Shown here piece by piece: positions 1-50,240 of a DNA stretch of 50,240 nt. The notes beneath the pieces were generated by a model, which saw nothing but the letters and a program-made list of their open reading frames with translations, was not told where the DNA came from and ran no database searches. Each line of letters starts with the position of its first letter. Positions within the stretch are counted from its first letter, which is position 1. This DNA comes from Omnitrophica WOR_2 bacterium RIFCSPHIGHO2_02_FULL_45_21 (lineage in GTDB: Bacteria > Omnitrophota > Gorgyraeia > Gygaellales > UBA12090): the NCBI GenBank assembly GCA_001805575.1, contig MHGN01000063.1, positions 1 to 50,240 on the forward strand, read 5' to 3'. A program made the position numbers and the translations under genes.

Positions 1-1297
1 ATTTCTTTTCACCTAAGGCTAAAAAGCCCAGAAGCCGGCCCCTGGAAGAAGCAGGAATAATCAGGGCGGCAGATAAACTCTCCATCCGGGAGGATATTTC
101 GCGAACAAGCTCGCCTGATTTATCTTTTATGTTTTGGGCCTGCGTTTTTATCTCTTCATAAACTAAAGGCTCTTCAAGCGCTGATAATCTCTGAATTAAA
201 ACATCGTCCTTATCTAGGTATTCTACGTAGCCATATTTGCTCCTTAGCCTGACTGCTTCTAACTTATACCGCCCCCCTTCTTCATCCAGGAGGAAAACCG
301 CAGCATTGTCTAATTTGAGTATCTTGCAAGTGACATGCACCATAAGGCTGACTAACCTTTTAATACTGCGTATGCGCATCATGCCTTCTGAGGCCTGCTT
401 AAGAAGCTCGCGGCCGCGGCGTTCTTCGGCTTGGATACCGGCTTCAGCGCGGCGGCGGAGGAAAATGAAAATAAAAGGCCCACCTGAGGCAAGTATAACA
501 GTAATCCAGGTGGCCAGTTGCCATAATTCATAACGATAACCTAACACAAAAGGTATACCTAAGACAAATAAATAAACAAAAATAAAGATACCAGCACGTG
601 TTAAAGCGATATTAATATCCATGAGGCGGTATTTGAGGATGGCATAGGCCATTATTGCAAAATAGACAACAAGTATATAATCATCTAAAGGTGGGAAGCG
701 TTTAATGCCTAAAACTGAAGAAAAATATTCATAACCGGCGGACAAAGCAACTAATTGAGAAATAAACATGTATTTTAACTGATTCCGCCGTGCACCTGTT
801 GATTCCTTGATTGATGTATAAAGCGTGCTCAAACCCAAATAAGTACCAAATCCAAAGAAAAGTATAAAGACATAATACGCCGGACCAGGATTGGAAATTA
901 AAACACCATATGGTTCTATTATCCTAATCCCTTTAATAAATAGATTACTGAATAAGAAAAATAACAAACCTAAAGAAAGTAAATATGAAATAGGGATAAT
1001 ACTGGTTTTATTTCTCTTTTGGCCAGTTATAAAATAAATAAAATGAAGGTAAATGGGAGGCAATATTACTGCGAATAAATAACAAAATCTTAAGACTAAA
1101 AGAGCAATATACTTATTTGAGATACTATTAACTAACGATGAACCGACACTCCAAAATGCAATGGTAACGCTGAACAAACAGAAGAATGTATTAATAGAAT
1201 TCTTTCTATTTTTAGAATAAACAAACCCTCCGATAAATAAATTAATCACAAATGACAAGTAACCGCTAAAATTAAGCAAAGCGACAAAATTATTCAT
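1..1297 (-). CDS. Sensor histidine kinase, N-terminal part (7TM plus GAF), runs off the window edge
   Basis: This gene is missing from the ORF track because its stop lies outside the window. I translated the minus strand from an ATG at 1297-1295 and found an uninterrupted frame of about 432 codons. The first ~250 residues are a run of hydrophobic segments typical of the 7TM sensor region of histidine kinases, ending in a KYRLMDIN motif common in that family. A charged linker (RRRAEAGIQAEERR) and a GAF-like domain follow. The kinase core should lie beyond base 1. The ATG overlaps the stop of the SRPBCC gene (ATGA), so the two are probably translationally coupled. The receiver-only regulators upstream are plausible partners. 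The ligand is unknown. Family call is firm; kinase activity is inferred. Confidence 0.75.
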   Translation of the reverse strand, partial: MNNFVALLNFSGYLSFVINLFIGGFVYSKNRKNSINTFFCLFSVTIAFWSVGSSLVNSISNKYIALLVLRFCYLFAVILPPIYLHFIYFITGQKRNKTSIIPISYLLSLGLLFFLFSNLFIKGIRIIEPYGVLISNPGPAYYVFILFFGFGTYLGLSTLYTSIKESTGARRNQLKYMFISQLVALSAGYEYFSSVLGIKRFPPLDDYILVVYFAIMAYAILKYRLMDINIALTRAGIFIFVYLFVLGIPFVLGYRYELWQLATWITVILASGGPFIFIFLRRRAEAGIQAEERRGRELLKQASEGMMRIRSIKRLVSLMVHVTCKILKLDNAAVFLLDEEGGRYKLEAVRLRSKYGYVEYLDKDDVLIQRLSALEEPLVYEEIKTQAQNIKDKSGELVREISSRMESLSAALIIPASSRGRLLGFLALGEKK

Positions 1298-1731
1298 GTC
1301 TTTGTATTACTTTCTACGGTATTTTTTAAGCAAGATAAAATATTGGCTGTTGTCTTCGGTATAAGTAAACTCCCGATAACTTTCTCAAATAATTTTCCAA
1401 AAAAAAACTGAAAATTAAATTGTGTCCTTATGGTTGCTCTTGTACTCTTTTTATTTAAACCCTCAAATAACCAAGTTGCCCTTAATCCCTTAAGTAGTCC
1501 TTTTGTTTGAGTAAAATCTATGGATTTATTTTTATACTTGATTCCCTCGCCTTCCCATTTCAATATTTTACCATAAAATGATGAGCATATTTTTACAACT
1601 ATCTTACTCTGGTTTTCAAATATTATTTCCTTTTCTTTGTAGAAATCCACAAACCTCGGATAAGTTTCGGCCACAGCATAAACTTTTTCCAACTCTCTGT
1701 CGATAACGATGGACTTTTCGCTCTGAAACAT
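1294..1731 (-). CDS. SRPBCC / polyketide-cyclase-like (COQ10-type START fold) protein
   Basis: A 145-residue single-domain protein. The N-terminus (IVIDRELEKVYAVAETYPRF) matches the opening strand-helix of the SRPBCC/START superfamily, where the usual text is 'i.ap.e.Vy..v.d...yp.f'. Such proteins bind hydrophobic ligands or act as aromatases/cyclases on polyketides, or bind quinones in the COQ10 group. It lies 4 nt after the metal-dependent cyclase gene and overlaps the sensor kinase gene by ATGA. With the adjacent ketosynthase and cyclase, a role in shaping or carrying a lipid or polyketide product is plausible. No catalytic residue can be assigned and the substrate is unknown. Confidence 0.6.
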   Translation of the reverse strand: MFQSEKSIVIDRELEKVYAVAETYPRFVDFYKEKEIIFENQSKIVVKICSSFYGKILKWEGEGIKYKNKSIDFTQTKGLLKGLRATWLFEGLNKKSTRATIRTQFNFQFFFGKLFEKVIGSLLIPKTTANILSCLKNTVESNTKT

Positions 1732-1735
1732 ATGC

Positions 1736-2569
1736 TTACTCCACGATCGCCACCGCTCTTATCCAGCCAGCACTTGCACTTTTTATGTTTATTGGAAAAC
1801 ATGCTACCGTAAAATCAAAAGGGCGAGGGATTTTATCCAAATTAACTAATTTCTCAATATGGCAATACTCCTTTTCTTTACCTACAAGGTGAGCAGGCCA
1901 TAGGCATTCTTTGTTTTTAGTTCTTAAATAATTTTTAACCATATCCTCAAAAGGCCTATCAAATCCCCAGGTATCAGTTCCTATAATTTTTACTCCTTTG
2001 TCAAGCAGCCAAAGTGTAGCTTCTTTGCTCATTCCAGGATACTCAAAGAGATACCTCCTTTCATGAGAAAATTTATCTGAGCCTGTCATAATCAAAACAA
2101 TGTCTTTTTCTTTAATCTCATAATTTATTTTCTTACAAGCTGCCTCAAGATCGCTAACCTCGATTTCTTCTCTTTGCTGTTTATGTCGCAGATCTAACAC
2201 TACACCTTTTCCGTAACACCAATCCAGTGGAATTTGATCTATAGTCTTGGATGGCCTGCCATCAGAAGATGGACTGAAATGCCAAGGTGCGTCTAAATGA
2301 GTTCCTGCATGCGTTCCCATTTTAACTTCTTCCCATGCCAAGCCAATTCTATTTGGGAAATCTTGATAGCTTACCTTCTTTATGCCAAGGAAATATAATA
2401 GAAAATTATACAACGTCTGAAGAAAAGATTTTTCTGAAATCATTCCGGCCAACCCTAATAAATTAGCTCCTTTTTTGTGATTTATGAATTTTATTCTGGG
2501 TGAGATAAATTCTTGATTTGAAGCTTCTATAGATAAGCTTAAATCTATTATTCGATATTTGTCAGGCAT
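1736..2569 (-). CDS. Metal-dependent cyclase / kynurenine-formamidase-family hydrolase
   Basis: A 277-residue protein of the putative cyclase family (PF04199 type). The diagnostic metal-binding motif is clear: GTHAGTHLDAPWHF, the family's HxGTHxDxPxH. Members include kynurenine formamidases and cyclases found in polyketide clusters. The start overlaps the end of the ketosynthase gene by 8 nt, so the two are translationally coupled, and the SRPBCC gene follows after 4 nt. Nothing else in the window belongs to tryptophan catabolism, so the ketosynthase context points to processing of a beta-keto acyl product. That role is inference; the fold assignment is secure. Confidence 0.75.
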   Translation of the reverse strand: MPDKYRIIDLSLSIEASNQEFISPRIKFINHKKGANLLGLAGMISEKSFLQTLYNFLLYFLGIKKVSYQDFPNRIGLAWEEVKMGTHAGTHLDAPWHFSPSSDGRPSKTIDQIPLDWCYGKGVVLDLRHKQQREEIEVSDLEAACKKINYEIKEKDIVLIMTGSDKFSHERRYLFEYPGMSKEATLWLLDKGVKIIGTDTWGFDRPFEDMVKNYLRTKNKECLWPAHLVGKEKEYCHIEKLVNLDKIPRPFDFTVACFPINIKSASAGWIRAVAIVE

Positions 2570-3803
2570 CTATATATTTTTTCAACACAATAATTGAATT
2601 CTTGCCGCCAAAAGCAAAGGAATTTGATAGGGCGATATTAACTTTCTTAGAAATAGCCTTATTAGGTACATAGTTAAGATCGCATTCCGGGTCCGGCGTT
2701 TGATAGTTAATAGTGGGATGGATTATTCCCTTTTTTAAAGCAAGAATAGTGGCAATAATCTCTAATACTCCACAGGCACCCTGGGTATGACCAATCATAG
2801 ATTTAGTTGAACTTATAGGAATCTTATAGGCATACTCCCCGAATACCTCTTTTATCACAACGGTTTCATTGGCATCATTCATTTGTGTGCCTGTTCCATG
2901 GGCATTTATATACTCAACTTCATTGGGTGCGATACCCGCACTCTTTAAGGCTATTTTTATTGCGCGAACCTTCTCCTTCCCGATAGGTTCCGTGCTCGCC
3001 ATATTATAAGCATCTGTAGTTGTAGCTGAACCTACGATTTCTGCATATATAGGAACGCTGCGTTTCAAGGCATATCCTAACTCTTCCATAATTAACATCC
3101 CCGCTCCTTCGCTAAGTACTGTACCATCTCTATTCTTATCAAACGGTGCCGGAGTGTTATTTTCTTTTTGAGAAAGGACTCTCGCCTGAGAAAAGGCACA
3201 CATAATCGACTCCGACAAAGGCGCATCTGTGCCACCAGCTATACAGACATCTGTTTCCCCGAGTTTTATTCTTTTATAGGCATCTATCGTAGAATTTGTG
3301 CTGGCAGCGCAACCAGCGCAAATAGTTTCAGCCGGACCCCTAAGGCCGAAAATTATGGCCAGTTGCCCTGAACAAGCATCAGGAAAACAAGAAACCGCAG
3401 CAAATGGGCTTAGGTTTTTATAACCTTTGGTAAAATAAACCCTCAATTGTTCTATATATGAAACATGTCCGCTCATAGCGGTACCAATTATTGTATGAAT
3501 TTCTTCTTGAAGTTTATCGGTAAGTTGCAATCTTGCATCCTCTAACGCCATACGTGTAGCAGCTACTGCCAAGTGAGTAGAGCGGTCTGTTCTATGAATG
3601 GCTTTTATAGACATGAATGCCTTAGGATCAAAATCATTTATTTCCCCTGCTAAATGAAAAGGAAAGATAGAAGAATCAAAATAAGTAATCTTTTTTATAC
3701 CGGAATTGCCATTTTTAAGCGCATCCCAAAACTCATCTTTACCTATACCATTAGGAGCAATTGCTCCAATACCTGTTATAACAACCCTTCTATTGTTATC
3801 CAT
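2562..3803 (-). CDS. FabF-like beta-ketoacyl synthase
   Basis: A 413-residue full-length condensing enzyme of the KAS I/II (FabB/FabF) fold. The catalytic triad is present: Cys165 in AGCAASTN, His302 in INAHGTGTQ and His339 in KSMIGHTQGA. It should perform decarboxylative Claisen condensation on acyl-ACP. The N-terminus RRVVITGIGAIAPNG is typical. No ACP, ketoreductase or malonyl transferase gene lies alongside, so it must borrow those from fatty-acid synthesis. It sits between a response regulator (3 nt upstream) and a metal-dependent cyclase (overlapping), which makes a housekeeping fabF unlikely and suggests a specialised lipid or polyketide product. The 'DACSGQLA' stretch before the active site differs from ordinary FabF. 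Confidence 0.85.
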   Translation of the reverse strand: MDNNRRVVITGIGAIAPNGIGKDEFWDALKNGNSGIKKITYFDSSIFPFHLAGEINDFDPKAFMSIKAIHRTDRSTHLAVAATRMALEDARLQLTDKLQEEIHTIIGTAMSGHVSYIEQLRVYFTKGYKNLSPFAAVSCFPDACSGQLAIIFGLRGPAETICAGCAASTNSTIDAYKRIKLGETDVCIAGGTDAPLSESIMCAFSQARVLSQKENNTPAPFDKNRDGTVLSEGAGMLIMEELGYALKRSVPIYAEIVGSATTTDAYNMASTEPIGKEKVRAIKIALKSAGIAPNEVEYINAHGTGTQMNDANETVVIKEVFGEYAYKIPISSTKSMIGHTQGACGVLEIIATILALKKGIIHPTINYQTPDPECDLNYVPNKAISKKVNIALSNSFAFGGKNSIIVLKKYIDA

Positions 3804-3806
3804 AGA

Positions 3807-4181
3807 TCATTGTTTACCTAAAGATTTAGCTATCTCTGCTAAAAATTCTTTCATATCAAATGGTTTAAAGATTACTTCACCAAATTTCTTGGCTTTTATA
3901 TGAGCGTCGGAATCAGCGTAACCAGTAATAAAGATAACAGGTATATCAGATTTGGACTTGTTTTCAAGATATTTCTTGATATGTTGAACTGTTTCAAGAC
4001 CATCCATATTAGGCATCCTGATGTCTGCGATTATTAAATCGGAACCTGTCTTTTTAATTTCCTCAATGGCCTCTAAACCATTTTCAACTACTATAGTAAT
4101 ATAACCTTCCCTTTTTAATAAATTACCAACTGTTCTGGTTATCATCCCATCATCATCAATCACCAAAATCTTCTTTGCCAT
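3807..4181 (-). CDS. Single-domain response regulator (receiver only)
   Basis: A 124-residue CheY-like receiver with no output domain. Acidic pocket VIDDD at residues 8-11, phospho-acceptor Asp53 in IADIRMP, Thr86 in FITGY and Lys106 in FKPFD are all present. A good ribosome site (CAGGAG) precedes the ATG. It is the first of the genes co-directional with the ketosynthase (3 nt apart). It is very similar to the regulators at 5861 and 6251, so the three look like local duplicates. The partner kinase may be the 7TM sensor downstream, and output must be by protein contact. Confidence 0.9.
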   Translation of the reverse strand: MAKKILVIDDDGMITRTVGNLLKREGYITIVVENGLEAIEEIKKTGSDLIIADIRMPNMDGLETVQHIKKYLENKSKSDIPVIFITGYADSDAHIKAKKFGEVIFKPFDMKEFLAEIAKSLGKQ

Positions 4182-4222
4182 TTTTGAATCTCCTGTGCTG
4201 TATATTTAGTTTAACACAATTC

Positions 4223-4471
4223 TTAAGACCTGAGAAAGGTTATTCTCTCCGTAACCCCAGAACTGTTCCTGCGGTTCTTTATATATTTCAATGAGTAAAA
4301 GTGCGTTCTGGTACGATTTCCATTAATTAAGTGATGTATCCCTGGAATTCTATTTAGATTTGATTTGGGATTTCTAAGAAATACAAATATGGCGAGGAAT
4401 AAACAGGTAATAAAGTTCAATGTTGCAGAAAATGAATAGTAGACCAAAGGAATACTTTGAAGGTTAATCAT
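4223..4471 (-). pseudogene. Truncated N-terminus of a second 7TM sensor kinase (remnant)
   Basis: The first ~40 residues of this 82-codon frame (one membrane segment followed by FLRNPKSNLNR) look like the start of the downstream sensor kinase (segment followed by VYSKNRKNSIN). The remaining ~40 codons are polar, of odd composition and match no domain I recognise. It starts 11 nt after the PilZ-methyltransferase stop, where a cognate kinase would be expected. I read it as a kinase gene cut down by deletion; the rest of the 4182-4482 gap holds no gene. A short unknown membrane protein cannot be excluded. Confidence 0.4.
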
Positions 4472-4482
4472 AAAAAATTCCG

Positions 4483-5835
4483 CTACAGCTTTGTGATGGT
4501 AAAATAATAAATATATTCAAAGTCATCGGAATCGGAAGAAAGGTTAAATTTTGAAACACCACAGTCATAAACTAAGTTAATGACCTCTTCTTTATTTCGT
4601 GACACAAATTTCCAATCGCAAAACCAATCTGGAGGTATAGTGGGAAATGTTTTCTCTTTGTTCTTATGAGTTAAAACCAGCTTTCCGCCTTTCGGAAGAA
4701 GCCTATATAATGCGTTAATTAACTTCTTTAAAATTCTATCGGGCAGATAATCAATTAAGCCTATGCTATAAATCAAATTTTGCACGCCAAGCAATCGGGT
4801 TGTATTCTCAACCTTTATTATATTCATAATATCTTCTTTAATAAACTTAAACGACACATTTTTGGGCCTGGCAGAAAGAAGAATGTCCCGCGAAAATTGT
4901 AATGCTTCCTCATCCCAATCTAAACAACTAAAATTAACAGAACTGTCTGTTTTTAAATCCGGCAATAACTCTTTAATTTCTCGGCAAGAACCGCATGCAA
5001 TATCCAATATATCTATTTTTTTTATTTTTGCCTCATTAATATATCGCTGTAGTATTTCACGTAAATGATCCTTCCGAATTCTTACTGCTACTGCATAAGG
5101 ACTTTTTAAAAAATAATTATCGAAATACAGCCCTATATTTTTTGTTTTTGAGATAACGGAGTTATCGTAAACTATCTCTAACATTTTATAGTCTCCGGGA
5201 TAACCACGTGGTTTCTCATATCCACGTTTAACAATCATACTTTTATAACTCCACACTCCAACCAAATGCCTAAAATGCTCCTTTATCTTCTGTATTATAA
5301 TTTTATCAGAGAGTAATTCATCTAAATAATAGCCTTTCAGCAGGATTTGATTATTCAATTGATCTAATCTTTTTTCTGCGTCTTCTGAAAAATCATTATT
5401 TTTTAATAAATCTCTGCTGAGTTTGATAACCTCATTTACGTAATTAAGTATGTCTTTTAAAAAGAAATCGTAAACCTGTTCTCTTATATCGTGCGCCTCA
5501 ATTTCATTTAAAAGCGGGCTTATTTGTGTTTTTATCAACTCTTTTCTTAGCTCGGACTTTTGATTTTCGGTTAAATCCAAAAATTCCATTCCATATGAGG
5601 AGCTACCGGTTTTAAGGTTTCTTCTCCAGACGAGTTTAGCTTCCATTTTTAAATTGGTGTCTGGAAAATGTACGCGCAACGATATGTTCGGACTAGAGAT
5701 CATTTCTGAGGAGTTTATACTTATTCCATTCTCGCTTAGATCGATTGAGGCAGTGTGTATGCTTTTAGGGATATCTACTTTTAAATCCGCTTTTATGCGG
5801 GGAAACGATCTTTTTTCTTCGTAATCCTGAGCCAT
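4483..5835 (-). CDS. PilZ domain fused to a PhcB-like SAM-dependent methyltransferase
   Basis: A 450-residue two-domain protein. Residues 1-100 form a PilZ domain with both c-di-GMP motifs: RSFPR (RxxxR, 9-13) and DLSENG (DxSxxG, 32-37), ending in YGMEFLDL. A helical linker follows. The C-terminal half carries a PRGYPGDY motif (209-216) and a Rossmann methyltransferase core with DIACGSC (from 278). As I recall it, the GYPGDY-type signature is shared with proteins annotated as 3-hydroxypalmitate methyl ester synthases (PhcB), which make a quorum signal. It is flanked by receiver genes. c-di-GMP control of a lipid-like methylation is a reasonable inference; the substrate is unproven. Confidence 0.7.
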   Translation of the reverse strand: MAQDYEEKRSFPRIKADLKVDIPKSIHTASIDLSENGISINSSEMISSPNISLRVHFPDTNLKMEAKLVWRRNLKTGSSSYGMEFLDLTENQKSELRKELIKTQISPLLNEIEAHDIREQVYDFFLKDILNYVNEVIKLSRDLLKNNDFSEDAEKRLDQLNNQILLKGYYLDELLSDKIIIQKIKEHFRHLVGVWSYKSMIVKRGYEKPRGYPGDYKMLEIVYDNSVISKTKNIGLYFDNYFLKSPYAVAVRIRKDHLREILQRYINEAKIKKIDILDIACGSCREIKELLPDLKTDSSVNFSCLDWDEEALQFSRDILLSARPKNVSFKFIKEDIMNIIKVENTTRLLGVQNLIYSIGLIDYLPDRILKKLINALYRLLPKGGKLVLTHKNKEKTFPTIPPDWFCDWKFVSRNKEEVINLVYDCGVSKFNLSSDSDDFEYIYYFTITKL

Positions 5836-5860
5836 CTTATCCTCTGCAATTTCCTAACAA

Positions 5861-6235
5861 CTACGCAAGATTTCTTCTGACAACTTCCAGGAAATCCGCT
5901 ATGTCAAAAGGCTTGTAAATATAGTCTGCTACCTTTAGATCTATTGCCTTTTCATATTTTTCAATATCAGCGTATCCGGTAATTAAAATTTCAGGAATCA
6001 ATTTTCTATTCAATTTTTTTAGGTAATTCCTGGCCTGCTCGATTGTTTCTATCCCATCCATTTCTGGCATTCTAACATCACAAATAATAAGGTCATAATT
6101 GGACTCTTTTACTTTATCTATGGCTTCCTTCCCGCTTCTGACCACGGTTGTGCTGTATCCTTCTTTGTCTAATAATTTTAACAGGCTTTTTGTAATCAAC
6201 TCCTCATCATCAACCACCAAAATCTTCTTTGCCAT
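5861..6235 (-). CDS. Single-domain response regulator (receiver only)
   Basis: A 124-residue receiver with VVDDEE at 7-12, phospho-acceptor Asp53 in ICDVRMP, a Thr/Ser switch in LITGY and Lys in YKPFD. There is no output domain. It lies 25 nt upstream of the PilZ-methyltransferase and 15 nt after the next receiver, in one apparent operon. It is a paralogue of the regulators at 3807 and 6251. Confidence 0.9.
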   Translation of the reverse strand: MAKKILVVDDEELITKSLLKLLDKEGYSTTVVRSGKEAIDKVKESNYDLIICDVRMPEMDGIETIEQARNYLKKLNRKLIPEILITGYADIEKYEKAIDLKVADYIYKPFDIADFLEVVRRNLA

Positions 6236-6250
6236 ATTCGCATTCTCCAG

Positions 6251-6622
6251 TTATACTCCCGTATAATTAGTCATGTATTTTAAGAATTCCTGATTATCAA
6301 AAGGTTTAAATATCACCTCACCCAATTCTTTGGCTTCAAGATTAATTTTAGAGTCAGTATAACCAGTAATAAAGATTACCGGAATATCAGGCTTGTGTTT
6401 AGCTTTTAGGATTTCTTTTATTCTTTTTACGGTCTCTACCCCGCCTATTTCTGGCATCCTTATATCCACCACAATAAGGTCAATATGCGTGTCTTTGATT
6501 CTATCTATGGCATCAAAACCATTTTCTAAAGCCTCAGCAGAAAAACCGCTCTTATTCAAAAGCCCGCAGAGGCTTTTGCTTACCATACCGTCGTCATCGA
6601 TTACCAAAATATTTTTGGCCAT
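6251..6622 (-). CDS. Single-domain response regulator (receiver only)
   Basis: A 123-residue receiver with VIDDDG, phospho-acceptor Asp53 in VVDIRMP, Thr in FITGY and Lys in FKPFD. Conserved Asp60 of the PEMDG motif in its paralogues is replaced by Gly (PEIGG). A strong Shine-Dalgarno (AGGAGG) lies about 10 nt before the ATG. It heads the signalling cluster. Only 79 bp with no convincing terminator separate it from chrA, so read-through from the molybdenum operon is possible. Confidence 0.9.
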   Translation of the reverse strand: MAKNILVIDDDGMVSKSLCGLLNKSGFSAEALENGFDAIDRIKDTHIDLIVVDIRMPEIGGVETVKRIKEILKAKHKPDIPVIFITGYTDSKINLEAKELGEVIFKPFDNQEFLKYMTNYTGV

Positions 6623-6701
6623 TAACCTGTATCCTCCTGCTTCTTTAGCCGGGCATCGAGCTTAGGCTTCTTAAATCTCCAGTGCCGGCTGGAAAGCAGC
6701 T

Positions 6702-7223
6702 TTATTTCAGGAGGATTCCCAGGATTCCGGCGCAGATAATAATCATGGCGGGCTCAATCTTGGTGAAAAGGAAAAAGCTAAAAGCTGATATAATTACCAG
6801 AAGGTTTTTAAGCTGGGTCAGCCTGTCAATGCTGACGGTCTGAAAGGCCACGGCAATAATCATTGCGAATACCGCCAATTCAATCATATTAAAGGCATTC
6901 TTAACCTGCGGCCGCTCCTTATATTTGAGATAGAAAAACGACGCTAAAGCTACCAGCAGGGCAGGGGCTAAGAGGTTCCCGATATTAGCGGCTGCCGCTC
7001 CCCAGATACCGGCTATCTTATAACCGGTATAGGTAGCATATTTTATGGATATTGCTCCCGGGAATATCTTGACGATACTCAAGACATCCAGGAATTCTTC
7101 CTTGCTTAACCAATTATATTTCTGGACTACCTCTTTTTCTATTAACGGTAAAAATGAATATGCCCCGCCCACGGCGAAAAAGCCTACTTTCAAAAAAGAC
7201 AGAAATAATTTTAATAAAATCAT
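6702..7223 (-). CDS. Chromate-transporter-family membrane protein (single CHR domain)
   Basis: A ~173-residue hydrophobic protein with the CHR signature FLKVGFFAVGGAYSFLPLIE and FPGAISIKYATYTGYK. I prefer the inner ATG (MILLKLF) because the ORF-track start would overlap mogA by 32 nt; the inner ATG lies 11 nt after the mogA stop. Short CHR proteins usually occur as adjacent pairs, but only one is seen here. In a molybdenum operon it might carry another oxyanion, but that is a guess; chromate or sulfate-like anions are the family substrates. Confidence 0.75.
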   Translation of the reverse strand: MILLKLFLSFLKVGFFAVGGAYSFLPLIEKEVVQKYNWLSKEEFLDVLSIVKIFPGAISIKYATYTGYKIAGIWGAAAANIGNLLAPALLVALASFFYLKYKERPQVKNAFNMIELAVFAMIIAVAFQTVSIDRLTQLKNLLVIISAFSFFLFTKIEPAMIIICAGILGILLK

Positions 7224-7233
7224 TTTTAATCCG

Positions 7234-7722
7234 TTAGGCGCAGGTGGCGTGGTCCTGCCCGGCAATCATATCCAAGGCATGGACGATAATATCCATAATA
7301 ACCTCTAAAGATTCTTTAACTGCCTTAGGGCTACCGGGAAAATTTATAATTAAAGTCCTGCCCCGCATCCCGGCAACTGCCCGGGAAAGAATTGCCCGCG
7401 GGCTCAACTTAAAACATCCGCTGCGTATTGCCTCTGGTATTCCCTGTACTTCTTTATCTATTACTGCCTTGGTTGCCTCAGGGGTAACGTCTCGCGGGGT
7501 AAATCCGGTTCCGCCATCAGTCAAAACCAAATCTACTTTCAGCTTATCGCTATAATCAATCAACTTTGCTTTAATAATATCCACTTCATCCGGGATAATC
7601 TCGTATTTTACTACTTGAAGAGGAAGATTTTTGATAAGCTCCCGGATAACCTTTCCGCTTAGATCCTCTCTTTCGCCCCTGGAACATCTATCGCTTATGG
7701 TCAATATTACTACTTTATACAT
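7234..7722 (-). CDS. mogA: Molybdopterin adenylyltransferase (MogA/MoaB family)
   Basis: A 162-residue protein. LTISDRCSRGEREDLSG at the start, TDGGTGFTPRDVTPEAT in the middle and NFPGSPKAV near the end are the hallmark blocks of MogA/MoaB. It adenylates molybdopterin before metal insertion by MoeA (encoded at 27.7-28.9 kb). It overlaps the MOSC gene by 13 nt. MoaB versus MogA cannot be settled without a tree. Confidence 0.88.
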   Translation of the reverse strand: MYKVVILTISDRCSRGEREDLSGKVIRELIKNLPLQVVKYEIIPDEVDIIKAKLIDYSDKLKVDLVLTDGGTGFTPRDVTPEATKAVIDKEVQGIPEAIRSGCFKLSPRAILSRAVAGMRGRTLIINFPGSPKAVKESLEVIMDIIVHALDMIAGQDHATCA

Positions 7723-8195
7723 AGTATCTTAATGCTATCCCCGACTTTAACTTTGCCGCCTTTTAATACCTTAACAAAAATCCCTTCTTTAGGCATCACG
7801 CAGTCACCGGCTTGATAATAAATATTACAACGAGTATGACAAACTTTACCAATCTGAGAGATTTGCAATTCAACATCTTTACCTATTCTAAATCTATCGC
7901 CGAGCTCTAGACTCAGCAAATCAAAACCCTCAGTGGTGATATTCTCGGCAAAATCACCCGGACCCACCTTCAATCCTTTCTCCTGCATCTTCTTTATTGA
8001 TTCCACAGCTAAGAGGCTTACCTGCCTATTTTTTGTCCCCGCGTGCGCATCGCCAATAATGCCAAAATCCTCTTTTAAAATGGCTTGCTTAACATTAGCC
8101 TTCTTTATTCCTTTTTCCTTAGATATGGAAATTGCTTTAATTATGCCTTCGGCTTGAGACTGGGAACTTGTGACTTGAGACTTATTTTCTGACAT
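7710..8195 (-). CDS. MOSC domain protein
   Basis: A 161-residue single MOSC domain. The late block KVCHTRCNIYYQAGDCVMPKEGIFVKVLKGG is characteristic, with the conserved Cys in GDCVMP. MOSC domains carry sulfur to the molybdenum cofactor or use it as cofactor; small stand-alone versions often sit beside mogA and moaC, as here. It overlaps moaC by 14 nt and mogA by 13 nt. The first ~16 residues (SENKSQVTSSQSQAEG) are low complexity and come from a short repeated word at the gene junction. Confidence 0.82.
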   Translation of the reverse strand: MSENKSQVTSSQSQAEGIIKAISISKEKGIKKANVKQAILKEDFGIIGDAHAGTKNRQVSLLAVESIKKMQEKGLKVGPGDFAENITTEGFDLLSLELGDRFRIGKDVELQISQIGKVCHTRCNIYYQAGDCVMPKEGIFVKVLKGGKVKVGDSIKILCIK

Positions 8196-8616
8196 ACCTT
8201 CCGCTCTTTCCGCCGCTTTTTCTTAAAAGCTTTATTTCTGAAATCACTATATCTTTATCCAGAGGCTTACACATATCATAAATGGTTAAGGCTGCTATTG
8301 AGGTTGCGGTTAGCGCTTCCATCTCCATTCCGGTTTTGGCTTTGCCTTTTACTATAGCAGTGATGATTATCTTTTTATTCTCTAAAGTAAAATCTATCTT
8401 TACAGATTCTATAGGTATCGGATGGCATAAAGGAATAAGCTCCGGGGTTTTTTTCGCGGCTAAGATTCCGGCTAATTTCGCGGCTTCTAAACAATCGCCC
8501 TTAGGTATCTTTCTGCTTTTGATTAACTCAATCACCCGCGGCTTGATGAAAACTATGCCTTCAGCTACAGCCTGGCGCGCCGTGACATCTTTTTTTGATA
8601 TATCTACCATACCCAT
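8182..8616 (-). CDS. moaC: Cyclic pyranopterin monophosphate synthase MoaC
   Basis: A 144-residue protein with the MoaC blocks MVDISKKDVTARQAVAEG, LIPLCHPIPI and KTGMEMEALTATSIAALTIYDMCK, including the catalytic region around KTGMEME. It converts the MoaA product to cyclic pyranopterin monophosphate. The N-terminus is short, starting directly at MGMVDIS and lacking the usual 'LTHFD..G' lead. The start lies just behind the stop of the CMD-family gene. Confidence 0.93.
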   Translation of the reverse strand: MGMVDISKKDVTARQAVAEGIVFIKPRVIELIKSRKIPKGDCLEAAKLAGILAAKKTPELIPLCHPIPIESVKIDFTLENKKIIITAIVKGKAKTGMEMEALTATSIAALTIYDMCKPLDKDIVISEIKLLRKSGGKSGRYVRK

Positions 8617-8617
8617 A

Positions 8618-8953
8618 TCATTTTCTTCTTCTAATCTTAAGCTTTTTTAGAATATCATTAACCCAAGATAAAGTTGCCATTGCCTGCGGCCAGCCGATAG
8701 TGGTAACGCCCAGCAAGGCCGCCTGATAGATTGCTTCATCGGTTATGCCGGCTTCCCTACACTTACGCACCTGCGAATGCACTCCGCCTTCTGTCTTTGC
8801 GCCTATTGAGATGCCGAGCTTTACTAATCTTTGGCTGCGCTCATCCAGGCCTTTTACTTCTGAGATTGCCTTTGCTAAATCCTCGTAGCTTTTTGCGATT
8901 TTAGGATATTTCCTGACGACTTCTTGGAAAAATTCCGGAAGCTGTTTTTTCAT
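8618..8953 (-). CDS. Carboxymuconolactone decarboxylase / AhpD-like small protein
   Basis: A 111-residue all-helical protein of the CMD/AhpD fold (ISIGAKTEGGVHSQVRKCREAGITDEAI). Redox-active members have a CxxC motif where this one reads TEGGVH, so peroxidase activity of the AhpD type is unlikely. It lies between moaA and moaC in a molybdenum cofactor operon, tightly packed with both. Its role there is unknown. Confidence 0.7.
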   Translation of the reverse strand: MKKQLPEFFQEVVRKYPKIAKSYEDLAKAISEVKGLDERSQRLVKLGISIGAKTEGGVHSQVRKCREAGITDEAIYQAALLGVTTIGWPQAMATLSWVNDILKKLKIRRRK

Positions 8954-8971
8954 TTTGTCATCTCCCTCATT

Positions 8972-9982
8972 TTAGCCGCCTATCTGGCACATACTGAAAT
9001 TCTCAGACTCAGAATCTAAAGACGCATGCGCTAATCCTGATCGCTCAGCCAGGTTATGCGCTCTTGGTTTTAAAAACACCGCTTCTTTTATCAATTGCCC
9101 TAATTCCTCTTCTTGAGCGTTCCTATCTAACAGCGCTTTTAGATTAAGGGTCCGGGATGAATGCAGGCAATTCCTGATTCTGCCGTCTGAGGTTAATCTT
9201 AGCTTATTGCAGGATGAGCAAAACGGCTGGCTGACCGCAGATATAAAGCCCAGGCTGCCAGAAAATCCTTCGAGCCTGAAAATTCGGGCAGTTGCGCCGT
9301 GTGCGCTGTCTAAGGGTTTCAGCTCTCCTAAACCGCAGCAGAGGGCTTTTGCTTCTTGCGCGCTAAAGAAAAGCTCGTTATACGAAAAGTAGTTAAAATC
9401 AGTGGGCATATATTCAATAAACCTGACATTAATTGGCCTATCCTTAGTTAAGCCGGCAAAAGAAAGGATTTCATCGCTGTTAAAGCCTTTGAGCAAAACT
9501 GTATTAATCTTAAGGAAAGAAAAACCTGCATCCAAAGCAGAATCTATGCCTCTTAGAACCACTTTAAGGCTTCCGCCGCGGGTTATCTCTTGAAATTTAT
9601 CCGCATTAAGGCTATCTAAACTAACATTTATTCTGTCTAAGCCGGATTTTCTCAAAATAAAAGCATATTCAGCAAGATTTATCCCATTAGTAGTAAGCGC
9701 TATCTCCTTTAATCCCCCGATGGTTTTAAGCTGCTCGATCAAAAGAGGCAAATCCTTTCTTACCAAAGGCTCGCCACCGGTGATTCTTACCTTTTCTATT
9801 CCCAGGCCTGCCGCTACCTTTACGAGCTTGTAAATCTGCTCAAAAGACAAAATCTCCTGATGCGGCTTATGCATAATGCCTTCTTTCGGCATACAATATA
9901 CACAGCGCAGGTTACACCTATCGGTAACCGATATGCGCAGATAATTTATTTCTCTGCCAAATTTGTCTCTAAGTTTTCCCAT
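8972..9982 (-). CDS. moaA: GTP 3',8-cyclase MoaA
   Basis: A 336-residue radical SAM enzyme that makes 3',8-cyclo-GTP, the first step of molybdopterin synthesis. The SAM cluster Cys23, Cys27 and Cys30 lie in DRCNLRCVYC. The second, substrate-binding cluster is CSSCNKLRLTSDGRIRNC. The protein ends in Gly-Gly, which MoaA enzymes need. TGGEPL is also present. It sits in the operon with mobB upstream and the CMD gene and moaC downstream. Confidence 0.96.
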   Translation of the reverse strand: MGKLRDKFGREINYLRISVTDRCNLRCVYCMPKEGIMHKPHQEILSFEQIYKLVKVAAGLGIEKVRITGGEPLVRKDLPLLIEQLKTIGGLKEIALTTNGINLAEYAFILRKSGLDRINVSLDSLNADKFQEITRGGSLKVVLRGIDSALDAGFSFLKINTVLLKGFNSDEILSFAGLTKDRPINVRFIEYMPTDFNYFSYNELFFSAQEAKALCCGLGELKPLDSAHGATARIFRLEGFSGSLGFISAVSQPFCSSCNKLRLTSDGRIRNCLHSSRTLNLKALLDRNAQEEELGQLIKEAVFLKPRAHNLAERSGLAHASLDSESENFSMCQIGG

Positions 9983-9993
9983 ATACAGAATAA

Positions 9994-10467
9994 CTAGCCT
10001 GTAGTCACAACTGAATCTACTTTATTAAATATGTCTTTTGCTGACGGTTTAAAAACTGAATTCCCTCTTTTTACAAAAATTGCCAAGTCCGGCTTGAGGT
10101 ATTTAAGGATACTATTACCCTCAATGATAATGCCTCTTGCTTTCTTAAGCATAAAGAGGGTTTTCTTAAGGCCTTGCTTTAGCCCTCGAGGACGCGCTTT
10201 AAGCCAGAGCACATCTTTTGCGCCTGCCTGCTTAAAACGTTGAGTATCTTTTCCTTTTTGCTCTATTATTTCCCTATCGCTGACTATGGCAAAATCAGAA
10301 CCCAGCTCATCACAGGCGCCACAATCCCTATGCCTGGGGCATACGTTGCCGCGATGCGAAACAGTCACCTTAATCGCAGACCAACCCCTTAGCTTCTTAA
10401 GAAGCATTTCTGCTACTTTAGTCTTGCCCACCCCGCTATGCGCCCCGGATACTGTAATTATTCTCAC
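9994..10467 (-). CDS. MobB-like P-loop GTPase (molybdopterin-guanine dinucleotide biosynthesis)
   Basis: A 157-residue protein with a Walker A motif near the start (SGAHSGVGKT) and a later LKPDLAIFVKRG block. It resembles MobB/CooC-type P-loop proteins. A Cys-rich stretch CPRHRDCGAC is inserted after the first strands and may bind a metal. It overlaps the formate dehydrogenase gamma gene by 4 nt. With moaA next door and mobA upstream, a MobB role is likely, though the sequence is divergent. Confidence 0.65.
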   Translation of the reverse strand: MRIITVSGAHSGVGKTKVAEMLLKKLRGWSAIKVTVSHRGNVCPRHRDCGACDELGSDFAIVSDREIIEQKGKDTQRFKQAGAKDVLWLKARPRGLKQGLKKTLFMLKKARGIIIEGNSILKYLKPDLAIFVKRGNSVFKPSAKDIFNKVDSVVTTG

Positions 10468-11288
10468 GCTTCTATGCCTAATTCCTTCATCTGGCTATAT
10501 GAAAAGTTCGGGCCGTCTAAACAGACATATTTCCCTTTTAGATAACAATGCCCGCACTTTCCTATACCGCATTTCATATAGCGTTCAAGCGAAGCCCAGA
10601 TATTCGGCTCTTTAAATCCAAACTTTAATATATCTCTAATGGCAAATTTAATCATTAGCGCAGGGCCGCAGATAAACGCAAAAGAAGTTTTAGGATTTAA
10701 CTTAATTTTAGGAAACAAGACGCAGACCACGCCGCAGGACCCGCCCCATTTTTCATCCGGCTCATCCACGGTAAGATGAACCTTGGTATCAGGGTTATTC
10801 TGCCAGGATTCCATCTCAGCCCTATAAAATCTATCCCCGGGGGTTCGGCAACCATAGATAATCTCAATTTTACCATACTCTTTTCTGTGTTTAAACACAT
10901 ATTGGATAAGCGAACGAAGCGGCGCAATACCGCAGCCCCCGGCCACAAAAAGCAAGTCTTTTTTTTTGAGCTTCTCTAAGGGAAATGTATTTCCATACGG
11001 CCCGCGCACCCCGACAATATCTTTTTCTTTAAACTGATGTAAAGCGTTGGTAAGAGCGCCAACCCTTCTTACTGAGACCTGAAACCTTCCGTCTTTACCG
11101 GGAATTGAGGCAAAGGTAAACGGCGCCTCCCCAAACCCGGCCAAAGAGAGCATCAAAAACTGCCCTGGCTTATATTTTAATCTGCCGTAGGCTCTATGAT
11201 TAAGACAAAGCAGAAAGGTCTTCGTATCTGAAGACTCCTGAATAATCTTCTCAATAATTGCTTTTTTGGGTAAATATTCGTTGTTCAT
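10464..11288 (-). CDS. FAD/NAD(P)-binding oxidoreductase subunit (sulfhydrogenase-gamma / AsrB type), formate dehydrogenase partner
   Basis: A 274-residue ferredoxin-reductase fold protein: an FAD-binding barrel (KPGQFLMLS), an NAD(P)-binding region (VAGGCGIAPLRSL), and a C-terminal 2Fe-2S Cys set (CGIGKCGHCYLKGKYVCLDGP). It matches the gamma subunit of cytoplasmic sulfhydrogenases and anaerobic sulfite reductase B. It follows the beta subunit and the catalytic formate dehydrogenase gene, so the three likely form an NAD(P)-linked soluble formate dehydrogenase. Complex composition is inferred from order. Confidence 0.82.
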   Translation of the reverse strand: MNNEYLPKKAIIEKIIQESSDTKTFLLCLNHRAYGRLKYKPGQFLMLSLAGFGEAPFTFASIPGKDGRFQVSVRRVGALTNALHQFKEKDIVGVRGPYGNTFPLEKLKKKDLLFVAGGCGIAPLRSLIQYVFKHRKEYGKIEIIYGCRTPGDRFYRAEMESWQNNPDTKVHLTVDEPDEKWGGSCGVVCVLFPKIKLNPKTSFAFICGPALMIKFAIRDILKFGFKEPNIWASLERYMKCGIGKCGHCYLKGKYVCLDGPNFSYSQMKELGIEA

Positions 11289-11342
11289 CTCGTAATAAGA
11301 TGTCAGTATGATAATATGGGGGCGGCAAGGCCAAGACCCATA

Positions 11343-12374
11343 TTATCCATTTAAGATAACAGTATCAATGAACTTTTTTATACTGATATTTCCCGGACAG
11401 GCCTGAATACACCTGCCACAGCCCACGCAGCTGGGCGTTCCATAGCGCTGGAGATCAACATTTAGTTTATGCTCAAAAAATCTGCGGATATGCTCCTTAT
11501 GCAGAGGAAAGGGAGTGCTGCCTCCTGCCATGCGGGTAAAGCCGGCATAGGGACAGCCGTCGCAATAACGTAAGCGCACACCTTTATCGCCATCTAATCT
11601 GTCCACGATGCTAAAACAACTGCAGGTCGGACATAAGGTTATACAGCCGGAACAGACTACACAGCGCTGTCCAATATCGTCCCAGACCTCCGGGCTGACT
11701 TTATCTTCCTGCATTATATTTGCTAACTTCTTAAAATCTATTTTTTTAACTCTCTCTGCAAAATTCTTTAAGAGAGCTTTAATTTCTTTTTCATCATCAG
11801 GCAAAGCCTTAGAGAATAATTTCTTATTTTTCTGAATTATCTGACTGCCCTTTTTTGAGCCGGCTTCTGCCAGATATCCGCGGCTTAGAGGAATAAGCTG
11901 CAAATCAAACCCCTCTTTAGCAACAGGCCCGGCATCCATCAAATTGCAGAAGGATTTTGCAAAACAACGCTTTCCACAGGCAAGACTGATAAAAACAGAA
12001 TGCTCTAACTTTTGCTTGTAAAAGGTATCCTCAATTCCTTGAAGAAAAAATTCCTTCATTAGGCTTATTGCCTTAATATCGCAGGGGCGAACCCCGTAAA
12101 ATATCCGCGTCTTTTTATCTTCTATCGGCCTAAAGCCGCAATTCTTAACTGACTGTATCTCAAAAAGTGGCTCTGTCTGCGGCAGCAAAAACGCCCGCGG
12201 CGAGATAACGGAATTACCCTCATACTCCAAAAGCTCTCCGCCTTCATTTTTCGCATCGCCAAAGACAAGATCATCTAAATGCTCTCTCTTGGGCGCGATA
12301 AACTCATCACAATCTTTTTTAAGACTTGCGATAAGAACTTTTAGATTTTCTTTCGTGATAAAGAATCTTTGCAT
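11343..12374 (-). CDS. 4Fe-4S dicluster subunit (sulfhydrogenase-beta / AsrA type), formate dehydrogenase partner
   Basis: A 343-residue protein with two ferredoxin-type motifs near the C-terminus: CVVCSGCITLCPTCSCFSI and CVGCGRCIQACPGNISI. The N-terminal half (FYGVRPCDIKAI) is the domain that precedes such clusters in HydB/AsrA proteins. It would pass electrons between the catalytic Mo subunit and the FAD subunit. No hydrogenase large or small subunit gene is in the window, so a hydrogenase role is not supported. Confidence 0.82.
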   Translation of the reverse strand: MQRFFITKENLKVLIASLKKDCDEFIAPKREHLDDLVFGDAKNEGGELLEYEGNSVISPRAFLLPQTEPLFEIQSVKNCGFRPIEDKKTRIFYGVRPCDIKAISLMKEFFLQGIEDTFYKQKLEHSVFISLACGKRCFAKSFCNLMDAGPVAKEGFDLQLIPLSRGYLAEAGSKKGSQIIQKNKKLFSKALPDDEKEIKALLKNFAERVKKIDFKKLANIMQEDKVSPEVWDDIGQRCVVCSGCITLCPTCSCFSIVDRLDGDKGVRLRYCDGCPYAGFTRMAGGSTPFPLHKEHIRRFFEHKLNVDLQRYGTPSCVGCGRCIQACPGNISIKKFIDTVILNG

Positions 12375-12394
12375 TAGCTATAAACTATCAGCTA

Positions 12395-14470
12395 TCAGCT
12401 GCTTGGTTTTTCCACCCTTGCGGCACAGGCCTTGTATTCGCCTATTCGGCAGACCGGGTCAAAGGCATTGTTGGTTAAGACATTAGTCGGCTGATCGCTG
12501 AAGTGAAAGGGCATCCAGAGCACGCCTGCTTTTATCTTATCGGTAACCTCTGGCCATACCTCTAATTCTCCACGACGGGTCTTTACCCTTACCTTCTCCT
12601 CACTTTTTACCCCCAACTTTTGAGCATCTAGAGGATTTATCTGCACAAAGTTACGCGGATGTTCTCTTAAGAGATTCGTCGTCCTTCTGGTCATTGTGCC
12701 GGTATTATAATGAAATAACATTCTACCGGTAGTCAAAATAAAGGGATATTCACTATCAGGCGTCTCTGCCGGAGGCTTGTGCTTAACCGGAATAAATTTT
12801 CCTAATCCTCTGATAAATTTTTCCAAGTGGACAACGGGTGTGCCGGGATGTTCTTTAGAATATACCGGCCACTGTAAACCGTTTTCTTCAAGGCGCTTGA
12901 AACTCACACCTCTAAATAGAGGAGTTAAAGAAGCCATCTCAGCGCAAGCCTGTTCTGGGTCTGCATCCATCGGATAACCCAAGCGCTTGGCGAGCTCACA
13001 AATTATCTGGCCATCAGTTTTACCGGCGATGGGCTCAATTGCCTTGCGCACCCTTTGAAACCTGCGTTCGGCGCAGGTAAATGTGCCGTCTTTCTCGGCA
13101 AAAGATGCTCCCGGTAAAACCACATCTGCCTTCTTGGCGGTTTCGCTCATAAAAATTTCCTGAACTACCAGAAACTCTAAACTATCTAAAGCCTTTTCTA
13201 TCCAGTGCGTATTCGGGTCTGTGCGCAATTGGTCTTCTCCGATGATGTAGAAACACTTCAAACTTCCCTCAATTGCCTTAAATATCATATCGGTAAGAGT
13301 AAGGCCATTAGCAGTCGGTAGGCTTACCGCCCAGGCATTCTCAAATTTCTTACGTACGTCCTCGTCGGTAACCGGCTGATATCCGGAATACACATTCGGC
13401 AAGGCCCCCATATCACAGGCACCCTGGACATTGTTTTGCCCGCGCATCGGATATAACCCTGAGAATTCTTTACCTACATGGCCGCAAACCATACTCAAGT
13501 TAGCCATCGCAATAACATTGTCTGTGCCTACGGTATGCTCGGTCATACCCAAAGAATACATTATGCAGGACCTTTTGCTTGTGGCATAAAGTTTAGCCGC
13601 TTGTTTAATCAGCGCAGGCTCAACTCCGGTTGTATCTCTTATTGATTCAGGGGTATAATCCTTAACCACCTCCCAGAAGACATCAAAACCCTCTGTCCTT
13701 TTGGCAATAAACTCCTTATCGTGCAAGCCTTCACTAACAATAAACTGTATCATGGCATTGATAAGCGCAATGTCTGAACCGGGATAATGCTGAATATAAA
13801 CACTTGCATTTTCAGCCGGCAATATCTTTCTGGGATCACAAACAATTATTTTTGTTCCGTTGTCTATAGCTGTGCGCACGCGCCAGCCGACTATTGGGTG
13901 CGCTTCAGTCGGATTTGAGCCGATAATCAGGATGCAATCCATAAAAGGAATTTCATCATAAGAATTTGTGCTCGCTCCGGAACCAAAAGATTGATTTAAA
14001 CCGGCAACAGTTGGCACATGGCAGGTCCTGGCGCAGTGGTCAACATTATTTGTGCCCAGGACTGCGCGGGCGAATTTCATCATCAGGAAGTTTTCTTCAT
14101 TAGTGCAGCGGGCAGAGGTGCATACGGAAAGAGCATCGGGCCCGTATTTATCTTTGAGCTCTTTCAAGCGGCCGGCCACATAATCTAATGCGCTGCCCCA
14201 GGAGGCCTCTTTGAATTTGCCGTTTTCTTTGATCAGCGGTTTCTTTAGACGGTCAGGGTGCTCAACCGGCTCATGGGCATGCCAGCCCTTAACACAAAGA
14301 TAACCCTTTGAAACAATATTTGACTTAGAAGGAATGATGCCGACAATCCTGCCGTCTCTTACATCAAGATAAAACCCGCAGCCAACCCCGCAATAGGGAC
14401 AGGTAGTCAGGACTCTCTTCAATGGAGTTTCTTCCTTTCTTGCATTTATAGACCTGTTCTCTAAATACAA
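12395..14470 (-). CDS. Formate dehydrogenase catalytic subunit (Cys-type, Mo/W-bisPGD)
   Basis: A 691-residue DMSO-reductase-family protein without a Tat signal, so cytoplasmic. The 4Fe-4S ligands are Cys24, Cys27, Cys31 and Cys59. The metal ligand is Cys150 followed by His151 in CARTCHVPTV, where many formate dehydrogenases use selenocysteine. Conserved TNEENFLMMKFAR and GSNPTEAHP blocks support the formate dehydrogenase family. The ORF-track start is a TTG; a second TTG at 14422 has a good AAGGAAG site upstream, and no ATG is available before the first motif. focA lies 3 nt upstream, and beta and gamma subunits follow. Confidence 0.9.
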   Translation of the reverse strand: MYLENRSINARKEETPLKRVLTTCPYCGVGCGFYLDVRDGRIVGIIPSKSNIVSKGYLCVKGWHAHEPVEHPDRLKKPLIKENGKFKEASWGSALDYVAGRLKELKDKYGPDALSVCTSARCTNEENFLMMKFARAVLGTNNVDHCARTCHVPTVAGLNQSFGSGASTNSYDEIPFMDCILIIGSNPTEAHPIVGWRVRTAIDNGTKIIVCDPRKILPAENASVYIQHYPGSDIALINAMIQFIVSEGLHDKEFIAKRTEGFDVFWEVVKDYTPESIRDTTGVEPALIKQAAKLYATSKRSCIMYSLGMTEHTVGTDNVIAMANLSMVCGHVGKEFSGLYPMRGQNNVQGACDMGALPNVYSGYQPVTDEDVRKKFENAWAVSLPTANGLTLTDMIFKAIEGSLKCFYIIGEDQLRTDPNTHWIEKALDSLEFLVVQEIFMSETAKKADVVLPGASFAEKDGTFTCAERRFQRVRKAIEPIAGKTDGQIICELAKRLGYPMDADPEQACAEMASLTPLFRGVSFKRLEENGLQWPVYSKEHPGTPVVHLEKFIRGLGKFIPVKHKPPAETPDSEYPFILTTGRMLFHYNTGTMTRRTTNLLREHPRNFVQINPLDAQKLGVKSEEKVRVKTRRGELEVWPEVTDKIKAGVLWMPFHFSDQPTNVLTNNAFDPVCRIGEYKACAARVEKPSS

Positions 14471-14473
14471 ATG

Positions 14474-15340
14474 TTATTCTTTTTTGCCGCGCAGGTAGAT
14501 AAACCAATACACCAGACCCACCAGCACCCCTCCGCCAATAATATTTCCCAGAGTAACCGGCAAAAGATTTTTCATAAAGAGCCCCCGTATTGTAAGGCAG
14601 GAAAAATCATTTACCTTTCCGGTCAAAACAGCTGCTGCCTCTAAGACCGCGGGGTTATTTTTCAACAATAATCCCATAGGGATAAAATACATATTGGCAA
14701 CGCTGTGCTCAAATCCCAATGCCACAAAGGCAGTAATAGGAAAGAGTATGGAGAGTATCTTGTCAGTGGTAGTGCGCCCACTCATACACAGCCAAACTGC
14801 AAGGCAGACTAAGGCATTACATAAGACGCCTCGCGAAAAAGCAACGATAAAAGGAAGGCTAACCTTGGCATTAGCGATCAAAAGCGCCTTTGCCCCAACG
14901 AGATTAGTATTCATCTGCCACTGGCGGGTAAGATATATCCAAAGCGCTATTGAAACCGCTCCCGCAAAATTGCCGAAATAAACAACCACCCAATTCTCTA
15001 ATAACTGGCCTAAGCTTATTTTCTTAGAAACATACGCCATCACCAAAAGATTATTCCCGGTAAACAGCTCGGCCCCTGCCACCACCACCAAAATCAGGCC
15101 TAAGCAGAATGACAAGCCGCCGATAGCTTGAGTAAGGCCAAAACTCATTTTAGAATCGTGCACTACCAGAGTAAATAATACCGCGCCAAAGGCAATGAAT
15201 ACCCCGGCAAGCACCGATAAGGTGAATTTTGCCAGGAACTTTAAATTTGCCTTGCCTGTGCCAATCGTTTCAACGCGCGAGGCAATTTCTTTGGGAGAGT
15301 AGGCATCAAATTTTATCTCGGAGGCAATTATTTCTGTCAT
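14474..15340 (-). CDS. focA: Formate/nitrite transporter (FocA/NirC family)
   Basis: A ~288-residue integral membrane protein of the FNT family, with about six hydrophobic segments and typical blocks such as GAELFTGNNLLVMAYVSKK, LCNALVCLAVWLC and FEHSVANMYFIPMG. It should move formate (or nitrite) across the inner membrane. It directly precedes the formate dehydrogenase gene, which favours formate. The ORF-track start is TTG at 15352; I prefer the ATG four codons later, but neither has a strong ribosome site. Confidence 0.9.
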   Translation of the reverse strand: MTEIIASEIKFDAYSPKEIASRVETIGTGKANLKFLAKFTLSVLAGVFIAFGAVLFTLVVHDSKMSFGLTQAIGGLSFCLGLILVVVAGAELFTGNNLLVMAYVSKKISLGQLLENWVVVYFGNFAGAVSIALWIYLTRQWQMNTNLVGAKALLIANAKVSLPFIVAFSRGVLCNALVCLAVWLCMSGRTTTDKILSILFPITAFVALGFEHSVANMYFIPMGLLLKNNPAVLEAAAVLTGKVNDFSCLTIRGLFMKNLLPVTLGNIIGGGVLVGLVYWFIYLRGKKE

Positions 15341-15375
15341 TGTGTATTTCAAGGCCTATCCTCGCTAAAACGAGG

Positions 15376-16029
15376 CTACGTCTTGCCCTTGCATGGGTAT
15401 TTTATCCCTATCAATTCTTCTGGCGTATTGATATTTACTAATGAAAGTAAGCCGGGGTCAATTCTCTCTATCTCCTGCCTTGATAAAAAGCGTGCATTCA
15501 ATTTAGGAAATATACTTCTGATGCGCAATTCATTCTTTTCTAACATCTCTTCCATAACCGGAATGCAGGATTTTGAATAGAGACCGAAAAGTGTGTGAAA
15601 CTTTTCACTAACTCTAGAAATAACTATATCATAATTGTCGCGGTTGTCAATGATGAATTTTATTAAAGAGGTATTGATAAAAGGCATATCGCAGGCAACG
15701 ACAAAATTATATTTGCAGGAAGAGGCCTTTAACCCGCAGTAAATGCCCATAAGCGGGCCTTTACCAGGATGTTCATCCTTAATAGTCTTAACTTTAAAGC
15801 TAACATATTTCTCGGGGCTGTTGGTTACGACTATTATTTGTCTTACCCCGTTTGAAATCTCTTTCTCTTTAGAGCTTGCGCAGTAGTTTTGAACGGGGCT
15901 GAGCAACGTCTTTAATTTCTCAATGATCCTGGCGACGATAGGTTTTCCCTCTATTTCTATAAAGGCCTTATCTTCTCCCTGCATCCTTGTATTCCTGCCG
16001 CCAGCCAGAATTATGGCGTTTAATTCCAT
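15376..16029 (-). CDS. mobA: Molybdenum cofactor guanylyltransferase MobA
   Basis: A 217-residue nucleotidyltransferase. LAGGRNTRMQGEDKAFIEIEG at the start is the MobA GTP-binding loop, and VVACDMPFINTSLIKFI supplies the metal-binding Asp. It attaches GMP to molybdopterin, making the bis-MGD cofactor needed by all three molybdoenzymes encoded here. Its start overlaps the tatC stop by 10 nt. A short hairpin (CCTCG...CGAGG) follows its stop before focA. Confidence 0.88.
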   Translation of the reverse strand: MELNAIILAGGRNTRMQGEDKAFIEIEGKPIVARIIEKLKTLLSPVQNYCASSKEKEISNGVRQIIVVTNSPEKYVSFKVKTIKDEHPGKGPLMGIYCGLKASSCKYNFVVACDMPFINTSLIKFIIDNRDNYDIVISRVSEKFHTLFGLYSKSCIPVMEEMLEKNELRIRSIFPKLNARFLSRQEIERIDPGLLSLVNINTPEELIGIKYPCKGKT

Positions 16030-16721
16030 CGGGAAACCCAGATGCCTATTTCATAGAGAAGAATCATCGGGAGAGCCAATAAACACATATTAAACGGATC
16101 TGTCGTAGGAGTGACGATTGCCGCCGCAATCAAGAGCAGGGCATAGGCATATTTTCTTTTTTTCCTTAAAAACTCAGGGGTGGCAATTTTTAATCTGGTA
16201 AGTATCCATATCAAAACCGGAGTCTCAAAAACCAACCCGCATCCCAAAACTAAAGCTAAAACAAAGGAAAGATATTTGCTTAGAGAGATGACCGGGGTAA
16301 GCTCATCTCCTGCGATAGCCAAAAGAAACTTTAACGATATGGGGGTCAAAAACAAATAGCCGAAGGCGCATCCTAAAAGAAAAGCCAGCAGGGCGAGCGA
16401 GATAAAACTTAGGGCAAATCTTTTTTGTTTCTCTGCTAAGGCAGGCAGGATAAATCCCCAGATTTGATAGAGAATCACCGGCAGAGATAAAATCAGGCCG
16501 CTAAATAGCGATATTTTAAAATAGACAAGCACAACTTCCTGGGGGCTGAAAAAGGCTAACTTCTCAATAACCCCTTGGGCAGGAATGCGCAAGAAAAATA
16601 GCAGTGATTTTGCAAAGGGCACGCTGAAAACTACTGTCAGCAAAAAGGGAATCAGGCAATAGATCAGCCGCTTTCTCAATTCGGCAAGGTGTCCAACTAA
16701 GGTTAATTCTTTCTCCGGCAT
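16020..16721 (-). CDS. tatC: Sec-independent protein translocase TatC
   Basis: A 233-residue protein with six hydrophobic segments. TatC blocks are visible: HLAELRKRL, LPVILYQIWGFILPAL and TPTTDPFNM. It is the signal-peptide receptor of the Tat pathway. tatA lies 6 nt upstream. Likely clients encoded in this window are the two respiratory molybdoenzymes at 20.8-26 kb and 35-38.5 kb. Confidence 0.95.
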   Translation of the reverse strand: MPEKELTLVGHLAELRKRLIYCLIPFLLTVVFSVPFAKSLLFFLRIPAQGVIEKLAFFSPQEVVLVYFKISLFSGLILSLPVILYQIWGFILPALAEKQKRFALSFISLALLAFLLGCAFGYLFLTPISLKFLLAIAGDELTPVISLSKYLSFVLALVLGCGLVFETPVLIWILTRLKIATPEFLRKKRKYAYALLLIAAAIVTPTTDPFNMCLLALPMILLYEIGIWVSRWN

Positions 16722-16727
16722 TACTTC

Positions 16728-16913
16728 TTAGCCTTTGGGCTTTGCTTCTTCTTTTTTCTCTTCCTTTTCCTCAGTTGCCTCGCGCATGCCCTTTTTAAAT
16801 TCTGAAATCGTTTTGCCAATAGCTTTGCCTATTTCTGGAAGCTTGGCAGCTCCAAAAATAAGCAGTAAAATCACCAAAATAATAATCAACTCCGGCATCC
16901 CTAATCCAAACAT
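16728..16913 (-). CDS. tatA: Tat translocase pore subunit TatA/TatE
   Basis: A 61-residue protein: a short N-terminal membrane helix ([24 protein letters not shown]), an amphipathic helix ([13 protein letters not shown]), and a charged Lys/Glu tail, the TatA layout. A strong Shine-Dalgarno (GAGGAGG) lies 6 nt before the ATG. It is first in the long molybdenum/formate operon. Confidence 0.95.
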
Positions 16914-16969
16914 AGCATTCCCTCCTCGTTTTTCAAACCAAAACCCATTATTTTTGCGTTTCCCTATTT

Positions 16970-16975
16970 ATTATA
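16970..16975 (-). promoter_or_regulatory. Putative -10 box of the tatA operon promoter
   Basis: A perfect TATAAT on the minus strand, about 55 nt upstream of the tatA ATG, in the divergent gap between tatA and the plus-strand spermidine-synthase-like gene. No good -35 hexamer lies 16-18 nt upstream, so it may need an activator or be weak. Confidence 0.45.
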
Positions 16976-17024
16976 CCCCTTTTTACCTAAATAGAATAGT
17001 ATTTTTTACCTTATATGTTAGAAT

Positions 17025-19415
17025 ATGGCTATGGCGAGAATACGGCTTGCCCTTCTGTTGATGGGTTTTAGCTCCCTGATAATCCAGACTCTCCTCATCC
17101 GTGAATTTCTCATCAGCTTCTACGGCAACGAGCTAACCATCGGATTAATCTTAGCTAACTGGATAATCTTAGAGGCATTCGGAAGCGGCCTGATTAATCC
17201 ATTCTCCGCAAAATCAAAAAAGCCGCAGCTTGTCTACGCCCTTTTACAGGCAGCTATTGCTTTATACCTGCCAATAAGCATCTATCTTATTCGCAATGTA
17301 AAAAATATCTTAGGGCTTACCCTGGGCGAAGGGATAGGAATCCTGCCCATATTCTTCAGTTCTCTGTTTATCCTTGCGCCTTTAAGCATCCTTGACGGAG
17401 CCCAGTTTCCCTTCGGCTGCCGCATACTCTCGGACAGGGAAAAAAGTCCGCTAGAATCCGCGGGCAAAGTCTATATCTTGGAGGCAATGGGATTTATTCT
17501 GGCCGGCCCTATTTTTACCTATCTTCTGGTTACGAAACTCAATTCCTTTGCCATTGCCTTTTTATTAGGCGGGCTTAACCTATTCTCTGCCGCGGCCCTT
17601 CTTAAGAGAAAACTTTCTGATTTCTCATATAGAACTTCTTTTGTGGTTATAAGCACTTTGTTCTTCCTTAACGGATATTTCCTCCTTAACCAGGCAGAAA
17701 TCCTCCACTGGCATTCCTTGAATAAACAATGGCAGAATCAACAGGTGCTTACTTACCAAAACTCTATCTATGGCAATCTGGCAGTAACCAAGTCGGGAGA
17801 GCAATTTACCTTCTACAGCGACGGAATCCCTATTATCAGCGCTCCCCTGCCTGACATCGCCTCTAGCGAAGAATTAGTGCATTTTTCTATGCTGGCGCAT
17901 CCTAAACCCAAAAACGTCCTCTTATTAAGCGGAGGCGCAGGCGGCATTATCAAGGAAATCCTTAAACACCCGATCGATAAACTAACCTATACTGAACTTG
18001 ACCCTCTACTGATAAAACTAATTAAGGATTTCCCCACCCGGTTAACCCAGGAGGAATTAAGCGACCCGCGGCTTGAGATTAAATATATTGACGGCAGAAG
18101 ATTTCTGTTGCTTACAGAATCAAAATACGATCTGGTTATCCTTCATCTGCCAGCGCCCTCTACCTTACAATTAAACCGCTTTTATACTCAGGAATTTTTT
18201 CAAAAGGTCAAATCTATTTTGGCTGAAGACGGGTTCCTCTCTTTTGGCCTCCCGGGATCCTTAAGCTACCTCAACCCGCAATTACGTAACCTCAATGGCT
18301 CAATATTGGCTACGGCTGAAGATGTATTTGGCAGGGTAAACATCATCCCCGGAGATTTTAATCTTTATCTTGCCTCAAAAACAACTCCCCAGAAGTTAAG
18401 CCAGCAAGGCGACGGTTTGGCTTTCCCTTTAGCCAAAGCCATAAGCCAGCAAGGCAATGGTTTGGCTTTCCCTTTAGCCGCAGCCATAAGCCCGCAGGCA
18501 ATGGTGCGGCTTCCGATAGCCGCAGCCATAAGCCCGCAAGTTTTCCTTAACCGGCTTGAAGAAAGAAATATTCAGACCCAGCTTTTAAACAAATTTCATC
18601 TTGAATACCGCCTTGACCCTCGCTGGTTAGCCTGGTTTAAGGATTCCCTCGGCGATTATAAGCACATGAGAAGAAACTCTGACCTTCTGCCTTCCGGAAC
18701 CTTCTACAGCATCGCTTACTGGAACAGCGCATTTTCAAGCAGGCTGCAAGGATTATTTAACGGTTTAGACAAGCTGAATTTCTCTATAATTATGCTCTGG
18801 CTTGGACTGGCTGCTTTAGTTATATTGCTTTTAAAGAGGTTCGTTGTTAAATTGAAAAGATTCTCTATCGGATTTGCTATTACCACTACCGGTTTTATCG
18901 GAATGAGCTTTGACCTTATCTTTATCTACGCCTATCAGTCATTTTACGGCTTTGTCTTTAGCCACCTTGCCCTCTTAGTTTGCGCCTTTATGGCCGGCAT
19001 TACCTTAGGCGGCTGGATGATCACCAAAAGGCTAAACCGGATAAAGAATGATTTCATCCTCTTCTCAAGAATAGAATTAATCCTTGCGGGTTTTTGCTTA
19101 GCGGTGTGGCTGCTGCTGCAATACTTGAAATATATAAGCCTGACGGAATTCTCTTATCTTTTCTTTGTCTTAGCCGCTCTTTCGGGCTCTCTTGTGGGCC
19201 TGGAATTTCCTTTAGCAAATAAAATTTATGGGAAAGATAAAACCCACACCAAAAGCGCGGGGCTGCTCTATTGCCTTGACCTTTTTGGGGCATGGCTGGC
19301 AGCCCTGATTGTCTCAATAGCTTTTGTGCCGGTCATAGGGATAATAAAGACCTGCCTTATTTTGGCCTTCCTAAAAGCTATAAGCTTTGCCTTTGTTGTT
19401 TTATTTAAGAACTAA
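17025..19415 (+). CDS. Membrane-fused spermidine-synthase-like protein
   Basis: A 796-residue protein. Membrane segments cover roughly the first 220 residues. A SpeE-like Rossmann domain covers about 230-450, with the SAM/dcSAM-binding loop LLLSGGAGGIIKEIL and TYTELDPLLIKL. More membrane segments follow from about 585 to the end. Between the domains, residues ~455-505 are three to four imperfect 14-15 residue repeats (QQGNGLAFPLAAAIS type) encoded by an inserted DNA repeat. Such fused proteins rarely have a proven polyamine activity. It is the only complete plus-strand gene I support. Two ATGs (17025, 17031) are possible; no clear ribosome site. Confidence 0.75.
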   Translation: MAMARIRLALLLMGFSSLIIQTLLIREFLISFYGNELTIGLILANWIILEAFGSGLINPFSAKSKKPQLVYALLQAAIALYLPISIYLIRNVKNILGLTLGEGIGILPIFFSSLFILAPLSILDGAQFPFGCRILSDREKSPLESAGKVYILEAMGFILAGPIFTYLLVTKLNSFAIAFLLGGLNLFSAAALLKRKLSDFSYRTSFVVISTLFFLNGYFLLNQAEILHWHSLNKQWQNQQVLTYQNSIYGNLAVTKSGEQFTFYSDGIPIISAPLPDIASSEELVHFSMLAHPKPKNVLLLSGGAGGIIKEILKHPIDKLTYTELDPLLIKLIKDFPTRLTQEELSDPRLEIKYIDGRRFLLLTESKYDLVILHLPAPSTLQLNRFYTQEFFQKVKSILAEDGFLSFGLPGSLSYLNPQLRNLNGSILATAEDVFGRVNIIPGDFNLYLASKTTPQKLSQQGDGLAFPLAKAISQQGNGLAFPLAAAISPQAMVRLPIAAAISPQVFLNRLEERNIQTQLLNKFHLEYRLDPRWLAWFKDSLGDYKHMRRNSDLLPSGTFYSIAYWNSAFSSRLQGLFNGLDKLNFSIIMLWLGLAALVILLLKRFVVKLKRFSIGFAITTTGFIGMSFDLIFIYAYQSFYGFVFSHLALLVCAFMAGITLGGWMITKRLNRIKNDFILFSRIELILAGFCLAVWLLLQYLKYISLTEFSYLFFVLAALSGSLVGLEFPLANKIYGKDKTHTKSAGLLYCLDLFGAWLAALIVSIAFVPVIGIIKTCLILAFLKAISFAFVVLFKN
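18396..18540 (+). repeat. In-frame tandem repeat, about 3.3 copies of a 42-45 bp unit
   Basis: Units run approximately 18396-18440, 18441-18485 and 18486-18530, followed by a partial copy. All keep the reading frame. The third unit contains 'ggcaatggtgcggctt', four variable bases, then 'tagccgcagccataagcc'; the same 16-mer and 18-mer, also four bases apart, occur inverted at 44040-44077 inside the PqqD-like gene. So this is a dispersed repeat, not a domain native to the protein. Confidence 0.8.
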
Positions 19416-19452
19416 ATTAAACCAACAATGCATCTTAAGATTGGTTTAATTT
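19414..19452. terminator. Convergent inverted repeat, likely bidirectional terminator
   Basis: A perfect 12-bp inverted repeat (AAATTAAACCAA / TTGGTTTAATTT) around a 15-nt loop overlaps the stop codons of the two convergent genes. It is AT-rich and has no long T-run beyond the arms, so its strength is uncertain. Confidence 0.5.
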
Positions 19453-20609
19453 ATCCAGACACCGGGAATTTCTCTGCCGCAGGATTTGCATTTCCCTTTG
19501 ACTATGTCATTACTAAGCACGGTAAAGCCGCGGCGCTGGATTATCGCCTTTTTACAGACGGGGCAGTAGGTGTTTTCAGCTATATGGCCGGGGACATTGC
19601 CGAGATAAACAAAATGTAGCCCCGCGCTCAAAGCAACTTCCCTTGCCTTTTCCAGGGTTTCTACCGGTGTAGGATTGAGAGAAGTGAGTTTATACTGCGG
19701 CATGAAACGGCTAAGATGTAACGGCACATCAGGGCCTAAATTTTCCTTTATCCAAATGCACATCTGTTTTATCTTATCCAGGCCGTCATTTAAACCGGGG
19801 ACAACCAGAGTAGTAATCTCAAGCCAGACCTTGTTCTTCTTTAAAATCTTAAGCGTCTTGAGCACTGTTTCTAAATTTCCCGCGCAGACCTCGCTGTAAT
19901 ATTCCTGGGTAAATGCCTTAAGGTCAATGTCAGCCGCGTCTAAATAAAGGGATGCTTCTTCCACGGCTTGAGGATTTAATGAACCGTTAGAATGATACAT
20001 ATTTCTTAAGCCCCGAATCTTAGCCAGCCGCGCGGTATCAAGCATATATTCATAGAATATTGACGGCTCGGTATAGGTATAGGCGATGCTGGGACAGTTA
20101 TTTCTGACTGCCTGATTCACTACCTCTTCGGGAGGAAGCTCCTGATTAAGGGTTTCCTCAGGGGGAAACTGGGATATCTGCCAGTTCTGACAGAACTTGC
20201 ATCTATAATTGCATCCGGCAGTGGCAATGGAAAATATAGAAGTCCCGGGAAGAAAATGAAACAAGGGCTTTTTCTCCATCGGGTCAATATGCGCCGCGCA
20301 GGCCTTCCCATAGACAAGAGAATAGAGCTTCCCATCTCTGGGCTCCCGCGCCCGGCAGAAACTCCTCATTCCGTTTTTCAGGGTGCATTTTTGCGGGCAA
20401 AGCTCGCACTGCACGGTATCGCTATCTATCTTTTTATAAAATTTTGCTTCATAGCGGAAGAAAGAATCTGAATTCTTCGCCCAGGAGTTTTTTTGCATAA
20501 ACATATCTAAAACCGAATAAGATAGCGCTCCCCCCAGACAAAACAGGCAGCCATCCCTCACGAATTCCTTACGGCTAAACTTTCTCTTTAATAAATCTTC
20601 CATCTCCAT
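19446..20609 (-). CDS. AmrS-type radical SAM enzyme with a Tat-like N-terminus
   Basis: A 387-residue protein close to the radical SAM member of the AmmeMemoRadiSam set and to pyruvate-formate-lyase activating enzymes. The SAM cluster is Cys133, Cys137 and Cys140 in GCNYRCKFCQN. An upstream Cys group (CELCPQKC, residues 68-75, plus Cys85) and a C-terminal CPVC/CKSCG pair probably bind metal. Unusually, residues 8-36 read RKFSRKEF followed by a Cys- and Gly-containing hydrophobic segment, like a Tat signal with Arg-Lys. AMMECR1 and Memo genes are absent from the window. A good promoter (TTGACA, 17 nt, CATATT) lies just upstream. Target unknown. Confidence 0.8.
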   Translation of the reverse strand: MEMEDLLKRKFSRKEFVRDGCLFCLGGALSYSVLDMFMQKNSWAKNSDSFFRYEAKFYKKIDSDTVQCELCPQKCTLKNGMRSFCRAREPRDGKLYSLVYGKACAAHIDPMEKKPLFHFLPGTSIFSIATAGCNYRCKFCQNWQISQFPPEETLNQELPPEEVVNQAVRNNCPSIAYTYTEPSIFYEYMLDTARLAKIRGLRNMYHSNGSLNPQAVEEASLYLDAADIDLKAFTQEYYSEVCAGNLETVLKTLKILKKNKVWLEITTLVVPGLNDGLDKIKQMCIWIKENLGPDVPLHLSRFMPQYKLTSLNPTPVETLEKAREVALSAGLHFVYLGNVPGHIAENTYCPVCKKAIIQRRGFTVLSNDIVKGKCKSCGREIPGVWIN

Positions 20610-20640
20610 TGCCCAACTTTATATTTTGTCTTCCAAAATA

Positions 20641-20669
20641 AATATGCCACAACAAAATTATATTGTCAA
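20641..20669 (-). promoter_or_regulatory. Sigma70-type promoter for the AmrS-type radical SAM gene
   Basis: Minus-strand TTGACA (20669-20664), a 17-nt spacer and CATATT (20646-20641). The expected start near 20634 leaves a leader of about 25 nt before the ATG at 20609. Confidence 0.6.
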
Positions 20670-20698
20670 GGCGCATCCGTTTTGCGCGCATATAACAT

Positions 20699-20730
20699 AA
20701 AAAACAGCGGCGGCTATCAGCCGTCCGCTG
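20699..20730 (-). terminator. Rho-independent terminator after the tetrathionate-reductase-like operon
   Basis: On the minus strand CAGCGGACGGCT-gat-AGCCGCCGCTG forms a GC-rich stem followed directly by TTTTTT. It lies 57 nt after the stop of the Mo subunit gene and before the next promoter. Confidence 0.8.
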
Positions 20731-20786
20731 AAGTGAATTGCTAGATGACTTTGAGAGGCAAACGATTGGATGGATTTACTGTCTCC

Positions 20787-23700
20787 CTACACCTTCACCA
20801 ACGTTACATAGGTATCGTAAAAGGCAACTGAGGCGCCTACCAAATCCTGCAGGCAGACGTTTTTCAGGTAGGGGTCAATACGCATTGCGGAGTTGGCGTG
20901 GATTCCCAGGCTGCGGCGCTTATCCGGCTTTATGTTTTTTCCATCAATGACGATCTCTCCTGCTCCATAAGCCCAGTGGCCATGGCCTAAGGAAAAGGCG
21001 GTTACCCCGGGCCTTATGCCTTCAATCACCTTAAGCTTTCCAATCATCGGCTTCTTACCTGCCGCTTTTAAATCCCAGACGCCTTCTGGATTGGTCTTAG
21101 AGACAACCTTTACCAAATCTCCGTTAGTAAGGCCTAAACGCAGGGCATCCTGGGAATTTAAAAGGATAAAATTTTCCGGAAGCAAACTCAGGAGCCAGTA
21201 ATTTGAGATGGTCCGGCTTTTACATTGCGCCATCTCGCGGTAGGTAATCAGATTCAAGCTGAATCCTTCTTTTTCATCATTAATAATGTTTCCTTGAGAA
21301 TCTGCAATTGGTAAATAGGTAGCTGACGTAGGAAAGCCCTTACCGCTAATTGAATTTTTGGCTTTGGCTAACTTCTCAATATACATATTTATCTGCTTGC
21401 CGTATTTATTCTTCAGTTGTTTGCCATCAAAGGCGGCCTCAAAATCATCAAAGCGCCCGCCGCGATTTAAGACATAAACAACTTTTCTCCATAATAGAGG
21501 GCTAACCGCAGACTGCCATTTCTCTATGCTAAAAACACTCTTTGGTAAATGCCGGCGGGCTTTTAAAAAAACCTCTAATTCCTGAGCATCGGCATCAGGG
21601 ACTGCATTTCTCCCATCATTTTCATCGCCAAAAGCAACATTTGCCGTCATCTTTAAATAATAATCTTCCGGCCTGAATAAATCTAATCCCTCTTTTAATC
21701 CGCCTTTGCCAAAGCCAGGCAAATTCATCAGCTCTGCGGCTTTTAGGAAAAATGCCTCTAGAGAAATGGGCATTCTTTCTTCAAAAACCTCAACCTCTTC
21801 AGGAATAGGCGCTACTGCCGGCTGGCGCACCGGCTGAACCTTCCATATTACCGATGGATGCGAGCCCTGAAACTCCCAGCGCTCTAAATAGGAAAGGTCA
21901 GGAATAATATAATCAGCGTAGATTGAGGACTCGCCAATAGTGATATCCGAGGCAATAAAAAGAGGAATCTTATTGATATCTGCTAAAACCTCGGCTTGAG
22001 TCTGTCCAGCGGGGAGGGAATAAGCCGGAGTTCCCATATACATAATTAAGGCCTTAATCGGATAAGGATAACCATCGCCTGCTGAAGGAAGAATCTCCTG
22101 ATAAACATCTGAAGCCATAGGAAACCAGGGACGCTTTGCCGGGTAACCGCTATAAATAGTTGTTTCTTCATATTTGACATCGTGGCGGATGATACTGATG
22201 CCAAACGGCGAAATCTTTTTGGGATGAAGTTTGGTCATATCATAGGGCTTGCCTTCCTTTTCGCCTACATTGTCATAGGCTGAAGCCTGAGACGAGCCTC
22301 CCTGCCAATCATAGTTACCGATGAGCAGATTCAAGGTATACCAAGCCAGGACATTGTAAAAACCGTTGGTATGCTGGGATACCCCGCGGTGAATATCCGC
22401 GCAGGCGCGCTTTCCGTGTGAGGTAAACTCTTCGCTCACGGCAATAATATCCTTTACCTCTAAACCACAGAGCTCTGCCCATCCATCAATGGTATATTTA
22501 AATGCCTCCTGCCTGATGATTTCTAATACTGACTTTACTTTGATTCCTGAAATTTCAGCATCAACCAATAAATCTCCCTCAGCAGGTATCTCGGCATCAT
22601 TAGGGTCAAAAGCAACGGGTTGGTTATTTTCATAACAGACAAAGTTGTCAAACTCATAGTCAATGCTCGTGCCGTCTTTTAAGCTTTTGGTTTTCCTGGC
22701 TTTCTCTATTCCTATATCTGAGGCGCGCAGGAACTCGCCCGGCTTTTCATCTTTGATTTTAACTAACCAGCAGGCATTAGTCCAGTTCGGCTCTTTATCT
22801 ATTTTTGCCGCGGCCTTGTTAGCATTAGCAAGATATTTCAAGTCGTATTTTCCGTTTTCAATCACCCAGCGGATCATTGCCAGGGCAAGGGCTGCTTCGG
22901 TGCCGGGTTTTATGGGAAGCCACTTCCAGGCCTTGGCAGCGGCCTTAGAAAGCCGAGGGTCAACCACGGCGTATTTAAGCTTTCCGGAAACCAGGCCCTG
23001 AGTAATTTTATTACTGCGATACGGAGGCCCATAATTTGCCTCAAAAGGCGATGAGCCCACAAAGAGCACAAATTCAGCCCCGGATAAATCTGCCTGCCAG
23101 TAAAATTTCTTTCCGCCTCCCCACTTTGCCTTCTTTTCTTTTTCATCAAAGTCATACTGGTCAGACATACTCTTACCGGTAAAATAGAGTGAACCCTGGC
23201 AGACGGTGGTGTGGCCGTGAAAATTAACCGAGCCGAAAGAATCCTGAATAAAGCGCTTAAAAAATTCAGAACGGCCGCTTTTTAAACGCCCGTGAATCCA
23301 GAGCAGCTGATTATTCTTCGGCCCGAAATCCGGATGCTCCGGGTCAATGAGCTTATCTAAATGCTCTTTAAATTTTTCCTTAAACTCCCGGATCTTTTCT
23401 TTCTTTTCCTCCGGCTCTTTGCTATGCCAGATTTCTTTGATATCAGAGTTCATCTCTTTGAAAACTTTCGGGTCTCGTAAAACCCAGATGTCCTTAAGGC
23501 CGCTGAGATCGCGGTTCTCTTCGCCGGGAACATTGCTAAAAAGCTTTCCTCCTTCAACAATTTCCTTTACTGCCTGCTCAAAGGGGATACTCACCCATTT
23601 GTTTTCACCGCGCTTTCCCGCGCGTTTAAGCACGCGGCGGATACGATATGGGTCATAGAGCGTCTGGATGCCAGACTGGCCTTTAGGGCAGATGTGGCCG

Positions 23701-24035
23701 TCAATCCCTGCTGATTCTGAAAGCGAAGTCTTATACGGCAGATGCGGCCACATTGTCCAGGGGCTGTAGGGATTACCGTCAATCTTTACCGCTAAACCGT
23801 CAAGAAGTTTTACCTTTAAGCTGCAGCCGGTATTACACTGCAGGCATACGCTATTAATGATATTTTCGGGTTTATTCAAAACATAATCCGCTTCTTGAAT
23901 TTTCTCTGCCTGCGCGAGAGCATTTTTTAGCAAGCCTGAATTTTCCAGCAACTCTCTGCCCAACAATGCTCCGGCCCCTGCGCCTGTAGACAGCTTGAGG
24001 AATTCTTTTCGGGATAATTGCTTTTTTTGATTCAT
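20787..24035 (-). CDS. Periplasmic Mo-bisPGD catalytic subunit, tetrathionate/arsenate/selenate reductase-like (TtrA/ArrA group)
   Basis: A 1082-residue DMSO-reductase-family protein with a Tat-like signal, LSRKEFLKLS plus a Gly/Ala-rich stretch (Arg-Lys instead of Arg-Arg). 4Fe-4S ligands: Cys64, Cys67, Cys71 and Cys116. The probable Mo ligand is Cys279 in HGHTTVCQGSLYF. Length, the Cys ligand and the FeS/NrfD partner genes fit the TtrA/ArrA/SrdA group, which reduces tetrathionate, arsenate or selenate. The substrate cannot be decided from sequence. The gene overlaps its NrfD partner by 4 nt and ends the operon. Confidence 0.8.
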   Translation of the reverse strand: MNQKKQLSRKEFLKLSTGAGAGALLGRELLENSGLLKNALAQAEKIQEADYVLNKPENIINSVCLQCNTGCSLKVKLLDGLAVKIDGNPYSPWTMWPHLPYKTSLSESAGIDGHICPKGQSGIQTLYDPYRIRRVLKRAGKRGENKWVSIPFEQAVKEIVEGGKLFSNVPGEENRDLSGLKDIWVLRDPKVFKEMNSDIKEIWHSKEPEEKKEKIREFKEKFKEHLDKLIDPEHPDFGPKNNQLLWIHGRLKSGRSEFFKRFIQDSFGSVNFHGHTTVCQGSLYFTGKSMSDQYDFDEKEKKAKWGGGKKFYWQADLSGAEFVLFVGSSPFEANYGPPYRSNKITQGLVSGKLKYAVVDPRLSKAAAKAWKWLPIKPGTEAALALAMIRWVIENGKYDLKYLANANKAAAKIDKEPNWTNACWLVKIKDEKPGEFLRASDIGIEKARKTKSLKDGTSIDYEFDNFVCYENNQPVAFDPNDAEIPAEGDLLVDAEISGIKVKSVLEIIRQEAFKYTIDGWAELCGLEVKDIIAVSEEFTSHGKRACADIHRGVSQHTNGFYNVLAWYTLNLLIGNYDWQGGSSQASAYDNVGEKEGKPYDMTKLHPKKISPFGISIIRHDVKYEETTIYSGYPAKRPWFPMASDVYQEILPSAGDGYPYPIKALIMYMGTPAYSLPAGQTQAEVLADINKIPLFIASDITIGESSIYADYIIPDLSYLERWEFQGSHPSVIWKVQPVRQPAVAPIPEEVEVFEERMPISLEAFFLKAAELMNLPGFGKGGLKEGLDLFRPEDYYLKMTANVAFGDENDGRNAVPDADAQELEVFLKARRHLPKSVFSIEKWQSAVSPLLWRKVVYVLNRGGRFDDFEAAFDGKQLKNKYGKQINMYIEKLAKAKNSISGKGFPTSATYLPIADSQGNIINDEKEGFSLNLITYREMAQCKSRTISNYWLLSLLPENFILLNSQDALRLGLTNGDLVKVVSKTNPEGVWDLKAAGKKPMIGKLKVIEGIRPGVTAFSLGHGHWAYGAGEIVIDGKNIKPDKRRSLGIHANSAMRIDPYLKNVCLQDLVGASVAFYDTYVTLVKV

Positions 24036-25144
24036 TTGAGTGTCTTAGTTTTCAATACAGGCAGGAATTTTATTCCCAGATAAAATAATCCCACTGCCAG
24101 ACTCAGAATAAATAAACTTACCTGCCACTCATGGAAACTCGGCACATACGAAAACATCAGCCGTTTCTCGATAAAGGCGCTCTCCAGGCCCTTTAATTCG
24201 GGAATCGCCAGTGCGGGAATGACAATATTAAGCCGGACGCTCATAAAGGTAAGGGCAATCAAACCCGAGGCAAAGGAAAGCTTAGTCAGGTTAGGTTTTT
24301 CCAGTAATAAAAATAAAGGTATAACACTCCCCATGCCAATATGCACCAGCCAGAAAACCCACCAAAATGGGCCGAAGAGGACTAACTTTACCGCCTCAAT
24401 ATGGTAAGCAACCTGTCCCCAGAGCGGAACTACCAGAATAGCCGCCTCGAGAGTAATGTTGACTATAAGCAGGCCCAGAATTAACCGCGGCAGAATATTA
24501 AACATCCCTTCGTCATCCTGCTTAGTGAAGCCAAAGATTATACTTACCAACGCAATTAAAGACATGCCGGATAACAACGCCTCAAATAAAAATATAATCG
24601 GAAACATCGCTGAATGCCAATAGGGCCTCGCGCCGATTACCCCAAAGAGTGAGCCGCCGCAGACCGGAATGGCGATTGCCAAGGGCAGGCCAATCATCGC
24701 CAGAATATGGGCTTTCTTTTCAGAATCCCTAAAGGTATAGATTATCTGGAGCAAAACAAGCAGGAAATAGGCGCTATAGAGCCAGACCATCCAGCTCATC
24801 ATTGAAGAAGGCGTGGGATAAACAAAGACATACCAGAATCTTTCCCAATGGCCTAAATCCAAAACAATGGTTAAAAGCGCGGAGACCAATGCCACCAGGC
24901 TGATTAATAGGCAGAGCCTTTTTAATTTTTCAAAATACTTTAATCCCAGAAAGGAAATTAAAGAGGAAAATAAGTATGCGCCGCTGGATATGCCCACTAA
25001 ATAAATATAGAGGGAAACCCATAAACCCCAGGTGACATAACTTCCTAAATTCAGTAGTTTTTTACCAACAATCAGCCGTTCTAAGACACCGATTCCTCCA
25101 AAGATAAAACATATTCCCCAGAATAGTTTATACAGCTTTTTCAT
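24032..25144 (-). CDS. NrfD-type quinone-interacting membrane subunit (TtrC/PsrC-like)
   Basis: A ~370-residue membrane protein with nine or so hydrophobic segments and NrfD-family features (LYIYLVGISSGAYLFSSLI; HWERFWYVFVYPTPSSMMSWMVW). It should exchange electrons with the quinone pool for the periplasmic Mo/FeS pair. I use the inner ATG (MKKLYKLFW), placed 1 nt after the TtrB-like stop, not the longer ORF-track start, which would overlap 44 nt of the upstream gene. Confidence 0.88.
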   Translation of the reverse strand: MKKLYKLFWGICFIFGGIGVLERLIVGKKLLNLGSYVTWGLWVSLYIYLVGISSGAYLFSSLISFLGLKYFEKLKRLCLLISLVALVSALLTIVLDLGHWERFWYVFVYPTPSSMMSWMVWLYSAYFLLVLLQIIYTFRDSEKKAHILAMIGLPLAIAIPVCGGSLFGVIGARPYWHSAMFPIIFLFEALLSGMSLIALVSIIFGFTKQDDEGMFNILPRLILGLLIVNITLEAAILVVPLWGQVAYHIEAVKLVLFGPFWWVFWLVHIGMGSVIPLFLLLEKPNLTKLSFASGLIALTFMSVRLNIVIPALAIPELKGLESAFIEKRLMFSYVPSFHEWQVSLFILSLAVGLFYLGIKFLPVLKTKTLK

Positions 25145-25145
25145 T

Positions 25146-26021
25146 TTATCCCCAGATATAATAAACCTTAGGCCTTGTCCCCAATTCACTTTTAAGCGTG
25201 GTGATATTCGGCCGGGCGATAAACTCAGAGACTAAGCTATCCCTGTCATTATTGTCGCCAAAATAAGTTGCTCCTCCGATACAAGTAGTCACGCAAGCCG
25301 GAAGCATCCCCTTCTCTATGCGATGAATACAGAAATGGCACTTTCTGGCATTACCTATCGGAGATGCCCCATGCTTACGCGGCCAAATCTTATTGTATTC
25401 AAAAGCCGGCCTTAATTCATAATCCTGCACTTTTGGCGTCCCTTGAGTATATGTTTCACCAAAATCCGCGCTGCGGGCATTATAGGGACAGGCGGTAATG
25501 CAATAGCGGCAGCCGATACAGCGCTCATAATCTACCGCCACAATCCCATCTTCTCGTTTATGGGTTGCCTTTACAGGACAGACGGGAACGCAGGGCGGCT
25601 TTTCGCATTGCATACAGGGCCGGGGAATAAACCGCCGCGTAACCTTGGGGTAGGTGCCGATTTCTTCATCCATCACCGGACGATATACCACTCCCGGCGG
25701 CAGGACATTTTCCGCTTTACAGGCGATAGTGCAGGCCGAGCAGCCAATACATCTACGTAAATCCAAAACCATAGCCCATTTTCTTTCTTTGCGCGGCTTA
25801 CTCAAGGCGCGCAACAAATCCTCCTGCATCCTCAAAAGCTCATTCTTCTGGACGAGCTCCCGAGGCAGCTTAGATAAATCTACTTCCGGAGCCTGAATTG
25901 ATTCATCTTCCCTGCTGACTGCTTTTGCTAAATTCAAAGAGCCACTGGCTAAAGCAGCCGCAGCGGCTGGCACAGCCAATTTCAGGAAATCCTTACGGCT
26001 GATTTTCTTTTTTTCGTCCAT
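25146..26021 (-). CDS. 4Fe-4S electron transfer subunit with Tat-like signal (TtrB-like)
   Basis: A ~291-residue four-cluster ferredoxin subunit. Cys groups: [49 protein letters not shown] and [20 protein letters not shown]. The N-terminus has a Tat-like signal, [10 protein letters not shown] with Arg-Lys, then an Ala-rich helix. I chose the second ATG, seven codons in, because AAAGG precedes it; the upstream ATG (26039) is possible too. It links the Mo subunit to the NrfD subunit. Confidence 0.88.
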
Positions 26022-26039
26022 AACTATAACCTTTGTCAT

Positions 26040-26153
26040 CCCGCCTCATAAGCTACGCCAAAATTCTGTTCCATAATTTTGCGCGTATTCGGCGGGATAA
26101 TTCGCATTTATAACTTACTTTCCGCCTACGGCGGATCGTAAGTTATCTGCTCA
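26040..26153. repeat. Intergenic hairpin repeat (copy 1)
   Basis: ATAACTTAC-ttt-CCGCC-tac-GGCGG-atc-GTAAGTTAT forms a long hairpin at 26110-26146. The adjoining sequence contains CGGGATAATTCG (26093-26104), whose complement recurs at 33403-33414 next to another hairpin. No gene is present. Confidence 0.6.
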
Positions 26154-27458
26154 TTAAAATTGCGTTGCTACTATTGCCGAAAGCAAATTATCATCCGTAT
26201 CGCCGATTCCTGACCAAGAATTCTTATTCCAGTCATAGCTGAGTTTTAAAATAGTATTATCTGTCCAACGGTAACCCCCGCCCAAAGAATACCTCTCGTA
26301 CCTATTGGCAATAACTCCGTTTAAGGTAGCAGTGCCATCTCCGTTTATATCTACAAAACTGAACCTGCCCGCTGTATAAAATTTCTCGGTCCAGCTATAG
26401 GTTCCCTCTAGAAAGCCGAAGTTTCCGTCCCGTGTCCTGTTTGCTTCATCCTTAAACTGGCCGTAGGATAATCTCAAGATGGCTTTACTGTCACTAAACG
26501 CCGGAGGGTCAAGAGGTTTTTTTCCTTTACCAAAATCATAACGAGCATCCATTTCCCAGACAGTCCTATCCCAATCATTTTCTCCCGATGGACGAGTAAC
26601 TAAGCCGGCAATGGACATCTCAGCGCTGGAACTGTCTAACCTTCCGGAATTATAATAAGTTGTAGATAAGTATAACGGCTCAATTGGACTGTGATAAAGT
26701 TTCCCCATAAATGCCTTGCCCGCGGTTGAATCTGAGCCTACGCCGGAATTACCGTCGCTCACCGAAACCACCCAGCCCAATGGCTTTAGCTTTAGCTTGT
26801 CTAACTTTACCTTACCGGCAAATTCCAAACCCTCATCAACTACTGTTACTCTAGCCGCAGAATTTGAAGGCAAAACACCTTCAACTAGATTATCTGACCA
26901 GGTCTCCTCGCCAAATCCCAGCTTAAATTTTCCCAAACGAGTAGATAAACTAAACGGAGAATCTTTCAACGCCGGGATAAAATCCTTTGACTGCAGAAAG
27001 AAATAATCCAGCAAAGGGCTCTGGGCGGTGGCATTATTCAGATTAAAACGCATTACTAAGGTATTGATTGCATCCGGCGCGAAAGAAAATTGAAGTTTGG
27101 CATCGGGCATCTCAAAAGAACCGGCAGGGTATGAACCTGCTTTTCCTGAATCAAAAAAACCGAGCGCGGCCCTGCCTTTAATCTTTAGCTTGGCTAAGGT
27201 ATTGGCTAAATCTACTCTCGGCGCCTGCACAGCTTGAGATGCTTCCTTAATTTTAGCTACCTCCTCTTTGGCTTTGAGCGACTCTTCTTTTGCCTTTGCC
27301 TGATCCGCCTCTAACTTTTCAATTCTATTCAATAACTCCTGCACCTGCGTCTTTAGAACTGTTAGTTCCTCATCCCGCTGATCGGCCTTAAGAATTGGGG
27401 CATTAAATGCCAGAACCAATATGAAAACTAATATTCCCGAAAAAATCTTTTCCCTCAT
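26154..27458 (-). CDS. Outer-membrane porin with coiled-coil N-terminus
   Basis: A 434-residue protein: a signal peptide (residues 1-25, IFSGILVFILVLAFNAPILKA), a heptad-rich coiled coil (about 30-75), then alternating aromatic/polar strands of a beta-barrel ending in Phe (IVATQF), the outer-membrane signature. The coiled coil resembles that of porins with periplasmic trimer stalks. Sitting between moeA and the tetrathionate-reductase-like genes, it probably lets the enzyme's substrate into the periplasm. It overlaps the small upstream gene by ATGA. Confidence 0.78.
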   Translation of the reverse strand: MREKIFSGILVFILVLAFNAPILKADQRDEELTVLKTQVQELLNRIEKLEADQAKAKEESLKAKEEVAKIKEASQAVQAPRVDLANTLAKLKIKGRAALGFFDSGKAGSYPAGSFEMPDAKLQFSFAPDAINTLVMRFNLNNATAQSPLLDYFFLQSKDFIPALKDSPFSLSTRLGKFKLGFGEETWSDNLVEGVLPSNSAARVTVVDEGLEFAGKVKLDKLKLKPLGWVVSVSDGNSGVGSDSTAGKAFMGKLYHSPIEPLYLSTTYYNSGRLDSSSAEMSIAGLVTRPSGENDWDRTVWEMDARYDFGKGKKPLDPPAFSDSKAILRLSYGQFKDEANRTRDGNFGFLEGTYSWTEKFYTAGRFSFVDINGDGTATLNGVIANRYERYSLGGGYRWTDNTILKLSYDWNKNSWSGIGDTDDNLLSAIVATQF

Positions 27459-27649
27459 TTTTTCTCTCCTCCCTCTTCTTCTGTCTTTTCTAATATCAAT
27501 TCAATCTTTTCCGGTTTACCGGTATCCTTGAGATTAAAAACCATGCTCAAGATAATCTGCTTAACAAAATTACTTAAGAATGGTTTTAAAGGAACAAGTT
27601 TATTGTTAATAAACAAGCGCATCTTGAAATTTTTAGCTATGTCTTTCAT
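27455..27649 (-). CDS. Small conserved-looking hypothetical protein
   Basis: A 64-residue protein with a KMRLFINNKLVPLKPFLSNFVKQIILSMVFNLK core and a Glu/Lys tail. It starts 2 nt after the moeA stop and overlaps the porin start by 4 nt, which argues it is translated. I cannot assign a function. The pattern suggests a small cytoplasmic alpha/beta protein, not a membrane one. Confidence 0.6.
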   Translation of the reverse strand: MKDIAKNFKMRLFINNKLVPLKPFLSNFVKQIILSMVFNLKDTGKPEKIELILEKTEEEGGEKK

Positions 27650-27651
27650 CT

Positions 27652-28875
27652 TTAATCCAGATAGGTTACCTGCGCCGTATCCCCCGGACGCAGGTTTTCC
27701 AGTTCCTCCGGCAGCTCCATAATCCCATTAGCCAGAACCATTGATTTCAATATTCCTGAACCCTGAGGCCCAGTCAAAGAGGCATAAAGCGTGCCGTTTT
27801 TATTTTCTAAGACTACGCGTAAGAAATAGCGCAGGCCCATTTTCTTCTGAAAATCTTCTCTAAAAATTGCAGGCAGATGAAACCTGAAAATTTCTTTTGC
27901 TCCTGTCATTTTTAAAAGCGCAGGCCGCACGAACTGCTCAAAAGTTACCATACTAGAAACCGGGTTTCCCGGAAGGCCGAAAATAGGAATTTTATCTATC
28001 ATCCCGAAAGCCAAGGGCTTGCCCGGCTTCATTGCCACCCGCCAGAATTTCATCGTAGTACCTAATTTTTTTAAGACGTCCTTAACGAAATCGTAATCCC
28101 CCACTGAAATACCACCTGAGACTAAAAGCATATCGGCACGTAAACCTTTTCTGATTTTCTGCTCTAATTCTTTTCTCTCATCCCTGGCAATCCCTAAGAA
28201 GACAGGGACAGCTCCTGCCCTCTGCGCCTGGGCATATAATGAATAGGTATTGGAATTGCGAATCTTTCCGGGAACAAGCCTTTGATTTATTTCTACCAAC
28301 TCATCCCCGGTAGCCAAAATTGCCGCTTTCGGCTTTCTGTATACCTTTATTTTGCTAACCCCTAAAGATGCCAACATTCCAATATATCCTGATTTTAAGA
28401 TGTCGCCTTTTCTAATGACCACTTCGCCTTTTTTTACATCCTCTCCCGCATAGCGCACATTCTCACCCTTCTTCACTTCACGAAATATTCTTACAAATTC
28501 TTCTTTTCTTTTACTTGACACTTTTTGACTGTCTTCTGCCATCACCACGCTATCCGCGCCTTTGGGAATAGGGGCCCCGGTCATAATCCGTATCGCCTGA
28601 TTATTCCCTATCTTCTTTGCAGTAGTATATCCGGCAGCTAAATCCGAAATTACTTCAAAAACCCTGGGATTTTCACGCGCTGCGCCGGCGGAATCCTCCG
28701 CTCTTACGGCAAAGCCATCCATTGCGCTATTATCAAAAGGCGGAATATTCTCTTTGGCTCTTATATCAACAGCAGAAACTCTGCCTGAGCAGGAATCAAG
28801 ATTAATCAGCTCGGTTTCTTTTACGGGCGAGATATTTTTAAGGATAATTTTTCTGGCTTGGCTTACGTTTATCAT
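27652..28875 (-). CDS. moeA: Molybdopterin molybdenumtransferase MoeA
   Basis: A 407-residue protein with the full MoeA domain order. Blocks: IPPFDNSAMDGFAV, MTGAPIPKGADSVVMAED, ATGDELVEI, SGGISVGDYDFVKDVL and PVSSMVTFEQFVRP. It inserts molybdate into adenylated molybdopterin made by MogA. It leads the operon containing the porin and the tetrathionate-reductase-like complex. The ATG has no visible Shine-Dalgarno (aaaattaaATG); a -10-like TCTAAT lies about 10 nt upstream, so a leaderless transcript is possible. Confidence 0.95.
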   Translation of the reverse strand: MINVSQARKIILKNISPVKETELINLDSCSGRVSAVDIRAKENIPPFDNSAMDGFAVRAEDSAGAARENPRVFEVISDLAAGYTTAKKIGNNQAIRIMTGAPIPKGADSVVMAEDSQKVSSKRKEEFVRIFREVKKGENVRYAGEDVKKGEVVIRKGDILKSGYIGMLASLGVSKIKVYRKPKAAILATGDELVEINQRLVPGKIRNSNTYSLYAQAQRAGAVPVFLGIARDERKELEQKIRKGLRADMLLVSGGISVGDYDFVKDVLKKLGTTMKFWRVAMKPGKPLAFGMIDKIPIFGLPGNPVSSMVTFEQFVRPALLKMTGAKEIFRFHLPAIFREDFQKKMGLRYFLRVVLENKNGTLYASLTGPQGSGILKSMVLANGIMELPEELENLRPGDTAQVTYLD

Positions 28876-28910
28876 TTAATTTTGATTAGAGGGTTTTTTC
28901 TTCCATACTT

Positions 28911-28926
28911 TGTGAAATATTTCACA
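28911..28926. promoter_or_regulatory. CRP/FNR-family operator-like palindrome upstream of moeA
   Basis: TGTGAAATATTTCACA is a perfect 16-bp palindrome and fits TGTGA-N6-TCACA, the CRP-type consensus. Its centre is 43 bp before the moeA ATG. The same core lies upstream of the nxrA-like gene at 38606-38621. Confidence 0.7.
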
Positions 28927-28937
28927 TTAGAGCTGTA

Positions 28938-28962
28938 ATAAAAAAGTGCATTTCTTCTGCAC
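28938..28962 (-). terminator. Hairpin with T-run: terminator of the ahb genes or leader attenuator of moeA
   Basis: Minus strand GTGCA-gaagaaa-TGCAC followed by TTTTTTAT. It ends the siroheme decarboxylase unit, but also lies just downstream of the 28986-29014 promoter, so it could attenuate that transcript. Confidence 0.55.
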
Positions 28963-28985
28963 ATCTGCTTCTATTTACAAAAGGA

Positions 28986-29014
28986 ATAATACCAAAGAAA
29001 ATAGCGCTTGTCAA
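28986..29014 (-). promoter_or_regulatory. Strong sigma70-type promoter toward moeA
   Basis: Minus strand TTGACA (29014-29009), 17-nt spacer, TATTAT (28991-28986). The predicted start is near 28979, about 104 nt before the moeA ATG, with the hairpin and the TGTGA palindrome in the leader. Confidence 0.65.
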
Positions 29015-29057
29015 GAGAAATTTTAAAAAGTTCCGAAATATTCTGCGCCGAGTTAAA

Positions 29058-29477
29058 TCACCCCGTCCCATTGTCCTTTTCCTTTGGATTAAAAGATGTC
29101 TTTTTGAATTCTTTGAGTGTGTTTAGTACCTTATAGGCGCAGTCGTCCATCAATTTAGAAAGCCCGGTTATCAACGCGTTAAGTTCTCTTTGGCTTTTGG
29201 CGTGAAGCATTGTGTAGAAACCGAAGGGCCAGAGGCGGCTGGATTTGCGTAGATAAATATGGCTTATCTGGTCTTTATTCCTGAGCTGACAGGAGAGTTT
29301 CCGGCTAAGAGATGATTTTTCCCAGGCAATAAGGGCATTATGGCTAAATCCTAACTTTTGATGGTTGACAATGGCGGTGAACCTGCGGATTTTCCCCAGA
29401 CGCAAATCCTCTTTTATTTTCTTTAACCGGTCTTTGCTAAAAGGCCGGGATGTTATTTCTATGTCCATGATGCTCAT
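29058..29477 (-). CDS. Siroheme decarboxylase subunit, N-terminally shortened (AhbA/AhbB, NirDLGH family)
   Basis: About 139 residues from the ATG at 29477, which has an excellent AGGAG site 5 nt upstream; the ORF-track TTG start is less likely. The C-terminal AsnC-like domain is clear: IRRFTAIVNHQKLGFSHNALIAWE and WPFGFYTMLHA. The usual N-terminal helix-turn-helix is shortened: only ~14 residues separate SRPF from the LRLGKIRRF block, where relatives have ~24. It should pair with the next gene to remove acetate carboxyls of siroheme on the alternative heme route. Confidence 0.75.
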   Translation of the reverse strand: MSIMDIEITSRPFSKDRLKKIKEDLRLGKIRRFTAIVNHQKLGFSHNALIAWEKSSLSRKLSCQLRNKDQISHIYLRKSSRLWPFGFYTMLHAKSQRELNALITGLSKLMDDCAYKVLNTLKEFKKTSFNPKEKDNGTG

Positions 29478-29550
29478 CTTGACTCCTGACACATCCTGCC
29501 TGCTCAAGCAGACAAGGATATCTGATACTAAAAATATGGCCTATCCCGAA

Positions 29551-30021
29551 TTATGGTTTAAATACGGTTTTAATCTTTATCATCTTAATCGTGGGCAAAT
29601 TAACCACTGCTTTTATGCCGCTTCTCTCTTTTATGGTTCGGATGATTTCATCGCTCCTTCTCTGGGTGGGGCAAATCAGGGTAAACCAGAGGTTGTAGAT
29701 ATCGTCTTTTCTTAAATAGTTATGGGTTACTTCCTTAAAACTATTTATTATCTCAACTATCTTTTTTAATTTACCCTCCGGCGCCGATATACCGATTAAA
29801 GTACGTTTAAAGCCGCTGGCGTCAGGATTATAAATAGGCCCAATGCGCTTGATAATACCCAATGACTTAAGGCGCTTAATTCTGGAAATAACTTCTTCTT
29901 CGGATAAGCCAAGCTCCTTTCCTAACTTTTGAAAAGGCCTTAAAACCAGAGGAAAGCTCTCCTGCAAAAGAATAACGAGCTTTTTATCCAGTTCATCTAA
30001 TTTTGAGATTAAATCAGCCAC
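29551..30021 (-). CDS. Siroheme decarboxylase subunit (AhbA/AhbB, NirDLGH family)
   Basis: A 156-residue Lrp/AsnC-like protein with the family signatures LLQESFPLVLRPFQKLGKELGLSEEEVISRIKRL, GIIKRIGPIYNPDASGF and VTHNYLRKDDIYNLWFTL. In this family the Lrp fold is an enzyme, not a regulator: it decarboxylates siroheme to didecarboxysiroheme for heme b or heme d1. The start is GTG with a good GAGGTGA site 7 nt upstream. It is followed by the shorter second subunit. The NxrC-like heme b subunit nearby would need the product. Confidence 0.85.
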   Translation of the reverse strand: MADLISKLDELDKKLVILLQESFPLVLRPFQKLGKELGLSEEEVISRIKRLKSLGIIKRIGPIYNPDASGFKRTLIGISAPEGKLKKIVEIINSFKEVTHNYLRKDDIYNLWFTLICPTQRRSDEIIRTIKERSGIKAVVNLPTIKMIKIKTVFKP

Positions 30022-30135
30022 AAGAAAATCACCTCAGGCAGATGGCTTTTATCGCCGGTTTGCTTTGCGCACAGCAAAGCAGGCGGAGATAGGCCTGCCT
30101 ACCGGCAAGAAAGTATTTTTATACTTTGCAGTAAA
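30022..30135. repeat. Intergenic hairpin cluster
   Basis: Holds nested inverted repeats: TGCTTTGC-gcaca-GCAAAGCA, flanked by CCGGT/ACCGG, plus AAAGTAT-ttt-ATACTTT. No gene. It may be a REP-like element or part of the ahb leader. Confidence 0.45.
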
Positions 30136-30173
30136 CAAAAAATCCTCCCTATTCTTAGCTTAAGAGAGGATTT
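30136..30173 (-). terminator. Rho-independent terminator of the NXR-like operon
   Basis: Minus strand AAATCCTC ... GAGGATTT followed by a T-run (TTTTTT in all), 32 nt after the stop of the last cupredoxin gene. Confidence 0.75.
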
Positions 30174-30204
30174 GAACAAATCTAACTCTGTTTGTCAAAT
30201 ATGC

Positions 30205-30603
30205 TTATTCTACGAGCAGCTTGCCGTTCATCTGCATATGCTCCTCAGAGCACCAGGCCGTGCACATAAAAGGAAAGCTTCCTCTTTTGTCAGCGACAAA
30301 GGTAACCTCAACCACCTCCCCGGCTTTTATCTCGCTCGAGCTCGGTTCAGTATCAAAATCCGGGAGCGCAAAACCGTGGCTTACGGTCTCGATGTTGCGG
30401 ATGTGCAGTTTTATCTTTTTTCCATAAGGGACTTTGAGCTCTTTAGGATACCAATTCCCGTTATTCGGCGAGCGGGCGATAAGCTCAACAAAAAAATATT
30501 CCGCACTCCGCCTGCGGTAAGACTCATAGGAAAAAACTGCCGCAATCGTTCCGATGGTAACCAGTATCATTAGTGTCACTGCGATGAATTCGTTTCTTTT
30601 CAT
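30205..30603 (-). CDS. Membrane-anchored CuA-type cupredoxin
   Basis: A 132-residue protein: an N-terminal membrane anchor (residues 7-25) and a cupredoxin domain. The CuA ligand set is complete: His in VSHGF, then CTAWCSEEHMQM (C-x3-C-x3-H-x2-M), as in cytochrome oxidase subunit II and N2O reductase. There is no oxidase subunit I or NosZ gene nearby, so it is likely an electron relay for the NXR-like complex. It is the last gene of the operon, 4 nt after the polyferredoxin. Confidence 0.85.
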   Translation of the reverse strand: MKRNEFIAVTLMILVTIGTIAAVFSYESYRRRSAEYFFVELIARSPNNGNWYPKELKVPYGKKIKLHIRNIETVSHGFALPDFDTEPSSSEIKAGEVVEVTFVADKRGSFPFMCTAWCSEEHMQMNGKLLVE

Positions 30604-30607
30604 TATA

Positions 30608-32020
30608 TTAACCTATATACAGCCATAAAAATAATAATGTGGTTAAGGTCAAAAAGGTGAAGATGGGAATCCAGCCCCGCTTTGCCTCCTGAAGTCCGGG
30701 AAAGGTCTGCTTAGAAAGCCTGAACCCGTAGGCAAGCGAGAAAAGATAAAAGACGAGCAGGGTTATGCCCTGCAGATACCCTAAGGAGTGGGTAAAAACC
30801 GGCGTCCAGGGAACGTTCTTAGTTCCAAAGAGATTCCATCCCCAGGAGAACGGGTCAGATAAAATATGTAAAATATAGCTCCCATTGGGAAGAACTATCC
30901 CAAAGCTAAAGGCAATCCAGGCGCCTAAGCCAATAGGAATAAGCGTGTAGGAGAAATTTATAAAGAGCTTTTTCAAAGATACTTCTTTATTGCCGCTAAA
31001 AACTTTGGAGAGATAACTGAAGACAAAGAAAATACCCGGTATTACTAAAAGACAGAGAACGGTATGAAAAGTGATAAAGGTAAGATACCCCCTTAGGGTA
31101 GATGCCCTGACCATATCTTTAAGCACTCCCCAGGGCCCCTGCATACTCAGGAAAAATACCATTGCAATACCGAGCATAATGAATGACTTCCAGGCCTCAT
31201 CCAGACCCCTTTTATCATCCACCAATAAATCTGCTCCCGGCGGCCTGAGGTTAAAAGCCATATTGTCATATGGACAGCTCTTAAAACACTCTAAGCACAT
31301 CCCGCAGTAAGTATTCTTTCTAAAGCTAAAAGGGGCAAGGAGCCAGGGACAGCCATAGCCCTTTTCATTTCCCAAATAGCAGGTCTTAAGTTTATGCTCT
31401 TTACAGACCTGCGGGTCTTTGCTTCTAATCTCAGTCGTGGCAAACTGCGAATACAGCCCCTGGAAGCCGGATACCGGACAGACATACAAACAGAAACTGC
31501 GCTTTTCAAATATTAAGCCCATAATAAAGGCGATAAGAATGATTAATCCTAGAAGGATAAAAGTTGCCAGGGGCCTGACGGTAAAAAATCCGGAGAAAAA
31601 TGTGGTTACCAAGAAGAAGACATTCATTATCCACATATTCTTAAGCGCCTTTGGCCATTTTAGATTTAGCCCGCCCAATTTTCCCATATTCACTCCAAAG
31701 AGCGCTCCCCTTTGCGCCCATTCGCCGAATATCGGAAAAGGGCACATCAGACACCAGGCGCGGGATAAAACCGGAACCAGGACAAACATCAGCATTACCC
31801 ACCAGAGTATCCAGACAATCATAATACCGAAATTATAGTTTCCGGCTGAATAACCGCCTAAGAATCCGGCAAGCAATATAATCACAAAGATAAAGAGATT
31901 AAAGAGAATGGGCAACAGGGGAAACCAGCGGGATTTAAAAAGCGCCCTCACGGGCCTAAACTTGGTGAGTTCGAAGCGCCAGTCCAGGTCAACTAATCCG
32001 AATAACTTATCCTTGCTCAT
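30608..32020 (-). CDS. Membrane 4Fe-4S polyferredoxin (NapH/NosR/CcoG-like)
   Basis: A ~470-residue membrane protein with several helices and Cys motifs WCLMCPFP, FCLYVCPVSGFQ and a ferredoxin site TYCGMCLECFKSCP. Such proteins move electrons between quinol and periplasmic redox partners. It lies between two CuA cupredoxins, so an electron path quinone pool / polyferredoxin / CuA / Mo enzyme is plausible. The ORF-track start is TTG; I prefer the ATG seven codons later, which overlaps the upstream cupredoxin gene by 14 nt. Confidence 0.82.
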   Translation of the reverse strand: MSKDKLFGLVDLDWRFELTKFRPVRALFKSRWFPLLPILFNLFIFVIILLAGFLGGYSAGNYNFGIMIVWILWWVMLMFVLVPVLSRAWCLMCPFPIFGEWAQRGALFGVNMGKLGGLNLKWPKALKNMWIMNVFFLVTTFFSGFFTVRPLATFILLGLIILIAFIMGLIFEKRSFCLYVCPVSGFQGLYSQFATTEIRSKDPQVCKEHKLKTCYLGNEKGYGCPWLLAPFSFRKNTYCGMCLECFKSCPYDNMAFNLRPPGADLLVDDKRGLDEAWKSFIMLGIAMVFFLSMQGPWGVLKDMVRASTLRGYLTFITFHTVLCLLVIPGIFFVFSYLSKVFSGNKEVSLKKLFINFSYTLIPIGLGAWIAFSFGIVLPNGSYILHILSDPFSWGWNLFGTKNVPWTPVFTHSLGYLQGITLLVFYLFSLAYGFRLSKQTFPGLQEAKRGWIPIFTFLTLTTLLFLWLYIG

Positions 32021-32456
32021 TTTCTTTTTTTCGGAAAACAATAACTAAGCTTCCCAGTCCGATTAGAATAACCGCTGCGGCGGACATACTGAACCTGGAA
32101 TTCGGCTTGACCACTAAATATCCCACCATATAGGGATGAAACTCGCCGCAGGTAACCGAACAGCGAAAGCAAAATCTTCCCGGCTTATCCGCTGTAAATT
32201 TTAAAGAGCCGTCCTGCCCGGGATGGGCTGAAGTGCTGACGGCATATCCGTCTACAAAAAAACCGTGATGCACATCCTCGCTGATAAGTCGAATCCTCAC
32301 CAGGTCGCCTTTGTTAACTTCTATAATGTTAGGCGTATAAGAGAATTTTTTTGCCTTAACCTCAAAAAACTTCTCCGCTTGAGCAAAACTGCTCCCCGCC
32401 ATAAACCATAAACTACAAACTATAAACCAACAAAACACTTGACACTTGATTTTCAT
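32007..32456 (-). CDS. Periplasmic CuA-type cupredoxin with C-terminal membrane anchor
   Basis: About 149 residues from the ATG that overlaps the NxrC-like stop (ATGA). A signal peptide, then a cupredoxin domain with His in DVHHGF and CSVTCGEFHPYM (C-x3-C-x3-H-x2-M), the CuA ligand set; a C-terminal hydrophobic helix ends in RKKENEQ. The signal-peptide region is written by near-repeats of 'ataaac'-type words in the DNA. It is a second CuA carrier, distinct from the one at 30205. Confidence 0.85.
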   Translation of the reverse strand: MKIKCQVFCWFIVCSLWFMAGSSFAQAEKFFEVKAKKFSYTPNIIEVNKGDLVRIRLISEDVHHGFFVDGYAVSTSAHPGQDGSLKFTADKPGRFCFRCSVTCGEFHPYMVGYLVVKPNSRFSMSAAAVILIGLGSLVIVFRKKENEQG

Positions 32457-33340
32457 TTTATCTGAAGCTCCACCCAATCCGAAATGGACTTCCTCCCGCC
32501 CCGGTCGCCACTGGCGCCGTTCCAGACACTAAAGGCACAGAGTTTATTCTTCTCTGCTTGCCCCGCCGTTGGCGGGGCCTGTTCTAAATTAGCATCAACT
32601 TCCGGATCAGTGATAGCGATAGCGCGTTTAAATACCACCTGCCAGGTATTATCCGACCAAAAGCCTCTTCCCTGCACATTCTGAAGCTCTTTGGGGGTAA
32701 GAGTACCTACCCTAATGGCAATCAGGTCATTCACTGCCGATTTAGAAATGTCTTTAGAAACTACAAAAATCTCCTTTTCTTCAAACGGGTAATGATAATC
32801 CGCATAAACTTTTGTCTGCATCAGCTCATCGGTTGCGCCGGCCTTTTCCTGGCTCAACCAATACTCCCTATCCCGGCTTGCCTTCCAGTACCAGATATTG
32901 GACTTATGCATAAAACCCATCATAATAGTCGAGGCAGGTATGCCTTCTCCCATGGGGAACATCACCGCGCAGCCATCGGAAAAGGTATTGATTCCCGCAT
33001 CCCTATCCTCTGTATCGTCCTTCCAGCTGATGTAGAAATAGATATCTTTTTTATTGTGAAAGGCGCTTACTCTAAGCGGCGAAACCAAACTCTTGCCCCA
33101 GGGAAGCACAGTAACTTGCTGCATCAGCTCTATTTCTTCTCTGGGAAGGGATTGCCATATATCAGATACGCTAGCGGAAACATCGATTTCCTTATCTAGA
33201 AATTGAACCTCTAAAGTTACCTTCTTTGGCTTTTCAACTCTAACCGGAACTCCCCGAGAATGCCTTATTCCTATATAAACCAGCGCCGCGAACCCAATTA
33301 CCAATGCTATAGATATTAAGATAACGGTGGATTTTTTCAT
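32453..33340 (-). CDS. Heme b-binding gamma subunit, ethylbenzene-dehydrogenase type (NxrC-like)
   Basis: A 295-residue protein: an N-terminal membrane anchor or signal (residues 5-25) and one EB_dh-type heme-binding beta-sandwich. Blocks: DGCAVMFPMGEG, MMGFMHKSNIWYWKA and a C-terminal ASGDRGGRKSISDWVEL, where Met and Lys residues of the family ligate heme b. It carries electrons away from or to the FeS subunit in type II DMSO-reductase-family enzymes. Positioned after the TorD chaperone as in other such operons. Confidence 0.85.
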   Translation of the reverse strand: MKKSTVILISIALVIGFAALVYIGIRHSRGVPVRVEKPKKVTLEVQFLDKEIDVSASVSDIWQSLPREEIELMQQVTVLPWGKSLVSPLRVSAFHNKKDIYFYISWKDDTEDRDAGINTFSDGCAVMFPMGEGIPASTIMMGFMHKSNIWYWKASRDREYWLSQEKAGATDELMQTKVYADYHYPFEEKEIFVVSKDISKSAVNDLIAIRVGTLTPKELQNVQGRGFWSDNTWQVVFKRAIAITDPEVDANLEQAPPTAGQAEKNKLCAFSVWNGASGDRGGRKSISDWVELQIK

Positions 33341-33444
33341 TTAATGAGGCCGCAGCTTATGGAGCCTCCGCTTTGCGGGGAGGCGAACATAAGTTGTTTG
33401 GCCGAATTATCCCGAAGCGTGCGCAGAAAATTTAAAATAAATTT
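33341..33444. repeat. Intergenic hairpin repeat (copy 2)
   Basis: CTTATG-gag-CCTCC-gctttgcgg-GGAGG-cgaa-CATAAG (33356-33393), followed by CGAATTATCCCG (33403-33414). The 12-mer and the neighbouring 'GCGCA(g)AAAATT' words match the complement of copy 1 at 26040-26153. No gene. Confidence 0.6.
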
Positions 33445-33999
33445 TCAAGCGTTTACGCGAGGAATGTCAGATGCAATGAATTTTAAACATTCCTGCGCCG
33501 CTTGCGCATAAAAGCTGTCTTTATTCTTTGAAATTATCGCTCCGCTTATCTTCAGGAGCCCGGGATATAAATATTGCGCAAGAAATTTCTTCTGGGCCTC
33601 AACACAAATAGCAACTTTCTCCTTGTCCTCAAATTCCATAGCTCGTTGTGCCTTATAGACAAGATAATGCATGAATTCCAACTGGCAAGCCAAAGAATCT
33701 GCCCTGTCTTTATCCGGCTCTAAACCAAAGGCGCGATAAAAACCCATAATATCCGCTAAATGATTTACCCTTTGGAATTCGTTCTCCGCTAAATGCTCTG
33801 CCGCATAGAGCCAGATTGCTTCTAGCCGAAATAAGCGGTCGTATTCCTCAACTAATTTTCCCTTCTCAGAAGCTAATTCGGGAAAGAAAGCAAAAAAATC
33901 ATCTTGCGGATAAGAAAAGGCGACCGCGAATTTCTTATACTCAATTAACCTTAAGCTTTCCTCAGGTAACGCTGAATCTACGCACATTTCTTTCTTCAT
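33445..33999 (-). CDS. TorD/NarJ-family molybdoenzyme chaperone
   Basis: A ~184-residue all-helical protein. The block EYDRLFRLE near the middle of the N-terminal half and the HYLVYKAQRAM and QKKFLAQYLYPGL stretches are typical of TorD/DmsD chaperones. These bind the Tat signal and help insert the Mo cofactor before export. The ATG at 33999 has AAGGA about 6 nt upstream; the ORF-track TTG is one codon earlier. It overlaps the NxrB-like gene by 38 nt. Its client should be the NxrA-like protein. Confidence 0.8.
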   Translation of the reverse strand: MKKEMCVDSALPEESLRLIEYKKFAVAFSYPQDDFFAFFPELASEKGKLVEEYDRLFRLEAIWLYAAEHLAENEFQRVNHLADIMGFYRAFGLEPDKDRADSLACQLEFMHYLVYKAQRAMEFEDKEKVAICVEAQKKFLAQYLYPGLLKISGAIISKNKDSFYAQAAQECLKFIASDIPRVNA

Positions 34000-35122
34000 C
34001 AAATTCCTTGCGGATATAAATCGGCTCTTTCAGGGGAACCTTTACAATTTCCTTGCCCTGTTCATCATAGCCGGTAACAGAACCTTTCTCTATATCGCCT
34101 TCAACCTTAAAAGAGCGGGTAATCTTATCGGTAGAGCCCATGAGCATTAAAATCCCAATCAGCTTTTTATCCAGAGAGGCGCGGCGGTAATATTCTACCG
34201 CCTTCAGCGCCCCGGGGCCAAAGAGCTGAAGATTAAATTTATCCGGAACATTGATAGGAGGAATGTAATAGACATTAGGCTCTAAGCCGAATTGAGGATA
34301 CAAAGGAAGGGCAACTTTTTTAATATGGATAAGATAATCAAAGGGGTTATCTTCCCTTGCCTCATCGTATCTGCTCTTAAAACCAAAGAGCCGGATTTTG
34401 CCGATGCAATTGATCACGCACTGGGTCTGAATTCTTTCTTTGGCCGGGCTGTTTCCTTCTACACCCGGATAGCAGGCAATACATTTTTCCGATTTTCCGG
34501 TTAATTCCCTGAAAAAGGTTTTCTTATACGGACAGGCTTTTATACATTCCTGATATCCGCGGCATCTTTTCTGGTCAATCAAAACAATTCCGTCTTCTTC
34601 TCTCTTATAGATTGCCTTTCTGGAACAAGCGGCGACACAGGCCGGATAGGTGCAGTGATTACAGATTCTCTGCAAATAAAACATCCAGGGCTGATGGGGA
34701 ATCTTGATATAATCCTTATCCTTGATTGCGCTGCTTACCTCATCCTCTCCGAGATTGGGATAGAGATAATCATTTTCCTCGGGGTGCCAGCCTAAAACCT
34801 CTTCACCAAAGCCGGCTGATTCAAATATGGTTTTACCTTTGTACTTCCAGCCGCTCCAATCTTGCGGCCCTAACTTTTCCAAAAGCCGTACATCCCAGCC
34901 CAGAGGATAAAATCCCCAGGGCTTGGTCTCAACGTTGTTCCACCACATATATTCCTGGCCCTTGCCGGCGGTCCAGGCATTCTTACAGGCAAAGGTGCAG
35001 GTTTGGCAGGCAATGCATTTATTGGTATCAAAAATCCAGGCCGCCTGCTTTTTGGGTCGGCTCTCGGGATATTTATACTCCATTTTCCGATTGAGCTGCC
35101 AGTTATAAACCTTGTGGCTCAT
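33962..35122 (-). CDS. 4Fe-4S beta subunit, nitrite oxidoreductase/nitrate reductase type (NxrB-like)
   Basis: A 386-residue four-cluster subunit. The first Cys group KCIACQTCTFACKNAW is followed by KGQEYMWWNNVETKPWGFYPLGWD, a stretch I associate with the NxrB of Nitrospira and anammox bacteria. The other groups are CNHCTYPACVAAC, CRGYQECIKACP and CIACYPG...CVINCIG; a Tyr stands where the second group-three Cys would be (CRGYQEC), a known NarH/NxrB-type feature. No signal peptide, so it would be co-exported with the Mo subunit. ATGA overlap with the NxrA-like gene. Confidence 0.85.
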   Translation of the reverse strand: MSHKVYNWQLNRKMEYKYPESRPKKQAAWIFDTNKCIACQTCTFACKNAWTAGKGQEYMWWNNVETKPWGFYPLGWDVRLLEKLGPQDWSGWKYKGKTIFESAGFGEEVLGWHPEENDYLYPNLGEDEVSSAIKDKDYIKIPHQPWMFYLQRICNHCTYPACVAACSRKAIYKREEDGIVLIDQKRCRGYQECIKACPYKKTFFRELTGKSEKCIACYPGVEGNSPAKERIQTQCVINCIGKIRLFGFKSRYDEAREDNPFDYLIHIKKVALPLYPQFGLEPNVYYIPPINVPDKFNLQLFGPGALKAVEYYRRASLDKKLIGILMLMGSTDKITRSFKVEGDIEKGSVTGYDEQGKEIVKVPLKEPIYIRKEFDEERNVRRFSVT

Positions 35123-38100
35123 TTAACGAATTCTCCTCCCAGGAACTTCTTCATTGCCACATTCTCATACGACGGCCTAAAGCCCATTTTTGCCGGGCGC
35201 CAGAGTTTATTGCCATTAGTTCCCCCGTCTTCAGCTTTACTGACTTTGACAAATGACTCTTTCGGAGCGCCGGTGGTGCAGTGAACATCCGGAGCAAATC
35301 CTTTTCCAATCACCTGGCCAAAATACTCTTTTCTGGCTAAAGAATCGGTCATCAACGTAGGCCTAAGCCAGGCGCGGGTTGTGGACTGGTGCGAGCCATA
35401 CCTGAACATTGCCTGATAGCCGGTGCGGGAGTTTCTGGCTAATTTATCCGGGTTGGTTTCATGGCCTTCAACCGAACCATAAGTTGCCACATACATATTA
35501 AACCAGGAGCGGGCAACACCGCGCATGATTCCTAAATAATAACGGCAGCGCATCATTGCCCGATGCACCTTATAATCTTCGCCTTTTTTCTGCCAGCCGC
35601 GAAAAGGCCTATCCTCCGGGTCAGCATCTACCCAGACGTAATCTCCGTCTTCAATGCCTAACTCCTTGGCGTCAGCCGGATTGATATCAACATAGCCCTC
35701 GCCAACCCATGGTGAACGGTTATCCTTTCTATAGGGATCGCCAAAGGGGCCAAACCATAAAGAAAGCAGGTCAATATCTACCGGGGTGGTATGCGCGCCA
35801 TGGCGGTATTTGGGAGTTATATAAATGAGAGTAAAGCCGTCTTTTCTGCGGGGATGAACGGTCTTGGTAACCTCTCGCGGGCTGATTACCACATTACGCA
35901 CCTGGCGCACTTCTACCGACAGGTCATCTTTGGATAAACCGTAGCTTTCCGGGCCTTTAGGCCTGATTAAATCCTTAGCCCCGCAGACAATGGTATTGGG
36001 CTCATAAAAGGTAGCGTCCACCGGTTCGCGGTGCACCGGGATATTTTCGCCATGCTCAATAAATTCGTCTTCATCGCGATAAAATTCCAAACGGCCTGAC
36101 TTTGTATAATGCGGCTTATTTTCATTGCTCTGCTCCCAGCCCATAATCTTAGGATAGGTGCGGGTCATCAAAAGCGCCGGGATTCCTTCTTTGGCATTCT
36201 TTTCTAACTCTTCAATGTTGTATCCTTTCAGGGCGGTGGAAGCATCAATGATCCTCTGTAAATAAACCTCTAACTTATTGTCGTAGACAAACTTCCAATA
36301 ATCCTCAAATCTGGTATCCCCGGTTTCTTTGCTCAATGCCTTGGCCACTCCGGCAAACGTCTCTATATCTGCCCGGGTATCATGCAATCTCTCTAAAGGC
36401 GTGCGGGGATAAATCTGTAAAAATGGGTTGGTCACTGCCGCGGTCATATCCGGATATTTAAATTCTGCCCAGGAATCCACGGCAAAAACCACATCCGCGT
36501 ATTCGCAGGAAGCAGACCACCACCACTCATTCACTATCACGCATTCTATCCTGGGAAGAGTATTCACCACAAAATCGTGGTGCCACTTGAGGTTGCCTAA
36601 GATAGAATTGGAATTGCCGAACCAGAGAAATTTTGTCGGCGTGGAGATATGGGTTTTTCCGGTAAAAAGCTTATTGCCTACCCGCAAGGGCCTGTCGCCA
36701 TAGTTATAATAATGCGCGGATTCCATTTTGTAATATGCTTTCGCGCGCACCGGCTTTTGAGGGTCTAATTCAATATCAAAAGGGTCCTCGGTAATGTAAG
36801 TCGGCAGGCCGTTAAAATAGGCGCCGCGGTAATTGCCGGCAAAACTGCCGATATTGCCGCCATGATAACCGATATTTTTTGTCAAGGCGCAGACCAAAAA
36901 TATAGCCCGGTCTTTTAAGTCGTTGTTGAAAAAGTGATTCGGCCCCATTCCTACAGCGATAAGCACCTTGGATTTATTCGCGGCAATTTCTCTGGCTAAG
37001 CTTACTACCGCCTCTTTGCTGATATGGCAGATATCGCTGACCACCTCAGGGGTAAAATGCGAAGCATGCTCTTTCATTAAATCAAATACTGTTCTGACCT
37101 TTACCTTCTTGCCGTCAATGGTATCAACCTCAAACTCACCCTCTAAGGCAAAATCTTTGACTGCGCCGTAATCATCGCGGCTGATAACTACCACTTCATT
37201 CTTCTTCCCATCCCAGGCAACAAAATCGCTCCATTCATTGCGCAGTTTCTCTGTTACAATCTGTAAGTTCTGTTTTATCGACGGCGGGGGTTTTTCTCCT
37301 TCTTTAAGCACCTGGGTATTTTTTAATTCTTTTGGCTGGTAATCTTTAATCATATCCTGGGGTTTCAATAACTTCAGGGTATCCATCCTTACTAAAAGCG
37401 GTAAATCAGTTTGACCCTTCGCAAACTCATCATCGTAAAGCTTCTCCCCGATGATAAGATTCGCTATTCCTAAAGCAAGGGCGGTATCACTTCCCGGACG
37501 GATTAAAATAACCTCTTCTGCCTTATGGGAGGTTGCCTGGTATTCGCAGGCAATTGTGATAACCCTTGTTCCTTTGGCCCTGGCTTCGGATAGCCAGTGC
37601 GCGTCGGGCATTTTGGTGGCAATCCAGTTCATTCCCCAGTTGATGGCAACCTTGCAGTTTTCTACCGTGGCTAAGTCAAAATCGATGGTCTGCTGTCCGC
37701 AGACCATCGGATGTCCTGGCGGCAGGTCGGTATGCCAGGAATAGTTATCCCATCCTCTTGCCCCCAAGGCGTCGTTCTTATCCACACCCCTGATTTTTTC
37801 ATCTAAAAGGGCGGCAGAATTAGCGAAACGATAAAAACCAAAAAGGCGGGTTGCCCCTAAAAGGGGCATTCCGCCTCTGAATTTTAATACTTGAGTTCCC
37901 GCGCCCTTAGTTGCCTCAACCATTGCCTCATCATAGCCCTGGGCCTTGAGCAATTCTTTTCCCTTATCGCCAGAGTAAGTTGTGGCAATGTTAATCATGC
38001 TCTGCGCAACAATCTGAGATGCCTCTTCAAAGGAAACCCTGACAAAAGGCTCTTTCCCGCGGTTAAGATATTCGCCGGGTATACTGCCGTTTGGATTTCT

Positions 38101-38544
38101 GGGAAAACCGGCATTGCGCCACTCTAAGAATCCCTTACGCACACTGGGATATTTTACCCGGCGCGGGCCGTAAACTTTACGCACCATTGCCAAACCTTTC
38201 TGGCACAGGCGCGGATCCCATCTATGCGAGGCCTGATTTCCATAGATATCTTTGGCTTTGCCATAGCCGTAACTAGGGCCTATCTTGGTAACTACGCCAT
38301 TTTTTACGTAGGCCCTAAGCAGGCAGTTATGGGTATCATTGGGAGCGCAGAGAAAATGAAAGGTAGAATCATAGCGGAACTGGTCGCGGTATATCTTTTC
38401 CCAGTTTCTATCCGGATAATAGTCCAGGGGATTGTCAATCTCGGGGACAAATTTTAAAGCCGCAAGCAATGGCCTGCTTGCGGCTAATCCCGCAATGGTA
38501 GCTGCGGATACTTTTAAAAACTCTCTGCGGGTGATTCTTTTCAT
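35119..38544 (-). CDS. Periplasmic type II DMSO-reductase-family Mo subunit, nitrite oxidoreductase-like (NxrA-like)
   Basis: About 1141 residues from the ATG at 38544, chosen because it places a Tat signal (ITRREFLKVSAATIAG) at the N-terminus. The FeS site reads FLCAPNDTHNCLLRAYV...LCQKG, with C-x3-D-x3-C spacing as I recall for NXR proteins. The Mo ligand should be the Asp near residue 273 in HTDLPPGHP, as in NarG (SDLPPA). Length and blocks fit the Nitrospira/anammox NxrA clade, which also contains nitrate, selenate and chlorate reductases. Direction (nitrite oxidation or nitrate reduction) cannot be read from sequence. Confidence 0.82.
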   Translation of the reverse strand: MKRITRREFLKVSAATIAGLAASRPLLAALKFVPEIDNPLDYYPDRNWEKIYRDQFRYDSTFHFLCAPNDTHNCLLRAYVKNGVVTKIGPSYGYGKAKDIYGNQASHRWDPRLCQKGLAMVRKVYGPRRVKYPSVRKGFLEWRNAGFPRNPNGSIPGEYLNRGKEPFVRVSFEEASQIVAQSMINIATTYSGDKGKELLKAQGYDEAMVEATKGAGTQVLKFRGGMPLLGATRLFGFYRFANSAALLDEKIRGVDKNDALGARGWDNYSWHTDLPPGHPMVCGQQTIDFDLATVENCKVAINWGMNWIATKMPDAHWLSEARAKGTRVITIACEYQATSHKAEEVILIRPGSDTALALGIANLIIGEKLYDDEFAKGQTDLPLLVRMDTLKLLKPQDMIKDYQPKELKNTQVLKEGEKPPPSIKQNLQIVTEKLRNEWSDFVAWDGKKNEVVVISRDDYGAVKDFALEGEFEVDTIDGKKVKVRTVFDLMKEHASHFTPEVVSDICHISKEAVVSLAREIAANKSKVLIAVGMGPNHFFNNDLKDRAIFLVCALTKNIGYHGGNIGSFAGNYRGAYFNGLPTYITEDPFDIELDPQKPVRAKAYYKMESAHYYNYGDRPLRVGNKLFTGKTHISTPTKFLWFGNSNSILGNLKWHHDFVVNTLPRIECVIVNEWWWSASCEYADVVFAVDSWAEFKYPDMTAAVTNPFLQIYPRTPLERLHDTRADIETFAGVAKALSKETGDTRFEDYWKFVYDNKLEVYLQRIIDASTALKGYNIEELEKNAKEGIPALLMTRTYPKIMGWEQSNENKPHYTKSGRLEFYRDEDEFIEHGENIPVHREPVDATFYEPNTIVCGAKDLIRPKGPESYGLSKDDLSVEVRQVRNVVISPREVTKTVHPRRKDGFTLIYITPKYRHGAHTTPVDIDLLSLWFGPFGDPYRKDNRSPWVGEGYVDINPADAKELGIEDGDYVWVDADPEDRPFRGWQKKGEDYKVHRAMMRCRYYLGIMRGVARSWFNMYVATYGSVEGHETNPDKLARNSRTGYQAMFRYGSHQSTTRAWLRPTLMTDSLARKEYFGQVIGKGFAPDVHCTTGAPKESFVKVSKAEDGGTNGNKLWRPAKMGFRPSYENVAMKKFLGGEFVK

Positions 38545-38599
38545 TCCTCTTTCGTAGCTGCAGAAATTATCTTTATGATGACAAATTTGGCGCACTTGT

Positions 38600-38627
38600 C
38601 CTAAATGTGAATTATTTCACATTTAGG
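38600..38627. promoter_or_regulatory. CRP/FNR-family operator-like palindrome upstream of the NxrA-like gene
   Basis: A 28-bp perfect palindrome (12-bp arms, CCTAAATGTGAA and its complement, 4-bp centre) that contains TGTGA-N6-TCACA at 38606-38621, the same core found upstream of moeA. It lies 56-83 bp before the ATG. In RNA it could also form a hairpin. Confidence 0.7.
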
Positions 38628-38640
38628 GGAATAAAAATTA

Positions 38641-38673
38641 AATTGCCTGCAGTAACTCTACTGTAAAGCAATT
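38641..38673 (-). terminator. Leader hairpin followed by T-rich stretch (possible attenuator)
   Basis: Minus strand AATTGC-ttta-CAGTA-gagt-TACTG-cag-GCAATT, then TAATTTTTATT. It begins about 5 nt after the predicted start of the 38685-38712 promoter and precedes the palindrome. Similar in position to the hairpin at 28938-28962. Confidence 0.45.
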
Positions 38674-38684
38674 TTATAAAATTT

Positions 38685-38712
38685 ATTATACCGAAAGAAA
38701 AAATCTTGTCAA
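38685..38712 (-). promoter_or_regulatory. Consensus sigma70 promoter for the NXR-like operon
   Basis: Minus strand TTGACA (38712-38707), 16-nt spacer, TATAAT (38690-38685): both hexamers perfect. Expected start near 38678, giving a leader of about 134 nt before the ATG. Confidence 0.7.
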
Positions 38713-38814
38713 TAAAAATCTTTAGTCCCTTCATTTTACCCCAACTCCTTAAGGATCGCCCTGCCAATCCCTATCCGCTTAATCCAGGCATCCTGCGTTC
38801 TACGGGGCCCACAA

Positions 38815-38884
38815 TAAAAAAGAGGCGTCTTTTTTGGTAAGCCCAAATCAACCGATTGATAAATTTAGGCGGGAGACGCCCCTT
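38815..38884 (-). terminator. Terminator-like structure after the metallophosphoesterase/FHA gene
   Basis: On the minus strand GGCGTCT ... AGACGCC arms enclose about 43 nt containing a small ATCAA/TTGAT hairpin, and the 3' arm (AGACGCCTC) is followed by TTTTTTATT. Apart from this and the nxrA leader, the gap 38545-38919 holds no gene. Confidence 0.5.
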
Positions 38885-38919
38885 TTAAAAATGCAAAATT
38901 TAAAATTTAAAAGTCAAAA

Positions 38920-40521
38920 TTAGGATACTTTACCTAAAAATACCTGCCCTAATTCCTGCCCGCTGCTCATTGATTCTAAGACAACCAAAATATCCCTTAA
39001 CGTATCCTCAGTGTGGTCGCTGCGCTCTTCTTCTTGTCTTAGGATATCTGATATGCAAAGGAGAATTTTATTTCTGTCTTGAGTTATATTATCTTGAGCG
39101 CAGGATGTTTGGATATATTCCTTAATTCTTTCTGAAGAAGGAGTTATTCCTGAACTTACCATTCTACCTATCTCTTGCCACTCCCCAGCAAGGTTAACTT
39201 GCAGCAGGGACAGTCCCCGCAGCGGACTGTCCCTAAACATTCCGCTTAAATTTGTTACCGCCTGGGCGACTATAGGGAGAGAGCGGAAGTCAATACCGCC
39301 TAAGCTTCTAACCGCTTCTTCCTGTTTGCTGCTTTCAGTTTTAGCCGGCGAATTGGTAAGAGGGCTACTCGCAGCGTTATTCCACTCCACAGTTGTTCCA
39401 TTCAGAGAATTCAGGTCTTCAACAAAAAGCGAAAACTCGTTGTTCCCATTTCTGGATATTTTAATAATAAAATGTTTTCCTGATAAGAGTTCATCCGATA
39501 GTCTATAATTGCCAGTCTCTCGTCCTATCTGCATTGGCTGATCTAACTGCATATTGTAGGCGTCGCCGACAGGATAGCTTTTATCGTCTTTATAACGCTG
39601 GAAATTGATACTATTTCTTGTCACAGAAATTTTATAAGCAAATGATCCGGCTATAATCCAAACATCTCCCGTAAAGAGGGTTTCTAAAATGGTGGCGCCT
39701 GGCTTACCGAGCCTAATCTCTGACTCCCCTTTTCCTTCTCTCCGCATACCATCTTCTAAAGCAGATTTTTCTTTTTTTACTCCTTTCTGCCCCGTTTCTT
39801 CTGTTTCGAGTTTCTTATCGACTAACTCTAAATTAGACGAAGCATCGGTAACCTCAATAAAATCGACTCGTCCATTTTGAACAACTGCGTATCCGGCACG
39901 GTCGTGCCCGGCAAAGACGATATGATGATTAGGCAGAGGCTGCCAATGCCAATTTCTATCTCTTCTTGGCGAATGTCCAACAATAAGCTGAGCTCGAGGC
40001 TGACCCATATTATTAAGAAATTCCTGGACATCTCTATCATCGTAACTGTCTTGATACCTTCCCCATTCTGCCTGCTCAACAATCGGATTACCTTCATTTC
40101 CAACATCTACATTTTGTATTTCAGCAAAATTCGCATTTGTGATAGGACCCCCGTGTACCGCAATAAAACCATTACCCATTACCATTAAAGGACTCGCTTT
40201 AATAAAATTTTCATAAGCGGTAATATAATCTTCACCATATAGCTCTTGAAGTTTTTCACTATACAATATTCCTTGCCAGACGCGATCCTGACCCTTTCCC
40301 TTAGAGAATAAATCAGAAAGATAATCATGGTTTCCGAGCACGTAATAAACGTTATCGGGATGCTGAATTTTTAAATCCATAATAAACTGCATAATTTCAA
40401 CTGATGAATCCATCTCTGTTAAATTAACTTCACTATGTACCGCATCGCCTAAGATAACTAAAACTGCCTCGCCTTTTTGAATCTTGCTTAAGTTATTATT
40501 CTTATTAAGTATCTCGCGGCC
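38920..40521 (-). pseudogene. Metallophosphoesterase-FHA fusion, 5' end lost
   Basis: The ORF-track protein (497 residues from an internal ATG at 40413) has calcineurin-like motifs VLGNHDYLSD, AVHGGPI, VGHSP and FAGHD, then an FHA domain (IGRETGNYRL, SGKH, DLNSLNGT). The frame stays open upstream to 40521 and there encodes ILGDAVHSE, the GD motif of the phosphoesterase core, but no start codon or the first DxH motif appears before a stop at 40522-40524. So the true N-terminus is missing and the junction with a MazF fragment follows. A palindrome, GGGACAGTCC/GGACTGTCCC, sits inside the frame. It might still be translated in part. Confidence 0.65.
39207..39233. repeat. Palindromic element inside the coding frame
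   Basis: GGGACAGTCC - 7-nt loop - GGACTGTCCC, a perfect 10-bp inverted repeat within the metallophosphoesterase/FHA frame. It resembles short REP-type palindromes; no transposase gene is in the window. Confidence 0.55.
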
Positions 40522-40531
40522 TCAAAAATGC

Positions 40532-40657
40532 GTGGTAAATTTAGATACAATTACCACTATCAGAAAATCAATTCTTAGCAAAAGAATCTGTTCGCTAAAG
40601 CAAGAGAAAATAGAACAGATTGATAAGGCACTAAAATTTGCTCTATCACTAGATTAA
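40532..40657 (+). pseudogene. C-terminal fragment of a MazF/PemK-type toxin
   Basis: Not in the ORF track. From the GTG at 40532 the plus strand reads VVNLDTITTIRKSILSKRI, then SLKQEKIEQIDKALKFALSLD and stop: 41 residues that match the C-terminal third of MazF/PemK endoribonucleases. The catalytic N-terminal part is absent. The break coincides with the truncation point of the phosphoesterase gene on the other strand, so one rearrangement probably removed both 5' ends. The stretch 40658-40775 holds nothing I recognise. Confidence 0.65.
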
Positions 40658-40775
40658 TTTTCCCTCTCGGTTTATCAATCGGGCGAGGACGCATCAAAAA
40701 TCACCTCCTCTGCAAACACCGCAAAGTGCCAGCATATATGATAAGGATTGAATGCGTCAACACGCAATGTAGGGC

Positions 40776-41453
40776 TTAAGAAAGAGTTTTCTGCCTGCTA
40801 AATAAAACTATTAAAACAGTGAATGATAGGATCATTAAAACTAACTCAATTGGCTCTCTGAGGAACCCAGCCCGGCCGAATAATTGGACATCTTCCCAGG
40901 CCTCTATCGCTAATATTCCGATAATAGTCAATATGAGAGAAACGGATTCCTTCTTTACCCAGGATAATTTCAGGCACAGGCGCCCTGGTAAACTCAACAA
41001 ACCCTTAAGGCGGGGAAAACATCTCGGCGTGCTTTGAGAATATGCCGCGTATTCTTCCTTAAACCTCTTTAATAACAAGGCCTCTTCTTTTTTAATCTGC
41101 GGTATGTAAATCAAGAGGAAGATAATAATAAACGGAAAAATTACCCATAACTGCAGGAGGGTGAAGATAACCCCTATCCCGATTAATAATGTCCCGAAAT
41201 ACATCGGATTTCTCACGGCAGTATAAGGGCCGTGCGTAACCAGATTCCTGCCTTGAGAGGACTGCTCTTCTTTGTATCCTCTCGCTGAAATACGAAATAA
41301 AAACCCGCATAAGACCAAAGCTATTCCCAGGCAATCGAATAATTTATCAAGTGACTTTCCCTGCCATTGGGCTAAAAGTATTTTATAGAAAAAAATGACC
41401 AGGAGAAACGAAACGAAGATTAATAACCCCTGGATTCTGATGCGTTTTTTCAT
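40776..41453 (-). CDS. Isoprenylcysteine carboxyl methyltransferase (ICMT)-like membrane protein
   Basis: A 225-residue membrane protein with the ICMT/PEMT-fold SAM-binding signature LVTHGPYTAVRNPMYFGTLL and the EEALLLKRFKEEYAAYSQ motif. Family members methylate lipid-linked carboxylates or phospholipid head groups. About 60 extra hydrophobic residues follow the core. It begins 3 nt after the second radical SAM gene and is the last gene of the operon. With a UbiA prenyltransferase in the same operon, a prenylated substrate is a fair guess, but none is shown. Confidence 0.72.
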   Translation of the reverse strand: MKKRIRIQGLLIFVSFLLVIFFYKILLAQWQGKSLDKLFDCLGIALVLCGFLFRISARGYKEEQSSQGRNLVTHGPYTAVRNPMYFGTLLIGIGVIFTLLQLWVIFPFIIIFLLIYIPQIKKEEALLLKRFKEEYAAYSQSTPRCFPRLKGLLSLPGRLCLKLSWVKKESVSLILTIIGILAIEAWEDVQLFGRAGFLREPIELVLMILSFTVLIVLFSRQKTLS

Positions 41454-41456
41454 TTT

Positions 41457-42524
41457 TCAAGTTTGCGGCTGATAAATGCAATACGGCTCTTCTTCCTGAA
41501 AATCTCCGCTGCGCCAATAGGCGCGGGCGCGGCAGCCGCCGCAGACCAGCTTAAACTCACAGGCACCACATCTTCCTTTTAATTTTGCGCTATCCCTTAA
41601 GTCCTGAAAAAGTTTGCTCTCAAACCAGACGCTTTTAAAATCCTCTTTTCTTAAATCCCCGGCCTTAACCGGCAGGTAGCCGCATCCGAATACCTCTCCT
41701 TTATAAGAAACAAAACAAACCCCCTGCCCGGCCAGGCAACCCTTGGTGATGGCGCTAAAATTATCGCTCGCGCAAGGCAATTTCTTTTTCTCTTTTGCCA
41801 AACGTTGGCGCAAGACCCGGTAATAGTGCGGGGCGCAGGTCGCCTTTACCCGTATGGTGGAATGGGACTGAAAATCATACAGGCGGTTGAATGCCTCTTC
41901 GTATTCCTGCGCTGAAATCTCATCCCCTTCCAATGATTTTCCTCTGCCTACCGGAACCAGAAAAAATACATGATAGGAAACTGCGCCCTGTTTAAGCGCA
42001 AAGTTACCCATTGCCTCCAATTCAGCTAAATTCTTTTTGGTTATCGTAGTGTTTATTTGCAGAGGTATTCCTGCCTTTTTAAGATTATTGATTCCGGCTA
42101 AGCTCTTTTCAAATGCTCCCGGCGCTCCGCAAAAATTATCATGGCTTTTAGCATTTGAACCATAAATAGACACCGCAACTAATGCGGTTTTATTCTCCTT
42201 TAAGCGCATCGCGCTATCTAAGCTTACCAGCGAGCCATTAGTGGCCAGGGTGCTCTTTAGGCCTAATTGGCTGGCATAGTGGATAAGTTCGTAGATATCT
42301 TCGCGTAATAATGCCTCTCCGCCTGAAAATACAACGATCGGTTTTGAAAAAGATGCGGCTGTCTTTAGAAATCTTTTGGCTTCTTGGGTAGTTAGTTCTT
42401 CCGGCGAGCGCTTCTTCTCTGCCTTGGCCCGGCAGTGCGGGCATTCTAAGTTACAGGCGCGCGTGGCCTCCCAGAATATCAAACGAAGACTTGAGCTCAT
42501 TGTATATTTTGCCGGATGCGTCAA
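41457..42524 (-). CDS. Radical SAM/SPASM enzyme, AhbC/AhbD/NirJ-like
   Basis: A 355-residue enzyme. SAM cluster Cys24, Cys28 and Cys31 in FWEATRACNLECPHCRAKA, the opening typical of AhbC/AhbD/NirJ. The C-terminal auxiliary cluster region reads CGACEFKLVCGGCRARAYWRSGDFQEEEPYC, also typical of that group and of RiPP maturases. Two roles fit: a late step of the siroheme-to-heme route (the decarboxylases are at 29-30 kb) or peptide modification with the nearby PqqD-like/peptide pair. The start is TTG overlapping the UbiA stop (TTGA), or ATG at 42500. Confidence 0.75.
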   Translation of the reverse strand: MTHPAKYTMSSSLRLIFWEATRACNLECPHCRAKAEKKRSPEELTTQEAKRFLKTAASFSKPIVVFSGGEALLREDIYELIHYASQLGLKSTLATNGSLVSLDSAMRLKENKTALVAVSIYGSNAKSHDNFCGAPGAFEKSLAGINNLKKAGIPLQINTTITKKNLAELEAMGNFALKQGAVSYHVFFLVPVGRGKSLEGDEISAQEYEEAFNRLYDFQSHSTIRVKATCAPHYYRVLRQRLAKEKKKLPCASDNFSAITKGCLAGQGVCFVSYKGEVFGCGYLPVKAGDLRKEDFKSVWFESKLFQDLRDSAKLKGRCGACEFKLVCGGCRARAYWRSGDFQEEEPYCIYQPQT

Positions 42525-43462
42525 GAAATCAGGAACGCTAAACCTAAAAGAATTCCAAAGGTGAGGGTTAAGGCAATGCTCAAGGCATTTGCCGGAAGGA
42601 GCTTCTCTACTTCATTGTAATTCTTTAAAGCAATCCTGCAGGCCCTGAAGGCTAAGATAAGGGTAAAAAATACAATTGCTGCGGATTTCGGCAGGATATT
42701 TTTTGTGAGCAGAATAAAAGTAAAAAGATAAATCAGCGCGAGCAGGGCCGCATAGGTATAACTTGCTCTTTTCTTTCCCAGGCGCACCACCCAGTTGGTT
42801 TTGCCGGTAACCTTGTCTGCCTCGTAGTCGGGAATTTCATTGAGCCACAAAACGCTTCCGGCCAAAAGCCCCATCAGGCAGCCAATAAGAATAATTTCCA
42901 AATCCACGCTCTGCGCCTGGACATAATAGACGCCGCTTAACATTATCGGCCCAAAGGCAATGGCTACGGATAATTCTCCCAACCCCTTTTTAGAAAGATT
43001 GATTTTAGGATGGATATAGCCTACCGCCAGAAAAACCCCGCTTACTCCCAGCGCTAATACCGGCAAGCCTCTCAAAAAAGCCAAATACACCCCGATCATT
43101 GAACCGATGGCAATAAATACAGTCCCTCCTAAAAGTAAGGATTTTGGGCTGAGGGCTCCCTCTTGAATCACCCGGGAACCTCCGCTAAAAGGGGTAGGGG
43201 TAAGATTTATATTATCCGTTCCGGAGAGATAATCAAAATAATCGTTGAGTGAGCTGGTGCCAAAATGGATAAGCACTAAACCCATTGCCGAAAGCAGCCA
43301 TAGGCCAAAGTCAAGCGCGCCTTTTCTTTGATAGACAATTGCCCCGCCTAAGAAAGAAACTGCCACGGTTAAGGCAATAAACGGCGGGCCTAAGACCCTC
43401 AACCAGGCCCTTACCCAGGCGGTAGGCGAGCGTGAAATAAGCTGACGGATTTTGACCGGCAT
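42521..43462 (-). CDS. UbiA-family polyprenyltransferase (MenA-like)
   Basis: A 313-residue membrane protein with the two Asp-rich motifs of aromatic prenyltransferases: SSLNDYFDYLSGTD (from residue 70) and NEIPDYEADKVTGK, plus TPFSGGSRVIQEG, which is frequent in MenA relatives. It attaches a polyprenyl chain, plausibly made by the synthase at 45.1 kb, to an acceptor. No other menaquinone or ubiquinone ring gene is in the window. It lies between the 58-residue peptide gene (73 nt upstream) and the second radical SAM gene. Confidence 0.85.
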   Translation of the reverse strand: MPVKIRQLISRSPTAWVRAWLRVLGPPFIALTVAVSFLGGAIVYQRKGALDFGLWLLSAMGLVLIHFGTSSLNDYFDYLSGTDNINLTPTPFSGGSRVIQEGALSPKSLLLGGTVFIAIGSMIGVYLAFLRGLPVLALGVSGVFLAVGYIHPKINLSKKGLGELSVAIAFGPIMLSGVYYVQAQSVDLEIILIGCLMGLLAGSVLWLNEIPDYEADKVTGKTNWVVRLGKKRASYTYAALLALIYLFTFILLTKNILPKSAAIVFFTLILAFRACRIALKNYNEVEKLLPANALSIALTLTFGILLGLAFLIS

Positions 43463-43483
43463 TCAAGTGTGCAGGTGAAAAAT

Positions 43484-43507
43484 GTTACTCTAATTATTCT
43501 GTGTAAC
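43484..43507 (-). other. Weak stem-loop between the peptide gene and the prenyltransferase gene
   Basis: GTTAC - 14 nt - GTAAC, followed on the minus strand by ATTTTT. A short hairpin in this spot often raises the ratio of a RiPP precursor to its enzymes. The stem is only 5 bp. Confidence 0.3.
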
Positions 43508-43535
43508 GTTTAATCTGAGCTTTTAAATGGAAATA

Positions 43536-43712
43536 TTAGAATAAAGTAGATACTATATAGCTGTCTTTTTTCTTCATTGCCGGAGACACACCCACTGCTG
43601 TTTTCAGGGTAAACTCCTCCATTGAGGCGGTCCTGGGGCAGAGATAATTCTTTAATCCCTTTTCCTTAAGGCCTCCTCTTGTTCCTGTAGGTTCAGATTT
43701 TCTTTTTGACAT
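43536..43712 (-). CDS. 58-residue peptide, candidate RiPP precursor
   Basis: Missing from the ORF track because it is short. ATG at 43712 with a very good site (AAAGGAG, 7 nt before the start); stop TAA at 43536. The peptide starts MSKRKSEPTGTRGGLKEKG, has a single Cys (LCPRT, residue 25), then MEEFTLKTAVGVSPAM, a Lys run and a C-terminal DSYIVSTLF. It sits 26 nt after a PqqD-like gene that itself overlaps a radical SAM gene, the usual layout of radical-SAM peptide systems. I recognise no named precursor family. Leader and core cannot be separated by eye; the Tyr/Thr/Phe-ending tail or the Cys are candidate sites. Confidence 0.65.
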   Translation of the reverse strand: MSKRKSEPTGTRGGLKEKGLKNYLCPRTASMEEFTLKTAVGVSPAMKKKDSYIVSTLF

Positions 43713-43738
43713 TTTTCCGCTCCTTTCTTTAACTCCGT

Positions 43739-44113
43739 TTAGAATTTCACGATACCTTTCTTAAAAAAATACCCCACCTGTTTTTTTACATCATCTAAAA
43801 TTCTTGCGTAATTTTTCCGCTTAAATTCCTTAGCCAGTAATTGAGCGATACCGAGAAGAGAATTCCTGCCGTTACAGAGCAAGAATATCCTGGCTGCGCT
43901 GAAATTAAGAATTAAGGGAAGAGCGAAATCTTCTTTGGAAAGGATAACAATCTGCTCGCGCTCGCCATCCTTTCTCCAACTTAAGCCCCCCGCCTTCTTC
44001 GGCTTGCGGCTGCGGCTAGCGCCCCGCCTACGGCGGGGTGGCTTATGGCTGCGGCTAGCTGAAGCCGCACCATTGCCCTCTGGCTTATTGGCAGTGGATA
44101 TTCTCTGAAACAT
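43739..44113 (-). CDS. PqqD-like peptide-binding protein (RiPP recognition element) with an inserted repeat
   Basis: A 124-residue protein. Residues ~50-124 are a PqqD domain: EQIVILSKEDFALPLILNFSAARIFLLCNG and SLLGIAQLLAKEF, then DVKKQVGYFFKKGIVKF. PqqD domains hold the leader peptide for a radical SAM enzyme. Residues ~10-45 are Arg/Ser/Lys/Pro-rich (ASRSHKPPRRRRGASRSRK) and are encoded by the dispersed DNA repeat also found at 18.4 kb, not by native sequence. The start overlaps the radical SAM gene by 29 nt. The 58-residue peptide gene follows. Confidence 0.78.
   Translation of the reverse strand: MFQRISTANKPEGNGAASASRSHKPPRRRRGASRSRKPKKAGGLSWRKDGEREQIVILSKEDFALPLILNFSAARIFLLCNGRNSLLGIAQLLAKEFKRKNYARILDDVKKQVGYFFKKGIVKF
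44000..44090 (-). repeat. Dispersed repeat inside the PqqD-like gene
   Basis: Contains the complement of 'ggcaatggtgcggctt' (44062-44077) and 'tagccgcagccataagcc' (44040-44057) at the same 4-nt spacing as at 18497-18534, plus a CCCCGCC-GTA-GGCGGGG hairpin and a second 'gctagccgcagccgcaagcc' copy. It is read in a different frame from the 18.4 kb copy. Confidence 0.8.
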
Positions 44114-45113
44114 AGGGCACCGTTTTATGCTTGATAAGGTCTGACATCATATTCAAGCTGTTAATAAACTCAATTACCTCAGGCCTATGCCAGCCCTCTC
44201 TTAAGAAATGATTCCAGATATACTCAAGTTTCTGGCTCTTTAAATCCCCATAGGTAAAGGGAAGCAGGAGGTCTAAACGACAGGCCCCCTGGGGCGTAAT
44301 AATACACCAGATATTTGGAGGAGCGCTCCTTGTTTTAACATATGTCTTTAAAGTTTCCTTTTCCCGGGAAGGGGCAATAATAGTCAATTTATCGGTGTAG
44401 ATTTTGGCTGCCTCATCTAACAAAGCATAAAATTCCACATACTCTTCTGGCCCCAGTTTAATCTGCTCAAAATTCTTCACTGCCCTTCCGGTCAAAACCA
44501 GCATATCGGTAACAAAATATTCTAAACCCATTTCCACGCATAATCCGATAACGCCTTTGACATCGCGGAAATTTATTCTCGTAGGGACAAAGGAAAGGTG
44601 GGTGCGGATGTTATTTTGTTTTAAATAGCGGATTGCGGCAACGGACTTCTCCCAGCTTCCGCTGAGCCCCCTTACTTTATCGTGGACGCCAGGGCTTGCT
44701 CCGTCAATACTAATCTGCACCCATTTGACTTTTAAATCCGCTAATTTCCCGGCGGCATTGCGGTCAATCTGCGTCCCATTGGTAATCAGCCCTACTTGAA
44801 TCTTTTTTTGGCGCAGCCGCTCAATAAGAACCGGCCAATCCTCTCGTAAAAGAGCTTCGCCTCCGGTAAGGTAAACCTCAAAGACCTTCATTTTGGCTAA
44901 TTGCTCAATAATATTCAGCGCTTCTTTGGTAGTTAATTCATTTTCGCTCTTCTGGTTGGAATTATAATAACAGTGGACGCAGGAAAGATTACAGCGATCA
45001 GTCAGCTCCCACAAAGTAAATACCGGCGCCTTAAAATACTTGGGCAATAAGCCGTCTTTGTAGAGGCGGTTTATCCTTCCTTGATACTGGGTTAAGAAAC
45101 TCGCTCTTTCCAT
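44085..45113 (-). CDS. Radical SAM enzyme, PqqD-associated (candidate peptide maturase)
   Basis: A 342-residue radical SAM protein. SAM cluster Cys41, Cys45 and Cys48 in WELTDRCNLSCVHCYY; YLTGGEALLRED and LITNGTQIDR follow. The C-terminal part (WCIITPQGACRLDLLLPFTYGDL...LEYIWNHF) has the outline of a SPASM/twitch region but only scattered Cys, so auxiliary clusters may be reduced. It overlaps the polyprenyl synthase gene by about 22 nt and the PqqD-like gene by 29 nt. Direct coupling with a PqqD partner and a short peptide gene suggests it modifies that peptide. Confidence 0.78.
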   Translation of the reverse strand: MERASFLTQYQGRINRLYKDGLLPKYFKAPVFTLWELTDRCNLSCVHCYYNSNQKSENELTTKEALNIIEQLAKMKVFEVYLTGGEALLREDWPVLIERLRQKKIQVGLITNGTQIDRNAAGKLADLKVKWVQISIDGASPGVHDKVRGLSGSWEKSVAAIRYLKQNNIRTHLSFVPTRINFRDVKGVIGLCVEMGLEYFVTDMLVLTGRAVKNFEQIKLGPEEYVEFYALLDEAAKIYTDKLTIIAPSREKETLKTYVKTRSAPPNIWCIITPQGACRLDLLLPFTYGDLKSQKLEYIWNHFLREGWHRPEVIEFINSLNMMSDLIKHKTVPYVSENIHCQ

Positions 45114-46096
45114 ACGTTTGCCTCAGGCGTCAGGTCTACCAGGTCCAAAAGCGCCTTACGGTATTGTGAATCGGATAAGCTCTTTAGCCTGTCTCTTGCC
45201 GAGTTAAGATAAGATAGGGTGATTTTCTTAGTGCGGCTGATGGCATCAGAATTACTCAACTCTACTTTTATTTTTTTAAAGCAGCCATTGGTTTTTGACT
45301 TAAGTAAACTTTCTAAGCGATACCTCTTGTTTTTACTTGAAAACTTCAGCAAGTCTAACAGCGGCAAAGTCATCTCGCCCACCGCGATATCCTGGCCGGG
45401 CGACTTTCCCAATCTTGACTTTGGCGCGGCTATATCAAGGTAATCGTCAATAATCTGAAAGGCGACTCCAAAGTTTAAACCGTATGCCTTTAGCGCGTTT
45501 TGCAGAGGACGTGGAGAATCGGATAAAATTGCTCCTGCCTGGCAGGAGGCAGCAAAAAGGCTGGCGGTCTTTTTCTTCACAATCATAATATAGCGCTCTT
45601 TAAGCAGGGAAAAATTATCCCTCTCCACCACCTGGGTAAGCTCGCCTTCACACATACTTTTGGTGGCTGAGCTGATACAATCCAGGATATCCGTATTATT
45701 GCAGGTTGCGATTAACTTAAAAGCCAAGGAATAAAGATAATCCCCCAAAGCAATTGAAACATCTGCTCCCCAGCGGGAATTTACCGTGGGGTTATTATGG
45801 CGAAGGAGAGAATGGTCAATGACATCATCGTGAATGAGCGAGGCCATATGGATAAGTTCGATAGCGCAGGCAAGATTAATTAACTGCCGGCTGATAACTT
45901 CCGGGCTCCTGCCGACTGTGGCTTTGGCAGAAAGAATGAGCATTGCCGGCCTGAGCCTTTTGCCCGGGGACTTTAAGAGAAAACGATTGAGCTTAAGGAT
46001 GGACTCGTTTTTTGTTTCCTTAAGCGATACTTCCAGGACCTTTTCAACCTGGTCAAGCTCTCTTCTAATAGGTTTATAAATCTCTTTTAGCCGCAT
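45092..46096 (-). CDS. Long-chain polyprenyl diphosphate synthase (IspB/HepT-like)
   Basis: A ~334-residue trans-prenyltransferase with both Asp-rich motifs: LIHDDVID (DDxxD, about residues 91-95) and FQIIDDYLD, and the GKRLRPAMLIL block. It elongates farnesyl diphosphate to the polyprenyl tail of quinones. The ATG at 46096 overlaps the nqrF stop by one base (TGATG); the ORF-track TTG is a codon earlier. Being in the nqr operon with a UbiA gene, its product is probably the tail donor for a quinone-like lipid. Confidence 0.88.
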   Translation of the reverse strand: MRLKEIYKPIRRELDQVEKVLEVSLKETKNESILKLNRFLLKSPGKRLRPAMLILSAKATVGRSPEVISRQLINLACAIELIHMASLIHDDVIDHSLLRHNNPTVNSRWGADVSIALGDYLYSLAFKLIATCNNTDILDCISSATKSMCEGELTQVVERDNFSLLKERYIMIVKKKTASLFAASCQAGAILSDSPRPLQNALKAYGLNFGVAFQIIDDYLDIAAPKSRLGKSPGQDIAVGEMTLPLLDLLKFSSKNKRYRLESLLKSKTNGCFKKIKVELSNSDAISRTKKITLSYLNSARDRLKSLSDSQYRKALLDLVDLTPEANVWKERVS

Positions 46097-47184
46097 CAAA
46101 ATTTATCGTAGTAGATGTGTATGTCCTGGACGCCTTTTTTGGCCAAGACCTTAAGCGCCGCATCAATCATCGGGGGAGGGCCGCAGAGATAGGCCTCAGT
46201 ATCCCCGTTAGAATGCATATGCCGCTCAACTGCCTGGGTGACAAATCCGGTCTCACCACTCCATTTATCATCCGGCTTGGGCTCGGATAAAACCGGAAAA
46301 TAGCTAAATCTGCCGGAGGACTCTCCTTCCAGCGCCATTAATTCCTCGGTATAGAAAAGGTCTTTTTTGCTTCTTGCCCCAAAGAAGTAACTTGCCTTAC
46401 GCGGCATCCCTTTTTCTCTTAAGTGATAGAGTATGGAACGAATGGGCGCCATGCCGCATCCGCCGCCAATGCAGACTATCTCACGTTCTGAATCTTCTCT
46501 TAAATAAAAATCTCCGTAGGGCCCGGTTACGATTATTTCATCTTGAACATCTAGAACCTCATGAATATAGCTTGAGCATAGCCCGCCGGGAACAAGGCGC
46601 ACAATGAGCTCTAAAATATTCTTCTGCGAAGGAGGCGAGGCAATAGAATAAGCCCTGAACTCTTCAATCTCAGGAATCCTGAATTGGATATACTGGCCCG
46701 GCTTAAAATTAATTTCATTAGGCTCTGATAATTGCATTACCACATACTTGATGTCACTGGTAACATCGGTAATCCGCAATATCCTGGTTTTGTATTCCTT
46801 TGCCTGCAATAAATCCTCGGAAATCAAAACCTCAATATCATTTTTTACCTTGACCTGGCAGGCTAAGCGAATGCCCTTAAGCCTCTCTTCACGGTTGACG
46901 AAAACCTCTTCCGTAGGCAGGATGTGGCCAGCGCCGCTCAATACCTCCACCTTGCAATAGCCGCAGGTTGCCTTTCCGCCGCAGGCAGAAGGAATAAAAA
47001 TCTTGTTTTGAGCGAAATAGCTTAAGAGGCTGTCGCCCCCGTTTACCGCGATGATTTTTTCCTTATTAATGGTAATCTTACATTCGCCATAGGTAACTAA
47101 TAAGCGCTCGGCAATAATGAGCACGATAGCGATGACTAACAAAATTCCATTCATTAAAAACACGGGTAATATTGTATGCAACAT
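46096..47184 (-). CDS. nqrF: Na+-translocating NADH:quinone reductase subunit F
   Basis: A 362-residue protein: one N-terminal membrane helix, a 2Fe-2S ferredoxin domain (Cys68, Cys74, Cys77, Cys109 in SACGGKATCGYC...RLACQ), then FAD (FRAYSIASPP) and NADH (IGGGCGMAPIRSILYHL) domains. This architecture separates Nqr from Rnf. It takes hydride from NADH and starts the electron path through NqrC, B, D and E. Last nqr gene, 2 nt after nqrE. Confidence 0.95.
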   Translation of the reverse strand: MLHTILPVFLMNGILLVIAIVLIIAERLLVTYGECKITINKEKIIAVNGGDSLLSYFAQNKIFIPSACGGKATCGYCKVEVLSGAGHILPTEEVFVNREERLKGIRLACQVKVKNDIEVLISEDLLQAKEYKTRILRITDVTSDIKYVVMQLSEPNEINFKPGQYIQFRIPEIEEFRAYSIASPPSQKNILELIVRLVPGGLCSSYIHEVLDVQDEIIVTGPYGDFYLREDSEREIVCIGGGCGMAPIRSILYHLREKGMPRKASYFFGARSKKDLFYTEELMALEGESSGRFSYFPVLSEPKPDDKWSGETGFVTQAVERHMHSNGDTEAYLCGPPPMIDAALKVLAKKGVQDIHIYYDKF

Positions 47185-47186
47185 AT

Positions 47187-47795
47187 TTACTGAAGGGTTA
47201 TAATCCCGGCAAAGCCCATAAAGGCAAGGGCCATTAAACCGGCAATAATCATCGTAATCCCGGGGCCGCGCAGGCCCGGCGGAATATCAGCGCTTAGCAT
47301 CATCTTTTCTTTTATTGCCGCCATAAGAATAATGGCCAATGCCCAGCCGACTGATGTGCCGAATGAATAAAGGACGGTCTGGATAAAATTGTAACTGCGC
47401 ACCACCATAAATAAGCAGACCGCCAGGACAATACAGTTAACCGTAATCAAGGGCAAGAAAATTCCAAAGGATGCCTGAAGCGGCGGGAAGAACTTCTCAA
47501 TGAGCATTTCCAGAAACTGGACCGTGGCCGCGATAACAATGATAAAAATAAGAAAGGATAAAATATCGGAATGCATTGGCACCAACAGCTTCCAGTATAT
47601 CGGCCAGTTAATGATCGCGGTTAAGGTTACCACAAAAACGATTGAAACACCCATACCGAGGGCGGTCTTGTAATTACGCGAGATAACGATAAACGGGCAC
47701 ATCCCCAGGATATAAACCAGGGCGATGTTATGGGTAAAGATTGAGGCGATTAAAATAGTCAGGGGGTTCATCAGATTCCATTCTACTGGATTCAT
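47187..47795 (-). CDS. nqrE: Na+-translocating NADH:quinone reductase subunit E
   Basis: A 202-residue six-helix membrane protein with the NqrE/RnfA blocks IFTHNIALVYILGMCPFIVISR and LPLITVNCIVLAV; the Cys residues near GMCP and TVNC would help hold the intramembrane iron centre with NqrD. A GGAG site precedes the first ATG, overlapping the nqrD stop region. Confidence 0.93.
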   Translation of the reverse strand: MNPVEWNLMNPLTILIASIFTHNIALVYILGMCPFIVISRNYKTALGMGVSIVFVVTLTAIINWPIYWKLLVPMHSDILSFLIFIIVIAATVQFLEMLIEKFFPPLQASFGIFLPLITVNCIVLAVCLFMVVRSYNFIQTVLYSFGTSVGWALAIILMAAIKEKMMLSADIPPGLRGPGITMIIAGLMALAFMGFAGIITLQ

Positions 47796-47798
47796 CTT

Positions 47799-48428
47799 CT
47801 ACTCCGTCTTCTTGGCAATGGTTCTAAAAATCCATAAATAAACGCCTAAGAGAAAAAACGCGCCCGGGGCAATAGTCAAGATTGACCAGTTCATCCAGGC
47901 CTGCGGCATTACCTTTAACCCAAAGAGTGTGCCAAAGCCCATGGGTTCTCTAATAAGCGCCATTAAGAGCAGCATAAAGCTATAGCCGATACCACATCCT
48001 GCGCCGTCAAGAAAAGACATCCACGGCCCGTTTTTAATCGCGAACGCTTCCGCCCTGCCCATAAGAATACAGTTGGTAATAATCAGGCCTACATAGGGGC
48101 CCATTGACTCGCTTATCGGCGGGAAATACGCCTTCAGCACCCTGTCCACACAGATAACAAAGGTAGAGATAATCACCATATAGGCAAGCATTCTCACCCT
48201 GGAGGGTATAGCATTGCGAAAGAAAGAAACGAATAAAGAGCTAAAGGCGGTGCAGAAGGTAACCCCGATACCCATAGCAATGGCGTTATCCATTTTATTG
48301 GTAACTGCCAGCATTGAGCAAATGCCTAAGACCATACAAAAGGTAGGATGATCATTCCACATCCCTGTGCTAAGGACCTTAAACCATTTGCTCTGCCTGA
48401 AACTTCTTTTAATCTGCTTCTTGGGCAT
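47799..48428 (-). CDS. nqrD: Na+-translocating NADH:quinone reductase subunit D
   Basis: A 209-residue membrane protein of the NqrD/RnfE family: NDHPTFCMVLGICSMLAVT and GLIITNCILMGRAEAFA. The Cys residues match those that hold the iron centre with NqrE. 8 nt after nqrC and 3 nt before nqrE. Confidence 0.93.
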   Translation of the reverse strand: MPKKQIKRSFRQSKWFKVLSTGMWNDHPTFCMVLGICSMLAVTNKMDNAIAMGIGVTFCTAFSSLFVSFFRNAIPSRVRMLAYMVIISTFVICVDRVLKAYFPPISESMGPYVGLIITNCILMGRAEAFAIKNGPWMSFLDGAGCGIGYSFMLLLMALIREPMGFGTLFGLKVMPQAWMNWSILTIAPGAFFLLGVYLWIFRTIAKKTE

Positions 48429-48436
48429 TCCTTATC

Positions 48437-49012
48437 TTAACTTTTCAGTAAACTCAGATTCTTCTCAATACTTTCGTTCAATAATTTCTCTAACGCCCTA
48501 CTGGTGCCGGTAGCGCCGGTAATCGCGTCTACCTCATTATTTGCCCTGGCATGCCCCTGCGCCGTAAAGATTAATCTGGGAATAACTTCTTTATTTTTAA
48601 ACTGGCCTAAATATTCTTTTTCTACTATCCTCGCCCCCAGGCCGGGAGTTTCCTCCTGATGCAGGATTTTAATCGTGCGGATTGTCTTAAGGTCGGAATT
48701 GATGCTAGCTATGCCGCGTATCGGCCCCCACAGGCCGGGGCCTTCGAATTTGAAAGCCACCGCCCCGTCAGCTCCTCTGTAGAAGGCATATTTGTCTTTT
48801 TGCAGGACTTCCACGTTTTGCTCAAATAATCCCAGGACCGCTTCCTTACTGCCATAGGGAACCTCCAGGGCATCAAGAATTGATGATTTTAATTTCAGTT
48901 CTTCGTTCTTTTTAATCTGCGGCTCGGTAATCTTACTCAAACCCACTAACATTATGCCTGAGACCGTGCCCATAACGATGACAAAGATTATAATTCTCAA
49001 CGCGGCTTTCAT
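48437..49012 (-). CDS. nqrC: Na+-translocating NADH:quinone reductase subunit C
   Basis: A 191-residue protein with an N-terminal membrane helix and an FMN-binding domain. The covalent flavin motif reads DAITGATGTSRAL, in place of the usual SGATxTS; the second Thr is the expected FMN attachment site. GLGARIVE and LWGPIRGIASI blocks also fit NqrC. Confidence 0.92.
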   Translation of the reverse strand: MKAALRIIIFVIVMGTVSGIMLVGLSKITEPQIKKNEELKLKSSILDALEVPYGSKEAVLGLFEQNVEVLQKDKYAFYRGADGAVAFKFEGPGLWGPIRGIASINSDLKTIRTIKILHQEETPGLGARIVEKEYLGQFKNKEVIPRLIFTAQGHARANNEVDAITGATGTSRALEKLLNESIEKNLSLLKS

Positions 49013-49022
49013 TTTTCCTTAT

Positions 49023-50099
49023 TTATTTCTTCAGCGCGGGATATTTTACATCTAAGACCAGGTGGTCAATCAAAGGCGCGAAGACATTCAGAAGCAATAT
49101 ACTAAACATAACTCCCTCTGTGTATCCGGATAAACCCCGAATCAAAACCACCAAAAATCCGAACATAATGCCGCCCAGCCATTTGCCGGCTTTGGTAAAG
49201 GGACAGGTAACCGGGTCAGTAAGCATAAAGAATGTTCCCAGCAGCAATCCTCCGTTTAAGATTTGAAACAGAGGCGGGGCAAATTTTTGCGCGGCAAAAA
49301 GATTGCCTAAGAATGAAAAAAATAATACCGATAAAATAGCGGCAAGCGGAAGCCGCCAATTGCTGACTTTGGCTAAAATCAGGAATAAACCGCCTAAGAT
49401 AATTCCGATACGAAAGGTCTCGCCGATACAACCTAAAGAATTACCCAAAAATAAATCTAAGTAACCGGTGAACAACTTCTCGTTCTTAAACAGGGCCAGC
49501 GGCGTTGCCTGGGTGGTGGCATCAGCGGAAAATTTTAAAAAACCGCCTAAGCCCTGATGAAAAGGCTGGCTCCAGGAAACCGTCATGCCTTGAGGAAAAG
49601 CAACGCTGAGGAAAATTCTACCCACAATTGCCGCGTTAAAGACATTTCTTCCGGTTCCGCCAAAGGCCTCCTTGCCAAAAATCACTCCAAACATCACTCC
49701 CACTGCCACCATCCACAAAGGCACTGTTGGCGGCAGAATCAAAGGAAATATCAAACCGGTAACTAAGAAGCCTTCGTGAATTTCTTTTTTTCTAACCACC
49801 GCGAAGGCAACCTCTACCAGCCCGCCGAATATATAGGAAACGGCAATAACCAATAAAACCCTCAAGCCCCATAAATAGACAGCGGCAATAGTGGCCGGCA
49901 AGAGGCCGATTACCACAAAGCTCATAAAGCGCTTGATATCAATATGGTCAACGATGTGCGGTAAAGCGGTAACCTGAGCCGTGCCAAAGAAGAACTCATC
50001 CGTGGCATTAATTACCGGCTTAAAGCGCTTAAGAAGCTTATTTTGCTCACTTAACTTATTAAGATTTTCAAATATGTCTCTTAAAAACTTCATCCTCAA
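49023..50099 (-). CDS. nqrB: Na+-translocating NADH:quinone reductase subunit B
   Basis: A 358-residue membrane protein of the NqrB/RnfD family. DATTQATPLALFK holds the Thr that binds FMN covalently, and FGGTGRNVFNAAIVGRIFL and MLTDPVTCPFTKAGKWLGG are family blocks. Two starts are possible: TTG at 50099, with AGAGG at good spacing, or ATG at 50093. It follows the upstream partial gene with a short overlap. Confidence 0.92.
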   Translation of the reverse strand: MRMKFLRDIFENLNKLSEQNKLLKRFKPVINATDEFFFGTAQVTALPHIVDHIDIKRFMSFVVIGLLPATIAAVYLWGLRVLLVIAVSYIFGGLVEVAFAVVRKKEIHEGFLVTGLIFPLILPPTVPLWMVAVGVMFGVIFGKEAFGGTGRNVFNAAIVGRIFLSVAFPQGMTVSWSQPFHQGLGGFLKFSADATTQATPLALFKNEKLFTGYLDLFLGNSLGCIGETFRIGIILGGLFLILAKVSNWRLPLAAILSVLFFSFLGNLFAAQKFAPPLFQILNGGLLLGTFFMLTDPVTCPFTKAGKWLGGIMFGFLVVLIRGLSGYTEGVMFSILLLNVFAPLIDHLVLDVKYPALKK

Positions 50100-50240
50100 T
50101 ACACCTCTTTTGCTCCCCGGTATTCTTCAATGCCTCTTATATTATCAAAGTAGGGCAGGATACACTGGTTGCGGTCACAGCCCTGGATAGTCAACTTTTC
50201 CTGGCCTTCCTTAATATATTTAGCTAAGGGAATCTTGGAG
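50096..50240 (-). CDS. C-terminal end of the gene upstream of nqrB (nqrA by position)
   Basis: The minus strand from the window edge reads an open frame of 47 codons ending QGCDRNQCILPYFDNIRG...AKEVY and TGA (50098-50096). Not in the ORF track, as no start lies within the window. Position immediately before nqrB makes nqrA likely, but this tail does not look like the NqrA C-terminus I know, so identity stays open. Confidence 0.45.
   Translation of the reverse strand, partial: SKIPLAKYIKEGQEKLTIQGCDRNQCILPYFDNIRGIEEYRGAKEVY

Follow-up and report, generated by a model that had tools for sequence, protein, structure and literature searches.

Repressors of the Rex family leave their DNA when NADH is high. 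The consensus of Staphylococcus aureus Rex, at a verified site, is TTGTGAAW4TTCACAA; the sites of this organism lie within promoters or a few base pairs from them and have been read as blocking initiation (PMC2883068), and autoregulation of rex is known from Streptomyces coelicolor, as cited in that article. Other bacterial repressors (PurR, CodY, CcpA and LacI) can bind downstream of the transcription start and stop the elongating polymerase; release is then achieved by Mfd and possibly by Rho, and the available parts of the two reports (PMC10310618, PMC4132739) describe no release element in register with the operator. The eukaryotic RNA polymerase I (Pol I) terminator combines a DNA-bound protein (Reb1, Nsi1 or TTF1) with a T-rich element and a hairpin. 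Pol I halts within the T-rich stretch, 15 bp short of the roadblock, and the upstream hairpin drives release, which in vitro required the hairpin (PMC12366685). Classical leader attenuators carry a terminator-like hairpin and a U-run between promoter and gene.

The leaders of the Omnitrophota described here share with Gram-positive Rex regulons the operator sequence, the regulator family and targets in energy metabolism and electron transfer. In contrast to S. aureus, the sites lie mostly at +24 to +72 (from predicted starts) behind a T-tract, and the targets include moeA and an nxrA-like operon. As in the bacterial roadblocks, the repressor would stop an elongating polymerase from a position downstream of the start. 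The three parts of the Pol I terminator recur in the same order, and T residues at −17 to −9 from the operator would fit the anatomy of a stop 15 bp before the protein site; however, the proteins and polymerases are unrelated, and the Pol I device acts constitutively at gene ends, whereas the one described here stands in 5′ leaders and would presumably be set by NADH/NAD+. Hairpin and U-run are arranged as in classical attenuators, but the switch is presumably a protein bound to the DNA further downstream, and neither an antiterminator fold nor a leader peptide was found.

The window (the whole stretch of 50,240 nucleotides that was analysed) is contig C63 of G000, a metagenome-assembled genome of 1.31 Mb in 75 contigs that is ~90% (89.9%) complete and whose closest named relatives are Omnitrophota. 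Some gene names were taken from scans, the remainder from reading the translations.

28986–29014, minus: moeA promoter TTGACA-N17-TATTAT (TTGACA 29014–29009, TATTAT 28991–28986)
28946–28962, minus: moeA leader hairpin GTGCA-N7-TGCAC, weak alone (−5.0 kcal/mol), with strong hairpins at the same place in relatives
28937–28945, minus: moeA T-tract TTTTTTATT, register −18 to −10 relative to the operator
28910–28927, minus: predicted Rex operator of moeA, ATGTGAAATATTTCACAA, about +53 to +70 (palindrome 28926–28911)
27652–28875, minus: moeA, ATG at 28875
26154–27458, co-directional with moeA: porin-like gene
25146–26039, co-directional with moeA: TtrB-like gene
24032–25189, same run: NrfD/TtrC-like gene
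20787–24035, same run: TtrA-like molybdoenzyme gene
38685–38712, minus: promoter of the nxrA-like operon, TTGACA-N16-TATAAT (TTGACA 38712–38707, TATAAT 38690–38685)
38641–38673, minus: nxrA leader hairpin (−10 to −12 kcal/mol)
38630–38640, minus: nxrA T-rich tract TAATTTTTATT
38605–38622, minus: predicted Rex operator of the nxrA-like operon, ATGTGAAATAATTCACAT, about +57 to +74 (palindrome 38621–38606)
35119–38544, minus: nxrA/narG-like alpha subunit of the type II DMSO-reductase family, with a Tat signal (twin-arginine ATG at ~38544)
33962–35122: beta subunit
33445–34002: delta-type chaperone
32453–33340: ethylbenzene-dehydrogenase-type gamma subunit
32007–32477 and 30205–30603: cupredoxins
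30608–32041: Fe-S membrane protein
29551–30021: ahbA
29058–29507: ahbB
46096–50240, minus: rnf operon (F/B-like, A, E, G, D and the 3′ end of rnfC)
~51645–51662, extended coordinates on contig C2: rnfC operator TTGTGAAATTATTAACAA, in a leader with TTGACA-N18-TATAAT and a T-tract

The succession of promoter, hairpin, T-run, palindrome and ATG that the original prediction had described for the moeA and nxrA-like leaders was confirmed for both, on the minus strand, as was the position of the palindromes downstream of near-consensus promoters (judged from predicted starts). The 1158-residue open reading frame called for the nxrA-like alpha subunit begins at a GTG at 38595. Siroheme decarboxylase-like genes (ahbA and ahbB, 29058–30021) close the nxrA-like operon region directly before the moeA leader. 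The window ends (50202–50240) with 39 bases identical to positions 1–39 of C2; from this overlap, and from the last rnfC codons, which continue in the window, C2 contains the first part of the rnf operon whose remainder lies at the right edge of the window. The rnfC leader lies 1.4 kb beyond the end of the window, and the original prediction therefore does not include it. No Rfam family matches the window.

Each palindrome has the form TGTGAA-N4-TTCACA, which is that of the Rex operator. Compared with TTGTGAA-N4-TTCACAA (14 specified bases), the moeA, nxrA and rnfC sites have one, two and one mismatches, respectively, and all spacers consist of A and T only. Perfect TGTGA-N6-TCACA palindromes occur exactly twice in the window and three times in the genome, the third inside pyrF; a search with the longer consensus yielded the additional site TTGTGAAATTATTAACAA, 50 bp before rnfC. 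A matrix derived from 19 sites in relatives, with the G000 sites excluded, was scored over the whole G000 genome, and moeA (26.4 bits), nxrA (24.6 bits) and rnfC (23.7 bits) took ranks 1, 2 and 3. The next-best site (16.8 bits) lies inside coding sequence; all three top sites are intergenic despite ~92% coding sequence. The pattern is thus not random, and the common control of moeA and the molybdoenzyme operons that had been proposed is supported. The identification of the palindromes as Rex operators is strongly supported. The palindrome was also considered as an RNA hairpin signal; this was rejected, as the rnfC variant breaks RNA pairing yet keeps the Rex half-site, and as operators also occur outside transcribed regions (nuoA). 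Near-matches at C28:19992, C63:15594 and C32:22249 were discarded as G000 operators, all being inside coding sequence. The sequence GTGTGAAACTTTTCACTA at 15593–15610 of the window, inside mobA, is identical in G002, which belongs to another genus; it may reflect coding conservation or be a weak operator that serves the focA/fdh genes behind it.

Sites of this type precede moeA in five genomes (G000, G003, G005, G006 and G008), and rnfC and the nxrA-like gene in five genomes each (G000, G003, G005, G006 and G007 in both cases); the 18-mer operator of rnfC is identical in G000, G003, G005 and G006. Further sites stand before nuoA (4 genomes), hydrogenase-type genes, hypA, a fixC-like gene and, in G004, G255, G279 and G378, rex itself. 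The nxrA homologues with 54–79% identity, mostly from outside the Omnitrophota, have no site in the upstream 500 bp, with the exception of two Omnitrophota loci (L060 and L061); the homologues from outside the phylum, which reach 78% identity, all lack it. The alpha subunit (35119–38595) is 77–78% identical to proteins of Methanoperedens, Hakubella and Chloroflexi, a degree of similarity that suggests that the gene moved from one phylum to another; only the Omnitrophota copies carry the Rex leader.

Rex is encoded in 7 of 8 genomes of the same genus or family (G001 of the same genus and 6 of 7 other genomes of the family), while no rex gene is present in the 89.9% complete G000 assembly. The G001 protein rates as a genuine, complete Rex: it scores 232.7 bits with NF003995 (cut-off 126), matches Rex chains of the PDB over its whole length (E 1e-33 to 1e-40), and contains both the winged helix and the NAD-binding domain. 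In G001 the gene order is ddl-like genes, rex, M48 peptidase, HAD, PAC2, M20 peptidase and era. Contig C6 of G000 begins at era and is then collinear with G001, and rex with its flanking genes up to era has no counterpart in the G000 assembly, except that the ddl-like genes have distant paralogues there. Most likely, then, rex of G000 falls in the assembly gap at the end of C6; a true absence of Rex from the lineage was rejected on this synteny, with C6 starting at era and the neighbouring block missing. Elsewhere, rex lies directly upstream of rnfC (G025) or of a site-bearing hydrogenase-type gene (G037); G033 has a Rex-type site, and a search with PF06971 did not find Rex in that genome.

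The relation between T-tract and operator was analysed in 19 leaders of the family in which the operator follows the (predicted) promoter; they represent four or five gene types. The order in the moeA, rnfC, nxrA and hydrogenase/hypA leaders is promoter, T-tract, operator, start codon, and the predicted starts place the operators at +29 to +72. Relative to the operator, the best 9-nt window of T begins at −17.0 (SD 0.5); relative to the predicted start site, it begins at +32 (SD 13.2). The 19 leaders are incompletely independent, since common ancestry links many that belong to one gene type. At positions −17 to −9 from the operator each column has 68–95% T, G and C are almost absent, and both borders are sharp. 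A comparable T-run was found in only 2 of 27 other strong-promoter leaders of G000. The moeA start codon of G003, G006 and G008 lies 6–9 nt behind the operator, so that the transcript must begin before the operator. Where the operator lies across or ahead of the promoter (nuoA, fixC, rex of G004 and hyd of G006), there are 1–5 T in the same place and no T-tract (p=4e-5); at nuoA and at rex of G004 (L106, L111, L119, L125) the operator stands directly upstream of the −35 box.

The rule extends to much of the phylum. A search of 384 Omnitrophota genomes for promoter plus palindrome, without requirement for T, gave 25 matches (0 in the reversed control); a T-tract was present in 18/18 Rex-type operators lying past +22, at +24 or beyond, and in 0/5 at +9 to +15 (p=3e-5; p=4e-4 if the outliers L302 and L323 are included). 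These two outliers, far matches from distant Omnitrophota, share GGAGTTACTGGGTCACGTATCCTGTGACT(G/A)ATGTCACACGGGGCATTGACCCAGGG behind promoter-like sequence, a GC-rich, non-Rex element without T-tract. With longer gaps the T-tract was present in 11/11 matches, several of which carry hairpins; the rex leaders of G279 and G378 are among them. Controls for the searches without a T requirement gave 0 matches. A search for the T-tract arrangement gave 58 genomes versus 5 control matches; the exact TTGACA/TATAAT pattern was too strict over the phylum (1 match). Orthologous hydrogenase leaders (L101, L112 and L118) form a natural insertion/deletion pair that differs by one segment: in G006 the segment with the T-tract is missing and the operator lies at +8, and with the segment it lies at +29 (G003) and +35 (G008).

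Hairpins are usual in the moeA, rnfC and nxrA leaders and mostly end 15–20 nt (~18) before the operator, with sequences unrelated between genera. Against dinucleotide shuffles their combined p was 9e-8, and as a set they show a hairpin with a U-tract directly behind it. The nxrA hairpin of G000 is significant individually (RNA fold z −2.7; p<=0.01). That of moeA is not (5 bp, −5.0 kcal/mol, p 0.14; RNA fold z −0.4), and its case rests on the conserved position and the strong hairpins of relatives (−17 to −21 kcal/mol); the rnfC leader of G000 has the T-tract and no convincing hairpin. Neither of these two G000 leaders qualifies individually as an intrinsic terminator. The hydrogenase/hypA leaders likewise have a T-tract and no convincing hairpin, and those of hydrogenase type with the operator at +24 to +31 have the T-tract 8–18 nt after the start, which leaves no room for one. 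The hairpin is therefore optional at best. In the rnfC leader of G005 (L092), the operator stands between CTTGAGGT and ACCTCAAG, which could pair with each other; the resulting fold may substitute for the usual hairpin.

From the arrangement of these elements the following mechanism is proposed. RNA polymerase would start at a strong constitutive promoter 29–72 bp upstream of the operator. At low NADH, Rex with bound NAD+ would occupy the operator and act as a roadblock, and the RNA–DNA hybrid of the stalled polymerase would lie over the 9-nt T-tract, 17 to 9 bp before the operator. Pairs of rU with dA are weak. The T-tract of the moeA, rnfC and nxrA leaders usually adjoins a hairpin of the terminator type, and the complex would be released so that polymerases do not queue. 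Upon build-up of NADH, Rex would leave, polymerase would pass the weak terminator, and the moeA/TtrA-like, nxrA-like and Rnf electron-transfer operons would be expressed. The T-tract is present only where an elongating polymerase would meet Rex, and its place tracks Rex and not the start site, as would be expected of a roadblock-coupled release element. Among studied systems the Pol I terminator comes closest. We consider this reading as a whole, with Rex operators, a roadblock on the T-tract, release and hence an NADH-gated terminator, to be probable. Repression by a roadblock or by attenuation in place of classical activation, as originally proposed, finds support, judged from predicted starts; the two had been offered as alternatives, and the fixed spacing of T-tract and operator suggests that they are one device.

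A plain roadblock or early-elongation block by Rex, with T-tract and hairpin only tuning pausing or backtracking and with release by Mfd or Rho, has known precedents in LacI, CcpA, CodY and PurR, and Mfd accounts for about 90% of release at LacI (PMC4132739, PMC10310618). As mfd is present in G000, another release route exists. Such a block would leave the T-tract without a reason to be locked to the operator within 0.5 nt, to be missing where the operator lies outside the elongation range, and to be abutted by hairpins, an arrangement that a neutral spacer would not retain; we regard it as rather unlikely. The same constancy of register would be expected if the T-tract were a DNA-shape element that aids Rex binding and has no role in elongation, but operators upstream of or overlapping the promoter need binding equally and have no T-tract, which makes this explanation very improbable. 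Hairpin and T-run could also be the terminator of the upstream operon, incidentally adjacent to the operator: the upstream genes are co-directional in 18/19 leaders, and some hairpins might for that reason serve the upstream operon as well. As the main explanation it is very unlikely, because the promoter precedes the hairpin, whose own gene would then be terminated, because the distance from T-tract to operator is constant over genes, genera and upstream neighbours, and because hydrogenase-type leaders (+24 to +31) carry the T-tract without room for a hairpin.

The original prediction had assigned the palindromes to a regulator of the CRP/FNR family, and TGTGA-N6-TCACA is indeed the consensus of CRP and of Desulfovibrio HcpR (PMC1274295). 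G000 encodes one CRP/FNR protein, the only one above the cut-off, beside a hemerythrin protein (L019). Its recognition helix reads APETLSR, with Pro where CRP has Arg180; according to Rodionov et al., Arg180 is associated with G at position 3 of the site, and HcpR proteins that have Ser or Pro at this residue are associated with TTGAC sites (PMC1274295), so that this protein is predicted to prefer TTGA-type half-sites and is an unlikely reader of TGTGA. Moreover, the rnfC half-site TTGTTAA fits Rex and breaks TGTGA, the sites of relatives lie upstream of or adjoin rex and occur on nuo, rnf and hydrogenase genes, and the G000 operators, at about +42 to +57 (predicted), are not placed as upstream activator sites. 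Control by a CRP-, FNR- or HcpR-like protein is thus highly unlikely, and this part of the prediction gives way to Rex. At L019 the CRP/FNR gene (1489–2163, minus) is followed by a hemerythrin/RIC-like gene (613–1404, minus); its product is probably an HcpR1-type nitrosative-stress regulator with TTGA-type sites.

With the reading of the leaders as NADH-gated terminators, a broader interpretation has about an even chance of being correct: that Rex serves, at several operons and in much of the phylum, as a ligand-gated termination factor that is bound to DNA at an operator set in register with a T-tract of 9 nt, often with a hairpin, and that the device is a convergent counterpart of the Pol I terminator that reads NADH/NAD+. 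In the literature on Rex and roadblocks, and on roadblocks and intrinsic termination, no release element in register with an operator was found; the coverage was partial and is no proof of novelty. Within that coverage, the conserved leader architecture is new to the literature. If the interpretation is true, a metabolite-sensing repressor acts on termination and not on initiation, which would offer a testable bacterial case, and the spacing rule can be searched for with other repressors. For the Omnitrophota, an uncultured phylum, it would tie the nxrA-like enzyme, the TtrA-like enzyme with moeA, and Rnf to one redox signal. The direction in which the nxrA-like enzyme works is ambiguous from sequence, and the control by Rex would favour a role as electron sink: the three operons would be made when NADH piles up and electrons need an outlet.
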